In this document: piece after piece, positions 1 through 64,000 of the stretch
Numbering within the stretch: position 1 is the stretch's first letter
How the letters are laid out: each line of letters starts with the position of its first letter
IMG/VR virus record: IMGVR_UViG_3300044632_001398
Span: 1 to 64,000 of that record
DNA from: a virus
Length of the DNA stretch: 64,000 nt
Strand: one strand, 5' to 3'
Program-made: the position numbers and the translations under genes
Notes under the pieces: model-generated
Database searches by the model: none
Told to the model about the DNA's origin: nothing
What the model saw: only the letters and a program-made list of their open reading frames with translations

Positions 1-606
1 CAGAACCAACTGCAACACCAGTCCCTACTAGTACCCCAACACCAGAACCAACTAGTACACCAACACCAGAACCAACTGCAACACCAGTCCCTACTAGTAC
101 CCCAACACCAGAACCAACTAGTACACCGGTACCTACTAGTACACCAACTCCATTACCTACTAGTACACCTACACCAACTCCATTACCAACCAGTACACCT
201 ACAGTTACACCGGCACCAACGGCAACTCCTACACCAACACCATTACCAACCAGTACACCTACAGTTACACCAGCACCAACAGCAACCCCTACACCAACTC
301 CATTACCTACTAGTACACCTACACCAACTCCATTACCAACCAGTACACCTACAGTTACACCGGCACCAACGGCAACTCCTACACCAACACCATTACCAAC
401 CAGTACACCGACGGTAACACCATTACCAACTAGTACGCCAACAGTAACACCAGCACCAACTGCAACTCCATTACCAACTCCAACTCCTACAGTAACACCA
501 GTACCAACTAGTACACCTACACCGACTCCTACAGTAACTCCAGAACCTACTAGTACACCAACTGTAACCCCAGAACCTACCAGTACACCAACACCAACAC
601 CTGCAC
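1..606 (+). repeat. Imperfect tandem repeat encoding P-T-P-x-P-T-S-T-P units
   Basis: Short units such as ccaacaccagaaccaacta and ccattaccaaccagtacacc recur many times with swapped middle codons (GAA, GTC/GTA, TTA, GCA giving E, V, L, A). Period is a multiple of three throughout and the frame is kept. Longer higher-order blocks repeat too, as expected from slippage or unequal recombination. Confidence 0.9.
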
Positions 607-875
607 CTCAAGGATTTCCAATTACACTTAATGGTAGAGGGGATACAATAACATCAGCATGTAATGGTTCAGGAGAAAAAATTGTTTATGTAGGTACTGA
701 AGAAGCACAAACCGCTTATAATAGTTCTGGATTTAGTACTATTGGAGGATATTATTTATTTGAAAACATATATTTAACTAGCTTTGTGGCGGATGCATAT
801 GTTGCAGATACTTATGGTCCTAATGTATATTCAATTAGTGGTGGAGTAATAGGATCATTAGTTTATGGTTGTTAA
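1..875 (+). CDS. Pro/Thr-rich repeat virion protein, 5'-truncated by window edge
   Basis: The frame with codons starting at position 3 stays open from the window edge to TAA at 873-875, so the start lies upstream. About 200 residues are a low-complexity run of P-T-P-x-P-T-S/A-T-P units (to about 606). A roughly 88-residue globular C-terminal domain follows, beginning near [12 protein letters not shown]. It has a Cys in the SACNGSG segment and ends in VYGC, so one disulfide is possible. It directly precedes a tail-fibre gene and is followed by a strong terminator, which suggests a surface-exposed virion stalk. Pro/Thr stalks of this kind are commonly O-glycosylated or proline-hydroxylated in other organisms, and the window encodes prolyl-hydroxylase-like enzymes; that link is inference. 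The family of the C-terminal domain is not recognised. Confidence 0.8.
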
Positions 876-895
876 TTTGAAAATAAATTATACAG

Positions 896-924
896 AAGGA
901 GACAATAAAAAAGTCTCCTTTTTT
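896..924 (+). terminator. Rho-independent terminator after the Pro/Thr protein
   Basis: Perfect 8-bp stem aaggagac (896-903) / gtctcctt (913-920) with an A-rich 9-nt loop, followed by a T run continuing to 924. It lies about 20 nt past the stop at 875. Confidence 0.85.
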
Positions 925-936
925 GTTTATAAGAAC

Positions 937-944
937 TATTTATA
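937..944 (+). promoter_or_regulatory. Candidate late promoter TATTTATA
   Basis: The octamer TATTTATA sits between the terminator and the large fibre gene at 1008. It resembles the T4 late box TATAAATA, and the same octamer recurs before other virion-type genes at 40855, 53516 and 54812. Assignment as a late promoter is inference. Confidence 0.45.
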
Positions 945-947
945 AAA

Positions 948-982
948 GACCTATATAGGTCATTAAACGTGGTATATACCAC
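948..982. repeat. Two adjacent perfect 14-bp palindromes
   Basis: GACCTATATAGGTC at 948-961 and GTGGTATATACCAC at 969-982 are each perfect palindromes separated by 7 bp. The outer bases differ in a compensating way while both keep an alternating pyrimidine/purine TATA core. They lie just downstream of the TATTTATA box, in the expected 5' leader of the fibre mRNA. They could be protein operators or short RNA hairpins. Confidence 0.7.
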
Positions 983-1007
983 ATAGATTTTTAAGTATTC
1001 CATACAT

Positions 1008-3644
1008 ATGGCACAAATAGTAAAACTACGTAGAAGTAGTGTATCCGGTCAAAAACCGACCAATTCCAACTTACAATTAGGAGAGTTAGCATTAAACACA
1101 AGTGACGGTAAAATATTTATGGCCGTTTCAGGTGCATTATCCCCAACAGTTGAGGAAGCTATTGTGACCAACGCGTCGAATACAGGTTCAATAAATCTAA
1201 GTGGTAGTATCAGATTAAACGGTACAGAAACAGTTACAGGTTCAGTTTTAGTAAATGGACTTTTACAAGTAACAGGTAATACATCATTAACATCTTTAGT
1301 AATTTCAGGTTCAGACTCTGTGGCAAATGTTCAAGCATTTGTTCCATCAAGTTCAGTTTACAATGAAGCGAGTTTTAATACACCTGATAGAGTAGCTTCA
1401 GGTATAAGATTTAATTGGTCTAATGAGAATTGGACAATTGGTGCTGCAAGAGGTTTAACAACCGATATTGATGGTTTAGTTTTCAGTAGAAATGGTAATA
1501 GAAATTTATTACTTCATGAAAGTGGAGATATGTACCTTACAGGTGCATTAAGAGTTACAGGTTCATTATATTTGAATGGTGAAGTTGTCGGTACAGGTAA
1601 ATTAAATGAAACAGATTTTAACAATTATACATCATCTGTATCATCACAATTTGCTGGTAGTTCATCATATGCATTAACAGCATCACACGCGTTAAATGCG
1701 GTTATATTAGACGGACAAACAAAAACACAAAATTTTAGTACACCATCAACAACATGGTCATTCAATCACCAAATGGGTGAAAGATATCCATCAATTACTG
1801 TATTTGATAGTGATGGATATGTTGTTATACCAAGTGAAATACAAGCAATAGATGACAATAATTTAAATGTTTATTTCCCATCAAATCAAATAGGTTTGGT
1901 GAGTGTAACTGTGGGTGGTGCTGGAACTGCGGGTACTTCAGGAACAAGTGGTATTTCGGGAACAAGTGGAACATCAGGTGTTAATGGTACTAGTGGTACA
2001 TCAGGAACAAGTGGTGCTACTGGAACTTCAGGTAGTGACGGTTCTTCAGGTACTTCAGGTACAAGTGGTAGAGATGGTATAGGGGGTAAAAGTGAAACAT
2101 TTGCATCTGCAACAACTTGGTCTGTATTCCATAATTTAGATGAAAGATATCCTGTTGTTAATGTGTGGGATAACAATGGTAGAGTAATAATACCGAGTGA
2201 AATACAATCGGTTGATAATAATAATCTTAATGTTTATTTCTCATCACCTGTATCGGGTAGTGTAAACATCGTTAAGGGTGGACATTTAGTTAGTGGAGCG
2301 GTTGATTTATCATCAGCATTAAATGGAAGTGGAATTGTAAGTTCAAGTGTTCAAGGAACAAACTTAGGATTTGCAACCACAGGTTCAAATACATTTAAAG
2401 GTAACCAAACATTTAGTGGTTCTTTAATACCTGTTGGTAGTGGATCTTATGACTTAGGTAGTGAAACAAATCCATTTAGACACTTATATTTATCAAGTGC
2501 ATCATTATATATTGACGGACAAAAAGTTTTAGGTTCAACAAATCAAGAATTACAAATCACAACTGACAACGGTCAATCAATTAAGATTTTAGAAAGTGGT
2601 ACAGATACAATTACATTTCAAACTGCCGACGGAGACATTCAATTAAAATCATCTGGTGGCGGTAATATATTAATTGACCCAACAACGGGTTCGGTTGATG
2701 TTAGAGGAAATATTCTAATTCAAGATGGATTTAAAATATTAAGTTCAGGTGGTAATAGTGTTGTTTTTGCCGATGATATTATTGTATCGGGTTCGGCTAA
2801 TTTTACAAATGGTATTACAATTGGTGGTTTATCATACGCGTCTGCAACATCAGGAACAAGTGGTACATCAGGTATTAACGGAACAAGTGGTACTTCAGGT
2901 TCTAGTGGTTCATCTGGTAGTTCAGGTTCTAGTGGAGATTCAATATTTGCACAAACAGGGTCTATATGGTCTGCAACTAAAAATGTTGAAATCACCGGCT
3001 CATTAAAAGTGAAAGGTGCAATTACTGTGGATGAATTATATATGACATATGTAACTTCATCTGTTATGTATTCTTCAGGATCAACTAAGTTCGGTGACAC
3101 AAATGATGACTTACATCAATTCACAGGTAGTTTAAGTGTCTCAGGTTCATTATTAATTAATGGTACCTCATACACTGCTGCAACTTCAGGAACTAGTGGT
3201 AGTTCTGGTTCTTCAGGTACGTCAGGTTCTGGTGGAAGTTCTGGTACTTCAGGTTCTAGTGGAAGTTCTGGTACGTCAGGTTCTAGTGGAACATCAGTAT
3301 CGGTATCAGGAACTAATAATACGTTAGTTAAATTCACAAGTGCATCAACAGTAGGTAATTCAAGTATCACAGATAGTGGTACAGTTGTTTCTTTAACTAC
3401 CAATATGAATGTAACAGGTAGTATTATACCAGGTGGTGCAACGGGAACATATAATTTAGGTTCAGCAACTGCACGTTGGGGAACAATTTATACATCGGAT
3501 TTATCCTTAAACAACGGAATTGGTGATTGGACAATAGTGGAAGGTGAAGATGATTTATTCTTATATAATAATAAGAAGGGTAAAGTATACAAGTTTGCTT
3601 TAACCGAAGTTGACTCTAATGTTGCTACCCCTAAAAAATCTTAA
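1008..3644 (+). CDS. Large tail-fibre / adhesin protein with GTSG repeats
   Basis: This 878-residue protein starts with MAQIVKLRRSSVSGQ...NLQLGELALNTSDGKIF, an N-terminal module I know from many marine phage fibre proteins. Residues about 247-303 and 367-424 are a duplicated module (RYPxxxVxDxxGxVIIPSEIQxxDxNNLNVYF). Three Gly/Thr/Ser tracts, at about 306-354, 612-643 and 724-763, look like flexible or collagen-like spacers. 'YDLGS/YNLGS' modules appear near 480 and 810. The C-terminal 70 residues (WGTIYTSDLSLNNGIGDWTI onward) form a conserved-looking terminal domain. It begins the adhesion run and has a candidate late promoter 63 nt upstream. It is probably a trimeric virion fibre; the Ser/Thr tracts are candidate O-glycosylation sites (inference). 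Confidence 0.85.
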   Translation: MAQIVKLRRSSVSGQKPTNSNLQLGELALNTSDGKIFMAVSGALSPTVEEAIVTNASNTGSINLSGSIRLNGTETVTGSVLVNGLLQVTGNTSLTSLVISGSDSVANVQAFVPSSSVYNEASFNTPDRVASGIRFNWSNENWTIGAARGLTTDIDGLVFSRNGNRNLLLHESGDMYLTGALRVTGSLYLNGEVVGTGKLNETDFNNYTSSVSSQFAGSSSYALTASHALNAVILDGQTKTQNFSTPSTTWSFNHQMGERYPSITVFDSDGYVVIPSEIQAIDDNNLNVYFPSNQIGLVSVTVGGAGTAGTSGTSGISGTSGTSGVNGTSGTSGTSGATGTSGSDGSSGTSGTSGRDGIGGKSETFASATTWSVFHNLDERYPVVNVWDNNGRVIIPSEIQSVDNNNLNVYFSSPVSGSVNIVKGGHLVSGAVDLSSALNGSGIVSSSVQGTNLGFATTGSNTFKGNQTFSGSLIPVGSGSYDLGSETNPFRHLYLSSASLYIDGQKVLGSTNQELQITTDNGQSIKILESGTDTITFQTADGDIQLKSSGGGNILIDPTTGSVDVRGNILIQDGFKILSSGGNSVVFADDIIVSGSANFTNGITIGGLSYASATSGTSGTSGINGTSGTSGSSGSSGSSGSSGDSIFAQTGSIWSATKNVEITGSLKVKGAITVDELYMTYVTSSVMYSSGSTKFGDTNDDLHQFTGSLSVSGSLLINGTSYTAATSGTSGSSGSSGTSGSGGSSGTSGSSGSSGTSGSSGTSVSVSGTNNTLVKFTSASTVGNSSITDSGTVVSLTTNMNVTGSIIPGGATGTYNLGSATARWGTIYTSDLSLNNGIGDWTIVEGEDDLFLYNNKKGKVYKFALTEVDSNVATPKKS
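1927..2070 (+). repeat. GTSG-type repeat tract 1
   Basis: In-frame repetition of ggtacttcaggaacaagt-like 9-bp triplets encoding G-T-S/G-x-S. It is interrupted by isolated variants (GIS, GVNG, GATG, GSDG), which suggests an older, diverged repeat. Confidence 0.85.
2845..2935 (+). repeat. GTSG/GSSG repeat tract 2
   Basis: In-frame G-T-S and G-S-S triplets, opening with the segment SATSGTSGTSG and closing with GSSGDS. It shares its repeat words with tract 3 and with the fibre gene at 53545. Confidence 0.85.
3179..3296 (+). repeat. GTSG/GSSG repeat tract 3
   Basis: In-frame triplets following the segment INGTSYTAATSGTSG. Almost the same protein segment precedes the repeat tract in the fibre gene at 53545, so the two genes share a mobile fibre module. 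Confidence 0.85.
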
Positions 3645-3647
3645 GAG

Positions 3648-4448
3648 ATGCCATTAAATAATTTAGGAATAGCAACTATAGGTGGTACAACAACTATTAC
3701 CGGTTCATTATTAGTAAGTGGTAGTAGTTTAACTGCAAGATTTGTAAACACTTTATCAACTTCAAATTCAAATGTTCAATTAGGAAATGATGTTGGTACC
3801 AACTCAGCAGGTGTAGCGTTATTTGGTAGTCAATATACACCATCAAATCAATACAGAGCAAATGGAGCATATTTTTATTCAAATTTAGATGGAGGTTTAA
3901 CATTACATGCAGAAGGTGCCAATTCTATGTATTTAGCGACAAACAACACCGCAGCTATTACAATAGATAGTTCACAAAATGTAAATTTTTCAGGACAAAT
4001 TAGGCAAAACGGTACGGGAATAATTCAAATGGTTCCAATCGGACCAACCGCAACAAATATTGCATATACTGCTACTATTAATGCACAATATACAGTTGGT
4101 AGTGTAAGTATACCGGCCACCGCAAGATGGTTATTGGCGGATATATTCATCACAGCAAACATATCAGACCATCAAAATTTTATGTTAACTAGATTTAATT
4201 TTGGAAGTCAAAAAAATTGGGTAGACACTAGAGGAAATAATCCTGCAAGTGAGTTTGGTAACCTTACACAAGGAGATGTTGCTTTATTAACTTATAATGG
4301 TGAATCCGATGGATATACTCCAAACTATGGTATATGGAAAAGTAGTGTTATGGTACCTAGTGTTGGTAGAACCCTTTGGATAAACAATTACGGAAATTCT
4401 AATAGTAATGGATATCTTTACTTTATAGTAAGAGCATATTCTTTATAA
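3648..4448 (+). CDS. Small fibre / fibre-tip protein, MPLNN-type
   Basis: A 266-residue protein starting MPLNNLGIATIGGTTTITGS, 3 nt after the large fibre gene. The first 110 residues keep the Ser/Thr/Asn-rich beta-strand pattern of the fibre (LLVSGSSL, AITIDSSQNVNFSGQIRQNG). From about 120 a distinct C-terminal domain begins (IIQMVPIGPTATNIAY...) with a conserved-looking end LWINNYGNSNSNGYLYFIV, probably a jelly-roll-type tip. The start context and MP(L/I/F) N-terminus recur in the next fibre-tip genes, implying a common attachment point. The C-terminal family is not recognised; receptor binding is inferred from position and architecture. Confidence 0.7.
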   Translation: MPLNNLGIATIGGTTTITGSLLVSGSSLTARFVNTLSTSNSNVQLGNDVGTNSAGVALFGSQYTPSNQYRANGAYFYSNLDGGLTLHAEGANSMYLATNNTAAITIDSSQNVNFSGQIRQNGTGIIQMVPIGPTATNIAYTATINAQYTVGSVSIPATARWLLADIFITANISDHQNFMLTRFNFGSQKNWVDTRGNNPASEFGNLTQGDVALLTYNGESDGYTPNYGIWKSSVMVPSVGRTLWINNYGNSNSNGYLYFIVRAYSL

Positions 4449-4451
4449 ATA
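4444..4451 (+). promoter_or_regulatory. Candidate late promoter TATAAATA
   Basis: An exact match to the T4 late-promoter octamer overlaps the stop of the preceding gene and lies 42 nt before the next ATG at 4494. In DNA this AT-rich a chance match is possible. Confidence 0.35.
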
Positions 4452-4493
4452 TAAACTTGACTGAATGTGGAAACACTTAAAAAATTATAAGAT

Positions 4494-5228
4494 ATGCCAT
4501 TAATTACAAATAGTAATATTTCAGCAGGATCAACAAATTATTCATATGTTGGGCCAGCGCAATATGGTGGTGTTGTGTTTCCAAGAGGACAGGTTTTGTT
4601 TTCAAATACTAACACGCAAAATCAATTATATCTATCATCAAACGCATATACAAATGCAAGTGGGGTTTTTGCATATAGAAATTCATCACAACCTGCAACA
4701 TACATTGGACAAGATGGTGGTGGAATTTCTATGGGTATGGCTGGTAATGGTACGGCAGATGGTGTTATATCGTGGACAACAGGATTGGAGATTACTAACA
4801 GTGGATATGTTACATTACCAAATCAACCATCATTTGTTGCTCATAAAACTGAAAATCAATCACCTAGTAGTGACACAAAATTAACTTATGAAACCGCAAC
4901 GATTAATAGAGGAAACCATTATAATACAGCTAACTCTAGATTTACCGCACCTATTACGGGAGTTTACGCATTTGGATGGAAGGGTTGGTTTCAAATCAGT
5001 ACTACTGGAACAATGTTCGTTTTTTTAAATAAAAATGGTTCAGTATTTACCGAACAAAGATTGTCTTTACCAACGGCAGCTGCAGAATATATTACATTTT
5101 TTCCTTCATGGGTTTTTGGTTTAACAGCAGGAGATTATATAGAAGTTTCTGGTTATGGTACTAATGGAAACATGCATACATCTTCGTCCCAACGATATAG
5201 TCAATTTTACGGATATCTATTACATTAA
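4494..5228 (+). CDS. C1q-domain fibre-tip protein
   Basis: A 244-residue protein starting MPLITNSNISAGSTNYS. The N-terminal 100 residues are beta-rich and Asn/Ser-rich. Residues about 108-244 match the C1q/TNF-like jelly roll: FVAHKTENQ near the start, the hallmark FTAPITGVYAF at about 149-159, and a hydrophobic closing strand YSQFYGYLL. C1q heads are trimeric ligand-binding modules, and in phages they occur at fibre tips. The neighbouring genes carry LamG modules after the same kind of N-terminus, so this fits one of several interchangeable adhesin tips. Start chosen at the ATG following the aagatatgcc context shared with its neighbours. Confidence 0.75.
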   Translation: MPLITNSNISAGSTNYSYVGPAQYGGVVFPRGQVLFSNTNTQNQLYLSSNAYTNASGVFAYRNSSQPATYIGQDGGGISMGMAGNGTADGVISWTTGLEITNSGYVTLPNQPSFVAHKTENQSPSSDTKLTYETATINRGNHYNTANSRFTAPITGVYAFGWKGWFQISTTGTMFVFLNKNGSVFTEQRLSLPTAAAEYITFFPSWVFGLTAGDYIEVSGYGTNGNMHTSSSQRYSQFYGYLLH

Positions 5229-5244
5229 TAAAAAATAAAAATAT

Positions 5245-5508
5245 ATGAATTATACAGTAACATTAACAGACACAGAAAAATTAGCAATGGAATATATTGC
5301 TTACGAACCACAAGATTGGGTAGAAAATGCCATGAAAGAAAGAGCAAGAATAGCGATTGATGAAATTGTAAAAATTGCGGTAGATAAATTTTTTGAAATA
5401 AATGAATCAATACCTGGATCTAAAGATGAAATTGTTTCTCAAGCATATAGTAGGGGTTGGATTAACACAGTAAAGTATAATGAAGATAATAGAGTTCCAT
5501 TAACTTAA
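5245..5508 (+). CDS. Small conserved-type phage protein of the fibre operon
   Basis: 87 residues, MNYTVTLTDTEKLAMEYIA..., predicted mostly helical and acidic in the middle. I recall similar small proteins next to fibre genes of environmental phages, but no function is known to me. It sits between the C1q and LamG fibre-tip genes with short spacers (16 and 20 nt), which suggests co-expression. A fibre assembly or chaperone role is possible only by position. Confidence 0.65.
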   Translation: MNYTVTLTDTEKLAMEYIAYEPQDWVENAMKERARIAIDEIVKIAVDKFFEINESIPGSKDEIVSQAYSRGWINTVKYNEDNRVPLT

Positions 5509-5528
5509 TAAAACAAATATTTATAGAT

Positions 5529-6227
5529 ATGCCATTAAACATAAGTGGAACGACAGTTACATCGAATATTATTAAATCACTTGAATATAGAAATATAACA
5601 TTAAGTGGTTTGAGATTATATTACGATATGTCAATACCCGCGTGTTATAACGGAATTGGAACGACTATATACGATATAGCCGCAAATGGATTTAATGGTA
5701 CATTAACAAATGGTCCAACATTTAGTTCAACAAATGGTGGCAGTATTGTATTTGATGGTTCAAATGATTATATTGAATTAAATACAGCGTCTATAATATC
5801 AGGAAATCAATCATTTACTATTGAATCTTTTTATACAATAACAGGAGCAAACGGAGGTGCATTATTTGGTAATTATGGACCTGGAAATACAAGTAACACT
5901 ATTTGGTTTTCGGGACAATATGGAATATACATAAATGGGTCGTGTTATGCAGCATCAGCACCAATTACATCTGGAACACATCATATGGTGGCTACTCGTG
6001 ATTCAAACGGTGTAGTAAAACTTTATTTGGATGGTTCATTATCAAATACCGCAACATTAAACGCATCAATTGCAACATCTGTTAATTATAGAATAGGAAC
6101 GGATGTGGCGAGTACATTAGAACCATTTTCTGGAAATTTATATAGTATTAGAGTATATAATAGGGATTTATCACTAAATGAAATATTACATAATTACAAT
6201 ATACAAAAAACAAAATTTGGATTATAA
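5529..6227 (+). CDS. LamG-domain fibre-tip protein 1
   Basis: A 232-residue protein starting MPLNISGTTVTSNIIKSL. From about residue 25 it is a concanavalin A-like/LamG jelly roll: GLRLYYDMS, the NGFNGTLTNGPTFS loop, IVFDGSNDYIEL near 75, FTIESFYTI, then the closing YSIRVYNRDLSLNEILHNYN. Phage LamG proteins of this type are thought to bind carbohydrates. It is the first of three adjacent LamG paralogues that end with the same IQKTKFGL / TQKTKYGL / SQKQRFGL tail, so they are tandem duplicates that have diverged, presumably with different ligands. Confidence 0.8.
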   Translation: MPLNISGTTVTSNIIKSLEYRNITLSGLRLYYDMSIPACYNGIGTTIYDIAANGFNGTLTNGPTFSSTNGGSIVFDGSNDYIELNTASIISGNQSFTIESFYTITGANGGALFGNYGPGNTSNTIWFSGQYGIYINGSCYAASAPITSGTHHMVATRDSNGVVKLYLDGSLSNTATLNASIATSVNYRIGTDVASTLEPFSGNLYSIRVYNRDLSLNEILHNYNIQKTKFGL

Positions 6228-6230
6228 GAT

Positions 6231-6983
6231 ATGCCTATAAATGTAAATGGAAATATAATCAATAGCACAATTGCAAATACATTGGGTTCAACCGGAATAC
6301 CACACAATGGTTTGGTTTTGAATTTAGATGCATCAATTAAAAATTCATATCCAGGTAGTGGTGGAACATGGTATGATATGAGTGGATATGGTAATAATGG
6401 AACATTAGTAGGAGGTGCAGTATATCAAAGTGCAAATGCTGGTAGTATATATTTTGATGGTGTAGATGACTGGGTCAATATATCCGATTCACCAAGTTTA
6501 AGAATGCAATATCAAATGTCAATATCATGTTGGTTTAGTGTTCCACAAAACGGTTTACCATATAGACAGGCATTGATTTCTAAACATTATAGTAATTATG
6601 AATTGGGTATATATCAAAGTGGGTATATCCACACCTATACTAGAAATGGTACCGATGGGACATTTCCAACATACAATGAAGGTAATAGTGCATTTCATAA
6701 AGATGGAGATTGGCAAGCAAATAGAATATATCATGTAGTTTGGACTTTGGATGGTGCAACTGAAACAACTTGGTATGGTGGAGAATTAGCCGCAACCGGT
6801 TCACAATATACTAAAGGTAATTTTGGTACAAATGATAATGGAGACCAATTACAATTAGGAACAAGATTTGGTGGATTAATATTTAAAGGAAATATGTATT
6901 CAGTACAAATATGGAATAGAGCGTTAACATTTCCAGAAGTACAACAATTATATAATACACAAAAAACTAAATACGGATTATAA
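6231..6983 (+). CDS. LamG-domain fibre-tip protein 2
   Basis: A 250-residue paralogue of its upstream neighbour, starting MPINVNGNIINSTIANTLGS. The LamG core is clear: GLVLNLDASIKNSYPGSGGT, WYDMSGYGNNGTL, IYFDGVDDWVNI, MSISCWFSV, and the closing YSVQIWNRALTFPEVQQLYN. It starts 3 nt after the previous stop with the shared aagatatgcc start context. Predicted role: a sugar-binding virion tip module. Confidence 0.8.
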   Translation: MPINVNGNIINSTIANTLGSTGIPHNGLVLNLDASIKNSYPGSGGTWYDMSGYGNNGTLVGGAVYQSANAGSIYFDGVDDWVNISDSPSLRMQYQMSISCWFSVPQNGLPYRQALISKHYSNYELGIYQSGYIHTYTRNGTDGTFPTYNEGNSAFHKDGDWQANRIYHVVWTLDGATETTWYGGELAATGSQYTKGNFGTNDNGDQLQLGTRFGGLIFKGNMYSVQIWNRALTFPEVQQLYNTQKTKYGL

Positions 6984-6984
6984 T

Positions 6985-7965
6985 ATGCCTTTTAATATAA
7001 ATGGAAATAAGTATGATGTTAATATTGTTAAATCACAGCAATTAAATGATATTATAACAAATGGGTTAATATATCATTTAGATGCAGGTAATACCTTATC
7101 ATATAGTACAACTAAGAATATAGTTAAAGTAAAAACATATTCAGTTTTTAACGGATTAAGAAGTGCAAACTATACAGTACAATGGAGTGATGATAATTCA
7201 ACATGGACAACTGCATTTAGTGGGGTAATGTCAAATAATTCCGAATACTCATACCAAACAGGAACAGGATTTTTAACAACACCAATTGGTGCACATAGAT
7301 ATTGGAGATATGTTGAAGGTAGTGCAGTTGCATCACATCATCCAAGAATTTCAAAGATATTATTGGTTGATAGTGATGATAATCATTATGTAATAAAAAA
7401 ATATGTAGATGATAATCATTCGGATAGTGGTGACTATATTATAGGAACAGTTTCTTATGATTTTGCAACCCATTGGCAAGATGTGGGTGGGTATAATGGA
7501 TATTGTAATTTTATAGGTGGCCCAACATATAGTAGTTCTAATGGAGGTTGTATTGAGTTTTCAGGTACAGGTACATATGGGTTAACTTCTAGTATAAGAA
7601 ATTATAAAACATTTAGTTTGTGGGCATATATTAATGATAATACCACAAATTATTTATTAGATGCTAGAGCAGGTTCGCCTAATGGATGGGTTTGGCATGG
7701 TAGTACAGGAACCGACTGGGACCAGTGGTATTTAAACGGAGTATCAACGACCGTTTCAATGCAAAGTCTACCAACAAATCAATGGTTTCATTTGTATATG
7801 AGAAATAGTGGAACACAAATTGGAACTGTAACATTGATGGCTCGTTACACATTTGGTGAAAATAAAGTAGGTAAATATGGTATGTTTAGTGTGTATAATA
7901 GAGAATTATCTATTGCGGAGATTAGACAAAATTATGAATCACAAAAACAAAGGTTTGGTTTATAG
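6985..7965 (+). CDS. LamG fibre-tip protein 3 with an inserted discoidin-like module
   Basis: A 326-residue protein starting MPFNINGNKYDVNIVKSQQL. The opening GLIYHLDAGNTLSYS matches the LamG start of its two upstream paralogues. About 100 residues resembling an F5/8 type C (discoidin) domain then interrupt it (YTVQWSDDNSTWTTAFSG ... HRYWRY ... KILLVDSDDN). LamG resumes at about 150 with FATHWQDVGGYNGYCNF, CIEFSGTGTYGL and FSLWAYIN, and closes with MFSVYNRELSIAEIRQNYE. Both modules are typical carbohydrate binders, so the insertion probably extends or changes glycan specificity. Assignment of the inserted module is moderate. Confidence 0.72.
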   Translation: MPFNINGNKYDVNIVKSQQLNDIITNGLIYHLDAGNTLSYSTTKNIVKVKTYSVFNGLRSANYTVQWSDDNSTWTTAFSGVMSNNSEYSYQTGTGFLTTPIGAHRYWRYVEGSAVASHHPRISKILLVDSDDNHYVIKKYVDDNHSDSGDYIIGTVSYDFATHWQDVGGYNGYCNFIGGPTYSSSNGGCIEFSGTGTYGLTSSIRNYKTFSLWAYINDNTTNYLLDARAGSPNGWVWHGSTGTDWDQWYLNGVSTTVSMQSLPTNQWFHLYMRNSGTQIGTVTLMARYTFGENKVGKYGMFSVYNRELSIAEIRQNYESQKQRFGL

Positions 7966-7977
7966 AAATATTTTTCT

Positions 7978-7984
7978 TATATTA
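7978..7984 (+). promoter_or_regulatory. Candidate TATATTA promoter box before the enzyme operon
   Basis: TATATTA follows a T-rich stretch (tttttct) and ends 5 nt before the ATG at 7990. The same arrangement precedes 39851, 48598 and 55110. If it is a -10 box, transcription would start at or near the ATG. Confidence 0.35.
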
Positions 7985-7989
7985 TCTTA

Positions 7990-8721
7990 ATGATAACCAA
8001 TCAAGACTTCATAACAGGAAATATCACAACAAATGGGGGTGAACCTGTTCCATATAGATGGACACACGGCGCAACCACAGAACATATGGGTGACGGTCTT
8101 GTTGTTTATTCACTGATACAACATATGAGAGCAAAAACCTGTGTCTGTATCGGGTCGGGAGGTGGGTTTATACCCCGTATTATGACACAAGCACGAATTG
8201 ATTTACACAAACAAAATATTTTTGAAGGTAACCCCGATATTAATTGGGGAGATATCGGAGTAACTTATATTGTTGACGCCTGTAACGGTATCGGAGGACC
8301 AAATGATTTAGAGGATGAAAACTCATACTATCACAAACAATTCCAACCACGATTAATTAAATCAACATCAGAAGATGCTTATTATAATTTCTTTGTTCTA
8401 CAAGATATAAAGATAGATGTTTTATTTATTGATGGGGATCACTCATATGATGGAGTTAAATTGGATTTTGATTTGTATTCAAATATTTTATCAGATAAAG
8501 GAATTATCATTATACACGATACCGATCCAAATTACGAGGAAAACCTATTAATATCTGAAGATTCAAAAAAAGACCATCACAGATTTGACGGACCATCTAA
8601 ATTAGTTAAGGAATTAGAAAAAAACCCCTTATATAATTTGATTAATTTATATAATTTTCGTATATTACCTAACAAACCATCATCAAGTGGTATAACGGTA
8701 ATTAATAAGAGAAATGATTAA
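7990..8721 (+). CDS. Class I SAM-dependent methyltransferase (Methyltransf_24-like)
   Basis: 243 residues. CVCIGSGGGFIPRIM (about residues 52-66) is the glycine-rich SAM loop. IDVLFIDGDHSYDGVKLDFD (about 140-159) followed by LSDKGIIIIHDT is the typical FIDGDHxYxxVxxD motif of Methyltransf_24 enzymes, many of which methylate sugars or small molecules. It starts the enzyme part of the strand-plus run and overlaps the next gene by 8 nt. Substrate is unknown; given the neighbouring glycosyltransferases, sugar O-methylation is a reasonable guess. Confidence 0.78.
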   Translation: MITNQDFITGNITTNGGEPVPYRWTHGATTEHMGDGLVVYSLIQHMRAKTCVCIGSGGGFIPRIMTQARIDLHKQNIFEGNPDINWGDIGVTYIVDACNGIGGPNDLEDENSYYHKQFQPRLIKSTSEDAYYNFFVLQDIKIDVLFIDGDHSYDGVKLDFDLYSNILSDKGIIIIHDTDPNYEENLLISEDSKKDHHRFDGPSKLVKELEKNPLYNLINLYNFRILPNKPSSSGITVINKRND

Positions 8722-9571
8722 ATTATTAACAGTTATTGGGCACGGAGCATCTTTACTCCCACATTTTATTGAACATTACCAAAAACAGGTTGATGAGATT
8801 TTAATTGCGGTTTATGAAACGGATTTACACCCATCAATTAGTGGTGATGTATCTGAAGTAATAAAAAATTACGATAACGTAAAAATACAAATAGTTGTTA
8901 ACGAAAGAATTTTTGATTGGGAAAAGGTAACACAATTATATAATTACGTTAAGAAAATCAATCAATTTGATTGGTTTGTTATAGCTGATATTGATGAATT
9001 TCATTTATATCCAAATAATGATTTACGTGGATTAGTAAAAGATTGTGAAGAAAATAATTGGGACCTTGTAAGAGGTGGATTTATAGATAGAATTGGAATA
9101 GATGGTGAGTTTGTTGAACTAAAAGACAATCAATCAATATGGGAACAGTTTCCAAACGCAGGATTTTTTAGATATCCAATGAGTAAAGCTTGTCCAAATA
9201 AAATATGTGTAATGAAAGGTTATGTTGATGTGACATCAGGACAACATTATGCTAAAATTGAGGATCACACAACTTGGAGATGGCAAGGTTGGTCACATCC
9301 ATTGATTGCACCGGTTGAAACACATTCAGTACAAGTACATCATTTCAAATGGGATTCCACAGCAATTGATAGAGTGTTGAATGTTGCAAACCTTAATGAA
9401 GATTATGCATTTTCAAATGAATATTTTAAAATGTATAAAGAATTAAAAAAAACAAATTTCAAAATAGATTTAGTTAACTCGGAATACATGTTTGAATTAG
9501 GTTTAACTAAACCAGAATTTAGTCATTATAAAAATTGGAATAAATTAATTAAAAAAATAATATCAATATGA
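8714..9571 (+). CDS. GT-A type glycosyltransferase (family 2-like)
   Basis: 285 residues. LLTVIGHGASLLPHFIEHYQ is the usual N-terminal strand and helix of 'Glyco_tranf_2_4'-type enzymes. WFVIADIDEFHLYP (about residues 87-100) carries the metal-binding D-x-D. A His-rich C-terminal part (HSVQVHHFKWDS) follows. The start overlaps the methyltransferase and the stop overlaps the next small gene by 4 nt, so the three are one operon. Donor and acceptor are unknown. Confidence 0.72.
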   Translation: MIKLLTVIGHGASLLPHFIEHYQKQVDEILIAVYETDLHPSISGDVSEVIKNYDNVKIQIVVNERIFDWEKVTQLYNYVKKINQFDWFVIADIDEFHLYPNNDLRGLVKDCEENNWDLVRGGFIDRIGIDGEFVELKDNQSIWEQFPNAGFFRYPMSKACPNKICVMKGYVDVTSGQHYAKIEDHTTWRWQGWSHPLIAPVETHSVQVHHFKWDSTAIDRVLNVANLNEDYAFSNEYFKMYKELKKTNFKIDLVNSEYMFELGLTKPEFSHYKNWNKLIKKIISI

Positions 9572-9783
9572 GTACCGGTAAAGAAGAAAAAAAAGAACAA
9601 GACCTTGAACTTAGAAAAGTTAAGGCACTTGAAAAAATTGCAAACTCTTTGGATGCATTAACAATTTGGTTTGAAGAAATTGACAAAGAAGAATGGAATC
9701 AAAGAGCACAATATTATTTGGCTGAGTTCCATAACAAATTAGTTAAAGGAGAAAACGATATTGATGTCTCAGATATCTCATAA
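9568..9783 (+). CDS. Small charged conserved-type phage protein
   Basis: 71 residues: a Lys/Glu-rich N-terminus, then KALEKIANSLDALTIWFEEIDKEEW, probably two helices that could form a coiled coil. It overlaps its neighbours by 4 and 20 nt, so it is translationally linked to two glycosyltransferases. I recall similar 70-residue proteins in environmental phages, without known function. A subunit or adaptor role is conjecture. Confidence 0.6.
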   Translation: MSTGKEEKKEQDLELRKVKALEKIANSLDALTIWFEEIDKEEWNQRAQYYLAEFHNKLVKGENDIDVSDIS

Positions 9784-11191
9784 GTTAGGTGTTATCGTAC
9801 CTTTTAGATTAAGAGATGAACATTTAAAAATCTTTATTGATAGAATAGATGTTCATCTTAAAAATCAAGGTATTGAATATGAATTAATTGTTGTTAATCA
9901 AGATTACGCAAAACAATTTAATCGTGGTATGTTACTTAACATCGGATACATGTATGCTAAGAAACTAAAATGTGATTATCTTGTGTTTCATGATGTTGAT
10001 ATGGTACCAATTGATGTTGATTATTCATATTCTGACGTTCCATTACATTTAGCAACATCATTTATTGATGATGAAAAAAATGAAACTGGATTATCTTTTG
10101 ATACGTACTTTGGAGGAGTCACTATGTTTCCAATAGAGTTGTTTGAAAAAATTAATGGATACTCTAACAAGTATTGGGGATGGGGGTATGAAGACGACGA
10201 TTTGTTATTTAGATGCGTACAGAAAGACGTACCTCTTGATGTTTTAAAATATAAAAACCAAGGAAGAAAAGGTAAAACACTTAGATTCTATGGAAAAAAT
10301 TCTAAAATAATATCAGATAATACAATTGATTTTAATTCAAGTGCGACATTTTTTATTAATTTTTATCCTGATGATTTAGAATGTAATCATTTAAGAAAAT
10401 CAGATGAATTTACGGTTTTTAGTGTTCCAGGTTATGATTTTGCAATTTGTTATAATTCATTTTCAAGATATAACTTCGCAGCATTTGATTACAAACAAAA
10501 TGTTCTTTATGTTAACTCTAATATTAAAACAAATTATAGAACTAACATTACAGTTACATTAGATAGATTAGATAATATAATTAAAGTTTACCAAGACGGA
10601 GAATTTATTGGAGAAACAGAACCATTTAAGAAACTTCATTTTTATAAGAAGGAACCTAAATTTTATTTGGGAGTCGGTAAACCTGATAGAGAAGGATTAC
10701 AAAATTATTATAGAGGATCAATTGATACATTTGCATATTTTGACACTATTTTAACTGAAGACGAAGTTAAAGAAATATCAACAAATTCAAATGAAGTTTT
10801 GACAAAAGATTTCGGTGATTATCAATCATCAAGTTCGTTAAAAATATATTATGATGCAAATTACGTAAGAAATTATAAATTGATTGACTTATCAGGTAAT
10901 CATAATGATGGTATTATTAAAGATTGTGGTGTTGAAAATGTCATCAACGAAGAATTCAAAGAAATAAAAGTACCATTTAGAAGACAATGTAAATTTGAAT
11001 TATTAAAACATGAGGCAAATGGTTTCGTTAATAATCAATGGAAAGATGATGCAACAAGATGGAATCAATTGAGATTTTATAATGAGGTATATAAAAATAA
11101 AATAATGGACGACGGTTTATCTGATTTGAAATTTAAAGAACACGGTAAACACAGAGTAAAAAATATTTTAGAAGTTAATATTGGTCTATGA
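9764..11191 (+). CDS. GT7 (beta-1,4-galactosyltransferase-like) enzyme with LamG inserted in the catalytic domain
   Basis: 475 residues from the ATG at 9764; an in-frame TTG at 9761 is less likely. GT7 hallmarks are in order: VIVPFRLRDEHL at the start, QFNRGMLLNIGYMYA (about 51), FHDVDMVPI (about 74), DTYFGGVTMFP, then WGWGYEDDDLLFRC (about 138). A LamG-like jelly roll of about 200 residues follows (FYGKNSKIIS ... FYLGVGKPDR ... DTFAYFDTILTEDEVKEIST). Only after it comes a segment matching the end of animal beta4GalT (RRQCKFELLKHE, then DDGLSDLKF near 450). The lectin fold is therefore nested inside the transferase. It probably transfers a hexose in the phage glycan pathway; the LamG part may dock the acceptor (inference). 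Confidence 0.78.
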   Translation: MSQISHKLGVIVPFRLRDEHLKIFIDRIDVHLKNQGIEYELIVVNQDYAKQFNRGMLLNIGYMYAKKLKCDYLVFHDVDMVPIDVDYSYSDVPLHLATSFIDDEKNETGLSFDTYFGGVTMFPIELFEKINGYSNKYWGWGYEDDDLLFRCVQKDVPLDVLKYKNQGRKGKTLRFYGKNSKIISDNTIDFNSSATFFINFYPDDLECNHLRKSDEFTVFSVPGYDFAICYNSFSRYNFAAFDYKQNVLYVNSNIKTNYRTNITVTLDRLDNIIKVYQDGEFIGETEPFKKLHFYKKEPKFYLGVGKPDREGLQNYYRGSIDTFAYFDTILTEDEVKEISTNSNEVLTKDFGDYQSSSSLKIYYDANYVRNYKLIDLSGNHNDGIIKDCGVENVINEEFKEIKVPFRRQCKFELLKHEANGFVNNQWKDDATRWNQLRFYNEVYKNKIMDDGLSDLKFKEHGKHRVKNILEVNIGL

Positions 11192-12612
11192 GTCATAAGT
11201 TAGGTATATGTATTCCATATAGGAATAGAAAAGAACATATTGAGAGATTAATTCCTCATTTATCTGAATATCTGACAAAAAATGGTATTGAACATAAATT
11301 CTATGTAGGTCATCAAGTAGATGATAAGTTATTTAATAGAGGAGGTATGAAGAATATTGCCGCTCATTATGCGTTTGAAGATGGGTGTGATTATGTGGCT
11401 TGGCATGATGTGGATATGTTAGCGGAAGATAAAGATAATCTAATATGTGACTATTCCTATCCTGAAAAAACACCAATACATATTGCAACAAAATTATCAA
11501 AATACAATTACGGTTTAGGATACGACCAATACTTCGGAGGTGTTGTTTTATTTACAAAAGAACAGGCATATCAAACAAATGGATACTCAAATGATTATTG
11601 GGATTGGGGTCAGGAAGACGATGATTTATTTTATAGATGTTTTTTTGAAAATTATACCACAGGTCGTATTTTCAAATCATATAATAATAAAATGGTTGCC
11701 GATTTTAATGGAGACAATTCGGCAATGTTATTACCTACAACAAAAGAGGTTAGTAATTGTTTGACTAAAAATCACACAATATCAGTTTTATTTAAAGCGG
11801 AACAACAACCTGAAAAGGTACCAATTTTTTTAGTGGGTGACCAAGAAAAAAAATATGTTGAGTTTCCCATTTTAAGAAAACATAATTCTTGGACTTGGGG
11901 ATTATCATTTAATAATTCACGAACTGTTAATATGACGGTGTTTGATATGTTTAGTAAGTACCATAATAATTGGGCTAAGAAACATGAAAGTGAATGGACA
12001 TGGGTAACAATTTCATATAATCAAAGGACTAAGGAGATGTACTTTTATATAAACGATGAACTTGTTACTAATCAAAATGGAATTAAAGAAAATAAACCAT
12101 TTTTAATTGAAGACACATTAAAAAAACATACATTTACTGACCCTTTTATTTTAGGATATTGTTCAAATCAATTGAATTTTTTCAAAGGTAAAATTGCTGA
12201 TGTTAAAATATACAATAAATTTTTTGAAGACATAGAAGAAGTTTTCAATGATGATAATGAACCAATACTAAAGTTGGATTTAACACAAGAATATCAATCA
12301 GATAACGTTGAAATTACAACTGAAGATATTGAAGTAATAGAAAATATCATACCAATTAGAAAGGAAGGTAATTTCTATTGTATGCATCATGAAGATGAAG
12401 GTTTTATTAATGGTAATTGGAAAAAAGGAGAAACCACAGCTAAAAATGAAAAAAGATTTGTTACTGAAATGCAACAAAGAAAAATAGATTATAAACAAGA
12501 TGGATTAAAACAAATATTGGAAGTATTGGATGTTGATAGTGTTGATGAATCGTTATATCCAAACACAATGTTTATTAATTGTAAAATGAGAAAAGATGTT
12601 AGTAGAATATAA
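11188..12612 (+). CDS. Second GT7-like glycosyltransferase with nested LamG domain
   Basis: 474 residues, paralogous to the preceding gene with ATGA overlap. MSHKLGICIPYRNRKEHIE, LFNRGGMKNIAAHYA (about 47), WHDVDMLAEDKD (about 71), DQYFGGVVLF and YWDWGQEDDDLFYRC (about 136) are the GT7 set. One active-site Gly/Trp position differs (WDWGQ against WGWGY), which may affect donor choice. LamG-like sequence occupies roughly 165-360. The C-terminal GT7 segment follows (YCMHHEDEGF ... QDGLKQILEVLDV near 438). Two successive GT7 enzymes suggest two steps of one glycan. Confidence 0.75.
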   Translation: MSHKLGICIPYRNRKEHIERLIPHLSEYLTKNGIEHKFYVGHQVDDKLFNRGGMKNIAAHYAFEDGCDYVAWHDVDMLAEDKDNLICDYSYPEKTPIHIATKLSKYNYGLGYDQYFGGVVLFTKEQAYQTNGYSNDYWDWGQEDDDLFYRCFFENYTTGRIFKSYNNKMVADFNGDNSAMLLPTTKEVSNCLTKNHTISVLFKAEQQPEKVPIFLVGDQEKKYVEFPILRKHNSWTWGLSFNNSRTVNMTVFDMFSKYHNNWAKKHESEWTWVTISYNQRTKEMYFYINDELVTNQNGIKENKPFLIEDTLKKHTFTDPFILGYCSNQLNFFKGKIADVKIYNKFFEDIEEVFNDDNEPILKLDLTQEYQSDNVEITTEDIEVIENIIPIRKEGNFYCMHHEDEGFINGNWKKGETTAKNEKRFVTEMQQRKIDYKQDGLKQILEVLDVDSVDESLYPNTMFINCKMRKDVSRI

Positions 12613-15391
12613 AAAACCGTGGTTGTTGGAATTACTTAGAGACGATAAACCTGAGTATAAAAATCCAATGGTTTCGGAAAGTACAACAATTACTATTGAG
12701 TTTAAAGTTGAGAAACTACATGAAGATAGTGATAAGATTGGTTTTATAGGTATGCCAGGTAAAAACTTTGGTATTAGTTATGATTATGAGGTTGATACCT
12801 TCGTATTTGAATATTGGACCAAAGGTAAAGATGGTAAAGATAAGTTTCATTGTTATAAAGACTTTCATATCAATCAAAATGATATTGAAAACGGAATGAT
12901 AATAACTATTCAATATGACAAAGAGAAAATGAATTTTACTTTGTTCCACAATTTTATCCCATTCTTTGAAGTAGATTTAGAATACCCATTAATAGACGAT
13001 TACACAAATCAAGCATTATTCTTTGGTGCACATAATCCAGATACTGAACAAGTAAGACATAGATGTTTTACTGAGATGGAAATGATGCATTTTAGTATTT
13101 TTAATGGTGTTGAGGATATAGATGTTGTTGAAAAATTTTATAGTAATAAGAAAAATAGAACAGATAGTTTAATTTGTTATTTTGATTTCAAGGAAAAGTA
13201 TTTGGTGTATAATAAGAACTATTCTTACAACTTAATACAACATCAAAAAATTAAGTTGGTTAAAATTATTATGGACGATTTAAACATTAGTTTATCCGAT
13301 AGGATTAGATTACAGAAAAATAAATTACCAGGTTTAAAAATAGATTATAAGCAACCATATTTTTTGAGTACAGAAAATGATACTAATATTTTAATGAATA
13401 GGAGTTTTACTCTGAATAGTACATTTAAGGTTGAGAGAGAATTTCAACAAGATCAAAAAATTGGGTTTATAGGTATACCAGGTAAAAACTTTGGTATTAG
13501 TTACGATTATGAAGTAGATAAATTTGTTTTTGAATTTTGGACACAAAAGTCCGAAGAAGAATTTGAATTCCACTGTCATAAGGATTACAAATTAAATGTG
13601 AATGATTTACATAATGGAATAACAATTTCAATTGTCTATGAAAAGAACTCACATTTTGAACTTTACCACAACTACAATTTAATTGATAGGATAGAGGTAA
13701 AAGATGACTTACTAATTGATTACGCATTTCAACCATTATATTTCGGATGTCACCATCCAAGTTCACTATTAGAAACTCACAGATGTTTTACCGAAATTGA
13801 ATTTAATCACTTTGCAGTTTATGACGGTGTTATGGATATTGTTGAGTTAGAGAAACAACCAAAAAGTGATAACTGTTTAACTTATTTTAATTTTAAGAAA
13901 AATGATAAAAATGATAATATAAAAGATAGTTTAAATAAATTAACATCATTGAAAATTGTTGATTTAAATGACTATAAGAAAATGACTGACTATAGTATCA
14001 CTAAAGATAAATTAGATTCCGTTGGTTGTGGTTTTTGTTTAGCTAAATGGACACAAGTGACGATGCATTTACATAACGGAACAACACACTCATGTCATCA
14101 CCCTGAACCACATAAAGTTGGTTTAGATGAGATTAAAAGAAATCCAACGGCATTACATAATAGTAAACATAAGAAACAAGCAAGACGTGAAATGTTGGAA
14201 AATAAAAGACCAACAGAATGTAACTATTGTTGGAAAGTTGAAGATAATTCTGATTCTTTTTCTGATAGAGTTTTTAAATCTTCAGAACCATGGTCAGAAC
14301 CTCACTTTGATGAAATTAAAGAATCAAATTGGAGAGACGATTTTAATCCAAAATATGTTGAGGTGAATTTCTCTAATACATGTAATTTTAAATGTGCATA
14401 TTGTGGCCCTGAGTACTCCACAAAATGGATGGAAGAAGTCAAAGAGTTTGGTGCTTATCAATTATCATATGAATTTAATGGAATGAAAAGAATGGAAGAT
14501 AGAGATACCGTTCCATATAAACAAACTGAAGAAAATCCATATGTTGAGGCGTTTTGGGAATGGTTTCCTGAACTATACGATAGTTTAGATACGTTCAGAA
14601 TAACGGGAGGAGAACCATTATTGTCAAAAGATACTTGGAAAGTTTTAGACCACATTATTGATAACGAAACACCAAATAGAAACCTTAAATTATCAATTAA
14701 TACCAACTTAGGTGTTCCTGATGAATTAATTGATAAACTAATTGTTAAGTTAGATAAAATTATAAGTGAAGAGAGAGTTAAAGAGGTGGTTTTATTTACA
14801 TCTTGTGATGCGTACGGTAAACAAGCTGAGTATGTTAGATATGGTTTAGAATTTGATAGATTATTTAATAACATTGATAAGATACTTTTAACCTTACCTA
14901 AAGTAAGTATCGTTATTATGTCAACCTTCAATATCTTTAGTATATTTTCATATGAACAACTTGTTAAGAAAGTATATGAATTTAAGAAGAAACATTTCAA
15001 TCCTGATAGATATTGGAACTCAGCATTAATTTTAGACACGTCATACTTACGATATCCAGATTTCTTAGGATATAGATTATTGAAAGGTTATATCGGAGAA
15101 GAATATTTCACAAGAATTGAAAAGTTTATGAAATTCAATTCAACCTATAGAAGTTTGAATTCATATCAGGCTGAGTTACCTGAAGATGTTGGTTTTTCAA
15201 TGAAAGAAATTGAAAAAATTATAAGAATTAAGGACATATTTGTGACGGATGATATTAATTATGACAGACAAAAAGTTGATTTTGTTAACTTCATAAAACA
15301 ATATGAATTTAGACGAGGTATGAGATGTGAAGATTATCACCCCGAGTTAATTTCATTCATTAAAAAAATTAAACATGATAATAAATTATAA
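12596..15391 (+). CDS. Two LamG-like domains fused to a 'twitch' radical SAM enzyme
   Basis: 931 residues. Two about 165-residue LamG-like repeats (about 20-185 and 255-430) share the phrase KIGFIG(M/I)PGKNFGISYDYEVD and end in RHRCFTEMEMMHFSIFNG-like strands. From about 475 a radical SAM protein begins. It has an upstream Cys set (CGFCLAKW, SCHHPEPH, ECNYCW), then the CxxxCxxC cluster motif CNFKCAYC with Cys 596, 600 and 603, and FRITGGEPLLSK as the SAM-binding GGE motif. This matches the 'twitch domain-containing radical SAM' proteins known in phages, whose substrate is unknown. The fusion to lectin-like domains suggests a glycan or glycoprotein substrate (inference). Confidence 0.8.
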   Translation: MLVEYKKPWLLELLRDDKPEYKNPMVSESTTITIEFKVEKLHEDSDKIGFIGMPGKNFGISYDYEVDTFVFEYWTKGKDGKDKFHCYKDFHINQNDIENGMIITIQYDKEKMNFTLFHNFIPFFEVDLEYPLIDDYTNQALFFGAHNPDTEQVRHRCFTEMEMMHFSIFNGVEDIDVVEKFYSNKKNRTDSLICYFDFKEKYLVYNKNYSYNLIQHQKIKLVKIIMDDLNISLSDRIRLQKNKLPGLKIDYKQPYFLSTENDTNILMNRSFTLNSTFKVEREFQQDQKIGFIGIPGKNFGISYDYEVDKFVFEFWTQKSEEEFEFHCHKDYKLNVNDLHNGITISIVYEKNSHFELYHNYNLIDRIEVKDDLLIDYAFQPLYFGCHHPSSLLETHRCFTEIEFNHFAVYDGVMDIVELEKQPKSDNCLTYFNFKKNDKNDNIKDSLNKLTSLKIVDLNDYKKMTDYSITKDKLDSVGCGFCLAKWTQVTMHLHNGTTHSCHHPEPHKVGLDEIKRNPTALHNSKHKKQARREMLENKRPTECNYCWKVEDNSDSFSDRVFKSSEPWSEPHFDEIKESNWRDDFNPKYVEVNFSNTCNFKCAYCGPEYSTKWMEEVKEFGAYQLSYEFNGMKRMEDRDTVPYKQTEENPYVEAFWEWFPELYDSLDTFRITGGEPLLSKDTWKVLDHIIDNETPNRNLKLSINTNLGVPDELIDKLIVKLDKIISEERVKEVVLFTSCDAYGKQAEYVRYGLEFDRLFNNIDKILLTLPKVSIVIMSTFNIFSIFSYEQLVKKVYEFKKKHFNPDRYWNSALILDTSYLRYPDFLGYRLLKGYIGEEYFTRIEKFMKFNSTYRSLNSYQAELPEDVGFSMKEIEKIIRIKDIFVTDDINYDRQKVDFVNFIKQYEFRRGMRCEDYHPELISFIKKIKHDNKL

Positions 15392-16115
15392 AGAACCTTA
15401 TTGGATGAAGTTTAGATGGGATATGTCATCTCATCACGAACATCAATATGTTACTGAGTTTAATAAATTCAATAATGATACATTGAATGAATTCTTATTT
15501 GAGAAGAATTTTATCATAACCTGTGAATTTAAAATTGAAAAGAATTTTAAAAGAGATGAAATATGTATGTTATACGGTAAACCAGGTAAAAACATGGGAC
15601 TATCATATAATTCAACTACTATGACAACTGCGTTTGAATTTTGGACCTCCACAGGTGAACCTGAAGATACATTTAATATGTGTACCTTTCAAACTGTAAC
15701 AGAACAAGATATTGAAGAAGGTGTTATTTTATCGGTTGTTAGAAAGGATAATGAAATAATTCTTTATCAAAATTTTAAAAAAGTAAATAACCTTGTATTT
15801 GACGGTGAATTTATTGAAGATTATAAAGTACCTGGTCTTTTTATAGGATGTTCAAGTCCTGAATGTGAATTTGAAAAACAAAGATATTATTGTGAAGTGG
15901 ATATGAAACATTTATCAATAATCATTAACACATCAAACATAAACGACATAAGGGAACTTTATAATGTTGATATGAATAAAATATTAACTAAAACAAGTTA
16001 TAATGATATTTTATGTTTATATGACTTTGAAAGCGTTAATAATCTTGGGATTATTTATGATGAATCAAAAAACACTAATTTTTTAGAGAAAGTACCTAAA
16101 GAATTCGTAAAGTGA
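15375..16115 (+). CDS. Stand-alone LamG-like protein
   Basis: 246 residues, overlapping the previous stop by 17 nt. It has a single LamG-like domain homologous to those of the upstream protein: FIITCEFKIEKNFKRDEICM, YGKPGKNMGLSYNSTTMTTA, FIGCSSPECEFEKQRYYCEV, MKHLSIIINTSN. It ends before any radical SAM part. A 34-nt gap then leads to a separate radical SAM gene, so this pair looks like the split equivalent of the upstream fusion. It probably works with the downstream enzyme. Confidence 0.7.
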   Translation: MIINYKEPYWMKFRWDMSSHHEHQYVTEFNKFNNDTLNEFLFEKNFIITCEFKIEKNFKRDEICMLYGKPGKNMGLSYNSTTMTTAFEFWTSTGEPEDTFNMCTFQTVTEQDIEEGVILSVVRKDNEIILYQNFKKVNNLVFDGEFIEDYKVPGLFIGCSSPECEFEKQRYYCEVDMKHLSIIINTSNINDIRELYNVDMNKILTKTSYNDILCLYDFESVNNLGIIYDESKNTNFLEKVPKEFVK

Positions 16116-16149
16116 TAAAAATTAATTATATTATATTAAATAACAAAAT

Positions 16150-17601
16150 ATGTCAGAAGAACTAAGTAATTGGAGAGATAAAAATTTAAATTCGGTAAGT
16201 TGTAGTTTTTGTGCGGCTAAGTGGTTGAACGTAAGTTTACATTTAGGTCATGGTTTCACAAACTCATGTCACTTACCATTACCACATCCTATTGATGTTG
16301 AAGAGATTAAAACAAATCCCGCCGCATTACACAATACACAATTTAAGAAAGAAATAAGAAAAATGATGTTGGAAGGTGTTAAACCTGCCGAATGTAACTA
16401 TTGTTGGAAAATGGAGGACATCGGTAGAAATAATATATCTGACCGTGTATTCAAAAGTATTATTTATTCAGAAGAAGAAATTGCAAAATTAAAAGACTTA
16501 CCATGGGATGCTGATATCACACCAAGAACAATTGAGGTAAGTTTTGATAGAACATGTAATTTTGCTTGTTCATACTGTAATTCAGGTTATTCAACAACGT
16601 GGGGTAAGGATATTAAAAACAACGGAGCGTATCAAAACTTTAAAACACAAAGTGCCGGAGCATATTACGCTGACGGGTCTTGGTCTGAAGTTTATGGTAA
16701 GTACAATGAGAATAATCCATATGTTGATGCATTCTTAAAATGGTGGCCTGAATTGTCAAAAACTTTGATGGAAATACGTGTTACTGGTGGAGAACCATCA
16801 CAAAGTATGAACTTTTGGCAATTTATGGATGTTGTAAAACAAAATCCATCACCTAATTTACGTCTTGCGGTCAATTCTAACCTAGGTCTTAATGAAACGA
16901 CTGTGAATAGGTTAATTAATATATCTCACGAATTAGATATCAAAGAATTTGATTTGTACACATCTAACGAATCTTATGGTGAACATGCTGAATATATTAG
17001 AGATGGTTTAAAATATGATTTATGGAGAGCTAATTTAGTTAGAGTTATTGAAGAGGCTAAAATTAGACAAGTTGTTATTATGATGACAATTAATAGTTTA
17101 TGTTTATTCAGTATTACGGAGTTTTTAGATGATATGTTAAAGTTAAAGAAACAATATGGTGCAAATAAACCTGTTGTTGATTTTAACATATTAAGATGGC
17201 CAGCATTTATGTCTCCATTAACATTACCTGATGATATCAAAAGAGAATTACACGGTAAGTTATCAATATGGTACAGAAGACATAAAAATAATCCATTATT
17301 AAATCAAAACGAGAAGGCACAAATTCAAAGGTTAATTGATTATATTGAAGTGGTTAATAGAGGTCACGTTACAACTGAAACCGATATTGATTTACAATTC
17401 CACGACTTTAAGAGTTTTTATGTTCAGTACGATATTCGTAGAAATAAGTCGTTTGTTGACACTTTCCCTGAATTAGCGGATTGGTTTAACTCAATAGAAA
17501 TTGACCCGAATATACCCCACGTAAATGTCACTGATGGTAGAATTACACACTTTGAACCGGGTGTTTATGTTTCAGATAATTATAATAAAATAGAAGAATA
17601 A
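16150..17601 (+). CDS. 'Twitch' radical SAM protein
   Basis: 483 residues. The Cys-rich N-terminus (SVSCSFCAAKWLNVSLHL, SCHLPLPHPIDVEEIKTNPA, ECNYCWKMED) precedes the radical SAM cluster motif CNFACSYC with Cys 136, 140 and 143. EIRVTGGEPSQSMNFWQ holds the SAM-binding GGE motif. It is clearly paralogous to the C-terminal half of the 931-residue protein upstream. Family members are widespread in environmental phages, and their reaction is not established. The stop overlaps the next start (TAATG). Confidence 0.82.
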   Translation: MSEELSNWRDKNLNSVSCSFCAAKWLNVSLHLGHGFTNSCHLPLPHPIDVEEIKTNPAALHNTQFKKEIRKMMLEGVKPAECNYCWKMEDIGRNNISDRVFKSIIYSEEEIAKLKDLPWDADITPRTIEVSFDRTCNFACSYCNSGYSTTWGKDIKNNGAYQNFKTQSAGAYYADGSWSEVYGKYNENNPYVDAFLKWWPELSKTLMEIRVTGGEPSQSMNFWQFMDVVKQNPSPNLRLAVNSNLGLNETTVNRLINISHELDIKEFDLYTSNESYGEHAEYIRDGLKYDLWRANLVRVIEEAKIRQVVIMMTINSLCLFSITEFLDDMLKLKKQYGANKPVVDFNILRWPAFMSPLTLPDDIKRELHGKLSIWYRRHKNNPLLNQNEKAQIQRLIDYIEVVNRGHVTTETDIDLQFHDFKSFYVQYDIRRNKSFVDTFPELADWFNSIEIDPNIPHVNVTDGRITHFEPGVYVSDNYNKIEE

Positions 17602-18887
17602 TGAATTTTCTTTTTGAGGATACAAATAGACTTTCTAATTTCACATCAAACAAAGATATAAACAAATCAGGTATACCAAGATTTGCAATATCACCTCTTT
17701 TTACATCAACACAAATATATGTTAATGCTAATGGTAAAAGTAAAGAATTTGGTATTTTTCCAGCAAGCGATGAATTAGATTCTTATGTAATAGCATCTTG
17801 TGTAAATCATAGTCCAGATGATTGGACTGGTTATGACCCAAAAGTTAAAAGTTTATTTAGTTATTTGAATGAAAAATATTTAAAAGATTTAAGAGAGAAT
17901 AGAGCATTTTTAATGTTAGATCAAAGTCTCGAAGGATATCAAACACCTTGGTTATGGGATTGGTTTCATAGTGAATGTAAACAATGGGAAATTTCACCTA
18001 AAAGAATTATTTATGTTACCGGTAACATGATTGCCGATGATGTATATAAAAATTGGTGTAATGAAAATAGAATAGAAGAAAGAATGAAGGTTATACCATA
18101 CCCACATTTTGAATTAGATATGGGTATGACAACTTGGGGTAGGAATAAAGAAAATAGTGAGAATAAATTACCAAGTTTTTCTCAGAGTATTAATTACAAA
18201 ATTCAAAATCCACATCAGTTAAAAACATACGCATGTTTAAATAAACGAATCAGACCACATAGAGTTTGGTTTTATTATTATTTATATAATTCAGGTTTAT
18301 TGAATGAAGGATTGGTTAGTATGAATGAGTTTGATAAACATTGGTATCATTGGGAAGGTAAATTTTTAGAAGATGGATTATTAGATGAATGCTCAAGTAT
18401 ATTACCATTGTTAGTTTATGAAACTCCTAATAATGTTTTAGACGATAATATATACATCAATAGATTTCCTGAACAGGTTGTAAAGGACACATTTTTCACT
18501 GTTGTTAGTGAAGCTCATTGTGGTGATTCTGATAATACAATGTTTTTAAGTGAAAAAACTTTTAAGGTAATTGGTTGCCGTCACCCATTTTTAATTATGG
18601 GAAACAAAGATAGTATGTCAATGATGAGAAAAATTGGATACAAAACTTTTGATGGATTCATAGATGAAGGATTTGATATATTACCAACACATGAAAGATT
18701 AAATTCAATTATTGAATCAATTAGGAAAACAACAATGATTAAAGATAAGATTGAATGGTATAAATCTATGGAGGATGTTATTGAATATAACTATAGTACA
18801 TTGATTGATAAGTTATTTAGATATCCGGATGCGTTTATTGAAATGAGAGATTATTGTCAAATGACCACCAAACAGAAATTACTATAA
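17601..18887 (+). CDS. Predicted GT-B-like glycosyltransferase, paralogue family A
   Basis: 428 residues. The C-terminal segment NTMFLSEKTFKVIGCRHPF (around residue 313) followed by LIMGNKDSMSMMRKIGYKTF recalls the sugar-nucleotide-binding 'TEKxxxxL..G' region of fucosyltransferase-like (GT10) and exostosin-like enzymes. An upstream block KTYACLNKRIRPHRVWFYYY is shared in form (R-x-H-R) with four other proteins in the window, at 25107, 29046, 31449 and 32606. I infer a shared fold and role. Family membership is inferred from these motifs only. It is linked to its neighbours by TAATG overlaps on both sides. Confidence 0.6.
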   Translation: MNFLFEDTNRLSNFTSNKDINKSGIPRFAISPLFTSTQIYVNANGKSKEFGIFPASDELDSYVIASCVNHSPDDWTGYDPKVKSLFSYLNEKYLKDLRENRAFLMLDQSLEGYQTPWLWDWFHSECKQWEISPKRIIYVTGNMIADDVYKNWCNENRIEERMKVIPYPHFELDMGMTTWGRNKENSENKLPSFSQSINYKIQNPHQLKTYACLNKRIRPHRVWFYYYLYNSGLLNEGLVSMNEFDKHWYHWEGKFLEDGLLDECSSILPLLVYETPNNVLDDNIYINRFPEQVVKDTFFTVVSEAHCGDSDNTMFLSEKTFKVIGCRHPFLIMGNKDSMSMMRKIGYKTFDGFIDEGFDILPTHERLNSIIESIRKTTMIKDKIEWYKSMEDVIEYNYSTLIDKLFRYPDAFIEMRDYCQMTTKQKLL

Positions 18888-19810
18888 TGTTCAAACATCA
18901 GAAAAGTAAAATTAATATTACTGAGGATAGTAAAATAGTGATTAGTTTAGGGGATAGTTTTACACAAGGTGAAGGTGCATGTTCAATTGATTTATGGGAA
19001 AAATATAATTGGGATTTAAAAAAAATGTCAGATAGAGAATCTAGATATGATATTGATATCTCTAATTTAGAAAATTCATGGGTTCATAAATTATGTAGTA
19101 ATCATTTGACAGATTTTATTCCGATTAATATGGGAATGACCGGTAGAGGAAATAGGGCTGCAATAAAAGAACTTTATTTACATCCTGATTTAGGTATTGA
19201 AAAGGCGAAAGAAAAGATAGTAATTTTAATGTTAACAGGTTACGAAAGAGTTGATTTTGTGTATAAAAAGTTTTTAGAACATATGCACTTTTATACATTA
19301 TGGGGTATTAGTAATTCACAACACGAACATGCGGAGTTATGGAGTTTATATAATGAACACGTTTATTCCGATAGGTCTGCAATAATTGAGTTATTAACAT
19401 CAATCGCCGAATTAAAAAACTGGTGTAAAGTTAATGATGCTAAATTAATTATAACAAGTGCATTTAGACCTGAATATGGTAGAGATTATTTCTTTAATAA
19501 AATTAGAGGTAATCATTTAGATTATATGGATGAAAGTGAAGAATATATAAATGGATTAGTAGATATTATAGATTGGGATAATTTTTTTAAACCGAAAGGT
19601 TTTAAATGTATAACCGATTATCTATTACATTTAGAAGGAAGAGAAGATTTATTTTTAGAAGAATCTGCAGCAAAGTATTATGAATTTGGATATTCACTTG
19701 AAAAATTAAGTCCTAAAGGTTATATTACAAAATGTTCACATCCAAGTTACTTGGGTCATGAGGCAATAGCAAATGTTTTATACGAACACATTAATAAAAT
19801 TAAAAATTAA
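18887..19810 (+). CDS. SGNH/GDSL hydrolase-like protein
   Basis: 307 residues from the ATG overlapping the previous stop (TAATG); a longer in-frame start at 18854 would overlap by 34 nt and is less likely. Block I is IVISLGDSFTQGEGACS (about residues 17-33), with Ser as nucleophile. Block II Gly is in NMGMTGRGNRAA. The C-terminal HPSYLGHEAIANVLYEHI supplies the His, while the usual acidic partner two or three residues before it is Ser (KCSHPS). SGNH enzymes remove or transfer acyl groups on sugars and lipids. It is one of eight such proteins in the window. Confidence 0.72.
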   Translation: MFKHQKSKINITEDSKIVISLGDSFTQGEGACSIDLWEKYNWDLKKMSDRESRYDIDISNLENSWVHKLCSNHLTDFIPINMGMTGRGNRAAIKELYLHPDLGIEKAKEKIVILMLTGYERVDFVYKKFLEHMHFYTLWGISNSQHEHAELWSLYNEHVYSDRSAIIELLTSIAELKNWCKVNDAKLIITSAFRPEYGRDYFFNKIRGNHLDYMDESEEYINGLVDIIDWDNFFKPKGFKCITDYLLHLEGREDLFLEESAAKYYEFGYSLEKLSPKGYITKCSHPSYLGHEAIANVLYEHINKIKN

Positions 19811-19814
19811 TATA

Positions 19815-20243
19815 ATGAGAGAAAGAAAATTTTTACCAACACTATCTGAATTACTTGATAGATTATCAATTGTACAATTAAAAGAAGTTTTTATAACTGA
19901 ACATAAAGAAGAATATGCAAAAGAAATTGCGGATATTACATATGATATACAATCAATATTAGAGGAAGAAAATGTTACAATAACTGGTGAAATGTTAAGA
20001 GCGGTTATCGTATGTGCACAGATGAATTTACATATTTGGCATAACGAGTCTAATGTAAGAAGTGGAAAAGAAGGTCCAAGTATGTTAGCATTAACACATG
20101 GATTAAATGGTATTAGAAATACAGCTAAGAATAAAATACAAGAAGTTGTAGGTGGTAGAAAAGACTATAAAATTGATTGCATTGCTGCAGATTTTAAAGA
20201 TTGGGAAGTTAGTTGGCCAAAGAAAGACCAACAAGAAGGATAA
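19815..20243 (+). CDS. Conserved-type phage hypothetical protein
   Basis: 142 residues from the ATG at 19815 (MRERKFLPTLSELLDRLSIVQ), 5 nt after the previous stop; an upstream in-frame start inside the SGNH gene is not needed. Mostly helical. I recall close relatives in many environmental phages, with segments like LTHGLNGIRNTAKN and GGRKDYKIDC, but no function. It is the last gene before a bidirectional terminator. Confidence 0.7.
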   Translation: MRERKFLPTLSELLDRLSIVQLKEVFITEHKEEYAKEIADITYDIQSILEEENVTITGEMLRAVIVCAQMNLHIWHNESNVRSGKEGPSMLALTHGLNGIRNTAKNKIQEVVGGRKDYKIDCIAADFKDWEVSWPKKDQQEG

Positions 20244-20244
20244 T

Positions 20245-20273
20245 AAAAAAGGGACAATTATGTCCCTTTTTTT
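20245..20273. terminator. Bidirectional terminator between convergent operons
   Basis: Stem aaaaaagggaca (20245-20256) / tgtccctttttt (20261-20272) with loop atta is flanked by A and T runs, so it can end transcription from both sides. It overlaps the stop codon of the minus-strand gene. Confidence 0.9.
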
Positions 20274-20820
20274 ATGATTCGTAATATAACTCAGGATATT
20301 CAACTATAACATGAATACCACCTAAAGAATATGCTGACTTATATATTGTTTCAATTTCATTGTAATTTTTTAAATCCCAAAATTTAGTATTAGGACACAT
20401 GGATTTGAATTCATCAAAATAGTTTCCTCTATGTTGATGACCAGGGTCTAACGGTTTATCTGAACCTTTACCTAAACGAATAATCATATTAGGTGTCCAT
20501 TCACCCTTACTCATTAAACCAATTTTGTCCACGTGGTTAACTAACTGATTTGTTGCACATATTACAAAATCCCAACGAGGGTAGAATGTAATAACAAATT
20601 TACCGGCCATTGCCATACCTAATGACATACCCATTTGAGATTCTTCCATAACGGGAAGTTCAATTAATTTATCTTTAGGAACGTCTCCAATGGTTGTACT
20701 CATAGGATTACCGTGCCAAAGGACTTGTTGACCTATAAAAACGGTGTTTTCTTGTTGCCCAAGGTAAGTCATTGAATTAGTCAATGCGTCCTTATATGGG
20801 GTGTATTGTGGTGAACTCAT
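20272..20820 (-). CDS. TPP-dependent enzyme, E1 beta / transketolase pyrimidine-domain-like subunit (minimal)
   Basis: 182 residues, last gene of the minus operon. PVMEESQMGMSLGMAMAG (about 56-73) followed by FYPRWDFVICATNQLVNHVDK matches the E1-beta stretch with the TPP-activating Glu and the 'dF...a.dQi.N..AK' pattern. Usual E1-beta subunits are about 325 residues with a transketolase C domain; here that domain is absent. The matching E1-alpha-like subunit lies five genes upstream in the same operon (26834-27469). Together they could form a two-carbon transfer or decarboxylating enzyme acting in sugar biosynthesis; the substrate is unknown. Confidence 0.72.
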   Translation of the reverse strand: MSSPQYTPYKDALTNSMTYLGQQENTVFIGQQVLWHGNPMSTTIGDVPKDKLIELPVMEESQMGMSLGMAMAGKFVITFYPRWDFVICATNQLVNHVDKIGLMSKGEWTPNMIIRLGKGSDKPLDPGHQHRGNYFDEFKSMCPNTKFWDLKNYNEIETIYKSAYSLGGIHVIVEYPELYYES

Positions 20821-21617
20821 AATATATCTTTTTCTATGTTTTTTATAATACTATCGGCAATAATCCTATGACAATTTTTTGATGGATGATGATCTTGAGG
20901 AGGATTAGTTAAATCCGAATCGTTTGATATTAACATACCATTATTTAATTTAATTAAATCGTCAATACAATTATACGTTTTATTATTATAATCTAATATA
21001 ATCAATTTTTTTGAAATTTCCTCATTATTGAAGATTAATTTTAATAAATCATCTTGCCAACATAGTATTTTAGTTTTTATACCTTTTTCTTCATAAAATT
21101 TTAAAAATTCATTTAATTCACGTAAAATTTGATTTTTAAAAATATCATACCATTCATCAAATGATGAATTATTTTCATACAACCACTCAATAAAAATTCT
21201 ATCTTCTTTATTATCAGAAAATTGATTTTTAAATGGAATATTAAGGTTATAATCTGTCCCTTTATAATTAAATTTAAATTTATTTCTTGTTATTTGACTT
21301 GTTTGAAATATGATATATTCAATATCATCATAATTTAAACAACAAATCGGTGATTTTCCGTTAAACGAGTCTTCAATAAATTCAAATGAATCGTATTCAC
21401 TACCCCCATTATTAGATTTAACAACTTCAAATGTATTAAAATGATTTGCAACTAATCTTGGGTAATAAAGTGTATTTTTAAATTTTATTTGTGCGTCGGT
21501 TATGAATTTTTGATTAAACTCACTATCACTTAATTTTATTACATTAGGTAAATTAGAGTAATAATATAATCCTTGACCCCAAGTAAATGAACAACCGGCA
21601 AATATAATTCCTTTCAT
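20817..21617 (-). CDS. SGNH hydrolase-like protein (GCS variant)
   Basis: 266 residues from the ATG at 21617, which follows the upstream stop as TAATATG; the longer start at 21635 would overlap. It begins MKGIIFAGCSFTWGQGLYYY, with block I as G-C-S rather than G-D-S. It has a Gly/Asn-like block around KSNNGGSEYDSFEF and ends DHHPSKNCHRIIADSII, supplying the D-x-H pair. It is a close tandem paralogue of the next gene. The start of the E1-beta-like gene overlaps its end by 4 nt. Confidence 0.72.
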   Translation of the reverse strand: MKGIIFAGCSFTWGQGLYYYSNLPNVIKLSDSEFNQKFITDAQIKFKNTLYYPRLVANHFNTFEVVKSNNGGSEYDSFEFIEDSFNGKSPICCLNYDDIEYIIFQTSQITRNKFKFNYKGTDYNLNIPFKNQFSDNKEDRIFIEWLYENNSSFDEWYDIFKNQILRELNEFLKFYEEKGIKTKILCWQDDLLKLIFNNEEISKKLIILDYNNKTYNCIDDLIKLNNGMLISNDSDLTNPPQDHHPSKNCHRIIADSIIKNIEKDIL

Positions 21618-21618
21618 A

Positions 21619-22434
21619 TTATAATTCGTTTTCAATTACGCTAATAATACTATCGGCAATTACTCTGTGACATTTTTTTGACGGATGATGATCATTATAA
21701 ACGTATCCATTAAAGTAAGGGTCATGTTCAATATACATTTCTTTATGTTTTTGTTGTAACTGTTGTATAGTGTCAAAAACCTCACCATTGTAATGTAATT
21801 GTATAAATCTTGAATTTAAAAACTCATCATTTTTAATATGATGTAATAAATCATCTTCCCAAGTAAGTATCTTAGTTTTTAAACCTTTTTCTTCGTAAAA
21901 TCTTATCTGTTTAATTAGTCTATGATATTGTTGTTCAGATAATTGATTTTTCCAATCATCAATAGAATAGTTATTTACTTCCATCCATTTTAATAAATTA
22001 GATGTGTCACCCCAATCCGCTTTAGGAGGTAGGTTACATGAAAAAGATTCACCATTAACTTCAAAGTAAAAGTTATTTCTAAACAATTGAGAAAGTTGGA
22101 TTATCACATAATCAAAATCGTCATAGGTATATCTTTCGTTTGAATAATGACTATATATTTTCTTTTTTTCTGAATCTGTTAGTATATTATCAAAAAAATC
22201 AAATGTCTCGTCCTCAGACCCACCGTTTACGTTTTTGAAAACTTCAAACGTATTAAAATGATTTGCAACTAATCTTGGAAACCTAATTGTATCTTTAAAT
22301 TTAATTTGAGCGTCCGTAATTTTATCTGCATGATATTGATATGGAGGTGGATTGTAAAGATTCGGTAATTCGGAATAAAAGTACAATCCTTGTCCCCATG
22401 TGAATGAGCAACCCCCAAATAATAATCCTTTCAT
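21619..22434 (-). CDS. SGNH hydrolase-like protein (GCS variant)
   Basis: 271 residues. MKGLLFGGCSFTWGQGLYFY opens the protein; VNGGSEDETFDFF and the closing DHHPSKKCHRVIADSII are shared with the downstream paralogue (20817). The tandem pair differs mainly in the middle, so acyl or sugar specificity may differ. The start overlaps the stop of the epimerase gene by one base. Confidence 0.72.
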   Translation of the reverse strand: MKGLLFGGCSFTWGQGLYFYSELPNLYNPPPYQYHADKITDAQIKFKDTIRFPRLVANHFNTFEVFKNVNGGSEDETFDFFDNILTDSEKKKIYSHYSNERYTYDDFDYVIIQLSQLFRNNFYFEVNGESFSCNLPPKADWGDTSNLLKWMEVNNYSIDDWKNQLSEQQYHRLIKQIRFYEEKGLKTKILTWEDDLLHHIKNDEFLNSRFIQLHYNGEVFDTIQQLQQKHKEMYIEHDPYFNGYVYNDHHPSKKCHRVIADSIISVIENEL

Positions 22435-23408
22435 TAATTAAATTCGTTTTTGTGTTGTAAATACCAATCGTAAGCTAATCTTAATCCGTTTTGAATAGTT
22501 GTCTTAGCTTCCCAACCTAAATTCTCTTTTATTTTATTTGAATCAATTTTACGAGTTGGAATCATAGACGGTTTTCCTTGAATGTATTCGGTTGGTACCT
22601 CATGTTCTGCAATTGCTCTCATTATTTCTAAAACTTTATTTACTGAGTATACAGTGTTTGAACCAACATTATATGTTTGGAACATTTCAGTCTCATTTTC
22701 CATCACCACTTGTAATGCCTCAACAAAGTCTTCAATGTATAGTAAATCTCTTAATTCGGAACCGTCACCCCACACTGGTATTGGGTCCATTTTATCAGCA
22801 ACCTTACGAATTGTTGCAGGAGTAACGTGACATTTGTTGAAATCATATTTATCGTGAGGGCCAAACAAATTCGCTGGTCTAATCACAGTACATTTCATTG
22901 TTCGTGGTAAGTATTTTGCATACAACTCACATTGAACCTCAGCATATCTCTTCATCCAACCAACAGGAAAATAAACAGGATATGGTTCATCAAATAAGAA
23001 ATCAGTCTCAACTACCGGTTCATCACCTTTAGGTGGATAAACAGTATTAGATGATATAAATACATAATGTTTAACTTCGTTTCTCCAAGCGGAATCAATT
23101 AAAAAATTATTCATTGCCACATTTGGAGTTACGTGAGCTAATGGATCAACTACTGTATCAACAGCATTTGATGTGGAGGCTGCTGCGTGAAATACAACAT
23201 CTACATCTTTAGTTGCATTCATACAACCTTCATAGGTTTGTAAATCGTACTTACTATACTCAACACCATCGTAAGTGGTTCTTACACCTCTTTTATGAAG
23301 GTTTACTCTTAAATTGGTATAACCTTCTTTAATTAATCTTGCGGTTAAGTTTTGACCTACCAATCCCGAACCGCCGGTAATTAATATCTTTGAATTTTTG
23401 TCTATCAT
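22434..23408 (-). CDS. NAD-dependent epimerase/dehydratase, GDP-fucose-synthase-like SDR
   Basis: 324 residues. ILITGGSGLVGQNLTARLI is the Rossmann GxxGxxG loop; VFHAAASTSN and VFISSNTVYPP are the usual SDR strands. TVIRPANLFGPHDKYD, HVTPATIRKV and GDGSELRDLLYIEDFVEA are like the C-terminal half of GDP-fucose synthase/UDP-glucose-epimerase proteins. The catalytic Tyr of YxxxK appears to be Val: the Lys is in PVGWMKRYAE, and the residue four before it is V. A similar loss occurs in the adjacent SDR fusion gene. Reaction and sugar are therefore uncertain. Confidence 0.78.
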   Translation of the reverse strand: MIDKNSKILITGGSGLVGQNLTARLIKEGYTNLRVNLHKRGVRTTYDGVEYSKYDLQTYEGCMNATKDVDVVFHAAASTSNAVDTVVDPLAHVTPNVAMNNFLIDSAWRNEVKHYVFISSNTVYPPKGDEPVVETDFLFDEPYPVYFPVGWMKRYAEVQCELYAKYLPRTMKCTVIRPANLFGPHDKYDFNKCHVTPATIRKVADKMDPIPVWGDGSELRDLLYIEDFVEALQVVMENETEMFQTYNVGSNTVYSVNKVLEIMRAIAEHEVPTEYIQGKPSMIPTRKIDSNKIKENLGWEAKTTIQNGLRLAYDWYLQHKNEFN

Positions 23409-25105
23409 ATTATATTTTGTTTTTTTAAGTCTTCTAATCTATATTCCTCCTCAACTAATTTTTTATCGTGAACGAAATCAATATAAGTTAATCGTCTAAA
23501 ATCATTTTTTACCTTTTCCACCGAATGATCAGGATTATTTAAAGTGAAATCTAATAATGCAAAATTACCTAAAGTTGGTTTTACATAATTAACTTCATTA
23601 TTTTCATTAATTCTCAACTCCCCACCACCATTATTATAATCATTTTCGTCGGATAAGTAAATTAAAATAACACAATATCTTTTTCTATTTTCCCCATCAT
23701 TGTGAGGTGTTATATGATCACCATTTTCATAAATTGTATATGCGTCTTGGTGATTGTAGTTACCTCTTAATATTGGATATATTTTACCTATGTAATCCTC
23801 AATTACAAAACGAAGATAATCCCTACCTTTTTGTAAATCATCATTAAAATGTTTACTTTCCCACCATCTTTGTACCTCTAATCCTTCTTTTTCTTTTATA
23901 TAATTTTCTAATCCCGAAATTTCATCTGATGTGTAATGTAACTTTTTTTCCCAACTATCAATTTGATTTTTTTCGGCAATTAATTTATAATCAAATCTAT
24001 AACTAAAATTACTATTATCTTTAGTAGATTCTTTTATACCATTAAGAATCTCTTTAAACTTTTCCATATCGGGTATAAGTTCCTCAATTTTACCAAAGTA
24101 ATAACCACCGTTAGTTAAAAATTCTCTTACATTAAAATTAACACCTTCAATAGGAAATTGAGTTTTATAATAATAATATGTTTTAGCTAAACCTTCTTCA
24201 AAAGGTGTTGTAGGTAGTAAACCATATTTTTCTTGTTTTGTGGTATCCATTTGTCTTCTTAAATCACCATTAGGTTTTGATGTGTCCCATTTAATGGTAA
24301 TATCCTTACCACTTATTTTTACTAACGATTCAATCATAGATTTAATTGTAATCTCAACACCCGAACCAAAATTAATTACATCATGTATACCATCTTCGTA
24401 CATTTTTTTAATTGCAAATGCAACATCTTTTCCATAGACAAAGTCTCTAATTGAACTACCATCACCCCAAGACTCAATTGAATCAGTTGCTTCATGTATT
24501 TTCTTTATTGTTGAAGAAATTACAGTACCACTTCCACTATAATCATCGTAGTCACCATATATATTTGCAGGTCTAATAATGGACCATTTTTCATACCCAT
24601 ATTGTACTTTATATGCCTCTAATAACATCTCGCCAACTCTTTTAGACCAAGACGGAAACCAATCATGTTCAGATGGTAAAGTATTCCAAACGGTATCTTC
24701 AACAAACTTTTCGGCGGGTGAATAAACACCAACAGAACTCACAAAAACTAACCATATATCTTTTAATGCACATTGATTTATTATCTCAGTGTTAATTTTT
24801 ATTGATGGATATAAAAAATCCACTGGTTTAGTTTTTGCTTTAATTGGTGAACCTTTAATACCAAATGTATTAAATACGACATCAAAACTGTATTTTTCAA
24901 ATAATTTTTTAATTGAACCATCTACAGTTAAATCCATTTTTATAAACTCAAATCTATTTTTATATAGATTATTATAGTTAATTTCAGGTTCTTTTAAGTC
25001 AATACCCACAACGAAATAATTAAAATTATCTCTTAATAATTCAGTTAATAGAAATGTACCAACTAAACCTGAACAACCCGTTAACAACACTGTTTTTCTC
25101 TCCAT
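23405..25105 (-). CDS. Fusion of an SDR sugar epimerase with a 2OG-Fe(II) oxygenase
   Basis: 566 residues. Residues 1-315 are an extended SDR: VLLTGCSGLVGTFLLTEL, VFVSSVGVYSPAEKF, WSIIRPANIYGDYDD, GDGSSIRDFVYGKDVA. The Lys of the active site is in FPSWSKRVGEML but the expected Tyr is replaced. Residues about 350-566 form a prolyl-4-hydroxylase-like oxygenase: ITPHNDGENRKRYCVILIYL (H-x-D near 467), a GGGELRI strand, and NPDHSVEKVKNDFRRLTYI with the distal His and the 2OG-binding Arg. I know of no characterised enzyme with this order. It might oxidise the sugar that the SDR handles. Confidence 0.78.
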   Translation of the reverse strand: MERKTVLLTGCSGLVGTFLLTELLRDNFNYFVVGIDLKEPEINYNNLYKNRFEFIKMDLTVDGSIKKLFEKYSFDVVFNTFGIKGSPIKAKTKPVDFLYPSIKINTEIINQCALKDIWLVFVSSVGVYSPAEKFVEDTVWNTLPSEHDWFPSWSKRVGEMLLEAYKVQYGYEKWSIIRPANIYGDYDDYSGSGTVISSTIKKIHEATDSIESWGDGSSIRDFVYGKDVAFAIKKMYEDGIHDVINFGSGVEITIKSMIESLVKISGKDITIKWDTSKPNGDLRRQMDTTKQEKYGLLPTTPFEEGLAKTYYYYKTQFPIEGVNFNVREFLTNGGYYFGKIEELIPDMEKFKEILNGIKESTKDNSNFSYRFDYKLIAEKNQIDSWEKKLHYTSDEISGLENYIKEKEGLEVQRWWESKHFNDDLQKGRDYLRFVIEDYIGKIYPILRGNYNHQDAYTIYENGDHITPHNDGENRKRYCVILIYLSDENDYNNGGGELRINENNEVNYVKPTLGNFALLDFTLNNPDHSVEKVKNDFRRLTYIDFVHDKKLVEEEYRLEDLKKQNII

Positions 25106-25106
25106 T

Positions 25107-26849
25107 TTATATTATTTTTTTTTCTAAATTTAAATAGTCATCAATTTTAACATCAGTTAACGATTTGAAAAAGTTAACGTCATTTTTTGAATTATATATA
25201 TCAAAAACTTTCTGACGATTTTTATCAAATCTTTCTTTATTGTTTTTATAGAATTCCATAAAGAATTCTTTATTTTCATACATTCGTTTAATCTCCGTAA
25301 TAACTTTATGCATTCTAATACGATTATCTGGTTCATCGTCATAATCATGACTTATTATGTCATCAAACATATCAAATTTAAATCTATCTTTTAGATATTT
25401 TACATGATTATATGAAGCCAAAAATATTGGGAATTGATAAAAGTAAAATGGTTTCATTGATTTTTCGGTGATATGTATTTCTTTGGGTGAATAACATGAT
25501 TCGGTTGTTATATTAACATATGTATCCTCATATGTTTTACGAGCATACACTCTATTCCAAAAAATTTGAGCACCATCACTAGTATCGTCAAACCAAGTTC
25601 TATTTTCTTCGTGTTTACTTTTTTTAATATCAATTTCAGTTAAGAATTTAATCTCATCTTTATATTCATTTTTTTCATCACCTATAAAAAATTCTGAATA
25701 GTAATTTTCATCTTCATGTCTTTTCTCCTGTTTATGATACCATCCCATAATTAAAGACCAATCTATGTGTTCTAAAATTCCATCTTTTTTTAACATACAT
25801 AAAAAAGAATATCTATGAGGCTTTGGACTTCTATTGTGACATAAGAAAAATTCACCGTTTTTTTCGGGTACAAAATTAGGATCACCAAGTTCAACCATAT
25901 GAGTTGATATGAACATAACCAAAAAATCCAAAGAATACATGTTATATAATATATTATGTTTTTGCTTATAATAATCTAATTTTGAATTATTATTTAACAT
26001 ATGGATTCTCCTATAATCTAATCCTTCTTTTATTATTAATTTATTTAAGTATACTACATAATCTTCATATTCAAATTCGTGTTCATTTAACATTATAATA
26101 TGAAAATTTAAACATTTATTGAAACATTCTCTAACCTTAGGAGGTAAAGGTAACGTCTCAACTTCCATAACATGATGATGAAAATTATCGCTGTTAATAA
26201 AATAAAAATAGTTCTCATTAGGATTTTCATAAACCTCATCCAAAACACAATTTCTTATATCATGAAAAAGATTATAGAATCTAAACAAACCAATCACAAT
26301 TTTATATCTATAGTAATCTCTATGTGCTGGATATAAATTTGCGTGATAAGTGGTATAATCATCGGACCATCTATCATAGACAATGTTAAATGTTTTTTTA
26401 TCAAAAACCCTTAGTTGATTCAAATAATCTAATTTTAAATCATTTGGTTTTAAAATAATAACATTCTTAAACGAAATAAATAATTTATCATATACTTTTT
26501 TAAGAGATTCAACAACGTCATATTCATCAAGTAAAATAATTTTAAAATTACTGTCACTTCTAATTCTACCTCTTAAATGTTCGGTAAATGGATAATCTTT
26601 ATCCAATAAATTTTTATTCTCAAAACGACTCAAATCGTTAATATGTGTTAGAAAATAATAATAATTTTCATTTACATTTTCGGCATTGTCATCAACGTTA
26701 GATTTTCTAATGTTTTCAACACCTGATAATTTAAGTAAATTTTGAACATATAAAAATCTCTCATCATCTGAAGGTTTTTTATTGTTCACGTAATGTGAAT
26801 CATCTAAATTATCTAAATTATCACAAATTATATTTAAAAAATAACCCAT
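25107..26849 (-). CDS. Predicted GT-B-like glycosyltransferase, family A, long form
   Basis: 580 residues from the ATG at 26849 (MGYFLNIICDNLDNLDD), preferred over a GTG at 26873; it overlaps the preceding stop by 16 nt. The family A core is in the second half: FFLCHNRSPKPHRYSFLCML, YVNITTESCYSPKEIHITEK, then KPFYFYQFPIFLASYNHVKY (around 460) and HDYDDEPDNRIRMHKVI. A roughly 200-residue N-terminal extension (DNLDDSHYVNNKKPS onward) is not found in the shorter paralogues 17601 and 29046. The last residues are Lys/Asp-rich. Confidence 0.6.
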   Translation of the reverse strand: MGYFLNIICDNLDNLDDSHYVNNKKPSDDERFLYVQNLLKLSGVENIRKSNVDDNAENVNENYYYFLTHINDLSRFENKNLLDKDYPFTEHLRGRIRSDSNFKIILLDEYDVVESLKKVYDKLFISFKNVIILKPNDLKLDYLNQLRVFDKKTFNIVYDRWSDDYTTYHANLYPAHRDYYRYKIVIGLFRFYNLFHDIRNCVLDEVYENPNENYFYFINSDNFHHHVMEVETLPLPPKVRECFNKCLNFHIIMLNEHEFEYEDYVVYLNKLIIKEGLDYRRIHMLNNNSKLDYYKQKHNILYNMYSLDFLVMFISTHMVELGDPNFVPEKNGEFFLCHNRSPKPHRYSFLCMLKKDGILEHIDWSLIMGWYHKQEKRHEDENYYSEFFIGDEKNEYKDEIKFLTEIDIKKSKHEENRTWFDDTSDGAQIFWNRVYARKTYEDTYVNITTESCYSPKEIHITEKSMKPFYFYQFPIFLASYNHVKYLKDRFKFDMFDDIISHDYDDEPDNRIRMHKVITEIKRMYENKEFFMEFYKNNKERFDKNRQKVFDIYNSKNDVNFFKSLTDVKIDDYLNLEKKII

Positions 26850-27469
26850 TTTCCTGTTCCGTAGTGCGGCCACTCTTTTTTATAATTATACCAAATAACA
26901 TCATTAGGAACATCTCTTTTTACACCATTCCAAGTTTCCTCTGTGGGAGTGTTTGTTGACACACCATTATCCTCAACAATGAATCTTATTGGTAAATCGT
27001 AACGTTTTGCATATTTGTGCATTTCATAGAAACCACCGGTTTCAAATGCCATATCACCAATGAAACACCATACTTTATCATTGTTACCATCTCTTTTATT
27101 TGCCATTGCCACACCTGTGGCGATAGGTATGATGGCCCCTACAATTGCTGAAGCGTAAAATCTATTTTCTTTATTAACTAAAGTAATTGACCTACCCTCT
27201 AATATTTCTTGTTCCACCCATTCAGACGGCACACCGTGTAGTAGTGCATGATAATGAGATCTCCAAGTTGAAAATACCCAATCTGTTGGTTTAATATATT
27301 TGAATATATCAATTAATTCGTCCTCATTTCCACCACTCAAGTGAATTGGACCTCTTACTTTACCGACTTCCCAATGGTCAGCCATTTTTCTTTCAAATTG
27401 AATTAATCCGGCTTTATCCCATAATGGATTATTCACAATTGGTAATTCATCTACTAAATTTTTTATCAT
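26834..27469 (-). CDS. TPP-dependent enzyme, E1 alpha-like subunit (short)
   Basis: 211 residues. PIHLSGGNEDELIDIFKYIK and WVFSTWRSHYHALLHGVP match the E1-alpha substrate/TPP entry region. WCFIGDMAFETGGFYEMHKY (around 134) with IRFIVEDNG 20 residues later is the TPP/Mg motif GD-x(n)-N. Usual E1-alpha subunits are about 320-370 residues, so this is a trimmed form. The partner E1-beta-like gene is at 20272. It sits next to RmlC-like and epimerase genes, which argues for a role in nucleotide-sugar chemistry rather than in pyruvate dehydrogenase. Confidence 0.75.
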   Translation of the reverse strand: MIKNLVDELPIVNNPLWDKAGLIQFERKMADHWEVGKVRGPIHLSGGNEDELIDIFKYIKPTDWVFSTWRSHYHALLHGVPSEWVEQEILEGRSITLVNKENRFYASAIVGAIIPIATGVAMANKRDGNNDKVWCFIGDMAFETGGFYEMHKYAKRYDLPIRFIVEDNGVSTNTPTEETWNGVKRDVPNDVIWYNYKKEWPHYGTGKWVIF

Positions 27470-28011
27470 CTATCTCGTTTTTGTAATATTGGTTTATCTG
27501 TTGGCCATTCCATTTGATATTCAGGGTCGTTCCATTTAACTACACCTTGTTCATCCGCATCTACATATCCATCTTTATAGAATAGGTTATAGTGAAACAT
27601 ACAATCAGACAATGCGTAGTGACCATTTGCAAAACCTGGGGGTACTAATACTTGGTTTCTCAATCTTTCACTTATAATATACGATTCCCATTCACCAAAT
27701 GTATCAGATGTTGGTCTCATATCTAAAACGACTAAATAGATATCACCTACTGCCGCTTGAACTAATTTCCATGTTTTATTATCCCAATGTAGACCTCTTA
27801 ATACACCTTTATATGAACGAGAGAATCTACCATGAATTGATATCTCACTCTTTTCATAATGAATATGTCTCATTACTGGGTGTTCTTCTGAATGAAAAGT
27901 TGTAAATATTTCACCTCTATACTCTCTGAATACTGATGGTTGAAATGATGGAACTTGATAACCGAATTTTTTTGATGGAGTTTCTACGAACTCATCCCAC
28001 TTGTTACTCAT
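27466..28011 (-). CDS. dTDP-4-dehydrorhamnose 3,5-epimerase-like cupin
   Basis: 181 residues, the normal RmlC size. SYKGVLRGLHWDNKTWKLVQ carries the RGLH active-site His. DIYLVVLDMRPTSDTFGEWE and LVPPGFANGHYALSDCMFHY are the other conserved RmlC stretches. It should epimerise a 4-keto nucleotide sugar. It overlaps the E1-alpha-like gene by 4 nt and follows an SDR, consistent with a nucleotide-sugar operon. Confidence 0.82.
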   Translation of the reverse strand: MSNKWDEFVETPSKKFGYQVPSFQPSVFREYRGEIFTTFHSEEHPVMRHIHYEKSEISIHGRFSRSYKGVLRGLHWDNKTWKLVQAAVGDIYLVVLDMRPTSDTFGEWESYIISERLRNQVLVPPGFANGHYALSDCMFHYNLFYKDGYVDADEQGVVKWNDPEYQMEWPTDKPILQKRDR

Positions 28012-28012
28012 A

Positions 28013-28984
28013 TTATGTTTTATTTGCGTATCCTAAAGGAAATCCGTTTCTAAATTCTGCACCCATTTTCGGTACAATCATTTGATATGCCATTATTAAT
28101 TCTTCTATTCCTTTATCTAAATCCCATTCAGCTTTCCAACCAGTTAATTCAACTTTATTATTTGAAACTATATAATTTCTTTTATCGGGATCTTCATAAA
28201 AATCGTTATATGATACCGCAAAATTCTTAACATGTTCTTGTATTTTTTCAAGTAATTCTTGTTTACTTAAATTAGCACTACTCAAACCAACATTGAAAAT
28301 TTCTCCTTTATATCTATCATAATTTTTTAACATAAATAAGAAAACATTTGCAACGTCTTGAATATGTATGAAATTACGTTTGAACGATTTTTCAAATACA
28401 ACAATATATTTGTCAGTGATTGCTTTATATGTGAAATCATTTACTAATAGGTCAGTTCTCATACGAGGAGAAACACCAAATACGGTTGCCAATCTAAAAA
28501 TAATAGCGTCTGTTGATGTTTTTAGGAAATTTTCAGCCTCACATTTTGTTTGACCATATACGGATATTGGTGTTAGTGGTGATTCTTCATCACATTCCAC
28601 CTGACCCGTACCTAAACCATAACCACTATTAGTGTTAGGGTATAATATTTTTTTATTTTTATTGTTACAATATTTTACAATATTCACAATTTGTTTGAAA
28701 TTAATTTCTTTGGCCAATTCAGGTTCTGACTTACACGCGGGAAATCCAACGATTGCCGCTAATGGGATTATAACATCAGACTCATTACATAGTCTTTCTA
28801 ATAAACTTTCATCACGAACATCACCATGTATAAATCTAAAATTTGGATTAGATGTGTAAGATAAAAGAGATACTTGATTAAAGATTAGTTTATCAAGTAC
28901 GGTCACTTCATAACCTTCATTTAACATTTTTCCCGTTATAACGGAACCAAGATATCCAGCGCCTCCTGTAATTAAAATTTTCAT
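28013..28984 (-). CDS. NAD-dependent nucleotide-sugar epimerase/dehydratase
   Basis: 323 residues and first gene of the minus operon. ILITGGAGYLGSVITGKMLN is the NAD-binding loop; FIHGDVRDESLLERL, IIPLAAIVGFPA and a complete active site in SVYGQTKCEAE (Y-x-x-x-K) follow. RNFIHIQDVANVFLFML and IFNVGLSSANLSKQEL complete an extended SDR of the UDP-glucose 4-epimerase type. Unlike the two other SDRs of this operon it keeps the catalytic Tyr. Exact sugar unknown. Confidence 0.82.
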   Translation of the reverse strand: MKILITGGAGYLGSVITGKMLNEGYEVTVLDKLIFNQVSLLSYTSNPNFRFIHGDVRDESLLERLCNESDVIIPLAAIVGFPACKSEPELAKEINFKQIVNIVKYCNNKNKKILYPNTNSGYGLGTGQVECDEESPLTPISVYGQTKCEAENFLKTSTDAIIFRLATVFGVSPRMRTDLLVNDFTYKAITDKYIVVFEKSFKRNFIHIQDVANVFLFMLKNYDRYKGEIFNVGLSSANLSKQELLEKIQEHVKNFAVSYNDFYEDPDKRNYIVSNNKVELTGWKAEWDLDKGIEELIMAYQMIVPKMGAEFRNGFPLGYANKT

Positions 28985-28988
28985 TTAA

Positions 28989-29036
28989 AAAATATACGAA
29001 AAAAATATCATTTTTCAAATAAAATTCGTATATTTT
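28989..29036. promoter_or_regulatory. Symmetrical divergent promoter region with a 12-bp inverted repeat
   Basis: aaaatatacgaa (28989-29000) and ttcgtatatttt (29025-29036) are perfect inverted copies across the divergent gap between the genes starting at 28984 (-) and 29046 (+). Each arm gives TTCGTATATTTT reading towards its own gene. TATATT lies 6 nt before the minus-strand ATG and 11 nt before the plus-strand ATG. This suggests mirror-image promoters or a shared regulator site. Confidence 0.6.
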
Positions 29037-29045
29037 ACTATTAAT

Positions 29046-30323
29046 ATGGAAAAAATTATTTGTAGTTTGGAGGAGTGGGATAGTATCTTAAACTATTATA
29101 GACCAAATGGAGCATCTAAAACTTGGTATTTAAAAGAACTTAAAAGATTAAGTAGACCTTTAATGTGGGGTGATTGGAATGTGTTCACCGAAGATGGGGA
29201 TTTGTTTGAAGATAATAGATTATGGGATAATGTCACACCAAAGCATATAAAACAACTTGATTATGTTCCTTACGAAAATATTGATAATCAACCACATATA
29301 TATGTAATTAATGTATATTCATTTAGTTTTTTTAGAGATAATGAAAATATTGGCTTTAAGTGTGTGTCCGAAAAATATTTGAATGATATACGTGAAGGTA
29401 GGTCTAAAATAATGTTAATATTCCTTTATGAAGGATATTCTGGCTCAAAGGGTAACTACGATTTAGAAATCATTGAAAAGTGGAGAGTAGATTCTAATCT
29501 ACCGAAAGACTCAATATATTACGTATCAGGTAATTACTTAATACAAGAATTAATAGATAAAAAGGGTTTGAATTTTCAAGGTAGACCAATTCATTATTTT
29601 GAACCGTGGAATAGATATGACGAAACTGAAGTAGTTAAATTTAAACCTATAGATGATAGGTATTTGTTTCTTTCTTATAATAGAAACCCAAGACCACAAA
29701 GAATACAATTCTTGTTGATAATGTTGAGAGAACAATTATTTAATAGAGGATGGATTAGTTTGAATAATTTGATTTACGAACCAATGCCTGGCGATAATTT
29801 GGACGATTTTATTTATCTAAGAGATAATGCACCATTTGTAATAGACACAAGGTACGACTTGTTTTATAATTTAGCGATAAATATTACTAAGGAGGATTAT
29901 GAAAAAACGTTCATTTCAATCGTAACCGAATCTTTAGCGGATGATGACACATTATTCTTTTCAGAAAAAATATGGAAACCTATAATGGTCGGACATCCAT
30001 TTATATTATACGGTAATCAATATTCTTTGAAGTTATTAAAAGAATGGGGGTTTAAGACATTTGATAAGTGGATTGACGAATCGTATGATGAAATCGCCGA
30101 CAGGGTTCATAGAGCAGAAATGGTTGTTAACGAATTGAAGAAATTTGATAATAAAAGTATTGATGAATTAACAAAAATTAGGGAAGAGATGGAAGAAATA
30201 TGTAAGTTCAATCAAAACCATTATAAAATTTATTATAATAAAAAATATAACGATGACGGTACATGTAATGATTTAATTAACATTTATCAAGAAGTATGGT
30301 CAACAATAAAAAATAAAATATGA
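29046..30323 (+). CDS. Predicted GT-B-like glycosyltransferase, family A
   Basis: 425 residues, first gene of a plus-strand run. YLFLSYNRNPRPQRIQFLLI and DDTLFFSEKIWKPIMVGHPF (around 301) followed by ILYGNQYSLKLLKEWGFKTF are the family A blocks, here closest to the form in the 17601 protein. The EK-x-x-KP segment recalls GT10/exostosin-like nucleotide-sugar sites. The acidic pair DESYDEIADRVHRAEM follows as in the paralogues. ATGA overlap with the next gene. Confidence 0.62.
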   Translation: MEKIICSLEEWDSILNYYRPNGASKTWYLKELKRLSRPLMWGDWNVFTEDGDLFEDNRLWDNVTPKHIKQLDYVPYENIDNQPHIYVINVYSFSFFRDNENIGFKCVSEKYLNDIREGRSKIMLIFLYEGYSGSKGNYDLEIIEKWRVDSNLPKDSIYYVSGNYLIQELIDKKGLNFQGRPIHYFEPWNRYDETEVVKFKPIDDRYLFLSYNRNPRPQRIQFLLIMLREQLFNRGWISLNNLIYEPMPGDNLDDFIYLRDNAPFVIDTRYDLFYNLAINITKEDYEKTFISIVTESLADDDTLFFSEKIWKPIMVGHPFILYGNQYSLKLLKEWGFKTFDKWIDESYDEIADRVHRAEMVVNELKKFDNKSIDELTKIREEMEEICKFNQNHYKIYYNKKYNDDGTCNDLINIYQEVWSTIKNKI

Positions 30324-31462
30324 AAGTAGGATTTATAGGTATTGGGAAATTAGGTAAGGATGCCGCGGAAGTGATGCATGAAGCGGGTCACGATGTTTTA
30401 GGTTATGACACTAGAACAATTCATGATTGTAAGTTTGAAATGACTTGGTCAATAGAAGACGTGTGTAAACACGGAGAGATTATTTTTATTGCGGTACCAA
30501 CACCACATCATCCTGAGTATGACGGTAGTCAACCAACATCACATTTAGAACCAAAAGATTTTGATTATTCAATTGTTAAAAACGTATTGGAAGAAATTAA
30601 TCAATACACTACTAAAGAACAATTGGTTGTTTTAATATCAACAGTTTTACCTGGTACAACAAGAAGAGAATTTATTCCTTTAGTTAAAAATTATCGTTTC
30701 ATATATAATCCTTATCTTATTGCAATGGGAACAGTTAAGGAAGATATGATTAGACCCGAAATGATTATAATTGGTACTGAAGATGGAACCACAACGGGTG
30801 ATGCGGATAAACTGACTGAATTTTATGGAACATTTGTTTATCCAAAAACAAGATGTGAAATTGGAACTTGGGATGATGCTGAAGCAATCAAAATATTCTA
30901 CAATACATTTATCTCAACGAAAATATCATTAGTCAATATGATTATGGACGTGGCTGAGAAAAATGGTAATATGAATACTGACGTTGTCACAGGTGCATTA
31001 GAAAGAAGTACATATAGAATATTAGGTCCCGCATATATGAAAGCAGGTATGGGAGATGGAGGAGGGTGTCACCCAAGAGATAATATTGCCTTGAGATATA
31101 TGGCCAAAGAATATGATTTAGGTTACGATTTGTTTGATGCAATAATGAAATCTAGAGAACTACAGGCAAAAAATATAGCAAAGAAGTTGATTGAATTACA
31201 TAATGAAAGTAAGTTACCAATTGTTATTTTAGGTGAAAGTTATAAACCAGGTGTACCATATGTAGATGGTTCATATTCTAAATTAATAGCTCACTATTTG
31301 GATTATCCTTGGTTATATTATGATAAAATTGTTGAACCTGCAGTATACCTATTAGGACATCGTGGTGTTTATAACGAAACTGTATTTCCTGAAGGTAGTG
31401 TGGTTTTAGATCCTTGGAGAGAACGAAATAAACCAGATACAATTTATTATGGTGGAAAATAA
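30320..31462 (+). CDS. UDP-glucose/GDP-mannose dehydrogenase family protein
   Basis: 380 residues. VGFIGIGKLGKDAAEVM is the NAD loop; IIFIAVPTPHHPEYDGS and VVLISTVLPGTTRREF are typical UDPGDH strands. YNTFISTKISLVNMI has the central-domain Lys and Asn region. MGDGGGCHPRDNIALRYM has the catalytic Cys near 250 (GG-x-C-x-P-x-D). PIVILGESYKPGVPYVDGS starts the C-terminal domain. It would oxidise a nucleotide sugar to its uronic acid, giving an acidic building block to the surrounding transferases. It is slightly shorter than most relatives (about 390-450). Confidence 0.83.
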   Translation: MKVGFIGIGKLGKDAAEVMHEAGHDVLGYDTRTIHDCKFEMTWSIEDVCKHGEIIFIAVPTPHHPEYDGSQPTSHLEPKDFDYSIVKNVLEEINQYTTKEQLVVLISTVLPGTTRREFIPLVKNYRFIYNPYLIAMGTVKEDMIRPEMIIIGTEDGTTTGDADKLTEFYGTFVYPKTRCEIGTWDDAEAIKIFYNTFISTKISLVNMIMDVAEKNGNMNTDVVTGALERSTYRILGPAYMKAGMGDGGGCHPRDNIALRYMAKEYDLGYDLFDAIMKSRELQAKNIAKKLIELHNESKLPIVILGESYKPGVPYVDGSYSKLIAHYLDYPWLYYDKIVEPAVYLLGHRGVYNETVFPEGSVVLDPWRERNKPDTIYYGGK

Positions 31463-32606
31463 GTTTACATATATATCTGATGAAATTCATGACGAATTTG
31501 AAAAAATTTTAGATAGGATTAAATATAAATGGGATATTGAATATAACAAGATTGATTTTGAATTTAAGTATAATAAAAAAGTATATTATGTAATAGAACA
31601 ATCTTTTATTATTTCTAATGAAATTAATAAAATTGAAAAAATTAAAAACAGATTGTTAAATGATGACAATTTTAATTTATTGATATATTCGGCGCACGAA
31701 TCATTAGATAGTACAAAATTAATTTTTTTAAAAAATCTATTTAATGAATATAAGTTCAATGAGAAAAAAATACACTTAGTGAATAATGGTTCTAATTTAA
31801 ATGAACTGCAAATTAAATATAATACCAATTTTAATATATATAGATTGAACATATTATCAAATAATAAGATAGGTGATATGATACATTCTACCGATAGCTT
31901 TTTTAAAAAAAATAAATTAGGTAAATTTTTTATGACATTTAATAAAGAAGATAAAACACATCGTTATGGTTTGTTAATACTTCTGAAAAAATATAATTTA
32001 TTAGAACAAACAAATTGGTCATTCTTACCAACTAATAAAGGGTTAATAAATACGGATAGGTTAAAAAAAATAATGAATGAAGATTTAGTCACCACACTTT
32101 CAAATGAAATTGAATATTTTAAAAATTTAGAATATAAATTTAGTGATTACGAACCTGAGATAGAATTTAATAGAGGAGTAGTTATAGAATTGACTATGAA
32201 TGAGAATATAAAAAATTATGAAAATAGTTATGTAAATTTGACAACCGAATCTGTTTTTGATGAAGGGGGTGAATTAATACACATAACAGAAAAGTCTTAT
32301 AAACCATTTTACTATTATCAGTTTCCATTAATTATGGCAAGTAAAAACCATATAAAAAAAATGAAGGAATTATATGACTTGGACTTTTTTGAGGACATGA
32401 TTGATTATTCATATGATAATGTCATTAACAATGAAGAAAGATTTAAATTATATTTTAAGGAAATCTTAAGAATTAATGATAATAAACAAATGTTCATTGA
32501 ATTCTATAATAATAATCAATATAGGTTTGAACAAAATAAACAAAAAGTAATAAATATTATGGATTTATTATTCAACGACTATCAATACTTCACAAATTTA
32601 ATATAA
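31449..32606 (+). CDS. Predicted GT-B-like glycosyltransferase, family A
   Basis: 385 residues, overlapping the dehydrogenase by 14 nt. FFMTFNKEDKTHRYGLLILL and YVNLTTESVFDEGGELIHIT lead into the core EKSYKPFYYYQFPLIMASKN (around 280) and DYSYDNVINNEERFKLYF. The N-terminal 100 residues are very Lys/Asn/Ile-rich and AT-rich in DNA. It is closest to the next gene, so this is a tandem duplication. Confidence 0.6.
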   Translation: MVENKFTYISDEIHDEFEKILDRIKYKWDIEYNKIDFEFKYNKKVYYVIEQSFIISNEINKIEKIKNRLLNDDNFNLLIYSAHESLDSTKLIFLKNLFNEYKFNEKKIHLVNNGSNLNELQIKYNTNFNIYRLNILSNNKIGDMIHSTDSFFKKNKLGKFFMTFNKEDKTHRYGLLILLKKYNLLEQTNWSFLPTNKGLINTDRLKKIMNEDLVTTLSNEIEYFKNLEYKFSDYEPEIEFNRGVVIELTMNENIKNYENSYVNLTTESVFDEGGELIHITEKSYKPFYYYQFPLIMASKNHIKKMKELYDLDFFEDMIDYSYDNVINNEERFKLYFKEILRINDNKQMFIEFYNNNQYRFEQNKQKVINIMDLLFNDYQYFTNLI

Positions 32607-33904
32607 TGCAAAAAGTTTTTAATTTAGTATACGACAGGTGGGATGACGAAAGCGGAATACCATACCCAAACTTAAAATTGAATTTCCCAACTTTACATAT
32701 GAACGACCCCGATAATTTAATCTTACATTATATGGATGACACTTCATTTACTGATAAGTTTAAAAAAAAGAAATGTAAACTTGGTGAAGTTATAGATAAC
32801 ATTAATCAAAATTACTATTTCATAATCAGTCACGGAGGTGTAAATGCACATGAAATGTTTATTGACGAAAGAGATATTCATAATGTTAAAATATTAGACC
32901 CTTTAGACTTCCACATAAAAGATTTTCTTAAAAAATATGACAATTTTTATGTTATATTTTTAACAGAACATGAACCTGACAATGAAAAAAGTTTTAGACT
33001 TATTAACAAATATATGATTGATAATGGAATTGATACAAAAAAAATATATATAGTCAACAATAATTCTAAGTTAGAAGAATATAAAGAAAAATATAATAGT
33101 GAAATTAATGTATACAAATTAAATTTTATTCCTCATTCATCAACTAAAGTTTTAGATAAAATGGGAGGATGTGATTTTGTTGATAATAAAAAAGGTAAAT
33201 TTTTTATGTGTTTTAATAAATCACCAAAAGTACACAGATACGCATTTTTATGTATGATAAAAAAGGAGGGACTATTAGAAGAAATTAATTGGTCATTGGT
33301 ACCTGGCTGGGACTGTAGTCCAAAAGATGATTTTTATACTAAGATATTCACATATGATGATAAAAAATATTACAACGATGAAATTGAGTATTTTTTTAAA
33401 TTAAAATTTAAAAGAAGTGAATATGAAGAAGATAAAGGTTGGTTTAATCAATTTAACGAAATTAATACTGAGGGGTTCCCAATTTGGCTTCACAACCCCG
33501 AATTAATGGAAAACTATGAAAGTTCATATGTAAACATAATAACAGAATCTATGTTTTTAGATGAGAATAATAATGTACATATTTCCGAAAAATCATTTAA
33601 ACCTCTATTTTATTATCAATTTCCATTAATATTATCATCTTTTGGACACATAAAAAAAATGAAGGAATTACATGGATTTGATTTCTTTGATGACATAGTG
33701 GACCATAGTTATGACAATGAACCTAATCAAAGAAAAAGACTTGATATGTTTGTAAATGAAATTAAACGACTAAACAATATGAAGGATGAACTCATTTATT
33801 TTTATAAAAATAATAAAATAAGATTTCAAGAAAATAAAAATAAAGTAATTGATATATTAAAAATAGTTGATGAAGATTATAAATTTTTTGATAGTTTAAT
33901 ATGA
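32606..33904 (+). CDS. Predicted GT-B-like glycosyltransferase, family A
   Basis: 432 residues, start overlapping the previous stop (TAATG). FFMCFNKSPKVHRYAFLCMI, SYVNIITESMFLDENNNVHI and SEKSFKPLFYYQFPLILSSF (around 326) match its neighbour and the long minus-strand paralogue at 25107. The N-terminus VFNLVYDRWDDESGIPYPNL resembles a segment inside the 25107 protein (NIVYDRWSDDYTTYHANLYP), so it defines a second shared block of the family. Confidence 0.62.
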   Translation: MQKVFNLVYDRWDDESGIPYPNLKLNFPTLHMNDPDNLILHYMDDTSFTDKFKKKKCKLGEVIDNINQNYYFIISHGGVNAHEMFIDERDIHNVKILDPLDFHIKDFLKKYDNFYVIFLTEHEPDNEKSFRLINKYMIDNGIDTKKIYIVNNNSKLEEYKEKYNSEINVYKLNFIPHSSTKVLDKMGGCDFVDNKKGKFFMCFNKSPKVHRYAFLCMIKKEGLLEEINWSLVPGWDCSPKDDFYTKIFTYDDKKYYNDEIEYFFKLKFKRSEYEEDKGWFNQFNEINTEGFPIWLHNPELMENYESSYVNIITESMFLDENNNVHISEKSFKPLFYYQFPLILSSFGHIKKMKELHGFDFFDDIVDHSYDNEPNQRKRLDMFVNEIKRLNNMKDELIYFYKNNKIRFQENKNKVIDILKIVDEDYKFFDSLI

Positions 33905-34467
33905 ATAAACTACTAATAACAGGAGATAGTTTTGCCGCAGATTGGACCAAAAAATACGAAGGTATTGGATGGGTTAATATGTTGTGTGATGAATTTGATG
34001 TGACTAACATAGCTCAAGCGGGGGTTAGTGAATATAAAATTCGTAAACAATTGTTATCTCAAGATATTACACAATATGATTATGTTTTAATATCACACAC
34101 CAGTCCGTATAGAATACCAATTATTGAACACCCAATACATTCAAACGATATATTACATAGAGATTGTGATTTAATATATAGTGACATAAAAGAACACGTT
34201 AAAAATCCAATAGCAAAAACGGCAGTTGATTTTTATGAAAATATATTTTATCCAGAATATTTTATATATACGTATGAATTAATAATGAATGAAATCCAAG
34301 TTAATTACCCAAATGCAATAAACATTACATTTTTTGATAGTTTTAAAAATGATAAAGTTTATGGTTTTGAAGACGTGTATTTAAATAATAAGGGGTTGAT
34401 GAACCATATGAATAACAAAGGAAATAAGATAATATATAATAAAGTTAAAAAATTAATTAATGAATAA
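33901..34467 (+). CDS. Small SGNH-like protein
   Basis: 188 residues. LLITGDSFAADWTKKYEGIG supplies block I (G-D-S-F). NIAQAGVSEYKIRKQLL resembles block II and VLISHTSPYRIP block III. The C-terminus LMNHMNNKGNKIIYNKVKKL has a His in the usual place but Asn where the Asp is expected. It is the first of five consecutive SGNH-like genes (33901-37314) joined by 1-8 nt overlaps. Confidence 0.65.
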   Translation: MNKLLITGDSFAADWTKKYEGIGWVNMLCDEFDVTNIAQAGVSEYKIRKQLLSQDITQYDYVLISHTSPYRIPIIEHPIHSNDILHRDCDLIYSDIKEHVKNPIAKTAVDFYENIFYPEYFIYTYELIMNEIQVNYPNAINITFFDSFKNDKVYGFEDVYLNNKGLMNHMNNKGNKIIYNKVKKLINE

Positions 34468-35194
34468 ACTTTGGACATTTGGGTGTAGTTTCACACATGG
34501 GTTTCATTTGGATGATTTTTCAAATGGAAGTAATATAATGATTCAATATTATAATTGGAGAAATAAAACGTTACCTAAAATATGGCCCGAAATTTTATCA
34601 GAAAAATTGGAATTGGAACTAGAAAATCATGCGTGGCCTGGTTCATCCATTTATAAAATATTTGATAGATTTTGTAAACAATGTCATAAATTTAAAAAGG
34701 GAGATGTGATAATTTATGAATGGACAAGAATTCATCGTTTTAGAATGTATGAATCTGGTATTAACGGATGTCTCCCAACAATATTACCAATTTTTAATCC
34801 AAATATAGATAATGGTAGTCAACCAATAACAAAAAAAGCCATTATTGAAATACAGGTTAATAGAACCGAGAGACCATGGGTTGAAGAAATATATTCATTT
34901 CAAAAATTAATAATTGAAATTTGTAAATCAATAGGTTGTGAAATTTATATATGGTCCGCAGATGATTTTATAATCAATAGAGAATCTCAAGAGTTTAAAG
35001 ATAGTATTAATTGTTTAATACCACACGCAACTCATGACGTAACTCAATATTTGAGATTGGTTTATGGTGCAAATACAATATGGGAAGATACTGATAAAAA
35101 AGTTGATGACCAACAACATTACGGTGAAACGGGACATAAGGTAATGGCGGAAATGTTTTATGATGATATAATAAATTATAGAAATAAAAAATAA
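34460..35194 (+). CDS. SGNH-like protein (GCS variant)
   Basis: 244 residues. LWTFGCSFTHGFHLDDF gives block I with Cys in place of Asp; NHAWPGSSIYKIFDRFC block II; VIIYEWTRIHRFRMYE a conserved middle strand; ending QQHYGETGHKVMAEMFYDDI with the terminal His. It shares the internal phrase EIQVNRTERPWVEEIYSFQ with the next two paralogues (NRT...W..E). Acyl-ester chemistry on a glycan is the best guess. Confidence 0.68.
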   Translation: MNKLWTFGCSFTHGFHLDDFSNGSNIMIQYYNWRNKTLPKIWPEILSEKLELELENHAWPGSSIYKIFDRFCKQCHKFKKGDVIIYEWTRIHRFRMYESGINGCLPTILPIFNPNIDNGSQPITKKAIIEIQVNRTERPWVEEIYSFQKLIIEICKSIGCEIYIWSADDFIINRESQEFKDSINCLIPHATHDVTQYLRLVYGANTIWEDTDKKVDDQQHYGETGHKVMAEMFYDDIINYRNKK

Positions 35195-35901
35195 TGAAAA
35201 CACTTTGGATATTTGGAGACAGCTTTAGTTCTGATTATGATTATAATCACCTACACGAGAACCATATAAAGTATATGGAAATTAAAAACATTAATACAAT
35301 TCCAACTTGGTCAACTATATTGGGAGATAAATTAATGTGTAATGTTAAAAATTTAGCAAAGGGAGAAAATTCCAATTATGATATTTTTCAAAACTTTTGT
35401 GACAACTGTAGTTTAATTGATAATGAGGATATTGTTATTATCGGATGGTCATTAATATCTAAGTTTAGAATTTCACTCAATAATCAATTTGTTAGTATTG
35501 GTCCTGATTCCAATAGAGATTATGGTTCCGTTTCAAAAGATACAATAAAAGAAATTATAGACAATAGAACTATGTTATATGAAAATAAACGAGATAGATG
35601 GGCCGAAGAAATTTATTTTTGGGAAAATGCAATAAGAACCCTATCAAAACACAAAAATTTTAAAGTTTATTTTTGGACGTCAGAAGAACCAAGATTAATT
35701 TATTCTGAAAATAAAGAATTTAAAGAAAATAAAAATTATTTGTGTTCCGAAAGTGAAGAAATGTTATTATCTTATTTAAATAAATTAGGTTGTACATCTA
35801 TGAGTGATGAAACTAATGGTATTGTTGGTGATTCACACTATGGTATTGATGGACACGAAAAACAAGCAGATATTTTTTTTAATGATATTATAAATGGATA
35901 A
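35194..35901 (+). CDS. SGNH-like protein
   Basis: 235 residues, one-base overlap with the previous stop. LWIFGDSFSSDYDYNHLH is block I (G-D-S-F), NLAKGENSNYDIFQNFC block II, VIIGWSLISKFRISL the middle strand, and DSHYGIDGHEKQADIFFNDI the D-x-H end. EIIDNRTMLYENKRDRWAEE corresponds to the NRT...W..E segment of its neighbours. It is a tandem paralogue that has diverged strongly in sequence. Confidence 0.68.
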   Translation: MKTLWIFGDSFSSDYDYNHLHENHIKYMEIKNINTIPTWSTILGDKLMCNVKNLAKGENSNYDIFQNFCDNCSLIDNEDIVIIGWSLISKFRISLNNQFVSIGPDSNRDYGSVSKDTIKEIIDNRTMLYENKRDRWAEEIYFWENAIRTLSKHKNFKVYFWTSEEPRLIYSENKEFKENKNYLCSESEEMLLSYLNKLGCTSMSDETNGIVGDSHYGIDGHEKQADIFFNDIING

Positions 35902-36694
35902 AAATAAAAATACTTTATGGACCTTTGGTTGTAGTTTTACCGCAGAATACGAACCAATTGATAATGTACATTCACCTTACGAAAACAATTACGATAGATA
36001 TAGAAATTGGAGAGGAGGAAATTTACCTCCGACATGGCCAAATATTATGGCTAAGTTTATGGATTATAATGTAATGAATTGTGCATTAGGAGGCTCATCT
36101 AACTATAATATTTTAATGCAGTTTTCAAATATATCACATTTAATAAAAAAAGATGATATCCTTATTTTTGGTTGGAGTAAATTAACAAGATTTATTGCGG
36201 CAAATTTCGTAGAGAATATTTTTAATAATGTTTTACCTGTAGGTTCAAATTATAATGATTTAGGGATGTCTCAAAACACAATTGACGAAATATTAGTAAA
36301 TAGGACACATAAAATATGGAAATATGAAGTTCATAGTTGGATTAGAATTATTAGTTCACTTTGTAAAAATGTGGGTGCGGAAGATTTTCATTGGTCTAGT
36401 GATGAAAAAGTTTTTAGTGCGGAGGACAATAATATAATAAATGACTCAAAATATATTGTAGTAAGAGATCCGGCGGCAATTGAAAGTACTATATTCGTAG
36501 ACAAACATAACATGATGTGGTATTTAACACATCAAGATCATTATGGTGGTATACAAAAAGGAAAAATAATGGACGAAACCAATTATGAAATAATGGACGG
36601 TCATATGGGTGAATTAGGACATCAGTTACAGGCGGAAATATTTTTTGAACATTTATTAGACCACAGTGAAATTTTAAAAAGAAAAAGATTATGA
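35894..36694 (+). CDS. SGNH-like protein (GCS variant)
   Basis: 266 residues. LWTFGCSFTAEYEPIDNVHS opens it; NCALGGSSNYNILMQFSN is block II; LIFGWSKLTRFIAANFV the middle strand. EILVNRTHKIWKYEVHSW is the shared segment, and the ending DGHMGELGHQLQAEIFFEHL supplies Asp and His. It overlaps the neighbours by 8 and 4 nt. Confidence 0.68.
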   Translation: MDKNKNTLWTFGCSFTAEYEPIDNVHSPYENNYDRYRNWRGGNLPPTWPNIMAKFMDYNVMNCALGGSSNYNILMQFSNISHLIKKDDILIFGWSKLTRFIAANFVENIFNNVLPVGSNYNDLGMSQNTIDEILVNRTHKIWKYEVHSWIRIISSLCKNVGAEDFHWSSDEKVFSAEDNNIINDSKYIVVRDPAAIESTIFVDKHNMMWYLTHQDHYGGIQKGKIMDETNYEIMDGHMGELGHQLQAEIFFEHLLDHSEILKRKRL

Positions 36695-37314
36695 GATTAA
36701 TATGTTTTGGGGATAGTTGGACTGCAGGACATGGAATTGAAACTGATGTAAAATATAAAGAAGAACCATTTCCTCATATGTTTATTCAAAAATTAAGAGA
36801 TATGAACTCATGGCCAAGATGGGTCTCGGATAAATTAAAATGTGAATATGTTAATTTAGGGGTATGTGGTTATGGAAACGAATATATTTTAAAAGATTTA
36901 AAAGAAACAATAGAAAATGGGTTTATCAATAAAGATGATATTGTTATTATAATGTTATCTTATCCATATCGTTATAAATCAAAAGATATCCATAATGTGA
37001 CTGAAATATATCTATTAATGGAAGAATTGTTAGAAGGATATAATCATTTTTACTTTAATTCTTTTTACCCATCGTTTAGGGAGGAGGATGTTGATACAAA
37101 AAAACTACCAGAGTATTTTATAAATCCCGATAGGTGTGTGTCTGATGTATTAAGAAAGTATGAAATAAAAAATGATATTAGTGTTTGGGAGTATGGGAGT
37201 AGAAGTGTGTGGAACGACGAAAAGAACTTTTACGAAGGAGATTATCATCCAAATTTAAAAGGTTATAAAATAATTGCCAAACACATATATGACGAAATTA
37301 AACGAAGAATCTAA
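36691..37314 (+). CDS. SGNH-like protein
   Basis: 207 residues. RLICFGDSWTAGHGIETD is a canonical GDS block I, NLGVCGYGNEYILKDLKE block II with Gly and Asn, and GDYHPNLKGYKIIAKHIYDE a complete D-x-H end. Of the five adjacent paralogues this keeps the most standard catalytic residues. The stop lies inside the next gene (26-nt overlap). Confidence 0.72.
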   Translation: MRLICFGDSWTAGHGIETDVKYKEEPFPHMFIQKLRDMNSWPRWVSDKLKCEYVNLGVCGYGNEYILKDLKETIENGFINKDDIVIIMLSYPYRYKSKDIHNVTEIYLLMEELLEGYNHFYFNSFYPSFREEDVDTKKLPEYFINPDRCVSDVLRKYEIKNDISVWEYGSRSVWNDEKNFYEGDYHPNLKGYKIIAKHIYDEIKRRI

Positions 37315-38023
37315 ATTAATTTGGGAACAATATTTGATTGAGGAATATGTCAAATATGTGGACTATATTCCAAGTATTTCAAAGGAAACAGACCATTATG
37401 CGGTTATAATTGAACCCAGAAATCATCCTGATTTACTTACAGTTATCAAATCAACTATGTTTCACTTAAACGAAACAAATTCACTCATAAAATGGGGACT
37501 ACAGATATTTTATGGTAATCAAAATGAAACTCAAGTACAAAATATATGTTCACTTATAAATAATGTTACTTGTGTTAATATGGATGTTGACAACCTAACA
37601 AACATTCAACATAGTGAATATATGGAAAGTGTAGATTTTTGGAGGAAAGTAAAGGGTAATAAGGCTTTAATTTTTCAAACAGATTCGTTATTATTAAGGA
37701 ACGGGATTGATGAGTTCTTAGAATACGATTATGTTGGTGCACCGTGGAGAAAACCTAAAGAGAATCAATGGGTTGGGAATGGTGGACTATCTCTGAGAAC
37801 TGTGAGTAAGATGGTAGAAATCTGTGAAAATAACCCTGTTACGGAACAGATTTGGGAGGATATTTATTTTATGAAACATATGAAGGGAGTCGGAGTTGCT
37901 GACATAGAAACCGCAATGAGATTTAGTATGGAGGATGTTTTTTCACCAAACCCCTTAGGAGTTCATAATCCGATAAGACACATAACACCAGAACAATTAA
38001 AAAAGGTTTTATATAAAAATTAA
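37289..38023 (+). CDS. DUF5672-family glycosyltransferase-like protein
   Basis: 244 residues from the ATG at 37289; the in-frame TTG at 37274 is unlikely. ALIFQTDSLLLRNGIDEFL, YDYVGAPWRKPKENQW and VGNGGLSLRTVSKMVEIC are the DUF5672 signature. These proteins are GT-A-like, found in bacteria and in phage or viral glycan loci. The Q-T-D-S segment takes the place of the DxD motif. Likely a hexosyltransferase; donor unknown. Confidence 0.75.
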   Translation: MTKLNEESKLIWEQYLIEEYVKYVDYIPSISKETDHYAVIIEPRNHPDLLTVIKSTMFHLNETNSLIKWGLQIFYGNQNETQVQNICSLINNVTCVNMDVDNLTNIQHSEYMESVDFWRKVKGNKALIFQTDSLLLRNGIDEFLEYDYVGAPWRKPKENQWVGNGGLSLRTVSKMVEICENNPVTEQIWEDIYFMKHMKGVGVADIETAMRFSMEDVFSPNPLGVHNPIRHITPEQLKKVLYKN

Positions 38024-38026
38024 GTA

Positions 38027-39694
38027 ATGTATATAATAGGAATTTCAGCACTGTACCACGATTCATCTGTATGTTTATTCAGAGATAACCAATTAATATT
38101 TGCATGTGAAGAGGAGAAGTTTACAGGTATTAAACATGATAATTCCTTTCCTGAAGAAGCCCTGAAATATATATACAAACAATACAAATTAACACCAAAA
38201 AATGTACAGGCAGTTTGTTATTATGAAGACCCTAAATTAAAATATAAAAGGGTGATGGATAACATCAAACCTCAATGGTTGAAGAACCCAATTTATTCTT
38301 TGAAATCTTATTTAAAAATTAAAAAGAACGTTAAAGAAATTGATGAAAGATTAAGAAAAATATCACAAAATGTATTTTACTCAACACATCATGAGGCACA
38401 TCTTTATTATTCCTATTATACTTCATCTTTTGATGAAGCGACTTGTTTATCAATTGATGGTGTTGGTGAGATAGATACACTTTCTTTGGGTTACGCTGAC
38501 TATAAAGGTATCAAATACGAACCATTAGCTGAGTACCCACATTCAATGGGTTTATTTTATTCAGCAATGACTTCTTTCTTAGGGTTTAGACCAAACGAGG
38601 GTGAGTATAAGATGATGGGGTTAGCTCCTTATGGTGATTATAAAGTTCATATAAAAAACGCAAGGAAACTAATGAATTTTACTGATGGAAAATTAACTTG
38701 TAATTTGGATGTATTTTGTTGGCATAAAACCGATAAAACTATGTTCAATGAAAAATTACCAGAACTATTATCGGTATCACAAAGATTACCTGAAGAAGAA
38801 ATAACACAAGACCATAAAGATTTAGCAGCTTCAATACAAAGAGTTTATGAAGAGGTATTGTTTGATGTGATGAAACACGTTAAAAAGAAAACTAAAAACA
38901 AAAATTTATGTTTAGGTGGTGGTTGCGCTTATAATGGTACCGCAAATGGTAAGATAGTAGAAAAAACACATTTTGAACATTTGTGGATACCACCTGCACC
39001 TTCTGATGCGGGATCTGCAATAGGTGCTGTTGTTCATTATTTAGTGAAAGAAAGAAAAGTAAGAAGTAAAATCACAAGAAACCCATTCTTGGGACCACAA
39101 TATTATTACGATGATATTAAAAAAGTAATTACACCGTATCACTACAAAAAATTTGAGTCAGAACGAAAATTAAAAGAATTTATTGCTCTTAGATTAAATG
39201 AAGGTAAAGTCGTTGGTTGGTATCAAGGACATATTGAGTTCGGTTCAAGAGCATTGGGTAATAGATCAATATTAGCAAACCCAACATTCCCTGACATGAA
39301 AGATAAAATTAATCGTGTTATTAAGAAAAGAGAAGGATTTAGACCTTTCGCACCTATGGTTATTAAAGACGAACAACACACATATTTTGATATGGTAGAT
39401 GACGTTCCTTATATGAACCAAGTGGTTAAGGTTAAAGAAGAATATAAAGATAAATTACCGGCGGTTACTCACGTTGATGGTAGTGCTAGAGTCCAAACTG
39501 TATATAAACATACCTTAATTTACGATTTACTATTAGAATTTAAAAAACTTAGTGGTTACCCAATTCTTTTGAATACGTCGTTTAACGTAAAAGATAAAAC
39601 AATGGTACTAACACCAAAAGATGCGGTGGAAACATACTTTGATACTGAGATGGATATTTTAGTTATGGGTAATTATGTAATGTATAAAAAATAA
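38027..39694 (+). CDS. Carbamoyltransferase (NodU/TobZ family)
   Basis: 555 residues. The N-terminal Carbam_trans_N part has YIIGISALYHDSSVCLF, FACEEEKFTGIKHDNSFP, the metal/active-site region STHHEAHLYYSYYTS, and GGGCAYNGTANGKI. The C-terminal YrdC-like part has GWYQGHIEFGSRALGNRSIL and GYPILLNTSFNVKDKTMV. The family transfers carbamoyl phosphate, via carbamoyl-AMP, to a sugar or antibiotic hydroxyl. In this locus, 3- or 6-O-carbamoylation of a glycan is plausible. Length is normal. Confidence 0.85.
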   Translation: MYIIGISALYHDSSVCLFRDNQLIFACEEEKFTGIKHDNSFPEEALKYIYKQYKLTPKNVQAVCYYEDPKLKYKRVMDNIKPQWLKNPIYSLKSYLKIKKNVKEIDERLRKISQNVFYSTHHEAHLYYSYYTSSFDEATCLSIDGVGEIDTLSLGYADYKGIKYEPLAEYPHSMGLFYSAMTSFLGFRPNEGEYKMMGLAPYGDYKVHIKNARKLMNFTDGKLTCNLDVFCWHKTDKTMFNEKLPELLSVSQRLPEEEITQDHKDLAASIQRVYEEVLFDVMKHVKKKTKNKNLCLGGGCAYNGTANGKIVEKTHFEHLWIPPAPSDAGSAIGAVVHYLVKERKVRSKITRNPFLGPQYYYDDIKKVITPYHYKKFESERKLKEFIALRLNEGKVVGWYQGHIEFGSRALGNRSILANPTFPDMKDKINRVIKKREGFRPFAPMVIKDEQHTYFDMVDDVPYMNQVVKVKEEYKDKLPAVTHVDGSARVQTVYKHTLIYDLLLEFKKLSGYPILLNTSFNVKDKTMVLTPKDAVETYFDTEMDILVMGNYVMYKK

Positions 39695-39699
39695 AAATT

Positions 39700-39816
39700 A
39701 TGAAAAAATTAATCAATTGGGTAAAGAAATACTTTGCCGATAAGAAAAGAAAGAAGGAATTTAAAAAGAAATTAGAAGAATTACGTAAAAGAGATCCATT
39801 TATTTACAATCATTAA
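39700..39816 (+). CDS. 38-residue basic phage microprotein
   Basis: MKKLINWVKKYFADKKRKK... ending KRDPFIYNH. It starts 5 nt after the carbamoyltransferase stop. It is a single amphipathic, strongly basic helix followed by a DPFIY tail. I recall very similar short proteins with an RKRDPFIY ending in environmental T4-like phages, so it is probably a real gene rather than a chance ORF. Function unknown. Confidence 0.65.
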   Translation: MKKLINWVKKYFADKKRKKEFKKKLEELRKRDPFIYNH

Positions 39817-39839
39817 TTTGTTTTTTGAAATTCTTTTTG

Positions 39840-39846
39840 TATATTA
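39840..39846 (+). promoter_or_regulatory. Candidate TATATTA promoter box
   Basis: TATATTA after ttctttttg, ending 4 nt before the ATG at 39851. Same layout as at 7978, 48585 and 55098. Confidence 0.35.
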
Positions 39847-39850
39847 AAGT

Positions 39851-40288
39851 ATGATATATTGGTTAACAGGACAACCTGCGGCAGGTAAAACAACATTGGC
39901 AACTTGGATTCAATCAAGTTTCCCTAATAAGTCTATAATTGTGGATGGTGATGATATTAGAGAGATATTCGTAAATAAAGACTATTCAGAGGAAGGAAGG
40001 AAGAAAAACATTGAAAAGGCTCAGATTTTGGCTAAGTTCCTTCATCATAAGGGTTATATTGTTATAGTATCGTTAGTTTCACCATACAGAGATCAAAGGG
40101 AAGAGTTTAAAAACGAAATGGGGGAAAACCTAAGGGAAATCTATGTACATACCACCCAAGATAGAGGACGTAATCATTTTCACGTTGAGGGGTATGAACC
40201 ACCTTTGGAAAACTATTTTGACTGCGACACTACCGATAGTAGTGAATATCACACATTTTTAGAATTAAGAAGAAAATTAAATATATAA
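39851..40288 (+). CDS. cysC: Adenylylsulfate (APS) kinase-like protein
   Basis: 145 residues. IYWLTGQPAAGKTTLATWI has the Walker A loop (GQPAAGKT), IIVDGDDIREIF the D-G-D-x-x-R APS kinase motif, and IVIVSLVSPYRDQREEF the 'S-P-Y-R-x-x-R' APS-binding part. The lid region (RNHFHVEGYEPPLENYF) departs from the common K-x-F-T-G-I-D form, and the protein is shorter than typical CysC (about 170-200). It would make PAPS, the sulfate donor that the two sulfotransferases at 44905 and 46942 need. Close packing with the next two genes supports one pathway. Confidence 0.78.
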   Translation: MIYWLTGQPAAGKTTLATWIQSSFPNKSIIVDGDDIREIFVNKDYSEEGRKKNIEKAQILAKFLHHKGYIVIVSLVSPYRDQREEFKNEMGENLREIYVHTTQDRGRNHFHVEGYEPPLENYFDCDTTDSSEYHTFLELRRKLNI

Positions 40289-40291
40289 TAT

Positions 40292-40654
40292 ATGAGTAAG
40301 AAATATGCGATGTATGTGGGTCGTTGGCAAAATTGGCATAAGGGTCACGAATGGTTAATTAACCAACAATTAGAAAAGGGTAAAGATGTGTGGGTAGCAA
40401 TTAGAAATGTTCCAACTGATGAAAATAACCCTAAAACTGCTCAAGAAGTGATGATGGAATTAGCGGGAGAACCGTTTTTTATGGAAAATTCACATAGAAT
40501 TAACATATCTATTATACCGGACATTGAAAGTATAAATTATGGTCGTGGAGTGGGTTATGATGTTATTTATCATGAACCACCACCTGAGGTAGAAGTAATA
40601 AGTGGAACTAAAATCCGTAATGGGGAAATGAATTCAGATGGTAGTAGAGCGTAA
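40292..40654 (+). CDS. Small nucleotidylyltransferase (cytidylyltransferase-like, HxGH)
   Basis: 120 residues. YAMYVGRWQNWHKGHEWLI carries the H-x-G-H motif and VEVISGTKIRNGEM the closing IS-x-T-x-IR motif, so it is a complete minimal HxGH nucleotidylyltransferase. The fold covers NMN adenylyltransferase, cytidylyltransferases and, more remotely, ATP sulfurylase. Because it lies 3 nt after an APS kinase and overlaps a DUF2061 gene, I suggest it may supply APS or another adenylylated precursor. Sequence alone cannot separate this from an NAD-salvage role. Confidence 0.7.
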   Translation: MSKKYAMYVGRWQNWHKGHEWLINQQLEKGKDVWVAIRNVPTDENNPKTAQEVMMELAGEPFFMENSHRINISIIPDIESINYGRGVGYDVIYHEPPPEVEVISGTKIRNGEMNSDGSRA

Positions 40655-40853
40655 ACGACATATAGCTAAAACCATTTCATATCGTATTGTAAGTACCCTA
40701 ATTGGGTTCATTATAATGTGGTGGGTAAGTGGATCGATTAAGGTTGGGGCGGCATTTGGGGTAGCGGAATTGATATATAAACCCATTCAATACTATCTAC
40801 ACGAAAGAATTTGGTATAAATGGATAAAATTTGGACTAAAAGATAAAAAATAA
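40638..40853 (+). CDS. DUF2061 membrane protein
   Basis: 71 residues. RHIAKTISYRIVSTLIGFII and GAAFGVAELIYKPIQYYLHE are the DUF2061 signature, with one clear membrane segment (about 17-32) and a second hydrophobic helix (about 34-52). The C-terminus is basic and ends FGLKDKK. From memory, DUF2061 genes often sit beside cysC/sulfate activation genes in bacteria. That fits this trio, although its exact role is unknown. It overlaps the nucleotidylyltransferase by 17 nt. Confidence 0.8.
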   Translation: MVVERKRHIAKTISYRIVSTLIGFIIMWWVSGSIKVGAAFGVAELIYKPIQYYLHERIWYKWIKFGLKDKK

Positions 40854-40854
40854 G

Positions 40855-40862
40855 TATTTATA
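40855..40862 (+). promoter_or_regulatory. Candidate late promoter TATTTATA
   Basis: TATTTATA starts 1 nt after the DUF2061 stop and ends 18 nt before the ATG at 40881. It would separate the enzyme trio from the following phage protein. Confidence 0.42.
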
Positions 40863-40880
40863 TAAAGAAACTAAAAAAAT

Positions 40881-42329
40881 ATGAAATCAGTATTAATTGC
40901 AAGTGATTTAATCAAAGATTTAAATGGTAATATAAAAGTAATTGAAACGAACACAAACGCGTCAGTATCTATAAATTGGAATTTATATGATTTTGCAAAT
41001 TTGCAAGATTTTATCCAATCTAATAATTTTACAGAAGTTAATGGTATCGTTCCTCAAGTGGATAAACCATTTTCGGCTAAAATAAAAGAAATATGTGATT
41101 CAATTGGGATAACCTACGTTGAACATATAACAGTTAATGGTTCGATAACCGTTCCATTTATTGAAGATAATGAATCTACATTAATTATTAGACTTTCATA
41201 TGACACCACTGCAGTAGTGGACGACCAATATTGTAGAGACAAATTTGCATTACAAAAAGTAATTCACAATGAATCATTTGGTGTAAAAACATATATTCCG
41301 GTAGAAGTGGATGGAGTTACAATAGATGATTTTACCGAAATGGAAGACTTTGTTTATACTAACGACATACCAAATTTTATTGTAAAAAGTAGATATCCAA
41401 ATTATGATAAAGAAGTATATCCAAAGTTATACAAAGTAGAAAATTTAACACAATTAAATGAATTAAAATCTACAATTGAATCGGATTATTATTTACAAGA
41501 ATTTATTCAATCGGAATTAATAGATGGTAGAAGAAACATTATTAGAAGTTTAGATTTATTATATGGTTCTAATTTGGATACATTAAATATAGGTGGTTAT
41601 ACTGTTTTAAACCAAATTGAAGAAACAATATGGAATAATACATGGGATGAGAATAATATGTTGGCCAAAAAAGATAGGCCAAAATATATAACACATACGG
41701 CAGGACATGACGATTCTTCACATGAATATGTTTATGATGTTGATCAGGATGTTGCAATGATGGATGGTAGTAGAAAAACATTTTATTCATTAATATTAGG
41801 TGATTCAATTAAATCATTACACATTCAAGGATTGGACTTAGATGAAAGTACATATCAATTACAATCATGGACTGGTACTTATTCGGATTTTATTGAAAAT
41901 TTCAGTATTATATCCTCAGCTGTTGTTGCTACCAGAGAATCTCAACCCGTATCTCAATTATTTATTAAAATAACAATGGATGATGGAACTGAGTGGGATG
42001 ATGTAAAACTTTCACCATTATTGGTTAAGGATGGTGATGTTATTAAATTTAAAAGAGTAAATGATATGGCTATTGGTGATGTTATTATCACATATAATTT
42101 TGAATCATCGGAAGTAGAATTAAAAACCATTCAAAATATGGAAATTATATTTAAAGAAAACCAAATATTGGGTTCTTTAGATGTTGAACCGGTGGATTTG
42201 TATCTACCTTTTGTATCTGCAAATTCAACAGTAATTCAACACAATCGATGCACCAAGGGATGTGCAAGTAATGCCTGTTTCGATTCTTTTGCATGTGGTA
42301 ATTGTAGTTTTTACGTTTGTAATAAATAA
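40881..42329 (+). CDS. ATP-grasp-like / Hint-like phage protein with Cys-rich C-terminal tail
   Basis: 482 residues. The first about 230 read like an ATP-grasp enzyme: NGNIKVIETNTNASVSINW, then QYCRDKFALQKVI, NFIVKSRYPNYDKEVY and YYLQEFIQSEL. Residues about 290-455 resemble a Hint/intein fold: MMDGSRKTFYSLILGDSIKS, LSPLLVKDGDVIKF with MAIGDVIIT, and a closing LDVEPVDLYLPF...VIQHN. The Hint N-terminal Cys/Ser nucleophile is not evident. After H454-N455 come 27 residues with six Cys (457, 461, 466, 472, 475, 480). I recall similar proteins in environmental phages annotated only as structural. If the Hint part is active, it could release the Cys-rich tail. Confidence 0.6.
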   Translation: MKSVLIASDLIKDLNGNIKVIETNTNASVSINWNLYDFANLQDFIQSNNFTEVNGIVPQVDKPFSAKIKEICDSIGITYVEHITVNGSITVPFIEDNESTLIIRLSYDTTAVVDDQYCRDKFALQKVIHNESFGVKTYIPVEVDGVTIDDFTEMEDFVYTNDIPNFIVKSRYPNYDKEVYPKLYKVENLTQLNELKSTIESDYYLQEFIQSELIDGRRNIIRSLDLLYGSNLDTLNIGGYTVLNQIEETIWNNTWDENNMLAKKDRPKYITHTAGHDDSSHEYVYDVDQDVAMMDGSRKTFYSLILGDSIKSLHIQGLDLDESTYQLQSWTGTYSDFIENFSIISSAVVATRESQPVSQLFIKITMDDGTEWDDVKLSPLLVKDGDVIKFKRVNDMAIGDVIITYNFESSEVELKTIQNMEIIFKENQILGSLDVEPVDLYLPFVSANSTVIQHNRCTKGCASNACFDSFACGNCSFYVCNK

Positions 42330-42351
42330 AAAATAATTAAAAATAAAAAAT

Positions 42352-42465
42352 ATGGCACTTTTAGATAAAGAACAAATAGAATTAACAGTTGCAACAAAAT
42401 TGCAAATTTCATCAGTTATTACAAGTATGGTAACTCTTATTAAGAGTGATATATTAAGTTCATAA
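42352..42465 (+). CDS. 37-residue hypothetical protein
   Basis: MALLDKEQIELTVATKLQI...DILSS, 22 nt after the preceding stop, with the A-rich, SD-less start context used by neighbouring genes. It is predicted to be one amphipathic or hydrophobic helix. No family recognised. Its location after the Cys-rich-tail protein suggests co-transcription. Too short for certainty. Confidence 0.45.
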   Translation: MALLDKEQIELTVATKLQISSVITSMVTLIKSDILSS

Positions 42466-42493
42466 AATATTTGGTAAAACCAATTATTTTTAA

Positions 42494-42499
42494 TATATT
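42494..42499 (+). promoter_or_regulatory. Candidate TATATT promoter box
   Basis: TATATT (then C) after a T-rich stretch, 6 nt before the ATG at 42506, similar to the TATATTA boxes elsewhere. It is a weaker match. Confidence 0.28.
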
Positions 42500-42505
42500 C
42501 GTTAT

Positions 42506-42805
42506 ATGCCAATAGACGTAAAAGAAATTACCAAAGCTTGGATAGATTCTTACTTTGGAACAATCGAACAAAAAAACAGAGCAAACGATAGAAATGAAAT
42601 CTGTCAACAATGCCCATCTTTAAAAGAATTTTTTAAACAACGCAAAAACATTTCCGTTCAACAATGTGGTGAATGTGGGTGTCCTATTTCTAAAAAAATA
42701 TGGTCATATAAATTTAATCCTTGCCCATTAGGTAAATGGGAAGATGTTGATAAAAAACACAAAAATCTATTTGATACTGAATTGAAAACTAAAAATACGA
42801 TTTAA
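42506..42805 (+). CDS. Small zinc-binding phage protein
   Basis: 99 residues. A Cys set CQQCPSLKEFF, then QQCGECGCPISKK and NPCPLGKWEDVD gives six or seven cysteines in CxxC...CxxCxC...C spacing, as in a zinc ribbon. Similar short proteins with a C-P-x-G-K-W ending occur in many environmental phages. Function not known. It is adjacent to the SET gene with no gap. Confidence 0.7.
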   Translation: MPIDVKEITKAWIDSYFGTIEQKNRANDRNEICQQCPSLKEFFKQRKNISVQQCGECGCPISKKIWSYKFNPCPLGKWEDVDKKHKNLFDTELKTKNTI

Positions 42806-43171
42806 ATGAATGTTATAAATACAAACCCAAAACTATATATTAAATACATCGATAATATAAAGGGATTTGGTGTTTTTACTAATCAAAAAATTAAAAAGGG
42901 TGAATTAATTGAACAATGTTATTCCCTTTGTATTGATACTACGGTTAAAGGGTTTGATGCATATTGGTTTAGGTATAGAGGAGATAGTACATTGTTACCA
43001 CTTGGATTTGGTACGATTTATAATCATAGTAATACTCCAAATACTATATGGAAAATTATTGATGAAAACAAAAGAATTATAAACTTTTATGCAATTGATG
43101 ATATTGATATAGATTGTGAACTTTGTCATAATTACGGACCAGGGTATTTAAAACATATCCAATTAATATGA
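42806..43171 (+). CDS. SET-domain protein (putative lysine methyltransferase)
   Basis: 121 residues, the size of a minimal viral SET domain. YIKYIDNIKGFGVFTNQKI with KKGELIEQC is the N-terminal SET strand set. GFGTIYNHSNTPNTIW gives the N-H-S-x-x-P-N motif. FYAIDDIDIDCELCHNYG gives the E-L-x-x-x-Y-G motif with the catalytic Tyr. SET enzymes methylate protein lysines; the target could be a host or virion protein. ATGA overlap leads into an oxygenase gene. Confidence 0.8.
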   Translation: MNVINTNPKLYIKYIDNIKGFGVFTNQKIKKGELIEQCYSLCIDTTVKGFDAYWFRYRGDSTLLPLGFGTIYNHSNTPNTIWKIIDENKRIINFYAIDDIDIDCELCHNYGPGYLKHIQLI

Positions 43172-43701
43172 TTTATCAAAAAAAAATATTTTCTAAAGAG
43201 GAATGTGATATAATATTACAATTATCTGACACATTGGAATTTAGAGATGGAAAAACTAGATATAGTAAAGATAATATGCATGCCGACTTTGATGAATACT
43301 GGGTTTCGGATAATGAAAATGCTATATGGTTTATGGATAGAATAAAAGTGTTTGCCGAAAAAGAATTAAAAGTAAAATTAAAAAAGTTAAAATCCGATGT
43401 TGCAATTCTAAAATATAAAGAAGGACAGGGTATTGATATGCATATAGATTATAATCCCAAAAATGTGGATGTTAGAATGTATACTGTTGGTGTAATGCTG
43501 AATACCGAATGGGAAGGAGGTGAATTTTTTATAAAGGATGTATCTAATGGAGAAGAAACGATGCTAATCAAAGAAATAGGAAATACATATATTTTTGATG
43601 CATTTTCTCCTCATATAGTTAATAAAGTAACAAAGGGAGTAAGATGTGTATTGATTACTCATATATTAAATTCAGAAATTAAAAAAACAGATTTAATATG
43701 A
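43168..43701 (+). CDS. 2OG-Fe(II) oxygenase, prolyl-4-hydroxylase-like
   Basis: 177 residues. MIYQKKIFSKEECDIIL is the P4H-type N-terminus. GIDMHIDYNPKNVDVRMYTV carries H-x-D (about 92-94), EWEGGEFFIKD the central strand, and FSPHIVNKVTKGVRCVLITH the distal His with the 2OG-binding Arg. It should hydroxylate a protein or sugar carbon. The first 41 bp are almost identical to the start of the next gene, pointing to recent duplication or conversion. Confidence 0.82.
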   Translation: MIYQKKIFSKEECDIILQLSDTLEFRDGKTRYSKDNMHADFDEYWVSDNENAIWFMDRIKVFAEKELKVKLKKLKSDVAILKYKEGQGIDMHIDYNPKNVDVRMYTVGVMLNTEWEGGEFFIKDVSNGEETMLIKEIGNTYIFDAFSPHIVNKVTKGVRCVLITHILNSEIKKTDLI

Positions 43702-44285
43702 TTTATCAAGAAAAAATATTTTCTAAAGAGGAATGTGAAAGAATATTATCATATACCAACATATATACTGATTTAGTGTTTAGAAGTAAAGAACCAAATA
43801 TTGATTTTGAAAAAAGAAGGGTAGAGCATATTACAAAACACACTAATGGTAAAAATATCGGAAAATTTTTTAATGTTTGGGATATTCGTCATGATGAAGA
43901 AACACATTGGATGTTTGAAAAAATAATAAAATGGTTTTCTAATGTTTCAAAAATAGAACACAATTCAGATGGGTGGCCTGGCGGTTGTTCATTACATAAA
44001 TACTCAAAGGGGGACTCATTTCAAAAACATATAGATTTAAATCAATCTTTCCCAGATAGAAGATGGAATTTAGGTATTCAATTAAACGACTCATATACTG
44101 GTGGTGAATATATATGTTATGATAATAACGATAATAAGATAATATTAAGTAAAGAAATTGGAACAGCAATAGCTTATAATTCTACAACTGAACATGAAAT
44201 AACGGAAATATTATCTGGTGAAAGGTGGTCTATTGTAATGCCAATAAGTAATAAAGTAATTTTAGAAAAAAAATCAATAATATGA
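43698..44285 (+). CDS. 2OG-Fe(II) oxygenase, prolyl-4-hydroxylase-like
   Basis: 195 residues. MIYQEKIFSKEECERIL is shared with the upstream gene. SFQKHIDLNQSFPDRRWNLG has H-x-D near 111, SYTGGEYICYDN the middle strand, and STTEHEITEILSGERWSIVM the distal His and Arg. It diverges strongly from its neighbour after the N-terminus, so substrates probably differ. ATGA overlaps on both sides. Confidence 0.82.
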   Translation: MIYQEKIFSKEECERILSYTNIYTDLVFRSKEPNIDFEKRRVEHITKHTNGKNIGKFFNVWDIRHDEETHWMFEKIIKWFSNVSKIEHNSDGWPGGCSLHKYSKGDSFQKHIDLNQSFPDRRWNLGIQLNDSYTGGEYICYDNNDNKIILSKEIGTAIAYNSTTEHEITEILSGERWSIVMPISNKVILEKKSII

Positions 44286-44905
44286 TTTTAGAAAAAATAG
44301 AAATAGATAAAAATATTATTGTATATAAAGGAATAGTTGGTTTATTTGAATCCTTTAATAGAGAAGAATTTATTAAAAAAATAAAATATATTCAACATTT
44401 ATATCCGGATTTTACTAATTCTATGAATGAAAAATCACCTGGTAAACAATATCCAATTTTAGTAAATTTAGAAGAGACTAATTTTATTATTAATAAAGTA
44501 AAAACATCATTAAAAAATGAAATAAATACTCCAAGTGAATGTGTTATAAACAGTTGGGTTTATGTTAGTAGTAATAAAAATAAATATTCAGGATATCATT
44601 CACATGAAAGTACAGGAGTACATCAAAATAATAAAACCGTTATGTTTGATACATCACACACATTCACATATTATGTTCAAATGCCAAATAATTTAAAAAA
44701 TGATGATGGATATTTATACTTTAAAACAAAAGATGGTACGGAATTTGGATTTTTACCAAAAGAAGATGAGGTTTGGATATTCCCAGGAGATTTAGAACAT
44801 GATGTTAAAACCAATACATCATCTACAAATGAAAGAATTGTAATTGCAAGTAATATGCATTTTTTTGATTATAATGATATTAAATTAGAAAAAAGTATAT
44901 TATAA
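44282..44905 (+). CDS. 2OG-Fe(II) oxygenase-like protein (TIGR02466-like)
   Basis: 207 residues. INSWVYVSSNKNKYSGYHSH leads into the metal-binding His region near 105. FTYYVQMPNNLKNDDGYLYF and EVWIFPGDLEHDVKTNTSST, then NERIVIASNMHFF, match the conserved order of the phage/bacterial putative 2OG oxygenase family TIGR02466 (W-x-N/S, H-x-H, P-x-x-L-x-H, R-x-x-x-x-x-N). Substrate unknown. It starts in an ATGA overlap and ends one base into the sulfotransferase start. Confidence 0.7.
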   Translation: MILEKIEIDKNIIVYKGIVGLFESFNREEFIKKIKYIQHLYPDFTNSMNEKSPGKQYPILVNLEETNFIINKVKTSLKNEINTPSECVINSWVYVSSNKNKYSGYHSHESTGVHQNNKTVMFDTSHTFTYYVQMPNNLKNDDGYLYFKTKDGTEFGFLPKEDEVWIFPGDLEHDVKTNTSSTNERIVIASNMHFFDYNDIKLEKSIL

Positions 44906-45624
44906 TGTCTATTTTAATAAATAATAACTTAATATGGGTATCTATACCAAGAAATGCAAGTCATTCTATTGAAAAGGCTATTGTAAATTCGGATGTAGAG
45001 ATAAAACATTGGAATAGATTGTATACAACAGAAAGTATTTTTAATAGAAATTGGTTGCATCAACATGTAAATAAAAACCAATTACAAATTGCATTTGGTA
45101 ATAAAGAAACGTTTTGTATAAAAAGAGATTTCAGTAATAGATGGATATCTTCACTGGAACACTTTTGGGATGTGTGTATTAAACACCACAAATTAACTCC
45201 TATTATTAACTATGAAGACATAGATAATGATTTTATATACAATACTTTTAATACTACATTCAGTAATATTTTATATAATGATAATACGGGATTAATAAAA
45301 TGTACATCAATGTTAGTAAAACAATCTATGGAAGATGTATTAAATAATAATACTAGGTATGAGACTCAAAGACTTTCACACATTTTTGCATCACAAAATA
45401 AATATTTAGATGGGGAAAAATGTACATATGAATTTGACATAAAAGAATTGGATAAATTTAAAACATTTTATGAAAATAGATATGATGTAAAAATAGATAT
45501 ACCTCATGAAAATGTATCACCAAAAAAAATAAATAAAATAATATTAGATGATGATTTAAAAAATCATTTATGGGAAGTGTTTGAAAAACCATTTGCAAAA
45601 GATAAAAAATATAATTTATTATAA
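44905..45624 (+). CDS. Sulfotransferase-like protein
   Basis: 239 residues. LIWVSIPRNASHSIEKAIV (about 8-26) matches the N-terminal PAPS 5'-phosphosulfate loop of cytosolic/Golgi-type sulfotransferases (I-P-K/R-x-x-x-x-S). ETFCIKRDFSNRWISSLEHF resembles the 3'-phosphate-binding R-x-x-x-x-R-x-x-S segment. The last 21 residues recur as a fragment at 46869. It probably uses PAPS made by the APS kinase at 39851. The acceptor could be a glycan or a protein. Confidence 0.68.
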   Translation: MSILINNNLIWVSIPRNASHSIEKAIVNSDVEIKHWNRLYTTESIFNRNWLHQHVNKNQLQIAFGNKETFCIKRDFSNRWISSLEHFWDVCIKHHKLTPIINYEDIDNDFIYNTFNTTFSNILYNDNTGLIKCTSMLVKQSMEDVLNNNTRYETQRLSHIFASQNKYLDGEKCTYEFDIKELDKFKTFYENRYDVKIDIPHENVSPKKINKIILDDDLKNHLWEVFEKPFAKDKKYNLL

Positions 45625-45653
45625 TACCCCCACCAACAACACAACTAAAATAA

Positions 45654-46226
45654 ATGTTATTTAATAATTTTTACAAAACAACCTACGATTTTAATTGGGA
45701 AGTATTAGAACCCATTTTAGAAAAAATGGTCAGTATAAAAAATCAAGACTATTTAGAAAAGGGTGATGTATTAACTTCTTTTAAAAATAAAATAAGTCCA
45801 TTAAATTTACCTGAACTTAAAGACTTTTATAGTTTTATATCACCAATTTATAGTGATGTATTAATTAATAAATGGAACTATCCAAAAGAAAATGAATATT
45901 TTATTAGTAATTCTTGGGTATCAAAATATGGAAATGGTGGTTTTATTGAAGAACACAATCATACCAACGTAATTGCAGTAATATGTGCATATTTACAAAT
46001 TCCTGAAAATTCATCAAATATTTTATTTAGAGATCCAAATTATGATACAAAAATAAAATTATCAACAAAGGATGATAATTGGTTATGGAAAGAAATAGAA
46101 TCCAAAACAAACGAAATACTTATATTTGAAGGTGGGTGTTATCATAAAACTAATCCAAATAATAGTTTAATTCCTCGTTGGGTATTAACTACAAATATAA
46201 CAAAAAAAAATAAAAGTATAATATGA
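45654..46226 (+). CDS. 2OG-Fe(II) oxygenase-like protein
   Basis: 190 residues. FISNSWVSKYGNGGFIEEHN then H-T-N (H near 100) leads into VIAVICAYLQIPENSSNILF, RDPNYDTKIKL, EILIFEGGCYHKTNPNNSLI and PRWVLTTNIT. This is the TIGR02466-like order of motifs, with a tryptophan insertion before the last His. It is divergent from the 44282 protein. A 29-nt C-rich spacer separates it from the sulfotransferase. Confidence 0.62.
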   Translation: MLFNNFYKTTYDFNWEVLEPILEKMVSIKNQDYLEKGDVLTSFKNKISPLNLPELKDFYSFISPIYSDVLINKWNYPKENEYFISNSWVSKYGNGGFIEEHNHTNVIAVICAYLQIPENSSNILFRDPNYDTKIKLSTKDDNWLWKEIESKTNEILIFEGGCYHKTNPNNSLIPRWVLTTNITKKNKSII

Positions 46227-46252
46227 AATTAAACAAAATAAACACACTATGA
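46223..46252 (+). pseudogene. Nine-codon stub bridging two genes
   Basis: ATG at 46223 overlaps the previous stop as ATGA. It reads MKLNKINTL and ends in TGA (46250-46252), overlapping the next ATG at 46249. The arrangement equals a complete tiny gene with both neighbours' overlaps kept, as expected if an intervening gene was deleted in its body. It could be chance. Confidence 0.25.
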
Positions 46253-46872
46253 AAGGGAATGAACAAATAGAGGTTTTTGAAGAAAAAATTGAAATTCAAA
46301 ATACAAAAAACGATGGTAACAATGTCATTATGCACATTGGTGAAAAATATTTAATGACTAAACTTGCAGAAATTGTTACAAAAAACGGAGGTGACATATT
46401 AGAAATTGGATTTGGAATGCATTTATCTGCCGATGCTATACAATCAAATCCAAATGTGACATCACATACCATAATAGAAATTCATCCGGTTCAATATGAA
46501 AGAGCATTAGAATGGGCAAAGTTACAAAAAATAAAAACAACAGTTATATTAGGTGATTGGATTGAATTATTACCATTGACTAATATGAAGTTTGATGGAG
46601 TATTACATGATACACATTTAGACCCGAATATACCTAAATTTTTAGATTATATAGTAGATAATTGTAAAAAAGGTACAATTGTGGGTTTTTTTGAATATCA
46701 AAAATTTGATTTAAGATTTAATGGATATAGAGTTACTATACCAAAAGAAGACTGGGAAACTATTCCATATAAAAATAACATATATTACAAAGATAATCAG
46801 CCTGAATTAAAATATACTACATTTAATGGTGATGATTTTTATAGTGAAAAAAAAATAAATAAACTATTATGA
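46249..46872 (+). CDS. SAM methyltransferase, guanidinoacetate/arginine N-methyltransferase-like
   Basis: 207 residues. YLMTKLAEIVTKNGGDILEI then GFGMHLSADAIQ (about 51-62) is the SAM-binding loop in the GAMT/RMT2 style. TSHTIIEIHPVQYERALEWA follows with the acidic ribose-binding residue; VILGDWIELLPL and FDGVLHDTHLDP complete the core. GAMT-like enzymes methylate guanidino groups, so an arginine or guanidino-sugar substrate is possible. The stop overlaps a pseudogene fragment start (ATGA). Confidence 0.7.
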   Translation: MKGNEQIEVFEEKIEIQNTKNDGNNVIMHIGEKYLMTKLAEIVTKNGGDILEIGFGMHLSADAIQSNPNVTSHTIIEIHPVQYERALEWAKLQKIKTTVILGDWIELLPLTNMKFDGVLHDTHLDPNIPKFLDYIVDNCKKGTIVGFFEYQKFDLRFNGYRVTIPKEDWETIPYKNNIYYKDNQPELKYTTFNGDDFYSEKKINKLL

Positions 46873-46940
46873 TTTTAAAAAATCATTTATGGGAAGTATT
46901 TGAAAAACCATTTGCAAAAGATAAAAAATATTTAATTTAA
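46869..46940 (+). pseudogene. Duplicated 3' fragment of the sulfotransferase gene
   Basis: This 23-codon ORF encodes KNHLWEVFEKPFAKDKKY after an MIL start. It repeats the C-terminus of the sulfotransferase ending at 45624, with nearly identical DNA over about 50 bp (here ggaagtattt, there ggaagtgttt). The rest of that gene is absent. It sits exactly between two complete genes, so it is the remnant of a duplicated copy. Confidence 0.8.
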
Positions 46941-46941
46941 A

Positions 46942-47508
46942 ATGGTAATCACTATTATCGCAGAACCAAGAACTGGGTCAACTAATTTAGGTAAATGGTT
47001 TCTGAACAATAAAGAATTCACAGTATTATTTGAACCATTAAATAAAACTAGTACAAATTATAAAAAAGGTGAATCAGTTTATCAATGGAAATATAATACT
47101 AATCATTTTTTAATTAAGGAAATATATACACCAGATATATGTTTAACAGAATTGATACAATTTTCAGATAAAATCATAATACTTTATAGAGAAAATAAAA
47201 AAGAACAATTGGAATCTTGGTTAGTTGCCAGAGAAACCAATAATTGGCATGTAAAATGGAGTCATAATATGACAAGTGTGACAAATGGTAAAGAAAAAAT
47301 AAAATATTTTAATTCACTAACAAATACATTCAAATTAAATTATATAAATAATCCTAATTATTTTAAAATTTCATATGAAGAATTATATTATAGTAATGGA
47401 TTTCAAAAAATAATAGATTATATAAATTTAGATTGTGTAAAAAATGAAAATTTTCCACAAGGTCAAAAATATAGAATATATGATAGTAAAACAACAAGTA
47501 TTATTTAG
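46942..47508 (+). CDS. Sulfotransferase-like protein
   Basis: 188 residues. ITIIAEPRTGSTNLGKWFL (about 3-21) is a canonical PAPS phosphosulfate-binding loop (P-R-T-G-S-T). EFTVLFEPLNKTSTNYK, KIIILYRENKKEQLESWLVA and KISYEELYYSNGFQKIIDYI match short phage/bacterial sulfotransferases. It is compact (about 190 residues) but complete in these motifs. The C-terminal 29 nt overlap the next gene. Confidence 0.75.
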   Translation: MVITIIAEPRTGSTNLGKWFLNNKEFTVLFEPLNKTSTNYKKGESVYQWKYNTNHFLIKEIYTPDICLTELIQFSDKIIILYRENKKEQLESWLVARETNNWHVKWSHNMTSVTNGKEKIKYFNSLTNTFKLNYINNPNYFKISYEELYYSNGFQKIIDYINLDCVKNENFPQGQKYRIYDSKTTSII

Positions 47509-47977
47509 TAAAGAAGAATGTGAATTGATTATAACTCTACCAAAAACAAATCAACAATATTGGGAATCAAAGGATAGAAGTTATAATTCACTTGTACTGC
47601 AGTATAACGAAAATACAGAGTGGATATTTAATAGATTGAAAAATTTTTTTGAATTAGAAACGGAAATAAAGATTTTTAAATTAAAACCATACATACATTT
47701 TCATAAATATGTAAGTGGGGATTGGTTTGGTAGACATAACGATATTAGAGGTGACAGAATTTCTGCAGTGGGTGTGTTACTGAATGATGATTTTAATGGT
47801 GGAGATTTCAAATTATACAATCCAACAGAAGTGATTTTAAATAAAGTGGTTGGAAACACATACATATTTGATGTTACAATTGACCACGAAATAACACCAA
47901 TTTTAAATGGTGAGAGATATTCATTACTTTGGTTTTTAGAAAGAGACAATATTAAATTTAATAATAAATTGATATAA
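47480..47977 (+). CDS. 2OG-Fe(II) oxygenase, prolyl-4-hydroxylase-like
   Basis: 165 residues from the ATG at 47480. That start aligns its MIVKQQVLFSKEECELI with the starts of the two paralogues at 43168 and 43698; an earlier in-frame start at 47444 would add residues unlike them. DWFGRHNDIRGDRISAVGVL has H-x-D (about 86-88), DFNGGDFKLYNP the central strand, and TIDHEITPILNGERYSLLWF the distal His and Arg. Confidence 0.8.
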   Translation: MIVKQQVLFSKEECELIITLPKTNQQYWESKDRSYNSLVLQYNENTEWIFNRLKNFFELETEIKIFKLKPYIHFHKYVSGDWFGRHNDIRGDRISAVGVLLNDDFNGGDFKLYNPTEVILNKVVGNTYIFDVTIDHEITPILNGERYSLLWFLERDNIKFNNKLI

Positions 47978-47978
47978 A

Positions 47979-48494
47979 ATGGATGATATTATACAATATA
48001 AAATAACTAAAGAAAAATTCATTAAAATTGAACATAAATCTCATTATAAATTAAAATATGTAGATTTAAATAATTATTTAGATTATACCGAAGATTTTAA
48101 TATAATAATAGATTTATTGCATAAACAATTAAAATGGGACGGTATACCAACATTGGAAGAATGTTATCAAAGATTTAATTCTAATTCATTTTGTTTATTG
48201 TTTTATTATAATGAAAAATGTATAGGTTGGAATTGGGGTAATCCAAATGTAACTATTAATTGGATTGACATTGATAAAAAATTAAATAATAATGAATTGT
48301 ATTTAGGTGGATGTTTTGTTTCTAAATTAGTTGAAAGACCGGCAGACGCTGGTATTCAAAATTATAATATGTTTTTTGATTATTGTTTAAATATTTTAAA
48401 TCCAAATGTAATGTATGGATATTGTGACAATTGGAATAAGGCTGCAATAAGAATCAATATAAGTAATGGATGGGAACAGTTTAATTTTTTATAA
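47979..48494 (+). CDS. GNAT-like acetyltransferase
   Basis: 171 residues. FCLLFYYNEKCIGWNWGNPN and ELYLGGCFVSKLVERPADAG fit GNAT beta4 and beta5 with the pyrophosphate loop region; MYGYCDNWNKAAIRINISNG then WEQFNF fits the closing 'N.aA......GF' segment. It could N- or O-acetylate an amino sugar, but it is divergent and the acyl-CoA loop is not canonical. Confidence 0.55.
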   Translation: MDDIIQYKITKEKFIKIEHKSHYKLKYVDLNNYLDYTEDFNIIIDLLHKQLKWDGIPTLEECYQRFNSNSFCLLFYYNEKCIGWNWGNPNVTINWIDIDKKLNNNELYLGGCFVSKLVERPADAGIQNYNMFFDYCLNILNPNVMYGYCDNWNKAAIRINISNGWEQFNFL

Positions 48495-48503
48495 CATAAT
48501 TTA

Positions 48504-48554
48504 ATGAGAATATTAATTATTGCAATCGGTAGAACAAAAAGAAAACTATTATAA
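48504..48554 (+). pseudogene. N-terminal stub of a lost gene
   Basis: MRILIIAIGRTKRKLL then stop. The first 11 residues read like the start of a sulfotransferase such as the 46942 protein (ITIIAEPRTGST), and the frame then stops at once. It lies in a short intergenic gap before a new promoter-like box, and is probably a remnant left by deletion. Confidence 0.35.
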
Positions 48555-48584
48555 ATTTTATTTGATTTTTTATTAGATTTTCAC

Positions 48585-48591
48585 TATATTA
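48585..48591 (+). promoter_or_regulatory. Candidate TATATTA promoter box
   Basis: TATATTA after a T-rich stretch with an upstream tatttgatttttta, ending 6 nt before the ATG at 48598. Confidence 0.35.
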
Positions 48592-48597
48592 ATAGTA

Positions 48598-51327
48598 ATG
48601 AAAATCTTAGCACACACTTGTTTTATTGGAACCACCGGATACGCAAATCATGCACGTTCCTTTTTTACTGCACTTAATAAACATCACACTGTAAAGGTTA
48701 GGAATTTAACTATTGGTAATGGTTGGAAAGGTATGAATGATACTCCACACGATGATGAACCATATATTACTGGTGAGATGAAGGACATGTTAATTCAACA
48801 AACCCTTAATAATCAAGATGGTACGAGAACTGATTTCAATATGTATGGATATAAAGGTGATTTTACACCCGATGTTCATATTGTTTTAATGGAGACCAAT
48901 AATTATTATTTCTATGACAATTATGAAGGGTACAAGATAGCGTATAACGTTTGGGAATCAACACGTTATCCAGAAGATTTCTTTAGAAGATTATTTTATT
49001 TTGATGAAGTATGGGTACCAACTCAATGGCAATTTGATTGTTTAGTTGAACAAGGATACCCATCAGAAAAGATTTTTATTGTACCTGAAGGTGTTGATGT
49101 TGAAACATTTAAACCAATTAAAAAATCACTTAAAAAATCTACCACTAAATTTAGATTTTTATATTTTGGTAGATGGGATTATAGAAAGGGAACTACCGAG
49201 GTGTTAAAGACTTTTGGTGAAACTTTTAAGGATAGAACCGATGTTGAATTAATTGCGTCGGTTGAAAACCCATATCCATATGATGGACTCAAGAGTACGG
49301 AAGAAAGAGTTAAAACATATGGAATTGATGATACTAATATCAAGTTCATTAAATTCACATCAAGAGAAGATTATGTGAAATATTTACAAATGGGTGATGT
49401 ATTCATATCATGTGCTCGTAGTGAAGGATGGAATCTACCATTAATTGAGGCGATGTCATGTGGAACACCATCAATATATTCTAATTGGGGAGGACAACTA
49501 CAATTTGCAAAAGATAAAGGTATACCCGTTAAAATATCTCATTTAAGACCTGCCAACATAGAACATAAAGAATGGCCAGGTGAATATTGTGAACCAGATT
49601 GGAAAGATTTAGGTGAACAAATGTTAGATGCTGTTAAAAACTACTCAGAATATAAATCAAAATCAATAAAAGACTCAAAAGAAATTCACAAGAATTTTAA
49701 TTGGGACACAGTTGCAAAAGGGGCGTCAGATATATTAACAAGACATTCCAAACCGTTTGCATTTGTTACTACAGGTAATATGGGATATATGCCTGTGATT
49801 GAGAAATTAGTACAATCGCTATTAGAATTTTCAGAACAAAAGATAATTGTTTATGGAGTTGATTGTGAAGTTCCATTTGATTATCCAAATGTTATCAAAA
49901 GAACCATAAATCCATCAAAAATATCTGAACACGATAAATGGTATTGGAAACAATATGCTTGTTTAGAATCATTAAAAGAAGGATTTGAATACCTTATATG
50001 GATTGACGGAGATGTTGTGGTAAATCATAATATAGATACTGTAAGAAAATATTTTAAACAAGTTGGAAGATATCCATTATCCGATATTCACGTTCAAGAA
50101 GAGTTCTTTGGGATGTATGATAATGGAACTAAATCACAATTGTTTAATGAAGAACTTGCAAAGAAATGGGGTATTGAAAAAAGACAACCATATATGCACG
50201 TTTGTTTCTTCATTTACAATAATGGGTCAGAAGCATTCTTTGATAGTATTTTACACACTTACAAAACATTAATGGTAGAAGAGCCAGAAAACTATAAGAA
50301 ATATTTCTTATGGAATGATGAAGGTATTGATAATGCAATTAGGTGGAAAAATGGATATACAAATCACTTACCACTATCAAACTTTGATACATCATCGTAT
50401 GATGGTGATGAAGGGTTTATTGATAAGACATTACATCAATTTTATAAGTTTTGGAATGAAGAAGGACCACAAAATTTTGATAGAATATTTGGTTATCAAT
50501 ATATTCCTAAAGATAAATCTGATATAATCTATTTTCATGGAAATAAAAATGCTGAGATATCTGATAAGATGATTCAGTTTATTAAGATGCAAAGAGATAA
50601 TTCATTTTATAAATCAATGTGTTTTTATACGGATGTTTATAAATTAGAAAATTTTGAATCTCTATTTGAATATGAAGGTGGAACAATCGATGTAGCAAAC
50701 AAGTTTGGTTGGGCAACTGCAATATTCCACGAGATTTTTAACTTAAGAGATTACTACCACAATAGAATTAAAAGAATACATGAAGGAGATATTGTAGTTG
50801 ATTTAGGTGGAAATATGGGGATATTCAATAGATGGGCATATAGTCAAGGTGCTAAGCGAGTAATTTCTTTTGAACCTGACAAAAGATACTTTAAATTGTT
50901 ATCATTAAATACGGACCCACGTTCTTTATTGTTTAATGGTGCAGTTAGTAATCAAGTAGGTGAATTAGAATTACATGAAAGTTCTCATTTAGGTGGATCT
51001 AATGTTTTTGGAACACAGGAAAATGCGAAGAAATATAAGGTAAGAACATACACTTTAGATTATCTATTTGAGTGTGGTTTAATTGAACATATTGATTTTC
51101 TAAAAGTTGATATTGAGGGTGCTGAACATTTAGCATTTGGTGGAATTTCTGATGAGAATTTAATGAAAGTTAAAAACATCGCAATGGAGTATCACCATGG
51201 ACATTTTAATTACGATGAGGAACTTAGAAATAATTTCATCACTAAGATGAATAGTTTAGGATTTAATTCTTACTTGGTGTTTATGGGAAATAATAATGAA
51301 TTACAGATGATTTACTTCTGGAGATAA
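48598..51327 (+). CDS. Three-domain enzyme: GT4 glycosyltransferase, GT-A glycosyltransferase and FkbM methyltransferase
   Basis: 909 residues. Residues 1-390 are a GT-B (GT4) enzyme: KILAHTCFIGTTGYANHARS, VWVPTQWQFDCLVEQGY, FLYFGRWDYRKGTTEVLKTF, and RSEGWNLPLIEAMSCGTPSI with the donor-binding E-x(7)-E-like segment. Residues about 395-640 form a GT-A domain (KPFAFVTTGNMGYMPVIEKL, FEYLIWIDGDVVVNHNIDTV with D-x-D near 469). Residues about 725-905 are an FkbM-type methyltransferase (IVVDLGGNMGIFNRWAYSQG, VISFEPDKRYFKLLSLN, FLKVDIEGAEHLAFGG). It could add two sugars and an O-methyl cap in one polypeptide. First gene of its transcription unit. Confidence 0.82.
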   Translation: MKILAHTCFIGTTGYANHARSFFTALNKHHTVKVRNLTIGNGWKGMNDTPHDDEPYITGEMKDMLIQQTLNNQDGTRTDFNMYGYKGDFTPDVHIVLMETNNYYFYDNYEGYKIAYNVWESTRYPEDFFRRLFYFDEVWVPTQWQFDCLVEQGYPSEKIFIVPEGVDVETFKPIKKSLKKSTTKFRFLYFGRWDYRKGTTEVLKTFGETFKDRTDVELIASVENPYPYDGLKSTEERVKTYGIDDTNIKFIKFTSREDYVKYLQMGDVFISCARSEGWNLPLIEAMSCGTPSIYSNWGGQLQFAKDKGIPVKISHLRPANIEHKEWPGEYCEPDWKDLGEQMLDAVKNYSEYKSKSIKDSKEIHKNFNWDTVAKGASDILTRHSKPFAFVTTGNMGYMPVIEKLVQSLLEFSEQKIIVYGVDCEVPFDYPNVIKRTINPSKISEHDKWYWKQYACLESLKEGFEYLIWIDGDVVVNHNIDTVRKYFKQVGRYPLSDIHVQEEFFGMYDNGTKSQLFNEELAKKWGIEKRQPYMHVCFFIYNNGSEAFFDSILHTYKTLMVEEPENYKKYFLWNDEGIDNAIRWKNGYTNHLPLSNFDTSSYDGDEGFIDKTLHQFYKFWNEEGPQNFDRIFGYQYIPKDKSDIIYFHGNKNAEISDKMIQFIKMQRDNSFYKSMCFYTDVYKLENFESLFEYEGGTIDVANKFGWATAIFHEIFNLRDYYHNRIKRIHEGDIVVDLGGNMGIFNRWAYSQGAKRVISFEPDKRYFKLLSLNTDPRSLLFNGAVSNQVGELELHESSHLGGSNVFGTQENAKKYKVRTYTLDYLFECGLIEHIDFLKVDIEGAEHLAFGGISDENLMKVKNIAMEYHHGHFNYDEELRNNFITKMNSLGFNSYLVFMGNNNELQMIYFWR

Positions 51328-51337
51328 AAAATATAAA

Positions 51338-53485
51338 ATGGGATATACACAATTTACTGAAGATGTTTTTATAGTTGACTGTTGGACAGACACAATAGAA
51401 AAAGAAAATACATTAATAGAGTTACTTAATAGACTAAAGGTTTATAATTCACCAATTATATTGTGCGGACATTATCCAATTAAACCTGAAATACAAAAGT
51501 TAGTTGATTATTATTTGTACGACGCTAACAATGATATATTATTAGAAAAAGATTTTGAAGAGTATGGTGTTAATAGTGATAGATGGACATCTATGGGTGA
51601 ATTGACTATTACTAACAAAACGGAATTCCATCACGACTATGCAATTTGGATTACTATGAAGAATGCATTTGCATTAGCTGAAAGATTAGGAAAAAAATAT
51701 ATTCACTTTTTGGAGTTTGATAACTTACCAGATGAAGTACAATACCGACAATCTTTTATGGAATACGTTAGACATAACGATGCGGTTGTATACGAATATT
51801 CTCAAGGTTCAACTAAAGAAAGTAATCCATACAGTTCAACGTATATCTTCTCAATTAAAACGGATATTGCAAATAGATTAATTAATACAATTAATTCTAA
51901 AGAAGAATATTTTAAAGGTAAACCTGATAGATGGCAATTAGAGAAGGTATTCTATCAAACACTTAAGAGTATAACTAATAGTATTTTTATTAGTAAGTAC
52001 ATTCCTAACGATAATGAATTGAATATATTTGCAGCGTGGAATAGAAACGGAATAATTAGAAATGGTGCGAGATTCCAAACATATTTAGCTGTTGATGAAT
52101 ATAAACAATTGTTTATACATTTCATTTCGGGATTCTCAGAAAAACCTACAGATAAAGATTACATAGTTGAAGTCGTATGTGGTCAATATAAGAGATTTCA
52201 TTTAGTTAAGAAAGGAGAGTTCCATTTGGATAAAATCGGCGAATACATTAAAGGAGAAACTGTAAAAGTTTATTACCAAGGTATTGAAGTCTTCAAACAA
52301 GAATTAAAAGATGAATTTGAAGAGTTTAGAAGAAAGAATAAACTAACCAGAAACACCTTAATTAAAAAACCATCTAACCCAAATAAACAAACTATAGTAC
52401 ATTTTGTTGACGGTCCTTATGTTGAAATTAAAGAAGAGGGAGATTTTTTATATAATGTTCAATTCATTAATAAAAAAAATAACACTATTGAGTTTGAAAT
52501 TAATTTAAAGAGTAATCATTGGGCAAGATGTAATAAGAAATACTATGTTGATTGGTTAGTTAAGATAAAAGGTATTGATAATGACTATTACCACGAACAC
52601 AGTTTAAATTTAGAGAATAGAAGGGTAATGATATGTTTTGAATCTAAATCTTTGGGAGATAATTTAGCGTGGGTACCATATGTTGAAAAATTTAGACAAG
52701 AACATAAGTGTCATGTGATATGTTCAACATTTAATAATAATTTATTTAAAAGTGAGTACCCAAATATTGAATTTGTTTTACCTGGTAGTACTGTAGATAA
52801 CGTTTATTCACTTTATCGTTTAGGGGTATTTTATGATGATAAAAGAAAGATTGAGGAATCAAGACATCCAAATGACCCCAAAAAAGAACCATTGATGAAA
52901 GTCGGTTCGGATATATTAGGATTAAATTATGAGGAATTAACACCAAAATTACCAACCTATGGAAAAGATAAGAAAAAGTTAATATCAATCGCCACTCATT
53001 CAACGGCTCAAGCAAAATATTGGAATAACCCAACAGGTTGGCAAGATGTGGTTGATTATTTGATAGGTGAGGGATATGAAGTTAGATTATTATCAAGAGA
53101 AGAAGATGGGTATATGGGTAATAAGAACCCTAAAGGTGTGATTCAACAACCAAATGGACCATTAGAGGATATTATTAAGGTTTTACAGGAATCTGAACTG
53201 TTTATTGGTATTAGTAGTGGTTTAAGTTGGTTATCATGGGCATCTGGAACACCAACAGTTATTATTTCGGGTTTTACCGATGAAGATTTGGAACCAAAAA
53301 TAGGAGTTACACGTATTATTAATAAAGAAGTTTGTAATAGTTGTTGGTCTAATTATGAGTTTGACCCAGGTGATTGGAACTGGTGCCCTGTTCATAAAGG
53401 TACAAAAAGACAATTTGTGTGTTCAAAAACAATCACTTCAAAGGATGTTATAGAAAAAATTCGTAAATTATTAGGAAAAAAATAA
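51338..53485 (+). CDS. Bifunctional protein with autotransporter O-heptosyltransferase-like (GT9/BAHT-type) C-terminus
   Basis: 715 residues. The N-terminal about 220 residues are GT-A-like (DYAIWITMKNAFALAERLGK, KYIHFLEFDNLPDEV). From about 435 it resembles GT9-type autotransporter heptosyltransferases (TibC/Aah group): MICFESKSLGDNLAWVPYVE, ISIATHSTAQAKYWNNPTGW, ESELFIGISSGLSWLSWASG, and a four-Cys site with C666, C669, C683 and C695. TibC-type enzymes bind iron through a Cys finger and glycosylate Ser residues of beta-helical surface proteins. It sits 59 nt before the start of a TSG-repeat fibre gene, making that fibre an attractive acceptor (inference). Confidence 0.78.
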   Translation: MGYTQFTEDVFIVDCWTDTIEKENTLIELLNRLKVYNSPIILCGHYPIKPEIQKLVDYYLYDANNDILLEKDFEEYGVNSDRWTSMGELTITNKTEFHHDYAIWITMKNAFALAERLGKKYIHFLEFDNLPDEVQYRQSFMEYVRHNDAVVYEYSQGSTKESNPYSSTYIFSIKTDIANRLINTINSKEEYFKGKPDRWQLEKVFYQTLKSITNSIFISKYIPNDNELNIFAAWNRNGIIRNGARFQTYLAVDEYKQLFIHFISGFSEKPTDKDYIVEVVCGQYKRFHLVKKGEFHLDKIGEYIKGETVKVYYQGIEVFKQELKDEFEEFRRKNKLTRNTLIKKPSNPNKQTIVHFVDGPYVEIKEEGDFLYNVQFINKKNNTIEFEINLKSNHWARCNKKYYVDWLVKIKGIDNDYYHEHSLNLENRRVMICFESKSLGDNLAWVPYVEKFRQEHKCHVICSTFNNNLFKSEYPNIEFVLPGSTVDNVYSLYRLGVFYDDKRKIEESRHPNDPKKEPLMKVGSDILGLNYEELTPKLPTYGKDKKKLISIATHSTAQAKYWNNPTGWQDVVDYLIGEGYEVRLLSREEDGYMGNKNPKGVIQQPNGPLEDIIKVLQESELFIGISSGLSWLSWASGTPTVIISGFTDEDLEPKIGVTRIINKEVCNSCWSNYEFDPGDWNWCPVHKGTKRQFVCSKTITSKDVIEKIRKLLGKK

Positions 53486-53515
53486 AAACTATAAAATTAA
53501 TTGTAAAAATGGCAG

Positions 53516-53523
53516 TATTTATA
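53516..53523 (+). promoter_or_regulatory. Candidate late promoter TATTTATA
   Basis: TATTTATA in the context agtatttata, the same as at 40853. It ends 21 nt before the ATG of the fibre gene at 53545 and abuts an inverted repeat. Confidence 0.45.
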
Positions 53524-53546
53524 TGAGTATAACAACATACTCATAT
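53521..53546 (+). repeat. Perfect 10-bp inverted repeat over the fibre gene start
   Basis: atatgagtat (53521-53530) and atactcatat (53537-53546) pair perfectly around a 6-nt loop aacaac. The right arm includes the first two bases of the ATG at 53545, so an mRNA hairpin could mask initiation. It has no T tail, so it is not a terminator. Confidence 0.7.
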
Positions 53547-54768
53547 GAATATATTTGATCCATTTGTCTCAGGTAATCTCTCCGTATCAGGTTCGGTAAA
53601 TATATCGGGCTCAATGACAGTAGGAGGAACGATTAACGCCACTATTAGTGGTACGACATCAGAAGCACTAAACTCACAAAAATTAAATAACCAAGAGTCG
53701 TCCTATTACGCTATTACGGGAAGTAACTTATTTAAGGCGAACCAAACAATTAGTGGTTCGATAATCCCCGCCGTTACTAATGCTTACGATTTGGGTGACG
53801 CAACACATTGGTGGAAGGACATCTACGTATCAACAGGGTCCATCTTCATTGGTGGAATTAAAGCTATCAGTACAAACTCCGATGGTACAATACAAGTAGG
53901 TACTCAAGTTGTACAAACTTCAGCGAGTTTGGCTTTAGTAGGTCTTCCAGTTCCTCCAACAGGTTCTGCAGGATCAAGTCAAAGTACATTAGTAGGTAGT
54001 CAAAATATTACAGGTAGTCAAGCCATCACAGGTAGCATGTCTGTTAGTGGTAGTATGGTTGTAACTGGTTCATTGTTCATTAATGGAACATCATATACCG
54101 CAGCAACATCAGGAACATCTGGTTCTTCAGGTACTTCAGGTTCTAGTGGTTCATCAGGTACTTCAGGTTCTAGTGGTTCATCAGGTACTTCAGGTTCTAG
54201 TGGTTCATCAGGTACTTCAGGTTCTAGTGGTTCAAGTGGAACATCTGGTTCTTCAGGATCATCTGGTTCTTCAGGATCATCTGGTACAACAACGGTAACA
54301 AATGCGTCCGCTGATCGTGTAATGACAAGTGAAGGTGGAGTAACTATAAATGGTGAGGCAAACTTAACATTTAACGGAACAACTTTATATGTAAACGGAG
54401 CGTTAGGTGTAGGAACATCAACACCAACAACAACAGGTTTGATTAGAGCAACAAACGACGTTATTGCTTATTTTTCATCTGATGAAAGATTAAAAGAAAA
54501 TTTTGAACCAATTGTAAATTCTTTAGAAAAACTACAACAAATTAATGGTTATAGTTTTGATTGGGTTCCTATGGAAGGTATTCACGAAAATGAAGGTCAC
54601 GATATCGGTGTTAAAGCACAAGAAATTGAGGCTGTTTTACCTGAATTAGTTACAACAAGAGATAATGGTTATAAAGCCGTGAAGTATGAAAAATTAGTAG
54701 CTTTATTGATTGAAACAAATAAAGAATTATTAAAGAGAGTTGAAGCTTTAGAATCTAAAATAAAATAG
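53545..54768 (+). CDS. Tail-fibre protein with TSG repeats and Peptidase_S74 intramolecular chaperone
   Basis: 407 residues. The N-terminus MNIFDPFVSGNLSVSGSVNI is beta-strand/Ser-rich. NAYDLGDATHWWKDIYVSTG is the fibre module also found in the 1008 gene. Residues about 187-248 are T-S-G/S-S-G repeats. A beta-rich segment (VMTSEGGVTINGEANLTFNG) follows. From about 311 comes Peptidase_S74: SSDERLKENFEPIVNSLEKL, YSFDWVPMEGIHENEGHDIG, KAQEIEAVLPELV, KAVKYEKLVALLIETNKELL, ending in a coiled coil. S74 domains trimerise the fibre and self-cleave at the Ser of S-D-x-R-L-K, so the mature fibre probably ends near 311. Confidence 0.88.
   Translation: MNIFDPFVSGNLSVSGSVNISGSMTVGGTINATISGTTSEALNSQKLNNQESSYYAITGSNLFKANQTISGSIIPAVTNAYDLGDATHWWKDIYVSTGSIFIGGIKAISTNSDGTIQVGTQVVQTSASLALVGLPVPPTGSAGSSQSTLVGSQNITGSQAITGSMSVSGSMVVTGSLFINGTSYTAATSGTSGSSGTSGSSGSSGTSGSSGSSGTSGSSGSSGTSGSSGSSGTSGSSGSSGSSGSSGTTTVTNASADRVMTSEGGVTINGEANLTFNGTTLYVNGALGVGTSTPTTTGLIRATNDVIAYFSSDERLKENFEPIVNSLEKLQQINGYSFDWVPMEGIHENEGHDIGVKAQEIEAVLPELVTTRDNGYKAVKYEKLVALLIETNKELLKRVEALESKIK
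54130..54237 (+). repeat. Tandem 27-bp repeat, four copies
   Basis: The unit starts ggtacttcaggttctagt and continues ggttcatca. Copies at 54130-54156, 54157-54183 and 54184-54210 are identical; the fourth (54211-54237) differs only in its last codon (AGT for TCA, both Ser). It encodes G-T-S-G-S-S-G-S-S. DNA-level identity shows recent expansion. Confidence 0.93.
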
Positions 54769-54780
54769 TTAAATTACTGA

Positions 54781-54816
54781 TACTCACCACGTCCTAAAAA
54801 AATGTGGTGAGTATTT
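54781..54816 (+). terminator. Hairpin after the S74 fibre gene, probable terminator
   Basis: Perfect 10-bp stem tactcaccac (54781-54790) / gtggtgagta (54804-54813), 13-nt loop, then only TTT. The T tract is weak for an intrinsic terminator, and its right arm runs into a TATTTATA box, so the site may combine termination and re-initiation. Confidence 0.6.
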
Positions 54817-54819
54817 ATA
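54812..54819 (+). promoter_or_regulatory. Candidate late promoter TATTTATA
   Basis: TATTTATA overlaps the end of the hairpin stem by two bases and lies 33 nt before the ATG at 54853. Confidence 0.42.
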
Positions 54820-54852
54820 AAGACATTTGTGTTTAAATTATAAGAATTAGTT

Positions 54853-55071
54853 ATGGGTACAGTACCAGCAACAGGATCAGAAGTAAGTATGGGTAGAATT
54901 AGTGTAGTTTTAGGTTTAGCAGCTACACCAGGACAAGTTCAAGTAGGACTTAACTCAACATTGGGTGTTGGTCGTAACCGTTCATATTCAGGTGTTGCAA
55001 GTATTCCTTCAGGTTCCGAATCAGAAGAAAGTGCGGATTTCGGTGGTTTATCGGGTTCAGGTACATACTAA
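54853..55071 (+). CDS. Small Gly/Ser-rich structural-type protein
   Basis: 72 residues, MGTVPATGSEVSMGRISVVL...DFGGLSGSGTY. Rich in Gly, Ser and Val with no Lys-rich region. I recall similar 60-75-residue proteins near fibre genes of environmental phages, often opening with PATG-S/E-x-SMG; probably a virion or fibre accessory. It has its own candidate late promoter. Confidence 0.6.
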   Translation: MGTVPATGSEVSMGRISVVLGLAATPGQVQVGLNSTLGVGRNRSYSGVASIPSGSESEESADFGGLSGSGTY

Positions 55072-55097
55072 TATTTCCTTTTTTCATTTATTTTTAT

Positions 55098-55104
55098 TAT
55101 ATTA
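55098..55104 (+). promoter_or_regulatory. Candidate TATATTA promoter box
   Basis: TATATTA after a T-rich run, ending 5 nt before the ATG at 55110. Same layout as the boxes before 7990, 39851 and 48598. Confidence 0.35.
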
Positions 55105-55109
55105 TACGT

Positions 55110-55553
55110 ATGAATCTTACGTATAAGAAATACCCCTCAAAATACGAATTAGAATACGTTAAATGGAACGGTATTAACTTTGATAGAGAAAGACTCATCA
55201 AGTTTGTTAAACGTCTCAAATTGACGTATTTTTTGTCTTTTATACCCTATTATAGAAGAGAACATCAAATGTTAACCGAAATACTTGATTCATACGATAA
55301 AGACCGTATTGAGGGTTTATTGAATGGGAATCAAGAAGTATTAAAAAGATGTCTTATTGAAAAATGGGCTAGAATTGCATCAACTGACATTCTATTAACA
55401 AATACGTATTCAAGATTAACATTTACTACGATATCTAATTTACCAATCAAAGATTATCAACTCCTAATGAAAAGAGTTGAAGAGATGGTTGAGGCGGGAA
55501 GAAATTTAACATATCAAAGTAATAAAATAACAGATAACACACCCGGTACATGA
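55110..55553 (+). CDS. Hypothetical helical protein
   Basis: 147 residues, Lys/Arg-rich and mostly helical, with KFVKRLKLTYFLSFIPYYRR near the start and LLMKRVEEMVEAGRNLTYQS near the end. No family recognised. It overlaps the following glycosyltransferase by 4 nt and has its own promoter-like box, so the pair is a small operon. Confidence 0.55.
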   Translation: MNLTYKKYPSKYELEYVKWNGINFDRERLIKFVKRLKLTYFLSFIPYYRREHQMLTEILDSYDKDRIEGLLNGNQEVLKRCLIEKWARIASTDILLTNTYSRLTFTTISNLPIKDYQLLMKRVEEMVEAGRNLTYQSNKITDNTPGT

Positions 55554-56185
55554 GTAAATCAATCAACAATAGTTCAATGTGGGAAGTAAAACCACTTAAA
55601 TTATCAATATTAGTTCCAACAAGAGATACAGTTCACAGTCAATTTGCTTATTGTTTAACACAGTTGTATAATTTAACAAGAGAGGCTGGTATAGATGCTT
55701 ATTTGTTCTTTGATTCCAGTACTATTTTATTAAATCAAAGGAACAATCTTGTTAAAAAGGCTAAGGAAGTAAATTCAGATTATATTCTTTGGTTAGATAG
55801 TGATATGACATATCCAGCAACCACAGCTCTACGTCTTTTAGAACACAATAAGGACATTGTTGCATGTAACTATAGTAAACGTACCAAACCACTTAAAACA
55901 GTTGCATATACCAATTTAAATGATTGGGACAGTTGGGTACATATGGAACCCCAAGATGAACTTGTTAAAGTTGAAGGTGTTGGTATGGGATGTATGTTAA
56001 TGAAATTAGATATTTTTGAAAAACTTCAAAAACCTTACTTTGAATTTAGATACAAAGAAGATACCCAAGATTATTTCGGAGAAGATTTTATACTGTTAGG
56101 TAAATTGAGAGAACAAGGATACGATGTTTTTATTGATACTGTTTTAAGTATGGATATAAAACATCTTGGTATCTACGCTTTTTAA
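55550..56185 (+). CDS. GT-A type glycosyltransferase
   Basis: 211 residues. LKLSILVPTRDTVHSQFAYC and NQRNNLVKKAKEVNSDYILW lead into LDSDMTYPATTALRLLEHNK with D-S-D. IVACNYSKRTKPLKTVAYTN and VEGVGMGCMLMKLDIFEKLQ, then DYFGEDFILLGKLREQGYDV match the short GT-A enzymes common in phages (Anp1/Mnn9-like style). Its stop overlaps the convergent gene's stop: both TAA codons lie within TTAA at 56182-56185, leaving no spacer. Confidence 0.75.
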   Translation: MSKSINNSSMWEVKPLKLSILVPTRDTVHSQFAYCLTQLYNLTREAGIDAYLFFDSSTILLNQRNNLVKKAKEVNSDYILWLDSDMTYPATTALRLLEHNKDIVACNYSKRTKPLKTVAYTNLNDWDSWVHMEPQDELVKVEGVGMGCMLMKLDIFEKLQKPYFEFRYKEDTQDYFGEDFILLGKLREQGYDVFIDTVLSMDIKHLGIYAF

Positions 56186-57282
56186 AGTTTGTTCTTAATT
56201 TCTATTTTAAAGTTACCGATTTTATATTCTCCAACATCGTACTTAGGTAATGTTGCTCTTAATACGAACAATAAATTAAAATCATTATCAGTTAATTCAT
56301 CAGCGTAAACCATTACATCAACATTATCAGTATCAATAAATTTTGATTTTAAATCGTATCGTGTATTTTTTTGTTCAAGTTCAATATATTCATCAGGACT
56401 TTCACCTAAATTAATTTTATTAAAGAAAGGTTCAATATCAAATAAACGACTTTTATTGTTAATTGTTAAACCCATTGTGTAAGTTTTAAATTCAAAATTT
56501 TCTTGATTTTGATAATTCAATTGATTAAATGTATGAATTGGTATTCCCCATTTTCTAACAAAGTTTCTATTTGATGCAAATTCAATATTACCACGATTAT
56601 CTTTCATTTCTTCACTAAATCTTGATGTCTGCGAAACAAAATGATAAACAATTGCAGAATCACAAGTTTTTAATTTATAACCTTTTAGTTTCGCACGAAT
56701 TAAAAAGTCATCATCTTCACAAAAACATGGTACAAAACTAAAACCATCAAAACCATTTAAATCTTGAAATACTTTCTTGTATGCTGACATGAAGAACACC
56801 GCACCATCATATAAATTATTACTTCCATTCCATTGTTGAACGTAGTTGTTAAAATGAAAATTATCAAAGTCCTCAAATGAACTTCCTAAATCTAATAATA
56901 CTTTACCTGGTCTTTGATGTCCTTTGAATATTGGAGGTTCAATTGTTGTGTAAGATAAAATCATATCATCAGTAAGAAGTCTTTCAATTGATTCTAAAAA
57001 TCCTTCACCAATAACCATATCATTATGAATAAGAACAATTTTTTCAGTATCAACTAAGTCTATACCCGCATTATATGTTTCTGAAAATGTTAATCTAGTA
57101 TCATCATGGAAAAACGATAGTTCATTATCTTCTAATGATTCCAACCATTCTTTCGTTCCGTCAGATGAACCACCACTACTGATAACTAATGGTGACGTAG
57201 GATATATCTCACGTAATCTTTTATAACATTCTTTTGTTAATTCTAATTTATTGTAAACCGCCAGTACGAAACTTATATTCAT
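56182..57282 (-). CDS. GT2 family glycosyltransferase
   Basis: 366 residues. ISFVLAVYNKLELTKECYKR and VISSGGSSDGTKEWLESLED are the GT2 start; TEKIVLIHNDMVIGEGFLES holds the H-N-D-M variant of D-x-D. YDGAVFFMSAYKKVFQDLNG and FVPCFCEDDDFLIRAKLKGY supply the acceptor-site E-D-D. The C-terminal 100 residues (LINNKSRLFDIEPFFNKINL-like) are an extra domain of unknown role. Last gene of the minus run. Confidence 0.78.
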   Translation of the reverse strand: MNISFVLAVYNKLELTKECYKRLREIYPTSPLVISSGGSSDGTKEWLESLEDNELSFFHDDTRLTFSETYNAGIDLVDTEKIVLIHNDMVIGEGFLESIERLLTDDMILSYTTIEPPIFKGHQRPGKVLLDLGSSFEDFDNFHFNNYVQQWNGSNNLYDGAVFFMSAYKKVFQDLNGFDGFSFVPCFCEDDDFLIRAKLKGYKLKTCDSAIVYHFVSQTSRFSEEMKDNRGNIEFASNRNFVRKWGIPIHTFNQLNYQNQENFEFKTYTMGLTINNKSRLFDIEPFFNKINLGESPDEYIELEQKNTRYDLKSKFIDTDNVDVMVYADELTDNDFNLLFVLRATLPKYDVGEYKIGNFKIEIKNKL

Positions 57283-57737
57283 TTTATTATTTTTTTTATT
57301 ATTGGTCTATTTGTCACCCATATATAGTACTTATCTTCAAACTTTTTAATAAATTCATCTAAAAAATCTTTATTTGTAAAATAAATCCCATCAAATATAT
57401 AAAATGATTCATTTCTTTTGTATATAAAATTATAACAATAGTTAATAAAATCTATTTTATTGTTATTAACCTCGTCAACAAAATGATTTATGGATTTCAA
57501 AGACATTTTAAATCCTTTTTTATTTACCATATCATTGATACTTTTTATAGGTAAATTTTTATCAACTGTAATTTGGTCTAAACTAACATAATAAGATTTA
57601 GGTATAGTTTTTAACACAAAACTTAAATTAGTTTTTCCGTCCATCGGTTCACCCGATACTATCATAAGTGTCGGCATTTTAGGTTTATAAAACCCTCTGG
57701 GTCTTATAAAGTGGTCTTCAATACTAATTATGGACAT
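57279..57737 (-). CDS. P-loop NTPase/kinase-like protein
   Basis: 152 residues. TLMIVSGEPMDGKTNLSFVL is a Walker A loop (G-E-P-x-D-G-K-T). ESFYIFDGIYFTNKDFLDEF may act as Walker B. KYYIWVTNRPIIKK ends it. Size and loop suggest a small-molecule kinase, but no signature separates families. It lies between two GT2 genes with 4- and 14-nt overlaps. Confidence 0.6.
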   Translation of the reverse strand: MSIISIEDHFIRPRGFYKPKMPTLMIVSGEPMDGKTNLSFVLKTIPKSYYVSLDQITVDKNLPIKSINDMVNKKGFKMSLKSINHFVDEVNNNKIDFINYCYNFIYKRNESFYIFDGIYFTNKDFLDEFIKKFEDKYYIWVTNRPIIKKIIK

Positions 57738-58302
57738 ATAGTGGTTTATTTATTTTTTTAATAGTTCCGTGAGGATATTTTCTCAGGTATTCCTCAACAA
57801 ATAAACCATCAGATTGTTCATATGTAGTATCTAATTTTATATTTTTTGCCAAATCTGTTTTAGACATAAAATTACCAATATCAATAGCACCAAGTTTTGG
57901 CATCGAGTTAATATGAAGATATTGTTGTTGCGTCCAATTATGTATCATATTACAATATACAAAATGAGTTTTATCGTCCACTGAATTTAAAAAATCATCT
58001 ACGAATACCGGCATATAATAATTATCGTCGCCAGTCATTACGACCCATTCTTCAGTTGCATTTTGTAATCCATAATTTCTTGGGGTATGCCCCCAATCTT
58101 TATGTGGACCATTTAATTCTGTAAATCTTATTCTATCATCACCGTTAAAATAATCTTTTACTTTTTGATAACCATCATAAACAGCATCCGCAACAACGTG
58201 TATTTTCCAATTAGGTGATGACTGAGAAAATATTGAACTAATGACACCCATCAATTGATTAGGTCTATTATAAGTTGGGATTATAAATTCTATTTTACTC
58301 AT
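57724..58302 (-). CDS. GT2 family glycosyltransferase
   Basis: 192 residues. IEFIIPTYNRPNQLMGVISS is the classic GT2 opening, NWKIHVVADAVYDGYQKVKD the nucleotide region, and WVVMTGDDNYYMPVFVDDFL the D-x-D equivalent (GDDNY). It is short for GT2, lacking the usual C-terminal extension. One-base overlap with the epimerase upstream. Confidence 0.75.
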   Translation of the reverse strand: MSKIEFIIPTYNRPNQLMGVISSIFSQSSPNWKIHVVADAVYDGYQKVKDYFNGDDRIRFTELNGPHKDWGHTPRNYGLQNATEEWVVMTGDDNYYMPVFVDDFLNSVDDKTHFVYCNMIHNWTQQQYLHINSMPKLGAIDIGNFMSKTDLAKNIKLDTTYEQSDGLFVEEYLRKYPHGTIKKINKPLYVHN

Positions 58303-59300
58303 TACTTTTTAGTTTTCCAAAATGAATATATTCCTTTATCTAGTTCATAAGAAGGCCAAACAAAACGTTCTCTAATTGGTTGAGTTTTAACCCATTCCCA
58401 CATTTTTGTTAATCCCTCTTTTAAATCTGTCTTATGTTCAAAATCCAATAAATCAACTGATTTTTGCCATGTTGGTATTGAATGTTTAACTTCGTGTCTA
58501 CCCTCAAAATATTTTACTTCTCCTCCACCAACAACTTCACGTAATGTTTCATTTGCCTCATTGATGGAGTATTCTTTAATCCCACCTAAATTTATTATTT
58601 GTTTAGATGCTCTCATATCCTGTGACGCCTTCCACAATGGTTCAATACTATCATCAATATAACTAAATGCTCTTGTTTGGGTACCATCACCAAATATTGT
58701 CATTGGTTCATTTATAGTATGTTGATACATCCATATACCTAACACATTTCTATATTTGTCCCATATATTCTGTTTAACACCATATACATTGTGAGGTCTA
58801 ATAATACACCAATCAAGTCCGTGATGTTCACCAGCAATCTGTATATCCATTTCACAACCATATTTAGCCACACCATACGGGTCAATAGGTTTCTGTTGTT
58901 GATCCTCATCAAATATGCCACCATAACCATGACCGTACACAGCTAAAGTTGATGTAAATACTAAACGTTTAATGTCGTATCTAATACATTCGTTAATAAT
59001 ACGAGATGTTGCAACCAAATTATTTTGATAGTTGTAACTCCTAATAAATGGTGATAAACCCTCCGCCGCATATGCCGCTAAATGATAAACATAATCAAAT
59101 TGATGTCTTTCAAAACATTCTTGAATATTTCCATTCACCAAATTCATTTCCCATAATTCTACTTTAGGATTCACATTTTCTCTATAACCACCACTCATAT
59201 CGTCTATTCCAACAACATGAACTTCAGGATGATTTTCAATAATGTAATCAGATAGTCTTGAACCCAATAAACCAGCAACTCCTGTAATTAAAATTTTCAT
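58302..59300 (-). CDS. UDP-glucose 4-epimerase-like SDR
   Basis: 332 residues. ILITGVAGLLGSRLSDYIIE is the NAD loop; VYHLAAYAAEGLSPFIRSYN, RLVFTSTLAVYGHGYG and a full active site in DPYGVAKYGCEMDI (Y-x-x-x-K) follow. CIIRPHNVYGVKQNIWDKYR and FGDGTQTRAFSYIDDSIEPL match UDP-hexose 4-epimerases. It would interconvert nucleotide sugars feeding the flanking GT2 enzymes. Confidence 0.84.
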   Translation of the reverse strand: MKILITGVAGLLGSRLSDYIIENHPEVHVVGIDDMSGGYRENVNPKVELWEMNLVNGNIQECFERHQFDYVYHLAAYAAEGLSPFIRSYNYQNNLVATSRIINECIRYDIKRLVFTSTLAVYGHGYGGIFDEDQQQKPIDPYGVAKYGCEMDIQIAGEHHGLDWCIIRPHNVYGVKQNIWDKYRNVLGIWMYQHTINEPMTIFGDGTQTRAFSYIDDSIEPLWKASQDMRASKQIINLGGIKEYSINEANETLREVVGGGEVKYFEGRHEVKHSIPTWQKSVDLLDFEHKTDLKEGLTKMWEWVKTQPIRERFVWPSYELDKGIYSFWKTKK

Positions 59301-59908
59301 ACTTTATAATAATTCTCTTTTAAATCGTTTTCGTTTATAAATTCTTTTTTTCTCATAATGACTTGATAACCATTATGTATTATTTCTAAATATTTGTGAT
59401 ATCCGTGATAGAACGCATCGGCACCAACTTTAACTTGGAGATATTGTGCCTGTTCTAATCCACCACCGTAATCATCAAATATAATATAACCATTATTTTT
59501 CAAACAGTAAAATGCATTTACCGCATCTTCTAAAACATATTTTGACATATGATTACCATCAATGTAAACAAAGTCTAAAAATTCTTTAGTCTCACCACTA
59601 TGATTAAATGTTTTAAAACTATCGGCGGACTCACCTAAAATATATGTGACCTTATTTTTATATGGTTTTATATTATTCTCAATATATTCGTTGGTGTTAA
59701 TATCCATAATATAATGATGAGAACCATCTATTTTACAAAAATTTTCTAAGATATAAACTGAAGATCCACCATATAATGCACCTATCTCTAAACACACTCT
59801 TGGTTCATTACCATAGTTAGGTAAGAAGTGTTCCCATGCTGGTAAATGGTCTACAAAAAATATTCTCTCATCTGGATATTTGAAGTGATTTGGATATTGA
59901 TAACTCAT
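59297..59908 (-). CDS. Class I SAM methyltransferase (Methyltransf_24-like)
   Basis: 203 residues. RVCLEIGALYGGSSVYILEN is the SAM loop. FLDFVYIDGNHMSKYVLEDA is the I-D-G-x-H motif, and GYIIFDDYGGGLEQAQYLQV follows. Typical of sugar or small-molecule O-methyltransferases. Overlaps the epimerase by 4 nt. Confidence 0.76.
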   Translation of the reverse strand: MSYQYPNHFKYPDERIFFVDHLPAWEHFLPNYGNEPRVCLEIGALYGGSSVYILENFCKIDGSHHYIMDINTNEYIENNIKPYKNKVTYILGESADSFKTFNHSGETKEFLDFVYIDGNHMSKYVLEDAVNAFYCLKNNGYIIFDDYGGGLEQAQYLQVKVGADAFYHGYHKYLEIIHNGYQVIMRKKEFINENDLKENYYKV

Positions 59909-59923
59909 AATATATTATAGTAA

Positions 59924-60349
59924 TTATTTTATTTTTGTTTTTAAAATAGTCGTTGAAATTCCCTCAGTATATGGAATATAAATTAATAAAATGTTATTTT
60001 CGTCTAACCATTCTTGAGTGAAATTCATTTGTTTGTAATAATCTTTTTTCGCCCAATCTGAACCAATAACAACAAAATCAGGATTCACGGATAAAATCGT
60101 TGGCTTTGAGTCCTCACCTTCAGAGTTAGGTATAATTTTATCAACATACTTACATGATTCTAACATTTTTTTTCTACCCTCATATGATATTATTGGTTTT
60201 GATTTTTTATATCGTTCAATAAACTCATCGGTGTTTAATGAAACAATAACATAATCACCTATTTTTTTACAATTTTTTAAAAAATTCACATGACCAGGGT
60301 GAAATAAATCAAATGTCCCTCCTGTATAAACTATTTTCTGTTTCTCCAT
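59924..60349 (-). CDS. Cytidylyltransferase-like protein (TagD / heptose-nucleotidyltransferase type)
   Basis: 141 residues. IVYTGGTFDLFHPGHVNFLK has the H-x-G-H motif; GDYVIVSLNTDEFIERYKKS, ISYEGRKKMLESCKYVDKII and the closing TEGISTTILKTKI complete a glycerol-3-phosphate-cytidylyltransferase-size enzyme. The end (EGISTT) also resembles the nucleotidyltransferase half of HldE, which makes ADP-heptose. That would suit the heptosyltransferase-like protein at 51338. CDP-polyol synthesis is the alternative. Confidence 0.78.
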   Translation of the reverse strand: MEKQKIVYTGGTFDLFHPGHVNFLKNCKKIGDYVIVSLNTDEFIERYKKSKPIISYEGRKKMLESCKYVDKIIPNSEGEDSKPTILSVNPDFVVIGSDWAKKDYYKQMNFTQEWLDENNILLIYIPYTEGISTTILKTKIK

Positions 60350-61005
60350 TTTTTAACTATTTCGGTTTTTATTGACTCTATATCAGTATTTGGACTTACA
60401 CAATTGGAATTTGTATAAAATGGTACAACATTATTTAATATATTTTCATGTGTAAAAACAATACCTAAAAGTCGTTCCATGGATTCCGATTCACTTTTAT
60501 TTGTTGGTAAAATATTACTAACACCATTTAGATGTAAAATATCTAACACATTCCTTGATATTAAAAAAGAATTAAATTGTATCATTTTAAATCCACTATT
60601 TAAGTATCTATATTTTGTTGTACTTAATTTTTCTTTAACCCACTCTTTATGTAGATATGTTGTGTGAGCCCAATCGTCACAAAAGTTAATTGGTTTAAAA
60701 TCTAAATTTTTATACTTTTCTAATGAATCTGTCAAATACATTGAATCTTGTAAAAAAACATACTTCTCGTCATAAAAATTTTTATATACATGCCACATCC
60801 CACCAGATTCGTAATTTACATTTGAAATATCACAAACAATTACATTTTTCATTTCTAAATCTGAAAAGTGTGACTTGTCACTTGAACATGAATCTACAAC
60901 CACTATTTTATCATTCGGATGAAATTTTTGAATACTATCTATACAACAAAATAAATCTGTTTTATGTATATCAGATTCACATTTACTTACAATACTAAAA
61001 ATCAT
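60331..61005 (-). CDS. Putative GT-A glycosyltransferase
   Basis: 224 residues. IFSIVSKCESDIHKTDLFCC, DKIVVVDSCSSDKSHF and NYESGGMWHVYKNFYDEKYV, then FLQDSMYLTDSLEKY, resemble the GT-A opening with a D-S-M in place of D-x-D. NSGFKMIQFNSFLISRNVLD fits an acceptor loop. No firm family. It overlaps the cytidylyltransferase by 19 nt. Confidence 0.55.
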   Translation of the reverse strand: MIFSIVSKCESDIHKTDLFCCIDSIQKFHPNDKIVVVDSCSSDKSHFSDLEMKNVIVCDISNVNYESGGMWHVYKNFYDEKYVFLQDSMYLTDSLEKYKNLDFKPINFCDDWAHTTYLHKEWVKEKLSTTKYRYLNSGFKMIQFNSFLISRNVLDILHLNGVSNILPTNKSESESMERLLGIVFTHENILNNVVPFYTNSNCVSPNTDIESIKTEIVKKWRNRK

Positions 61006-61007
61006 TT

Positions 61008-61628
61008 TTAAATTTTTGAATAATAATTATTTTGTTTTTCCTGACGTTCAATTGTCTTATGGTGTTGAATACAATATTCTTCATCTAACGGTAACGATGA
61101 AAATTTCTGACCACCAACTATTCGTTCATGAACTTTACCGTACCAACTCATTCCTTTACGATATATACGTCCTTGAGCATCTGGAAAGTTTACCCACCCT
61201 TTATCATTAATACTCCATCCCCATTTGTTTATGTGTTCTTGTGTTATACCGTTTACCGTATTAATACGAGGAACAAATATTAAATCAACCTTAGGATTTA
61301 ATTCCAGTATTGTATTAAGATTTTTAACAACATGTTCACTAATCATTTCGTCAGCATCTAATTGATATATGTAATCACCCGTACAATATTCATTCAATTT
61401 GTTTTTCCAATCGGCAAAGTTTCCTTCAAATCCAAATCCCCTCCACGTTTGTACGTTAGGTTTAATATTATAAGGTAATAGAAAATCTAATATTTCAGGA
61501 TTGCCGTTCTTCTCATCATATAAGATTACAATTTCATCTTGTATTCTTTTATGTTCCAAAATAAATGGAACTAATCTTTTAATTTCTTCCAGTTCATTAC
61601 AAACTGTTATTGCAAAACTTATTTTCAT
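61008..61628 (-). CDS. GT2 family glycosyltransferase
   Basis: 206 residues from the ATG at 61628 (MKISFAITVCNELEEIKRLV), right after the preceding stop; an in-frame start 7 codons earlier would overlap that gene. ITVCNELEEIKRLVPFILEH, CTGDYIYQLDADEMISEHVV with D-A-D, and IYRKGMSWYGKVHERIVGG (WxxxxHE, like LPS core GT2 enzymes) support the call. Confidence 0.78.
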   Translation of the reverse strand: MKISFAITVCNELEEIKRLVPFILEHKRIQDEIVILYDEKNGNPEILDFLLPYNIKPNVQTWRGFGFEGNFADWKNKLNEYCTGDYIYQLDADEMISEHVVKNLNTILELNPKVDLIFVPRINTVNGITQEHINKWGWSINDKGWVNFPDAQGRIYRKGMSWYGKVHERIVGGQKFSSLPLDEEYCIQHHKTIERQEKQNNYYSKI

Positions 61629-61629
61629 A

Positions 61630-61869
61630 TTATGCTCTTTGTCCTCCATTCCAATCTGTTGTTATTTGTCTGACTATATTTTCATCTATTTCTCTTGCAA
61701 TTTCTTCTGACAACATTCTTGTTAATTCAATTTCAGTATTTAATCCTATATTCGTAATTAATTCATCTGCCAAATCAGGTCTCCATTGTGCTCGTAGTGT
61801 CCTAACGATATTTTGAATACCTTCTGATTGAATTGTTATCCCATGAAAAAATCTAAACTCTCTAATCAT
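61630..61869 (-). CDS. Small conserved-type phage protein, possibly structural
   Basis: 79 residues from the ATG at 61869 (MIREFRFFHGITIQSEGIQN), overlapping the upstream stop by 8 nt. WRPDLADELITNIGLNTEIE and LTRMLSEEIAREIDENIVRQ read like a helical segment. The 'LT-x-x-LS-x-EI-x-x-EID' pattern recalls a stretch of T4-type major capsid proteins, but the rest does not fit, so I only note the similarity. It is an unexpected gene among glycan enzymes. Confidence 0.5.
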   Translation of the reverse strand: MIREFRFFHGITIQSEGIQNIVRTLRAQWRPDLADELITNIGLNTEIELTRMLSEEIAREIDENIVRQITTDWNGGQRA

Positions 61870-62098
61870 TTTCTCTTTCTCTTGCGAATAATTTAAATAC
61901 TTTACCGTTATCATTGAACGTCATTTCCGCATTGTTAGTCGGATTTAAACGGATACTACATTCATTAGGACCATTGGCAAAAACGACAGGTTCCTCATCA
62001 CCAAATTGAAAACAAAATTCAACATCTGAAGGTTCAAATGCGACCGGAGTAAAATATAATCTTGGTGTTTCATCACCTTTAAAAAATTTAAAATCCAT
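61862..62098 (-). CDS. Small hypothetical phage protein
   Basis: 78 residues, MDFKFFKGDETPRLYFTPVA...KLFARERE, beta-rich and acidic. It overlaps both neighbours (8 nt and 1 nt), so it is translationally coupled. Together with the next small gene it forms a pair with a structural flavour inside the glycan operon. No family recognised. Confidence 0.5.
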   Translation of the reverse strand: MDFKFFKGDETPRLYFTPVAFEPSDVEFCFQFGDEEPVVFANGPNECSIRLNPTNNAEMTFNDNGKVFKLFAREREND

Positions 62099-62637
62099 TA
62101 CGGTTTTTTAATGATTAAAAGTTTATTATTACATTCTAATTTAAATTCCAAATCACCATTTTTGAATTGTTCTATTGTTAAATGACTATCATGTGCATGT
62201 ACATCCTCTATAATATAATAACCACCTGATTTTACATGTTTATATAGTGTGTTAAATGTTATCATTTGATGGTTATGTAAATGACTACCGTCATCAATAA
62301 TAATATCGTATTCGCTACCAAATTTTTCAATTGCATTATTTAAATCGTCCATACTTCCTTGGTCACCTTTAAATGTATGTATCTTTTCATCGTCAAATCT
62401 TGAACAATCTTTGATATCAAAACCAACGAAAAATAAATCGTTGAAATACTCGCTCCATAAATGAACTGATGAGTTCAAATATCTTGGGTCGTTAATACCA
62501 ATTTCAAAAAGTCTAATGTGTTTTTCTCTATACTCATTAAACAATTCATCATAAAGTAATGTGTATGAATGTTTTTCAAAATGTTCGGTACCTTTATCAA
62601 TACCTAGTCTGTTCGCTATCTCTGTTAAATTTGTCAT
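62098..62637 (-). CDS. Sugar O-methyltransferase-like (MycE/macrocin-O-MT type)
   Basis: 179 residues. IANRLGIDKGTEHFEKHSYT then LYDELF and IRLFEIGINDPRYLNSSVHL is the opening of MycE/TylE-type enzymes. FGSEYDIIIDDGSHLHNHQM gives the I-D-D-G-S-H metal/catalytic motif; YVKSGGYYIIEDVH-like sequence follows. MycE and macrocin methyltransferases act on hydroxyls of deoxysugars already attached to an aglycone. The protein is shorter than those but complete in the catalytic core. Confidence 0.75.
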   Translation of the reverse strand: MTNLTEIANRLGIDKGTEHFEKHSYTLLYDELFNEYREKHIRLFEIGINDPRYLNSSVHLWSEYFNDLFFVGFDIKDCSRFDDEKIHTFKGDQGSMDDLNNAIEKFGSEYDIIIDDGSHLHNHQMITFNTLYKHVKSGGYYIIEDVHAHDSHLTIEQFKNGDLEFKLECNNKLLIIKKP

Positions 62638-62640
62638 ATA

Positions 62641-63891
62641 TTATATTTTAAATAAACTTGGTAATACTAAATTAGTATATTCAGGTATTTTTACCTTAGG
62701 TTCTAAAATAGATTTAAATTTTTTAGTCATTTCATCTAAAGAAAAATTTGTTTCGTTTTCTTCTTTTAATGATTTAGATTTTTCCAACATAGAGTCATAT
62801 TCATTAACCACTAATCTCAAAACAGAAACAACTTCATCATAATTTGCGGTAAACCATTTAGAACCTTTAATAATGAAAGAATCTATTGAACTTTCATGAA
62901 CATCAGTCAACGTACCACCAATCATTACAGATTTATCCATGGGTAAAAAATCTTTATGACCAGACCAATTGGAAGCAATCACAGGTTTACCTGTCATTGT
63001 GAATTCAAGTAATGGTCTACCAAATCCCTCACCCTTAGTTATACTAACCATAGATTTAATTTTGGGGTGATTATATAAATCATTCATTTCTTTGTTTGTT
63101 AATTCACCGAACAAAAGATATATAGATGGTGGGTTTTCAATATCACCAACAATCTCTTTGATTCTTTTTCTAAAATTTTCTCTTTCTTTTACTGAGAAAT
63201 TCGCTGAAGAAGTTTTCAAAACTAATGCCGGTTTATCAGATTCATTTTTAAAAGCCTCAACAAAACATCTTATTAACATACCCACATCTTTTCTGTCTTG
63301 TCCTAAATTACCTTTTAACCAATGACCAACAAAAAGATATGCAAAATTTTCCTTAATATCTAATTTAAAGTCATCATTTATTTTATCGTTATAAATTGAT
63401 GTATCAACTCCTTCAAACAAAACCTCAATTGGTTTTTCAATTTTATGTTGTTTTACAATCACATTTGTTTTACTATCCTTTTCAGTGTATACTGTATTAG
63501 TTAATATTTCTTTAGAAAAATTAGATGTTGTAATAATCAAATCCATTTTATTACAACCATCAATCCATTCTTTAGGCGCAACTGTAGTTTCAATACCTGC
63601 GGTTATACCAATATTTAACTTACCAAATCTTTGAAATTCATTCGGTACAGTAACTTGAATATAAACTTCTGGTAATCCCTGAAATTCATTTACAATATTA
63701 CTTTCAATCCATTTATGGAAAAGATTATCACCTTCAAGTGCGGTTAATGGTGTACTCCCCCAACCACAACTATCAATACTAATGTCAAACATATCCATTT
63801 TATATAGTGACTCTAATAAGTCTCTTGAATGTGAACCATATCCACTTCTTGTTTTAACGGGACCTCTAAATAATAATTTCGGTTTATTCAT
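62641..63891 (-). CDS. GT4/GT1-type glycosyltransferase
   Basis: 416 residues. LLFRGPVKTRSGYGSHSRDL is the N-terminal Rossmann start with acceptor loop, and ILFEGVDTSIYNDK-like sequence (VLFEGVDTSIYNDKINDDFK) the linker. FAYLFVGHWLKGNLGQDRKD opens the donor domain, and SITKGEGFGRPLLEFTMTGK then PVIASNWSGHKDFLPMDKSV supplies the E-x(7)-E region. A GT-B enzyme using a nucleotide sugar. Confidence 0.82.
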   Translation of the reverse strand: MNKPKLLFRGPVKTRSGYGSHSRDLLESLYKMDMFDISIDSCGWGSTPLTALEGDNLFHKWIESNIVNEFQGLPEVYIQVTVPNEFQRFGKLNIGITAGIETTVAPKEWIDGCNKMDLIITTSNFSKEILTNTVYTEKDSKTNVIVKQHKIEKPIEVLFEGVDTSIYNDKINDDFKLDIKENFAYLFVGHWLKGNLGQDRKDVGMLIRCFVEAFKNESDKPALVLKTSSANFSVKERENFRKRIKEIVGDIENPPSIYLLFGELTNKEMNDLYNHPKIKSMVSITKGEGFGRPLLEFTMTGKPVIASNWSGHKDFLPMDKSVMIGGTLTDVHESSIDSFIIKGSKWFTANYDEVVSVLRLVVNEYDSMLEKSKSLKEENETNFSLDEMTKKFKSILEPKVKIPEYTNLVLPSLFKI

Positions 63892-63892
63892 G

Positions 63893-64000
63893 TTATACTA
63901 TCTTATATAAATCAAATCTTTTTTTAGGACTAAAATTATCAATTGCTTGATTAATTCCTTCTGTCATTTTTTCACACATAATTGTAGATGATAAATTTTT
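63893..64000 (-). CDS. 3' end of a gene cut by the window edge
   Basis: A minus-strand frame is open from the window edge to a stop at 63893-63895. It reads ...MCEKMTEGINQAIDNFSPKK then RFDLYKIV, immediately upstream of the GT4 start. Too short to name, but the tight spacing and direction place it in the same operon. Confidence 0.6.
   Translation of the reverse strand, partial: KNLSSTIMCEKMTEGINQAIDNFSPKKRFDLYKIV

What the first reader, a model, noticed from the sequence alone, without database searches (positions are those of the whole stretch)
51338..54768. Autotransporter-type O-heptosyltransferase homologue next to a Ser/Thr-repeat fibre
The C-terminal half of the 715-residue protein resembles TibC/Aah enzymes, including four Cys (666, 669, 683, 695) in a finger like the known iron site. 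Those enzymes glycosylate Ser on repetitive beta-helical surface proteins. The next gene encodes a fibre with 60 residues of T-S-G/S-S-G repeats. The pair suggests a phage counterpart of autotransporter glycosylation, with the repeats as acceptor array.
Basis: partly seen in the sequence, partly recalled or inferred. Interest (0 to 1): 0.78.

Follow-up and report, generated by a model that had tools for sequence, protein, structure and literature searches.

The report
Phage sugar-transferase paired with collagen-like fibre
This virus of bacteria carries an enzyme of the kind that attaches sugars to bacterial surface proteins, and genome comparisons suggest that it sugar-coats the serine/threonine-rich, collagen-like stretch of the virus's own tail fibre, a pairing that also turns up in bacterial chromosomes and that I found described nowhere.

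Summary
ORF 51338-53485 (715 aa) carries a C-terminal TibC/Aah-type domain (TIGR04414, 287 bits, cut-off 200; TibC is the top structural match) with all four iron-finger cysteines and the catalytic Asp. The next gene, 59 bp on, is an S74-chaperone fibre with 20 Gly-(Thr/Ser)-Ser triplets, matched as collagen-like.

The proposed enzyme-acceptor link was tested and holds as an association. The pair is syntenic in about 35 related viral contigs. Of 50 viral contigs picked only for such arrays, 25 carry the enzyme; of 84 random ones, 1 does, and it is the only one of the 84 with an array. Methanotroph, Polaromonas and Acidiferrobacterales genomes carry the enzyme beside small exported proteins rich in these triplets, whereas classical BAHTs (bacterial autotransporter heptosyltransferases) sit beside autotransporter-like ORFs.

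Two corrections. The donor is probably not simply ADP-heptose: TibC's ADP-recognising Arg286 is lost in 83/83 close phage relatives. And the N-terminal half is a second, GT-A-like domain.

Best reading: phage-encoded O-glycosylation of a collagen-like fibre by a BAHT-related enzyme; new variant of a known kind. Modification itself is unproven.

The parts
48598..51327 (+). 909-aa multi-domain protein: GT4 glycosyltransferase, a middle region with a DGD motif (by eye), and C-terminal FkbM methyltransferase; probable chain extension and capping
   Evidence: Pfam/PHROG/NCBIfam hits; found upstream of the enzyme in nearly all related phage loci
51338..53485 (+). 715-aa two-domain protein O-glycosyltransferase (whole gene)
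51338..52363 (+). N-terminal GT-A-like domain, residues 1-342
   Evidence: AlphaFold pLDDT 90; weak but consistent GT-A matches; Glu126 and Asp128 invariant in 33 sequences
52400..53470 (+). BAHT (TibC/Aah-type) domain, residues 355-711
   Evidence: TIGR04414 287 bits; TibC E=3e-54; Foldseek TibC E=5.6e-34
52658..52660 (+). Codon of Asp441, counterpart of TibC catalytic Asp110
   Evidence: alignment, invariant in 83 phage and 87 genome-contig sequences
53171..53173 (+). Codon of Ile612, counterpart of TibC Arg286 (adenine contact), lost here
   Evidence: V/I/L/A/T in 83 of 83 phage sequences
53333..53422 (+). Iron-finger region, Cys666, 669, 683 and 695
   Evidence: aligned with TibC Cys339/342/358/370; conserved in all but incomplete rows of the close phage set
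53545..54768 (+). 407-aa tail-fibre-type protein, proposed acceptor
   Evidence: S74 and collagen Pfam matches; PHROG tail/baseplate fibre matches
54106..54285 (+). Array of 20 (T/S)-S-G triplets, residues 188-247, proposed acceptor sites
54478..54654 (+). Peptidase_S74 intramolecular chaperone domain of the fibre, residues 312-370
   Evidence: E=8.5e-17
1008..3644 (+). 878-aa second array-bearing structural-type protein (triplet arrays at residues 303-362, 616-645 and 728-763), possible further acceptor

Best explanation
The 715-aa protein is a two-domain protein O-glycosyltransferase, and the Gly-(Thr/Ser)-Ser triplet arrays of the phage's own fibres are its acceptor. The C-terminal BAHT domain probably puts a first sugar on array serines (collagen-like Gly-X-Y) while the fibre is still in the host cell, modifying many sites as TibC does. 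The N-terminal GT-A-like domain and the neighbouring GT4/FkbM protein probably extend and cap the glycan. The sugars would stabilise and shield a proline-poor collagen-like shaft and alter how it meets the host surface. Shown here: family, fold, active-site residues, synteny, co-occurrence. Inferred: catalysis, acceptor, order of steps, purpose. Unknown: the sugar and the nucleotide.
For: Family and fold. Catalytic Asp, phosphate- and sugar-binding residues, thumb-tip hydrophobics and iron Cys kept: against PMC4358343. Synteny enzyme-fibre in about 35 viral loci. Arrays in 16 of 18 records chosen for the enzyme. Enzyme in 25 of 50 contigs chosen for arrays, 1 of 84 random contigs, and that one is the only random contig with arrays. 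Bacterial chromosomes: enzyme next to small exported array proteins in methanotrophs, Polaromonas and Acidiferrobacterales, in several orientations; arrays nearly confined to that place in several of these genomes; 5 of 5 against 9 of 146 Methylococcales genomes. Classical Arg286 BAHTs lack such neighbours (1 of 75 rows).
Against: No modification has been measured. Half of the array contigs (14 of 31 even at 45 kb or more) show no such enzyme, though they are fragments. In the 45-47% identity phage clade the array gene is not adjacent. A few Methylococcales genomes have Ser/Thr arrays without the enzyme. TibC was shown to modify Ser in beta-helical passenger repeats and not Thr; no Gly-X-Y acceptor is known for this family. 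Arg286 loss means the donor may differ.
Confidence: 0.72

Rival explanations
1. The enzyme glycosylates a virion protein, but another part or another protein (beta-structured shaft, baseplate proteins); the arrays are flexible spacers that merely travel with it.
For: TibC acts on beta-helix repeats; in one phage clade other structural genes, not an array fibre, follow the enzyme gene.
Against: In bacteria the common element of the partner is the array: the Polaromonas partner (102 aa) is almost only signal and array, and the Acidiferrobacterales one is lipobox, array and an acidic tail; phages without adjacency still have arrays.
Confidence: 0.14
2. The enzyme and its neighbours remodel host or self polysaccharide (LPS, capsule), and the arrays are unrelated.
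For: The window is rich in glycan genes: many GTs, epimerases, methyltransferases; GT9 relatives build LPS core.
Against: TIGR04414/TibC similarity is far above LPS heptosyltransferases (287 against 26 bits; E 5.6e-34 against 1.7e-8); the iron finger and thumb of protein-modifying BAHTs are kept; specific association with arrays in phages and bacteria.
Confidence: 0.08
3. The association is a lineage effect: a few families of large aquatic phages happen to hold both genes, with no functional link.
For: Most phage loci belong to related large aquatic phages; random samples are small; a terminase-based lineage control gave mostly short contigs and could not be used.
Against: The tree shows divergent phage branches and several bacterial lineages with the pair; chromosomal adjacency in several orientations; size-matched contrast 17/31 against 1/54.
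Confidence: 0.06

Closest known systems
TibC / AAH bacterial autotransporter heptosyltransferases (BAHT; TIGR04414; PDB 4RAP, 4RB4; PMC4358343)
   Same: C-terminal domain: fold, catalytic Asp, phosphate- and sugar-binding residues, hydrophobic thumb tip, four iron-finger Cys; neighbour gene encodes a repetitive surface protein rich in Ser/Thr
   Different: Arg286 (adenine contact) lost; extra N-terminal GT-A-like domain; in a phage; partner is a collagen-like S74 fibre, not a beta-helical autotransporter; falls outside the clade of autotransporter enzymes
Glycosylated bacterial collagen-like spore proteins with a dedicated transferase (C. difficile BclA3 and SgtA, PMC7157674; Bacillus BclA)
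   Same: Gly-X-Y surface protein with hydroxyl residues served by its own glycosyltransferase
   Different: Not a phage; spore surface; SgtA was not compared here with the BAHT domain
Mycobacteriophage virion glycosylation (Freeman et al. 2023, cited in PMC12619734)
   Same: Glycans on phage structural proteins, acting as a shield
   Different: Capsid and tail-tube C termini as acceptors; not an array fibre; enzymes not compared here
Hydrothermal-vent worm cuticle collagen (Mann et al. 1996, cited in PMC11766948)
   Same: Glycosylated hydroxyl residues stabilise a Gly-X-Y triple helix in place of hydroxyproline
   Different: Animal protein; analogy of function only

Membership tests
BAHT sequence family (TIGR04414) | Score above the curated cut-off of 200 bits | tested here: met
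   287 bits
BAHT sequence family (TIGR04414) | TibC fold: N-terminal beta-barrel plus GT-B catalytic domain | tested here: met
   AlphaFold model, TibC chains as first 21 PDB matches, TMt up to 0.86
BAHT sequence family (TIGR04414) | Four iron-finger cysteines (TibC 339, 342, 358, 370) | tested here: met
   C666, C669, C683, C695; metal itself not testable
BAHT sequence family (TIGR04414) | Catalytic Asp110 and Thr226, Lys230, Trp305 | tested here: met
   D441, T556, K560, W631
BAHT sequence family (TIGR04414) | Hydrophobic beta-hairpin thumb tip (F265, V266) and F368 used in dodecamer contacts | tested here: met
   Y592, M593, F693
Autotransporter heptosyltransferase (function) | Arg286, basis of ADP-sugar specificity, described as highly conserved and needed for activity in TibC | tested here: not met
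   Ile612; V/I/L/A/T in 83 of 83 close phage sequences
Autotransporter heptosyltransferase (function) | Partner gene encodes a beta-helical autotransporter | tested here: not met
   Partner is an S74 fibre with collagen-like array
Autotransporter heptosyltransferase (function) | Transfers heptose to Ser; forms a dodecamer | not testable with these tools
   needs biochemistry
Collagen-like protein (PF01391) | Gly-X-Y repeats above Pfam's gathering score | tested here: met
   33.6 bits, cut-off 27.2
Collagen-like protein (PF01391) | Forms a triple helix | not testable with these tools
   array has almost no proline
S74-chaperone tail fibre/spike | C-terminal Peptidase_S74 domain | tested here: met
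   61.6 bits, cut-off 22
GT-A glycosyltransferase (N-terminal domain) | GT-A fold with acidic metal-binding motif | tested here: inconclusive
   consistent but weak fold matches, TMt mostly 0.4-0.5; E126 and D128 invariant; no family hit

The most novel reading that the evidence does not exclude
BAHT-type enzymes are at root a widespread system for O-glycosylating collagen-like Gly-(Ser/Thr)-Ser arrays, spread by large phages and present in bacteria with small exported array proteins; the well-known autotransporter glycosylation (AAH, TibC) is one derived branch that changed acceptor, while the window's phage clade changed donor nucleotide. The tree is compatible with this but is rooted only at its midpoint.
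Probability: 0.35. Interest if true: 0.86.

Novelty: new variant of a known kind. Interest (0 to 1): 0.78.

Why it matters
Ser/Thr-Gly arrays recur in fibres of large aquatic phages, and no function for them turned up in the papers held here. A dedicated glycosyltransferase would explain their residue make-up (nearly all Ser/Thr, almost no Pro), would mean that these virions present glycosylated mucin- or collagen-like shafts, and would extend BAHT chemistry from beta-helical autotransporters to Gly-X-Y proteins. The bacterial pairs (for example in methanotrophs) are small two-gene systems in which it can be tested directly, and the enzymes could become tools for glycosylating recombinant collagen-like proteins.

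Tried and rejected
Heptose biosynthesis in the window: the 141-aa cytidylyltransferase (59924-60349) and the epimerase (58302-59300) score below the curated cut-offs of the sugar pathways considered; the first is best with glycerol-3-phosphate cytidylyltransferase and second with HldE-C, the second with GalE above HldD, so no heptose pathway can be claimed. Arg286 loss as a marker of array association: rejected as a rule, because 6 of 22 divergent array-linked phage sequences keep Arg, as does the Acidiferrobacterales enzyme L093. Terminase-based lineage control: relatives lay mostly on short contigs, not used. Near-identical phage records: none by megablast. PHROGs has no family for the enzyme. 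Promoter and terminator scans of 48400-55300 gave no more sites than shuffles. Literature searches for a link between arrays and BAHTs in phages found nothing.

Full report
What is there. The window is part of a 74,301-base virus record. Three genes lie head to tail on the + strand: 48598-51327 (909 aa; GT4 and FkbM methyltransferase domains), 51338-53485 (715 aa) and 53545-54768 (407 aa), separated by 10 and 59 bases. The 715-aa protein matches the Aah/TibC model TIGR04414 over residues 355-711 with 287 bits (cut-off 200) and TibC itself at 3e-54. An AlphaFold model (pLDDT 88) finds TibC chains as its first 21 PDB matches (E to 5.6e-34, TMt to 0.86), far ahead of LPS heptosyltransferases (1.7e-8).

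Active site. The TibC residue numbers come from PMC4358343. The two hydrophobic residues of the thumb tip (F265, V266) and F368, which take part in TibC dodecamer contacts, are Y592, M593 and F693. One residue is not kept: Arg286, which contacts adenine N1, was given as the basis of ADP specificity, and whose Ala mutant loses activity, is Ile612 here and V/I/L/A/T in 83 of 83 phage enzymes, while 75 of 87 enzymes from genome contigs keep Arg. This argues against simply naming the donor ADP-heptose. It is not a rule for all array-linked enzymes: 6 of 22 more divergent phage sequences keep Arg.

N-terminal half. Residues 1-342 have no Pfam match. Modelled alone (pLDDT 90) they match GT-A sugar-nucleotide enzymes weakly but consistently (alpha-1,3-galactosyltransferase, GlcAT-P, and also the collagen glycosyltransferases LH3 and COLGALT1; E about 1e-5), with Glu126 and Asp128 invariant in 33 sequences. 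I take it as a second transferase domain; this is inference. The matches to collagen enzymes are at fold level only and are not used as evidence for the acceptor.

The fibre. The 407-aa protein has 20 uninterrupted triplets at residues 188-247, a Pfam collagen match, a C-terminal S74 chaperone domain and PHROG matches to tail and baseplate fibres. Over about 6,000 triplets in related phage loci, X is Ser or Thr in 96%, Y is Ser in 79%, and Pro is below 1% at either place. A second array protein lies at 1008-3644.

Does the pair mean anything? Four tests. (1) Synteny: of 79 related viral loci, about 35, mostly at 59-75% identity, have the order GT4/FkbM protein, enzyme, array/S74 fibre; in the 45-47% clade another gene follows. 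(2) Presence: 16 of 18 records chosen for the phage-type enzyme contain arrays of five or more triplets, including ones without adjacency and Microcystis phage Mel-JY01; the two negatives are records of 33 and 54 kb. (3) Reverse sample: of 50 viral contigs chosen only for an 8-triplet array, 25 hold the enzyme, all at E below 1e-60. Of 84 contigs chosen with arbitrary short DNA words, one holds the enzyme and one holds an array, and it is the same 344-kb contig. Fisher p is 3e-12 for all and 1e-8 for contigs of 45 kb or more. These p-values ignore relatedness and describe effect size only. (4) Bacteria: the genome-contig search brought enzymes from Methylococcaceae, Polaromonas, Acidiferrobacterales and Schekmanbacteria that lie close to a protein with the same triplets: 41, 13 and 105 bp upstream on the same strand (L085, L086, L089), 110 and 8 bp away and convergent (L087, L084), one gene away (L093), 5 kb away (L088). 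A follow-up in Methylococcales gave three more cases (L163, L165, L166). In several of these genomes the arrays occur essentially nowhere else, although G003 and G144 have a further array elsewhere. Among 151 Methylococcales genomes, arrays are found in 5 of 5 with the enzyme and in 9 of 146 without, and several of those nine are repeats that do not read as Ser/Thr triplets. Most bacterial partners begin with what looks by eye like a signal peptide or lipobox; the Polaromonas one has 102 residues, almost all signal and array.

Contrast with classical BAHTs. Of 75 enzyme rows with Arg286, one (L093) has an array in its locus, and many have a very large Gly/Asn/Ser/Thr/Val/Ala-rich ORF directly alongside, as expected of autotransporters. 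In a tree of 73 sequences the autotransporter-type enzymes form one clade with TibC (support 100/99), while the methanotroph/Polaromonas enzymes (100/100) lie among the phage enzymes. The root is a midpoint, so the idea that the autotransporter enzymes are a derived branch of an array-modifying family is a possibility only.

Mechanism. Best supported: the BAHT domain starts O-glycosylation on array serines in the host cytoplasm before assembly, and the GT-A-like domain and the 909-aa neighbour extend and methylate the chain. That sugars on hydroxyl residues can replace hydroxyproline in stabilising a triple helix is known from a worm cuticle collagen (Mann et al. 1996, cited in PMC11766948). 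Steps shown: homology, residues, association. Steps inferred: everything enzymatic. My estimate that the arrays are the acceptor is about 0.75; that the sugar is heptose, about 0.25.

Novelty. Phage virion glycosylation and glycosylated collagen-like proteins are both known kinds; a BAHT-type enzyme paired with Gly-(Ser/Thr)-Ser arrays was not found in the papers held, a library without most subscription literature and without bioRxiv preprints. I rate it a new variant of a known kind.

Limits.

Noticed in passing
window 3-880 (+), frame 3, open at the window edge: About 200 residues of Pro/Thr/Ser repeats ([13 protein letters not shown]...), a mucin-like stretch that could be another O-glycosylation array.
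   Followed up: no
L002 4356-5486 and 10001-12124: One phage carries two BAHT genes, a stand-alone 376-aa one and the fused 707-aa one, 58% and 75% identical to the window's.
   Followed up: no
L085 6899-7780, L086 6933-7904, L089 6850-7800, L163 2799-3596, L165 538-1266, L166 684-1406: Methylococcales array proteins: apparent signal peptide, triplet array, then domains without a convincing Pfam match; function unknown.
   Followed up: partly
window 9761-11191 (+): Fusion of a GT7 galactosyltransferase-type domain with a LamG-type lectin domain.
   Followed up: no
window 20272-28984 (-), 38027-39694 (+), 43698-48494 (+), 55550-63891: Dense glycan and modification gene set: epimerases (one fused to a 2OG oxygenase), a NodU-like carbamoyltransferase (below cut-off), 2OG-oxygenase-like proteins, several GT2/GT4 enzymes.
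   Followed up: partly
window 12596-15391 and 16150-17601 (+): Two radical-SAM proteins, the second above the NCBIfam cut-off for twitch-domain radical SAM, unusual cargo beside the glycan genes.
   Followed up: no
L090 299-9089: A contig binned as a Thermoplasmatales archaeon holds a phage-like array protein and an 804-aa fused BAHT that groups with a phage sequence; probably a viral contig in the bin.
   Followed up: no
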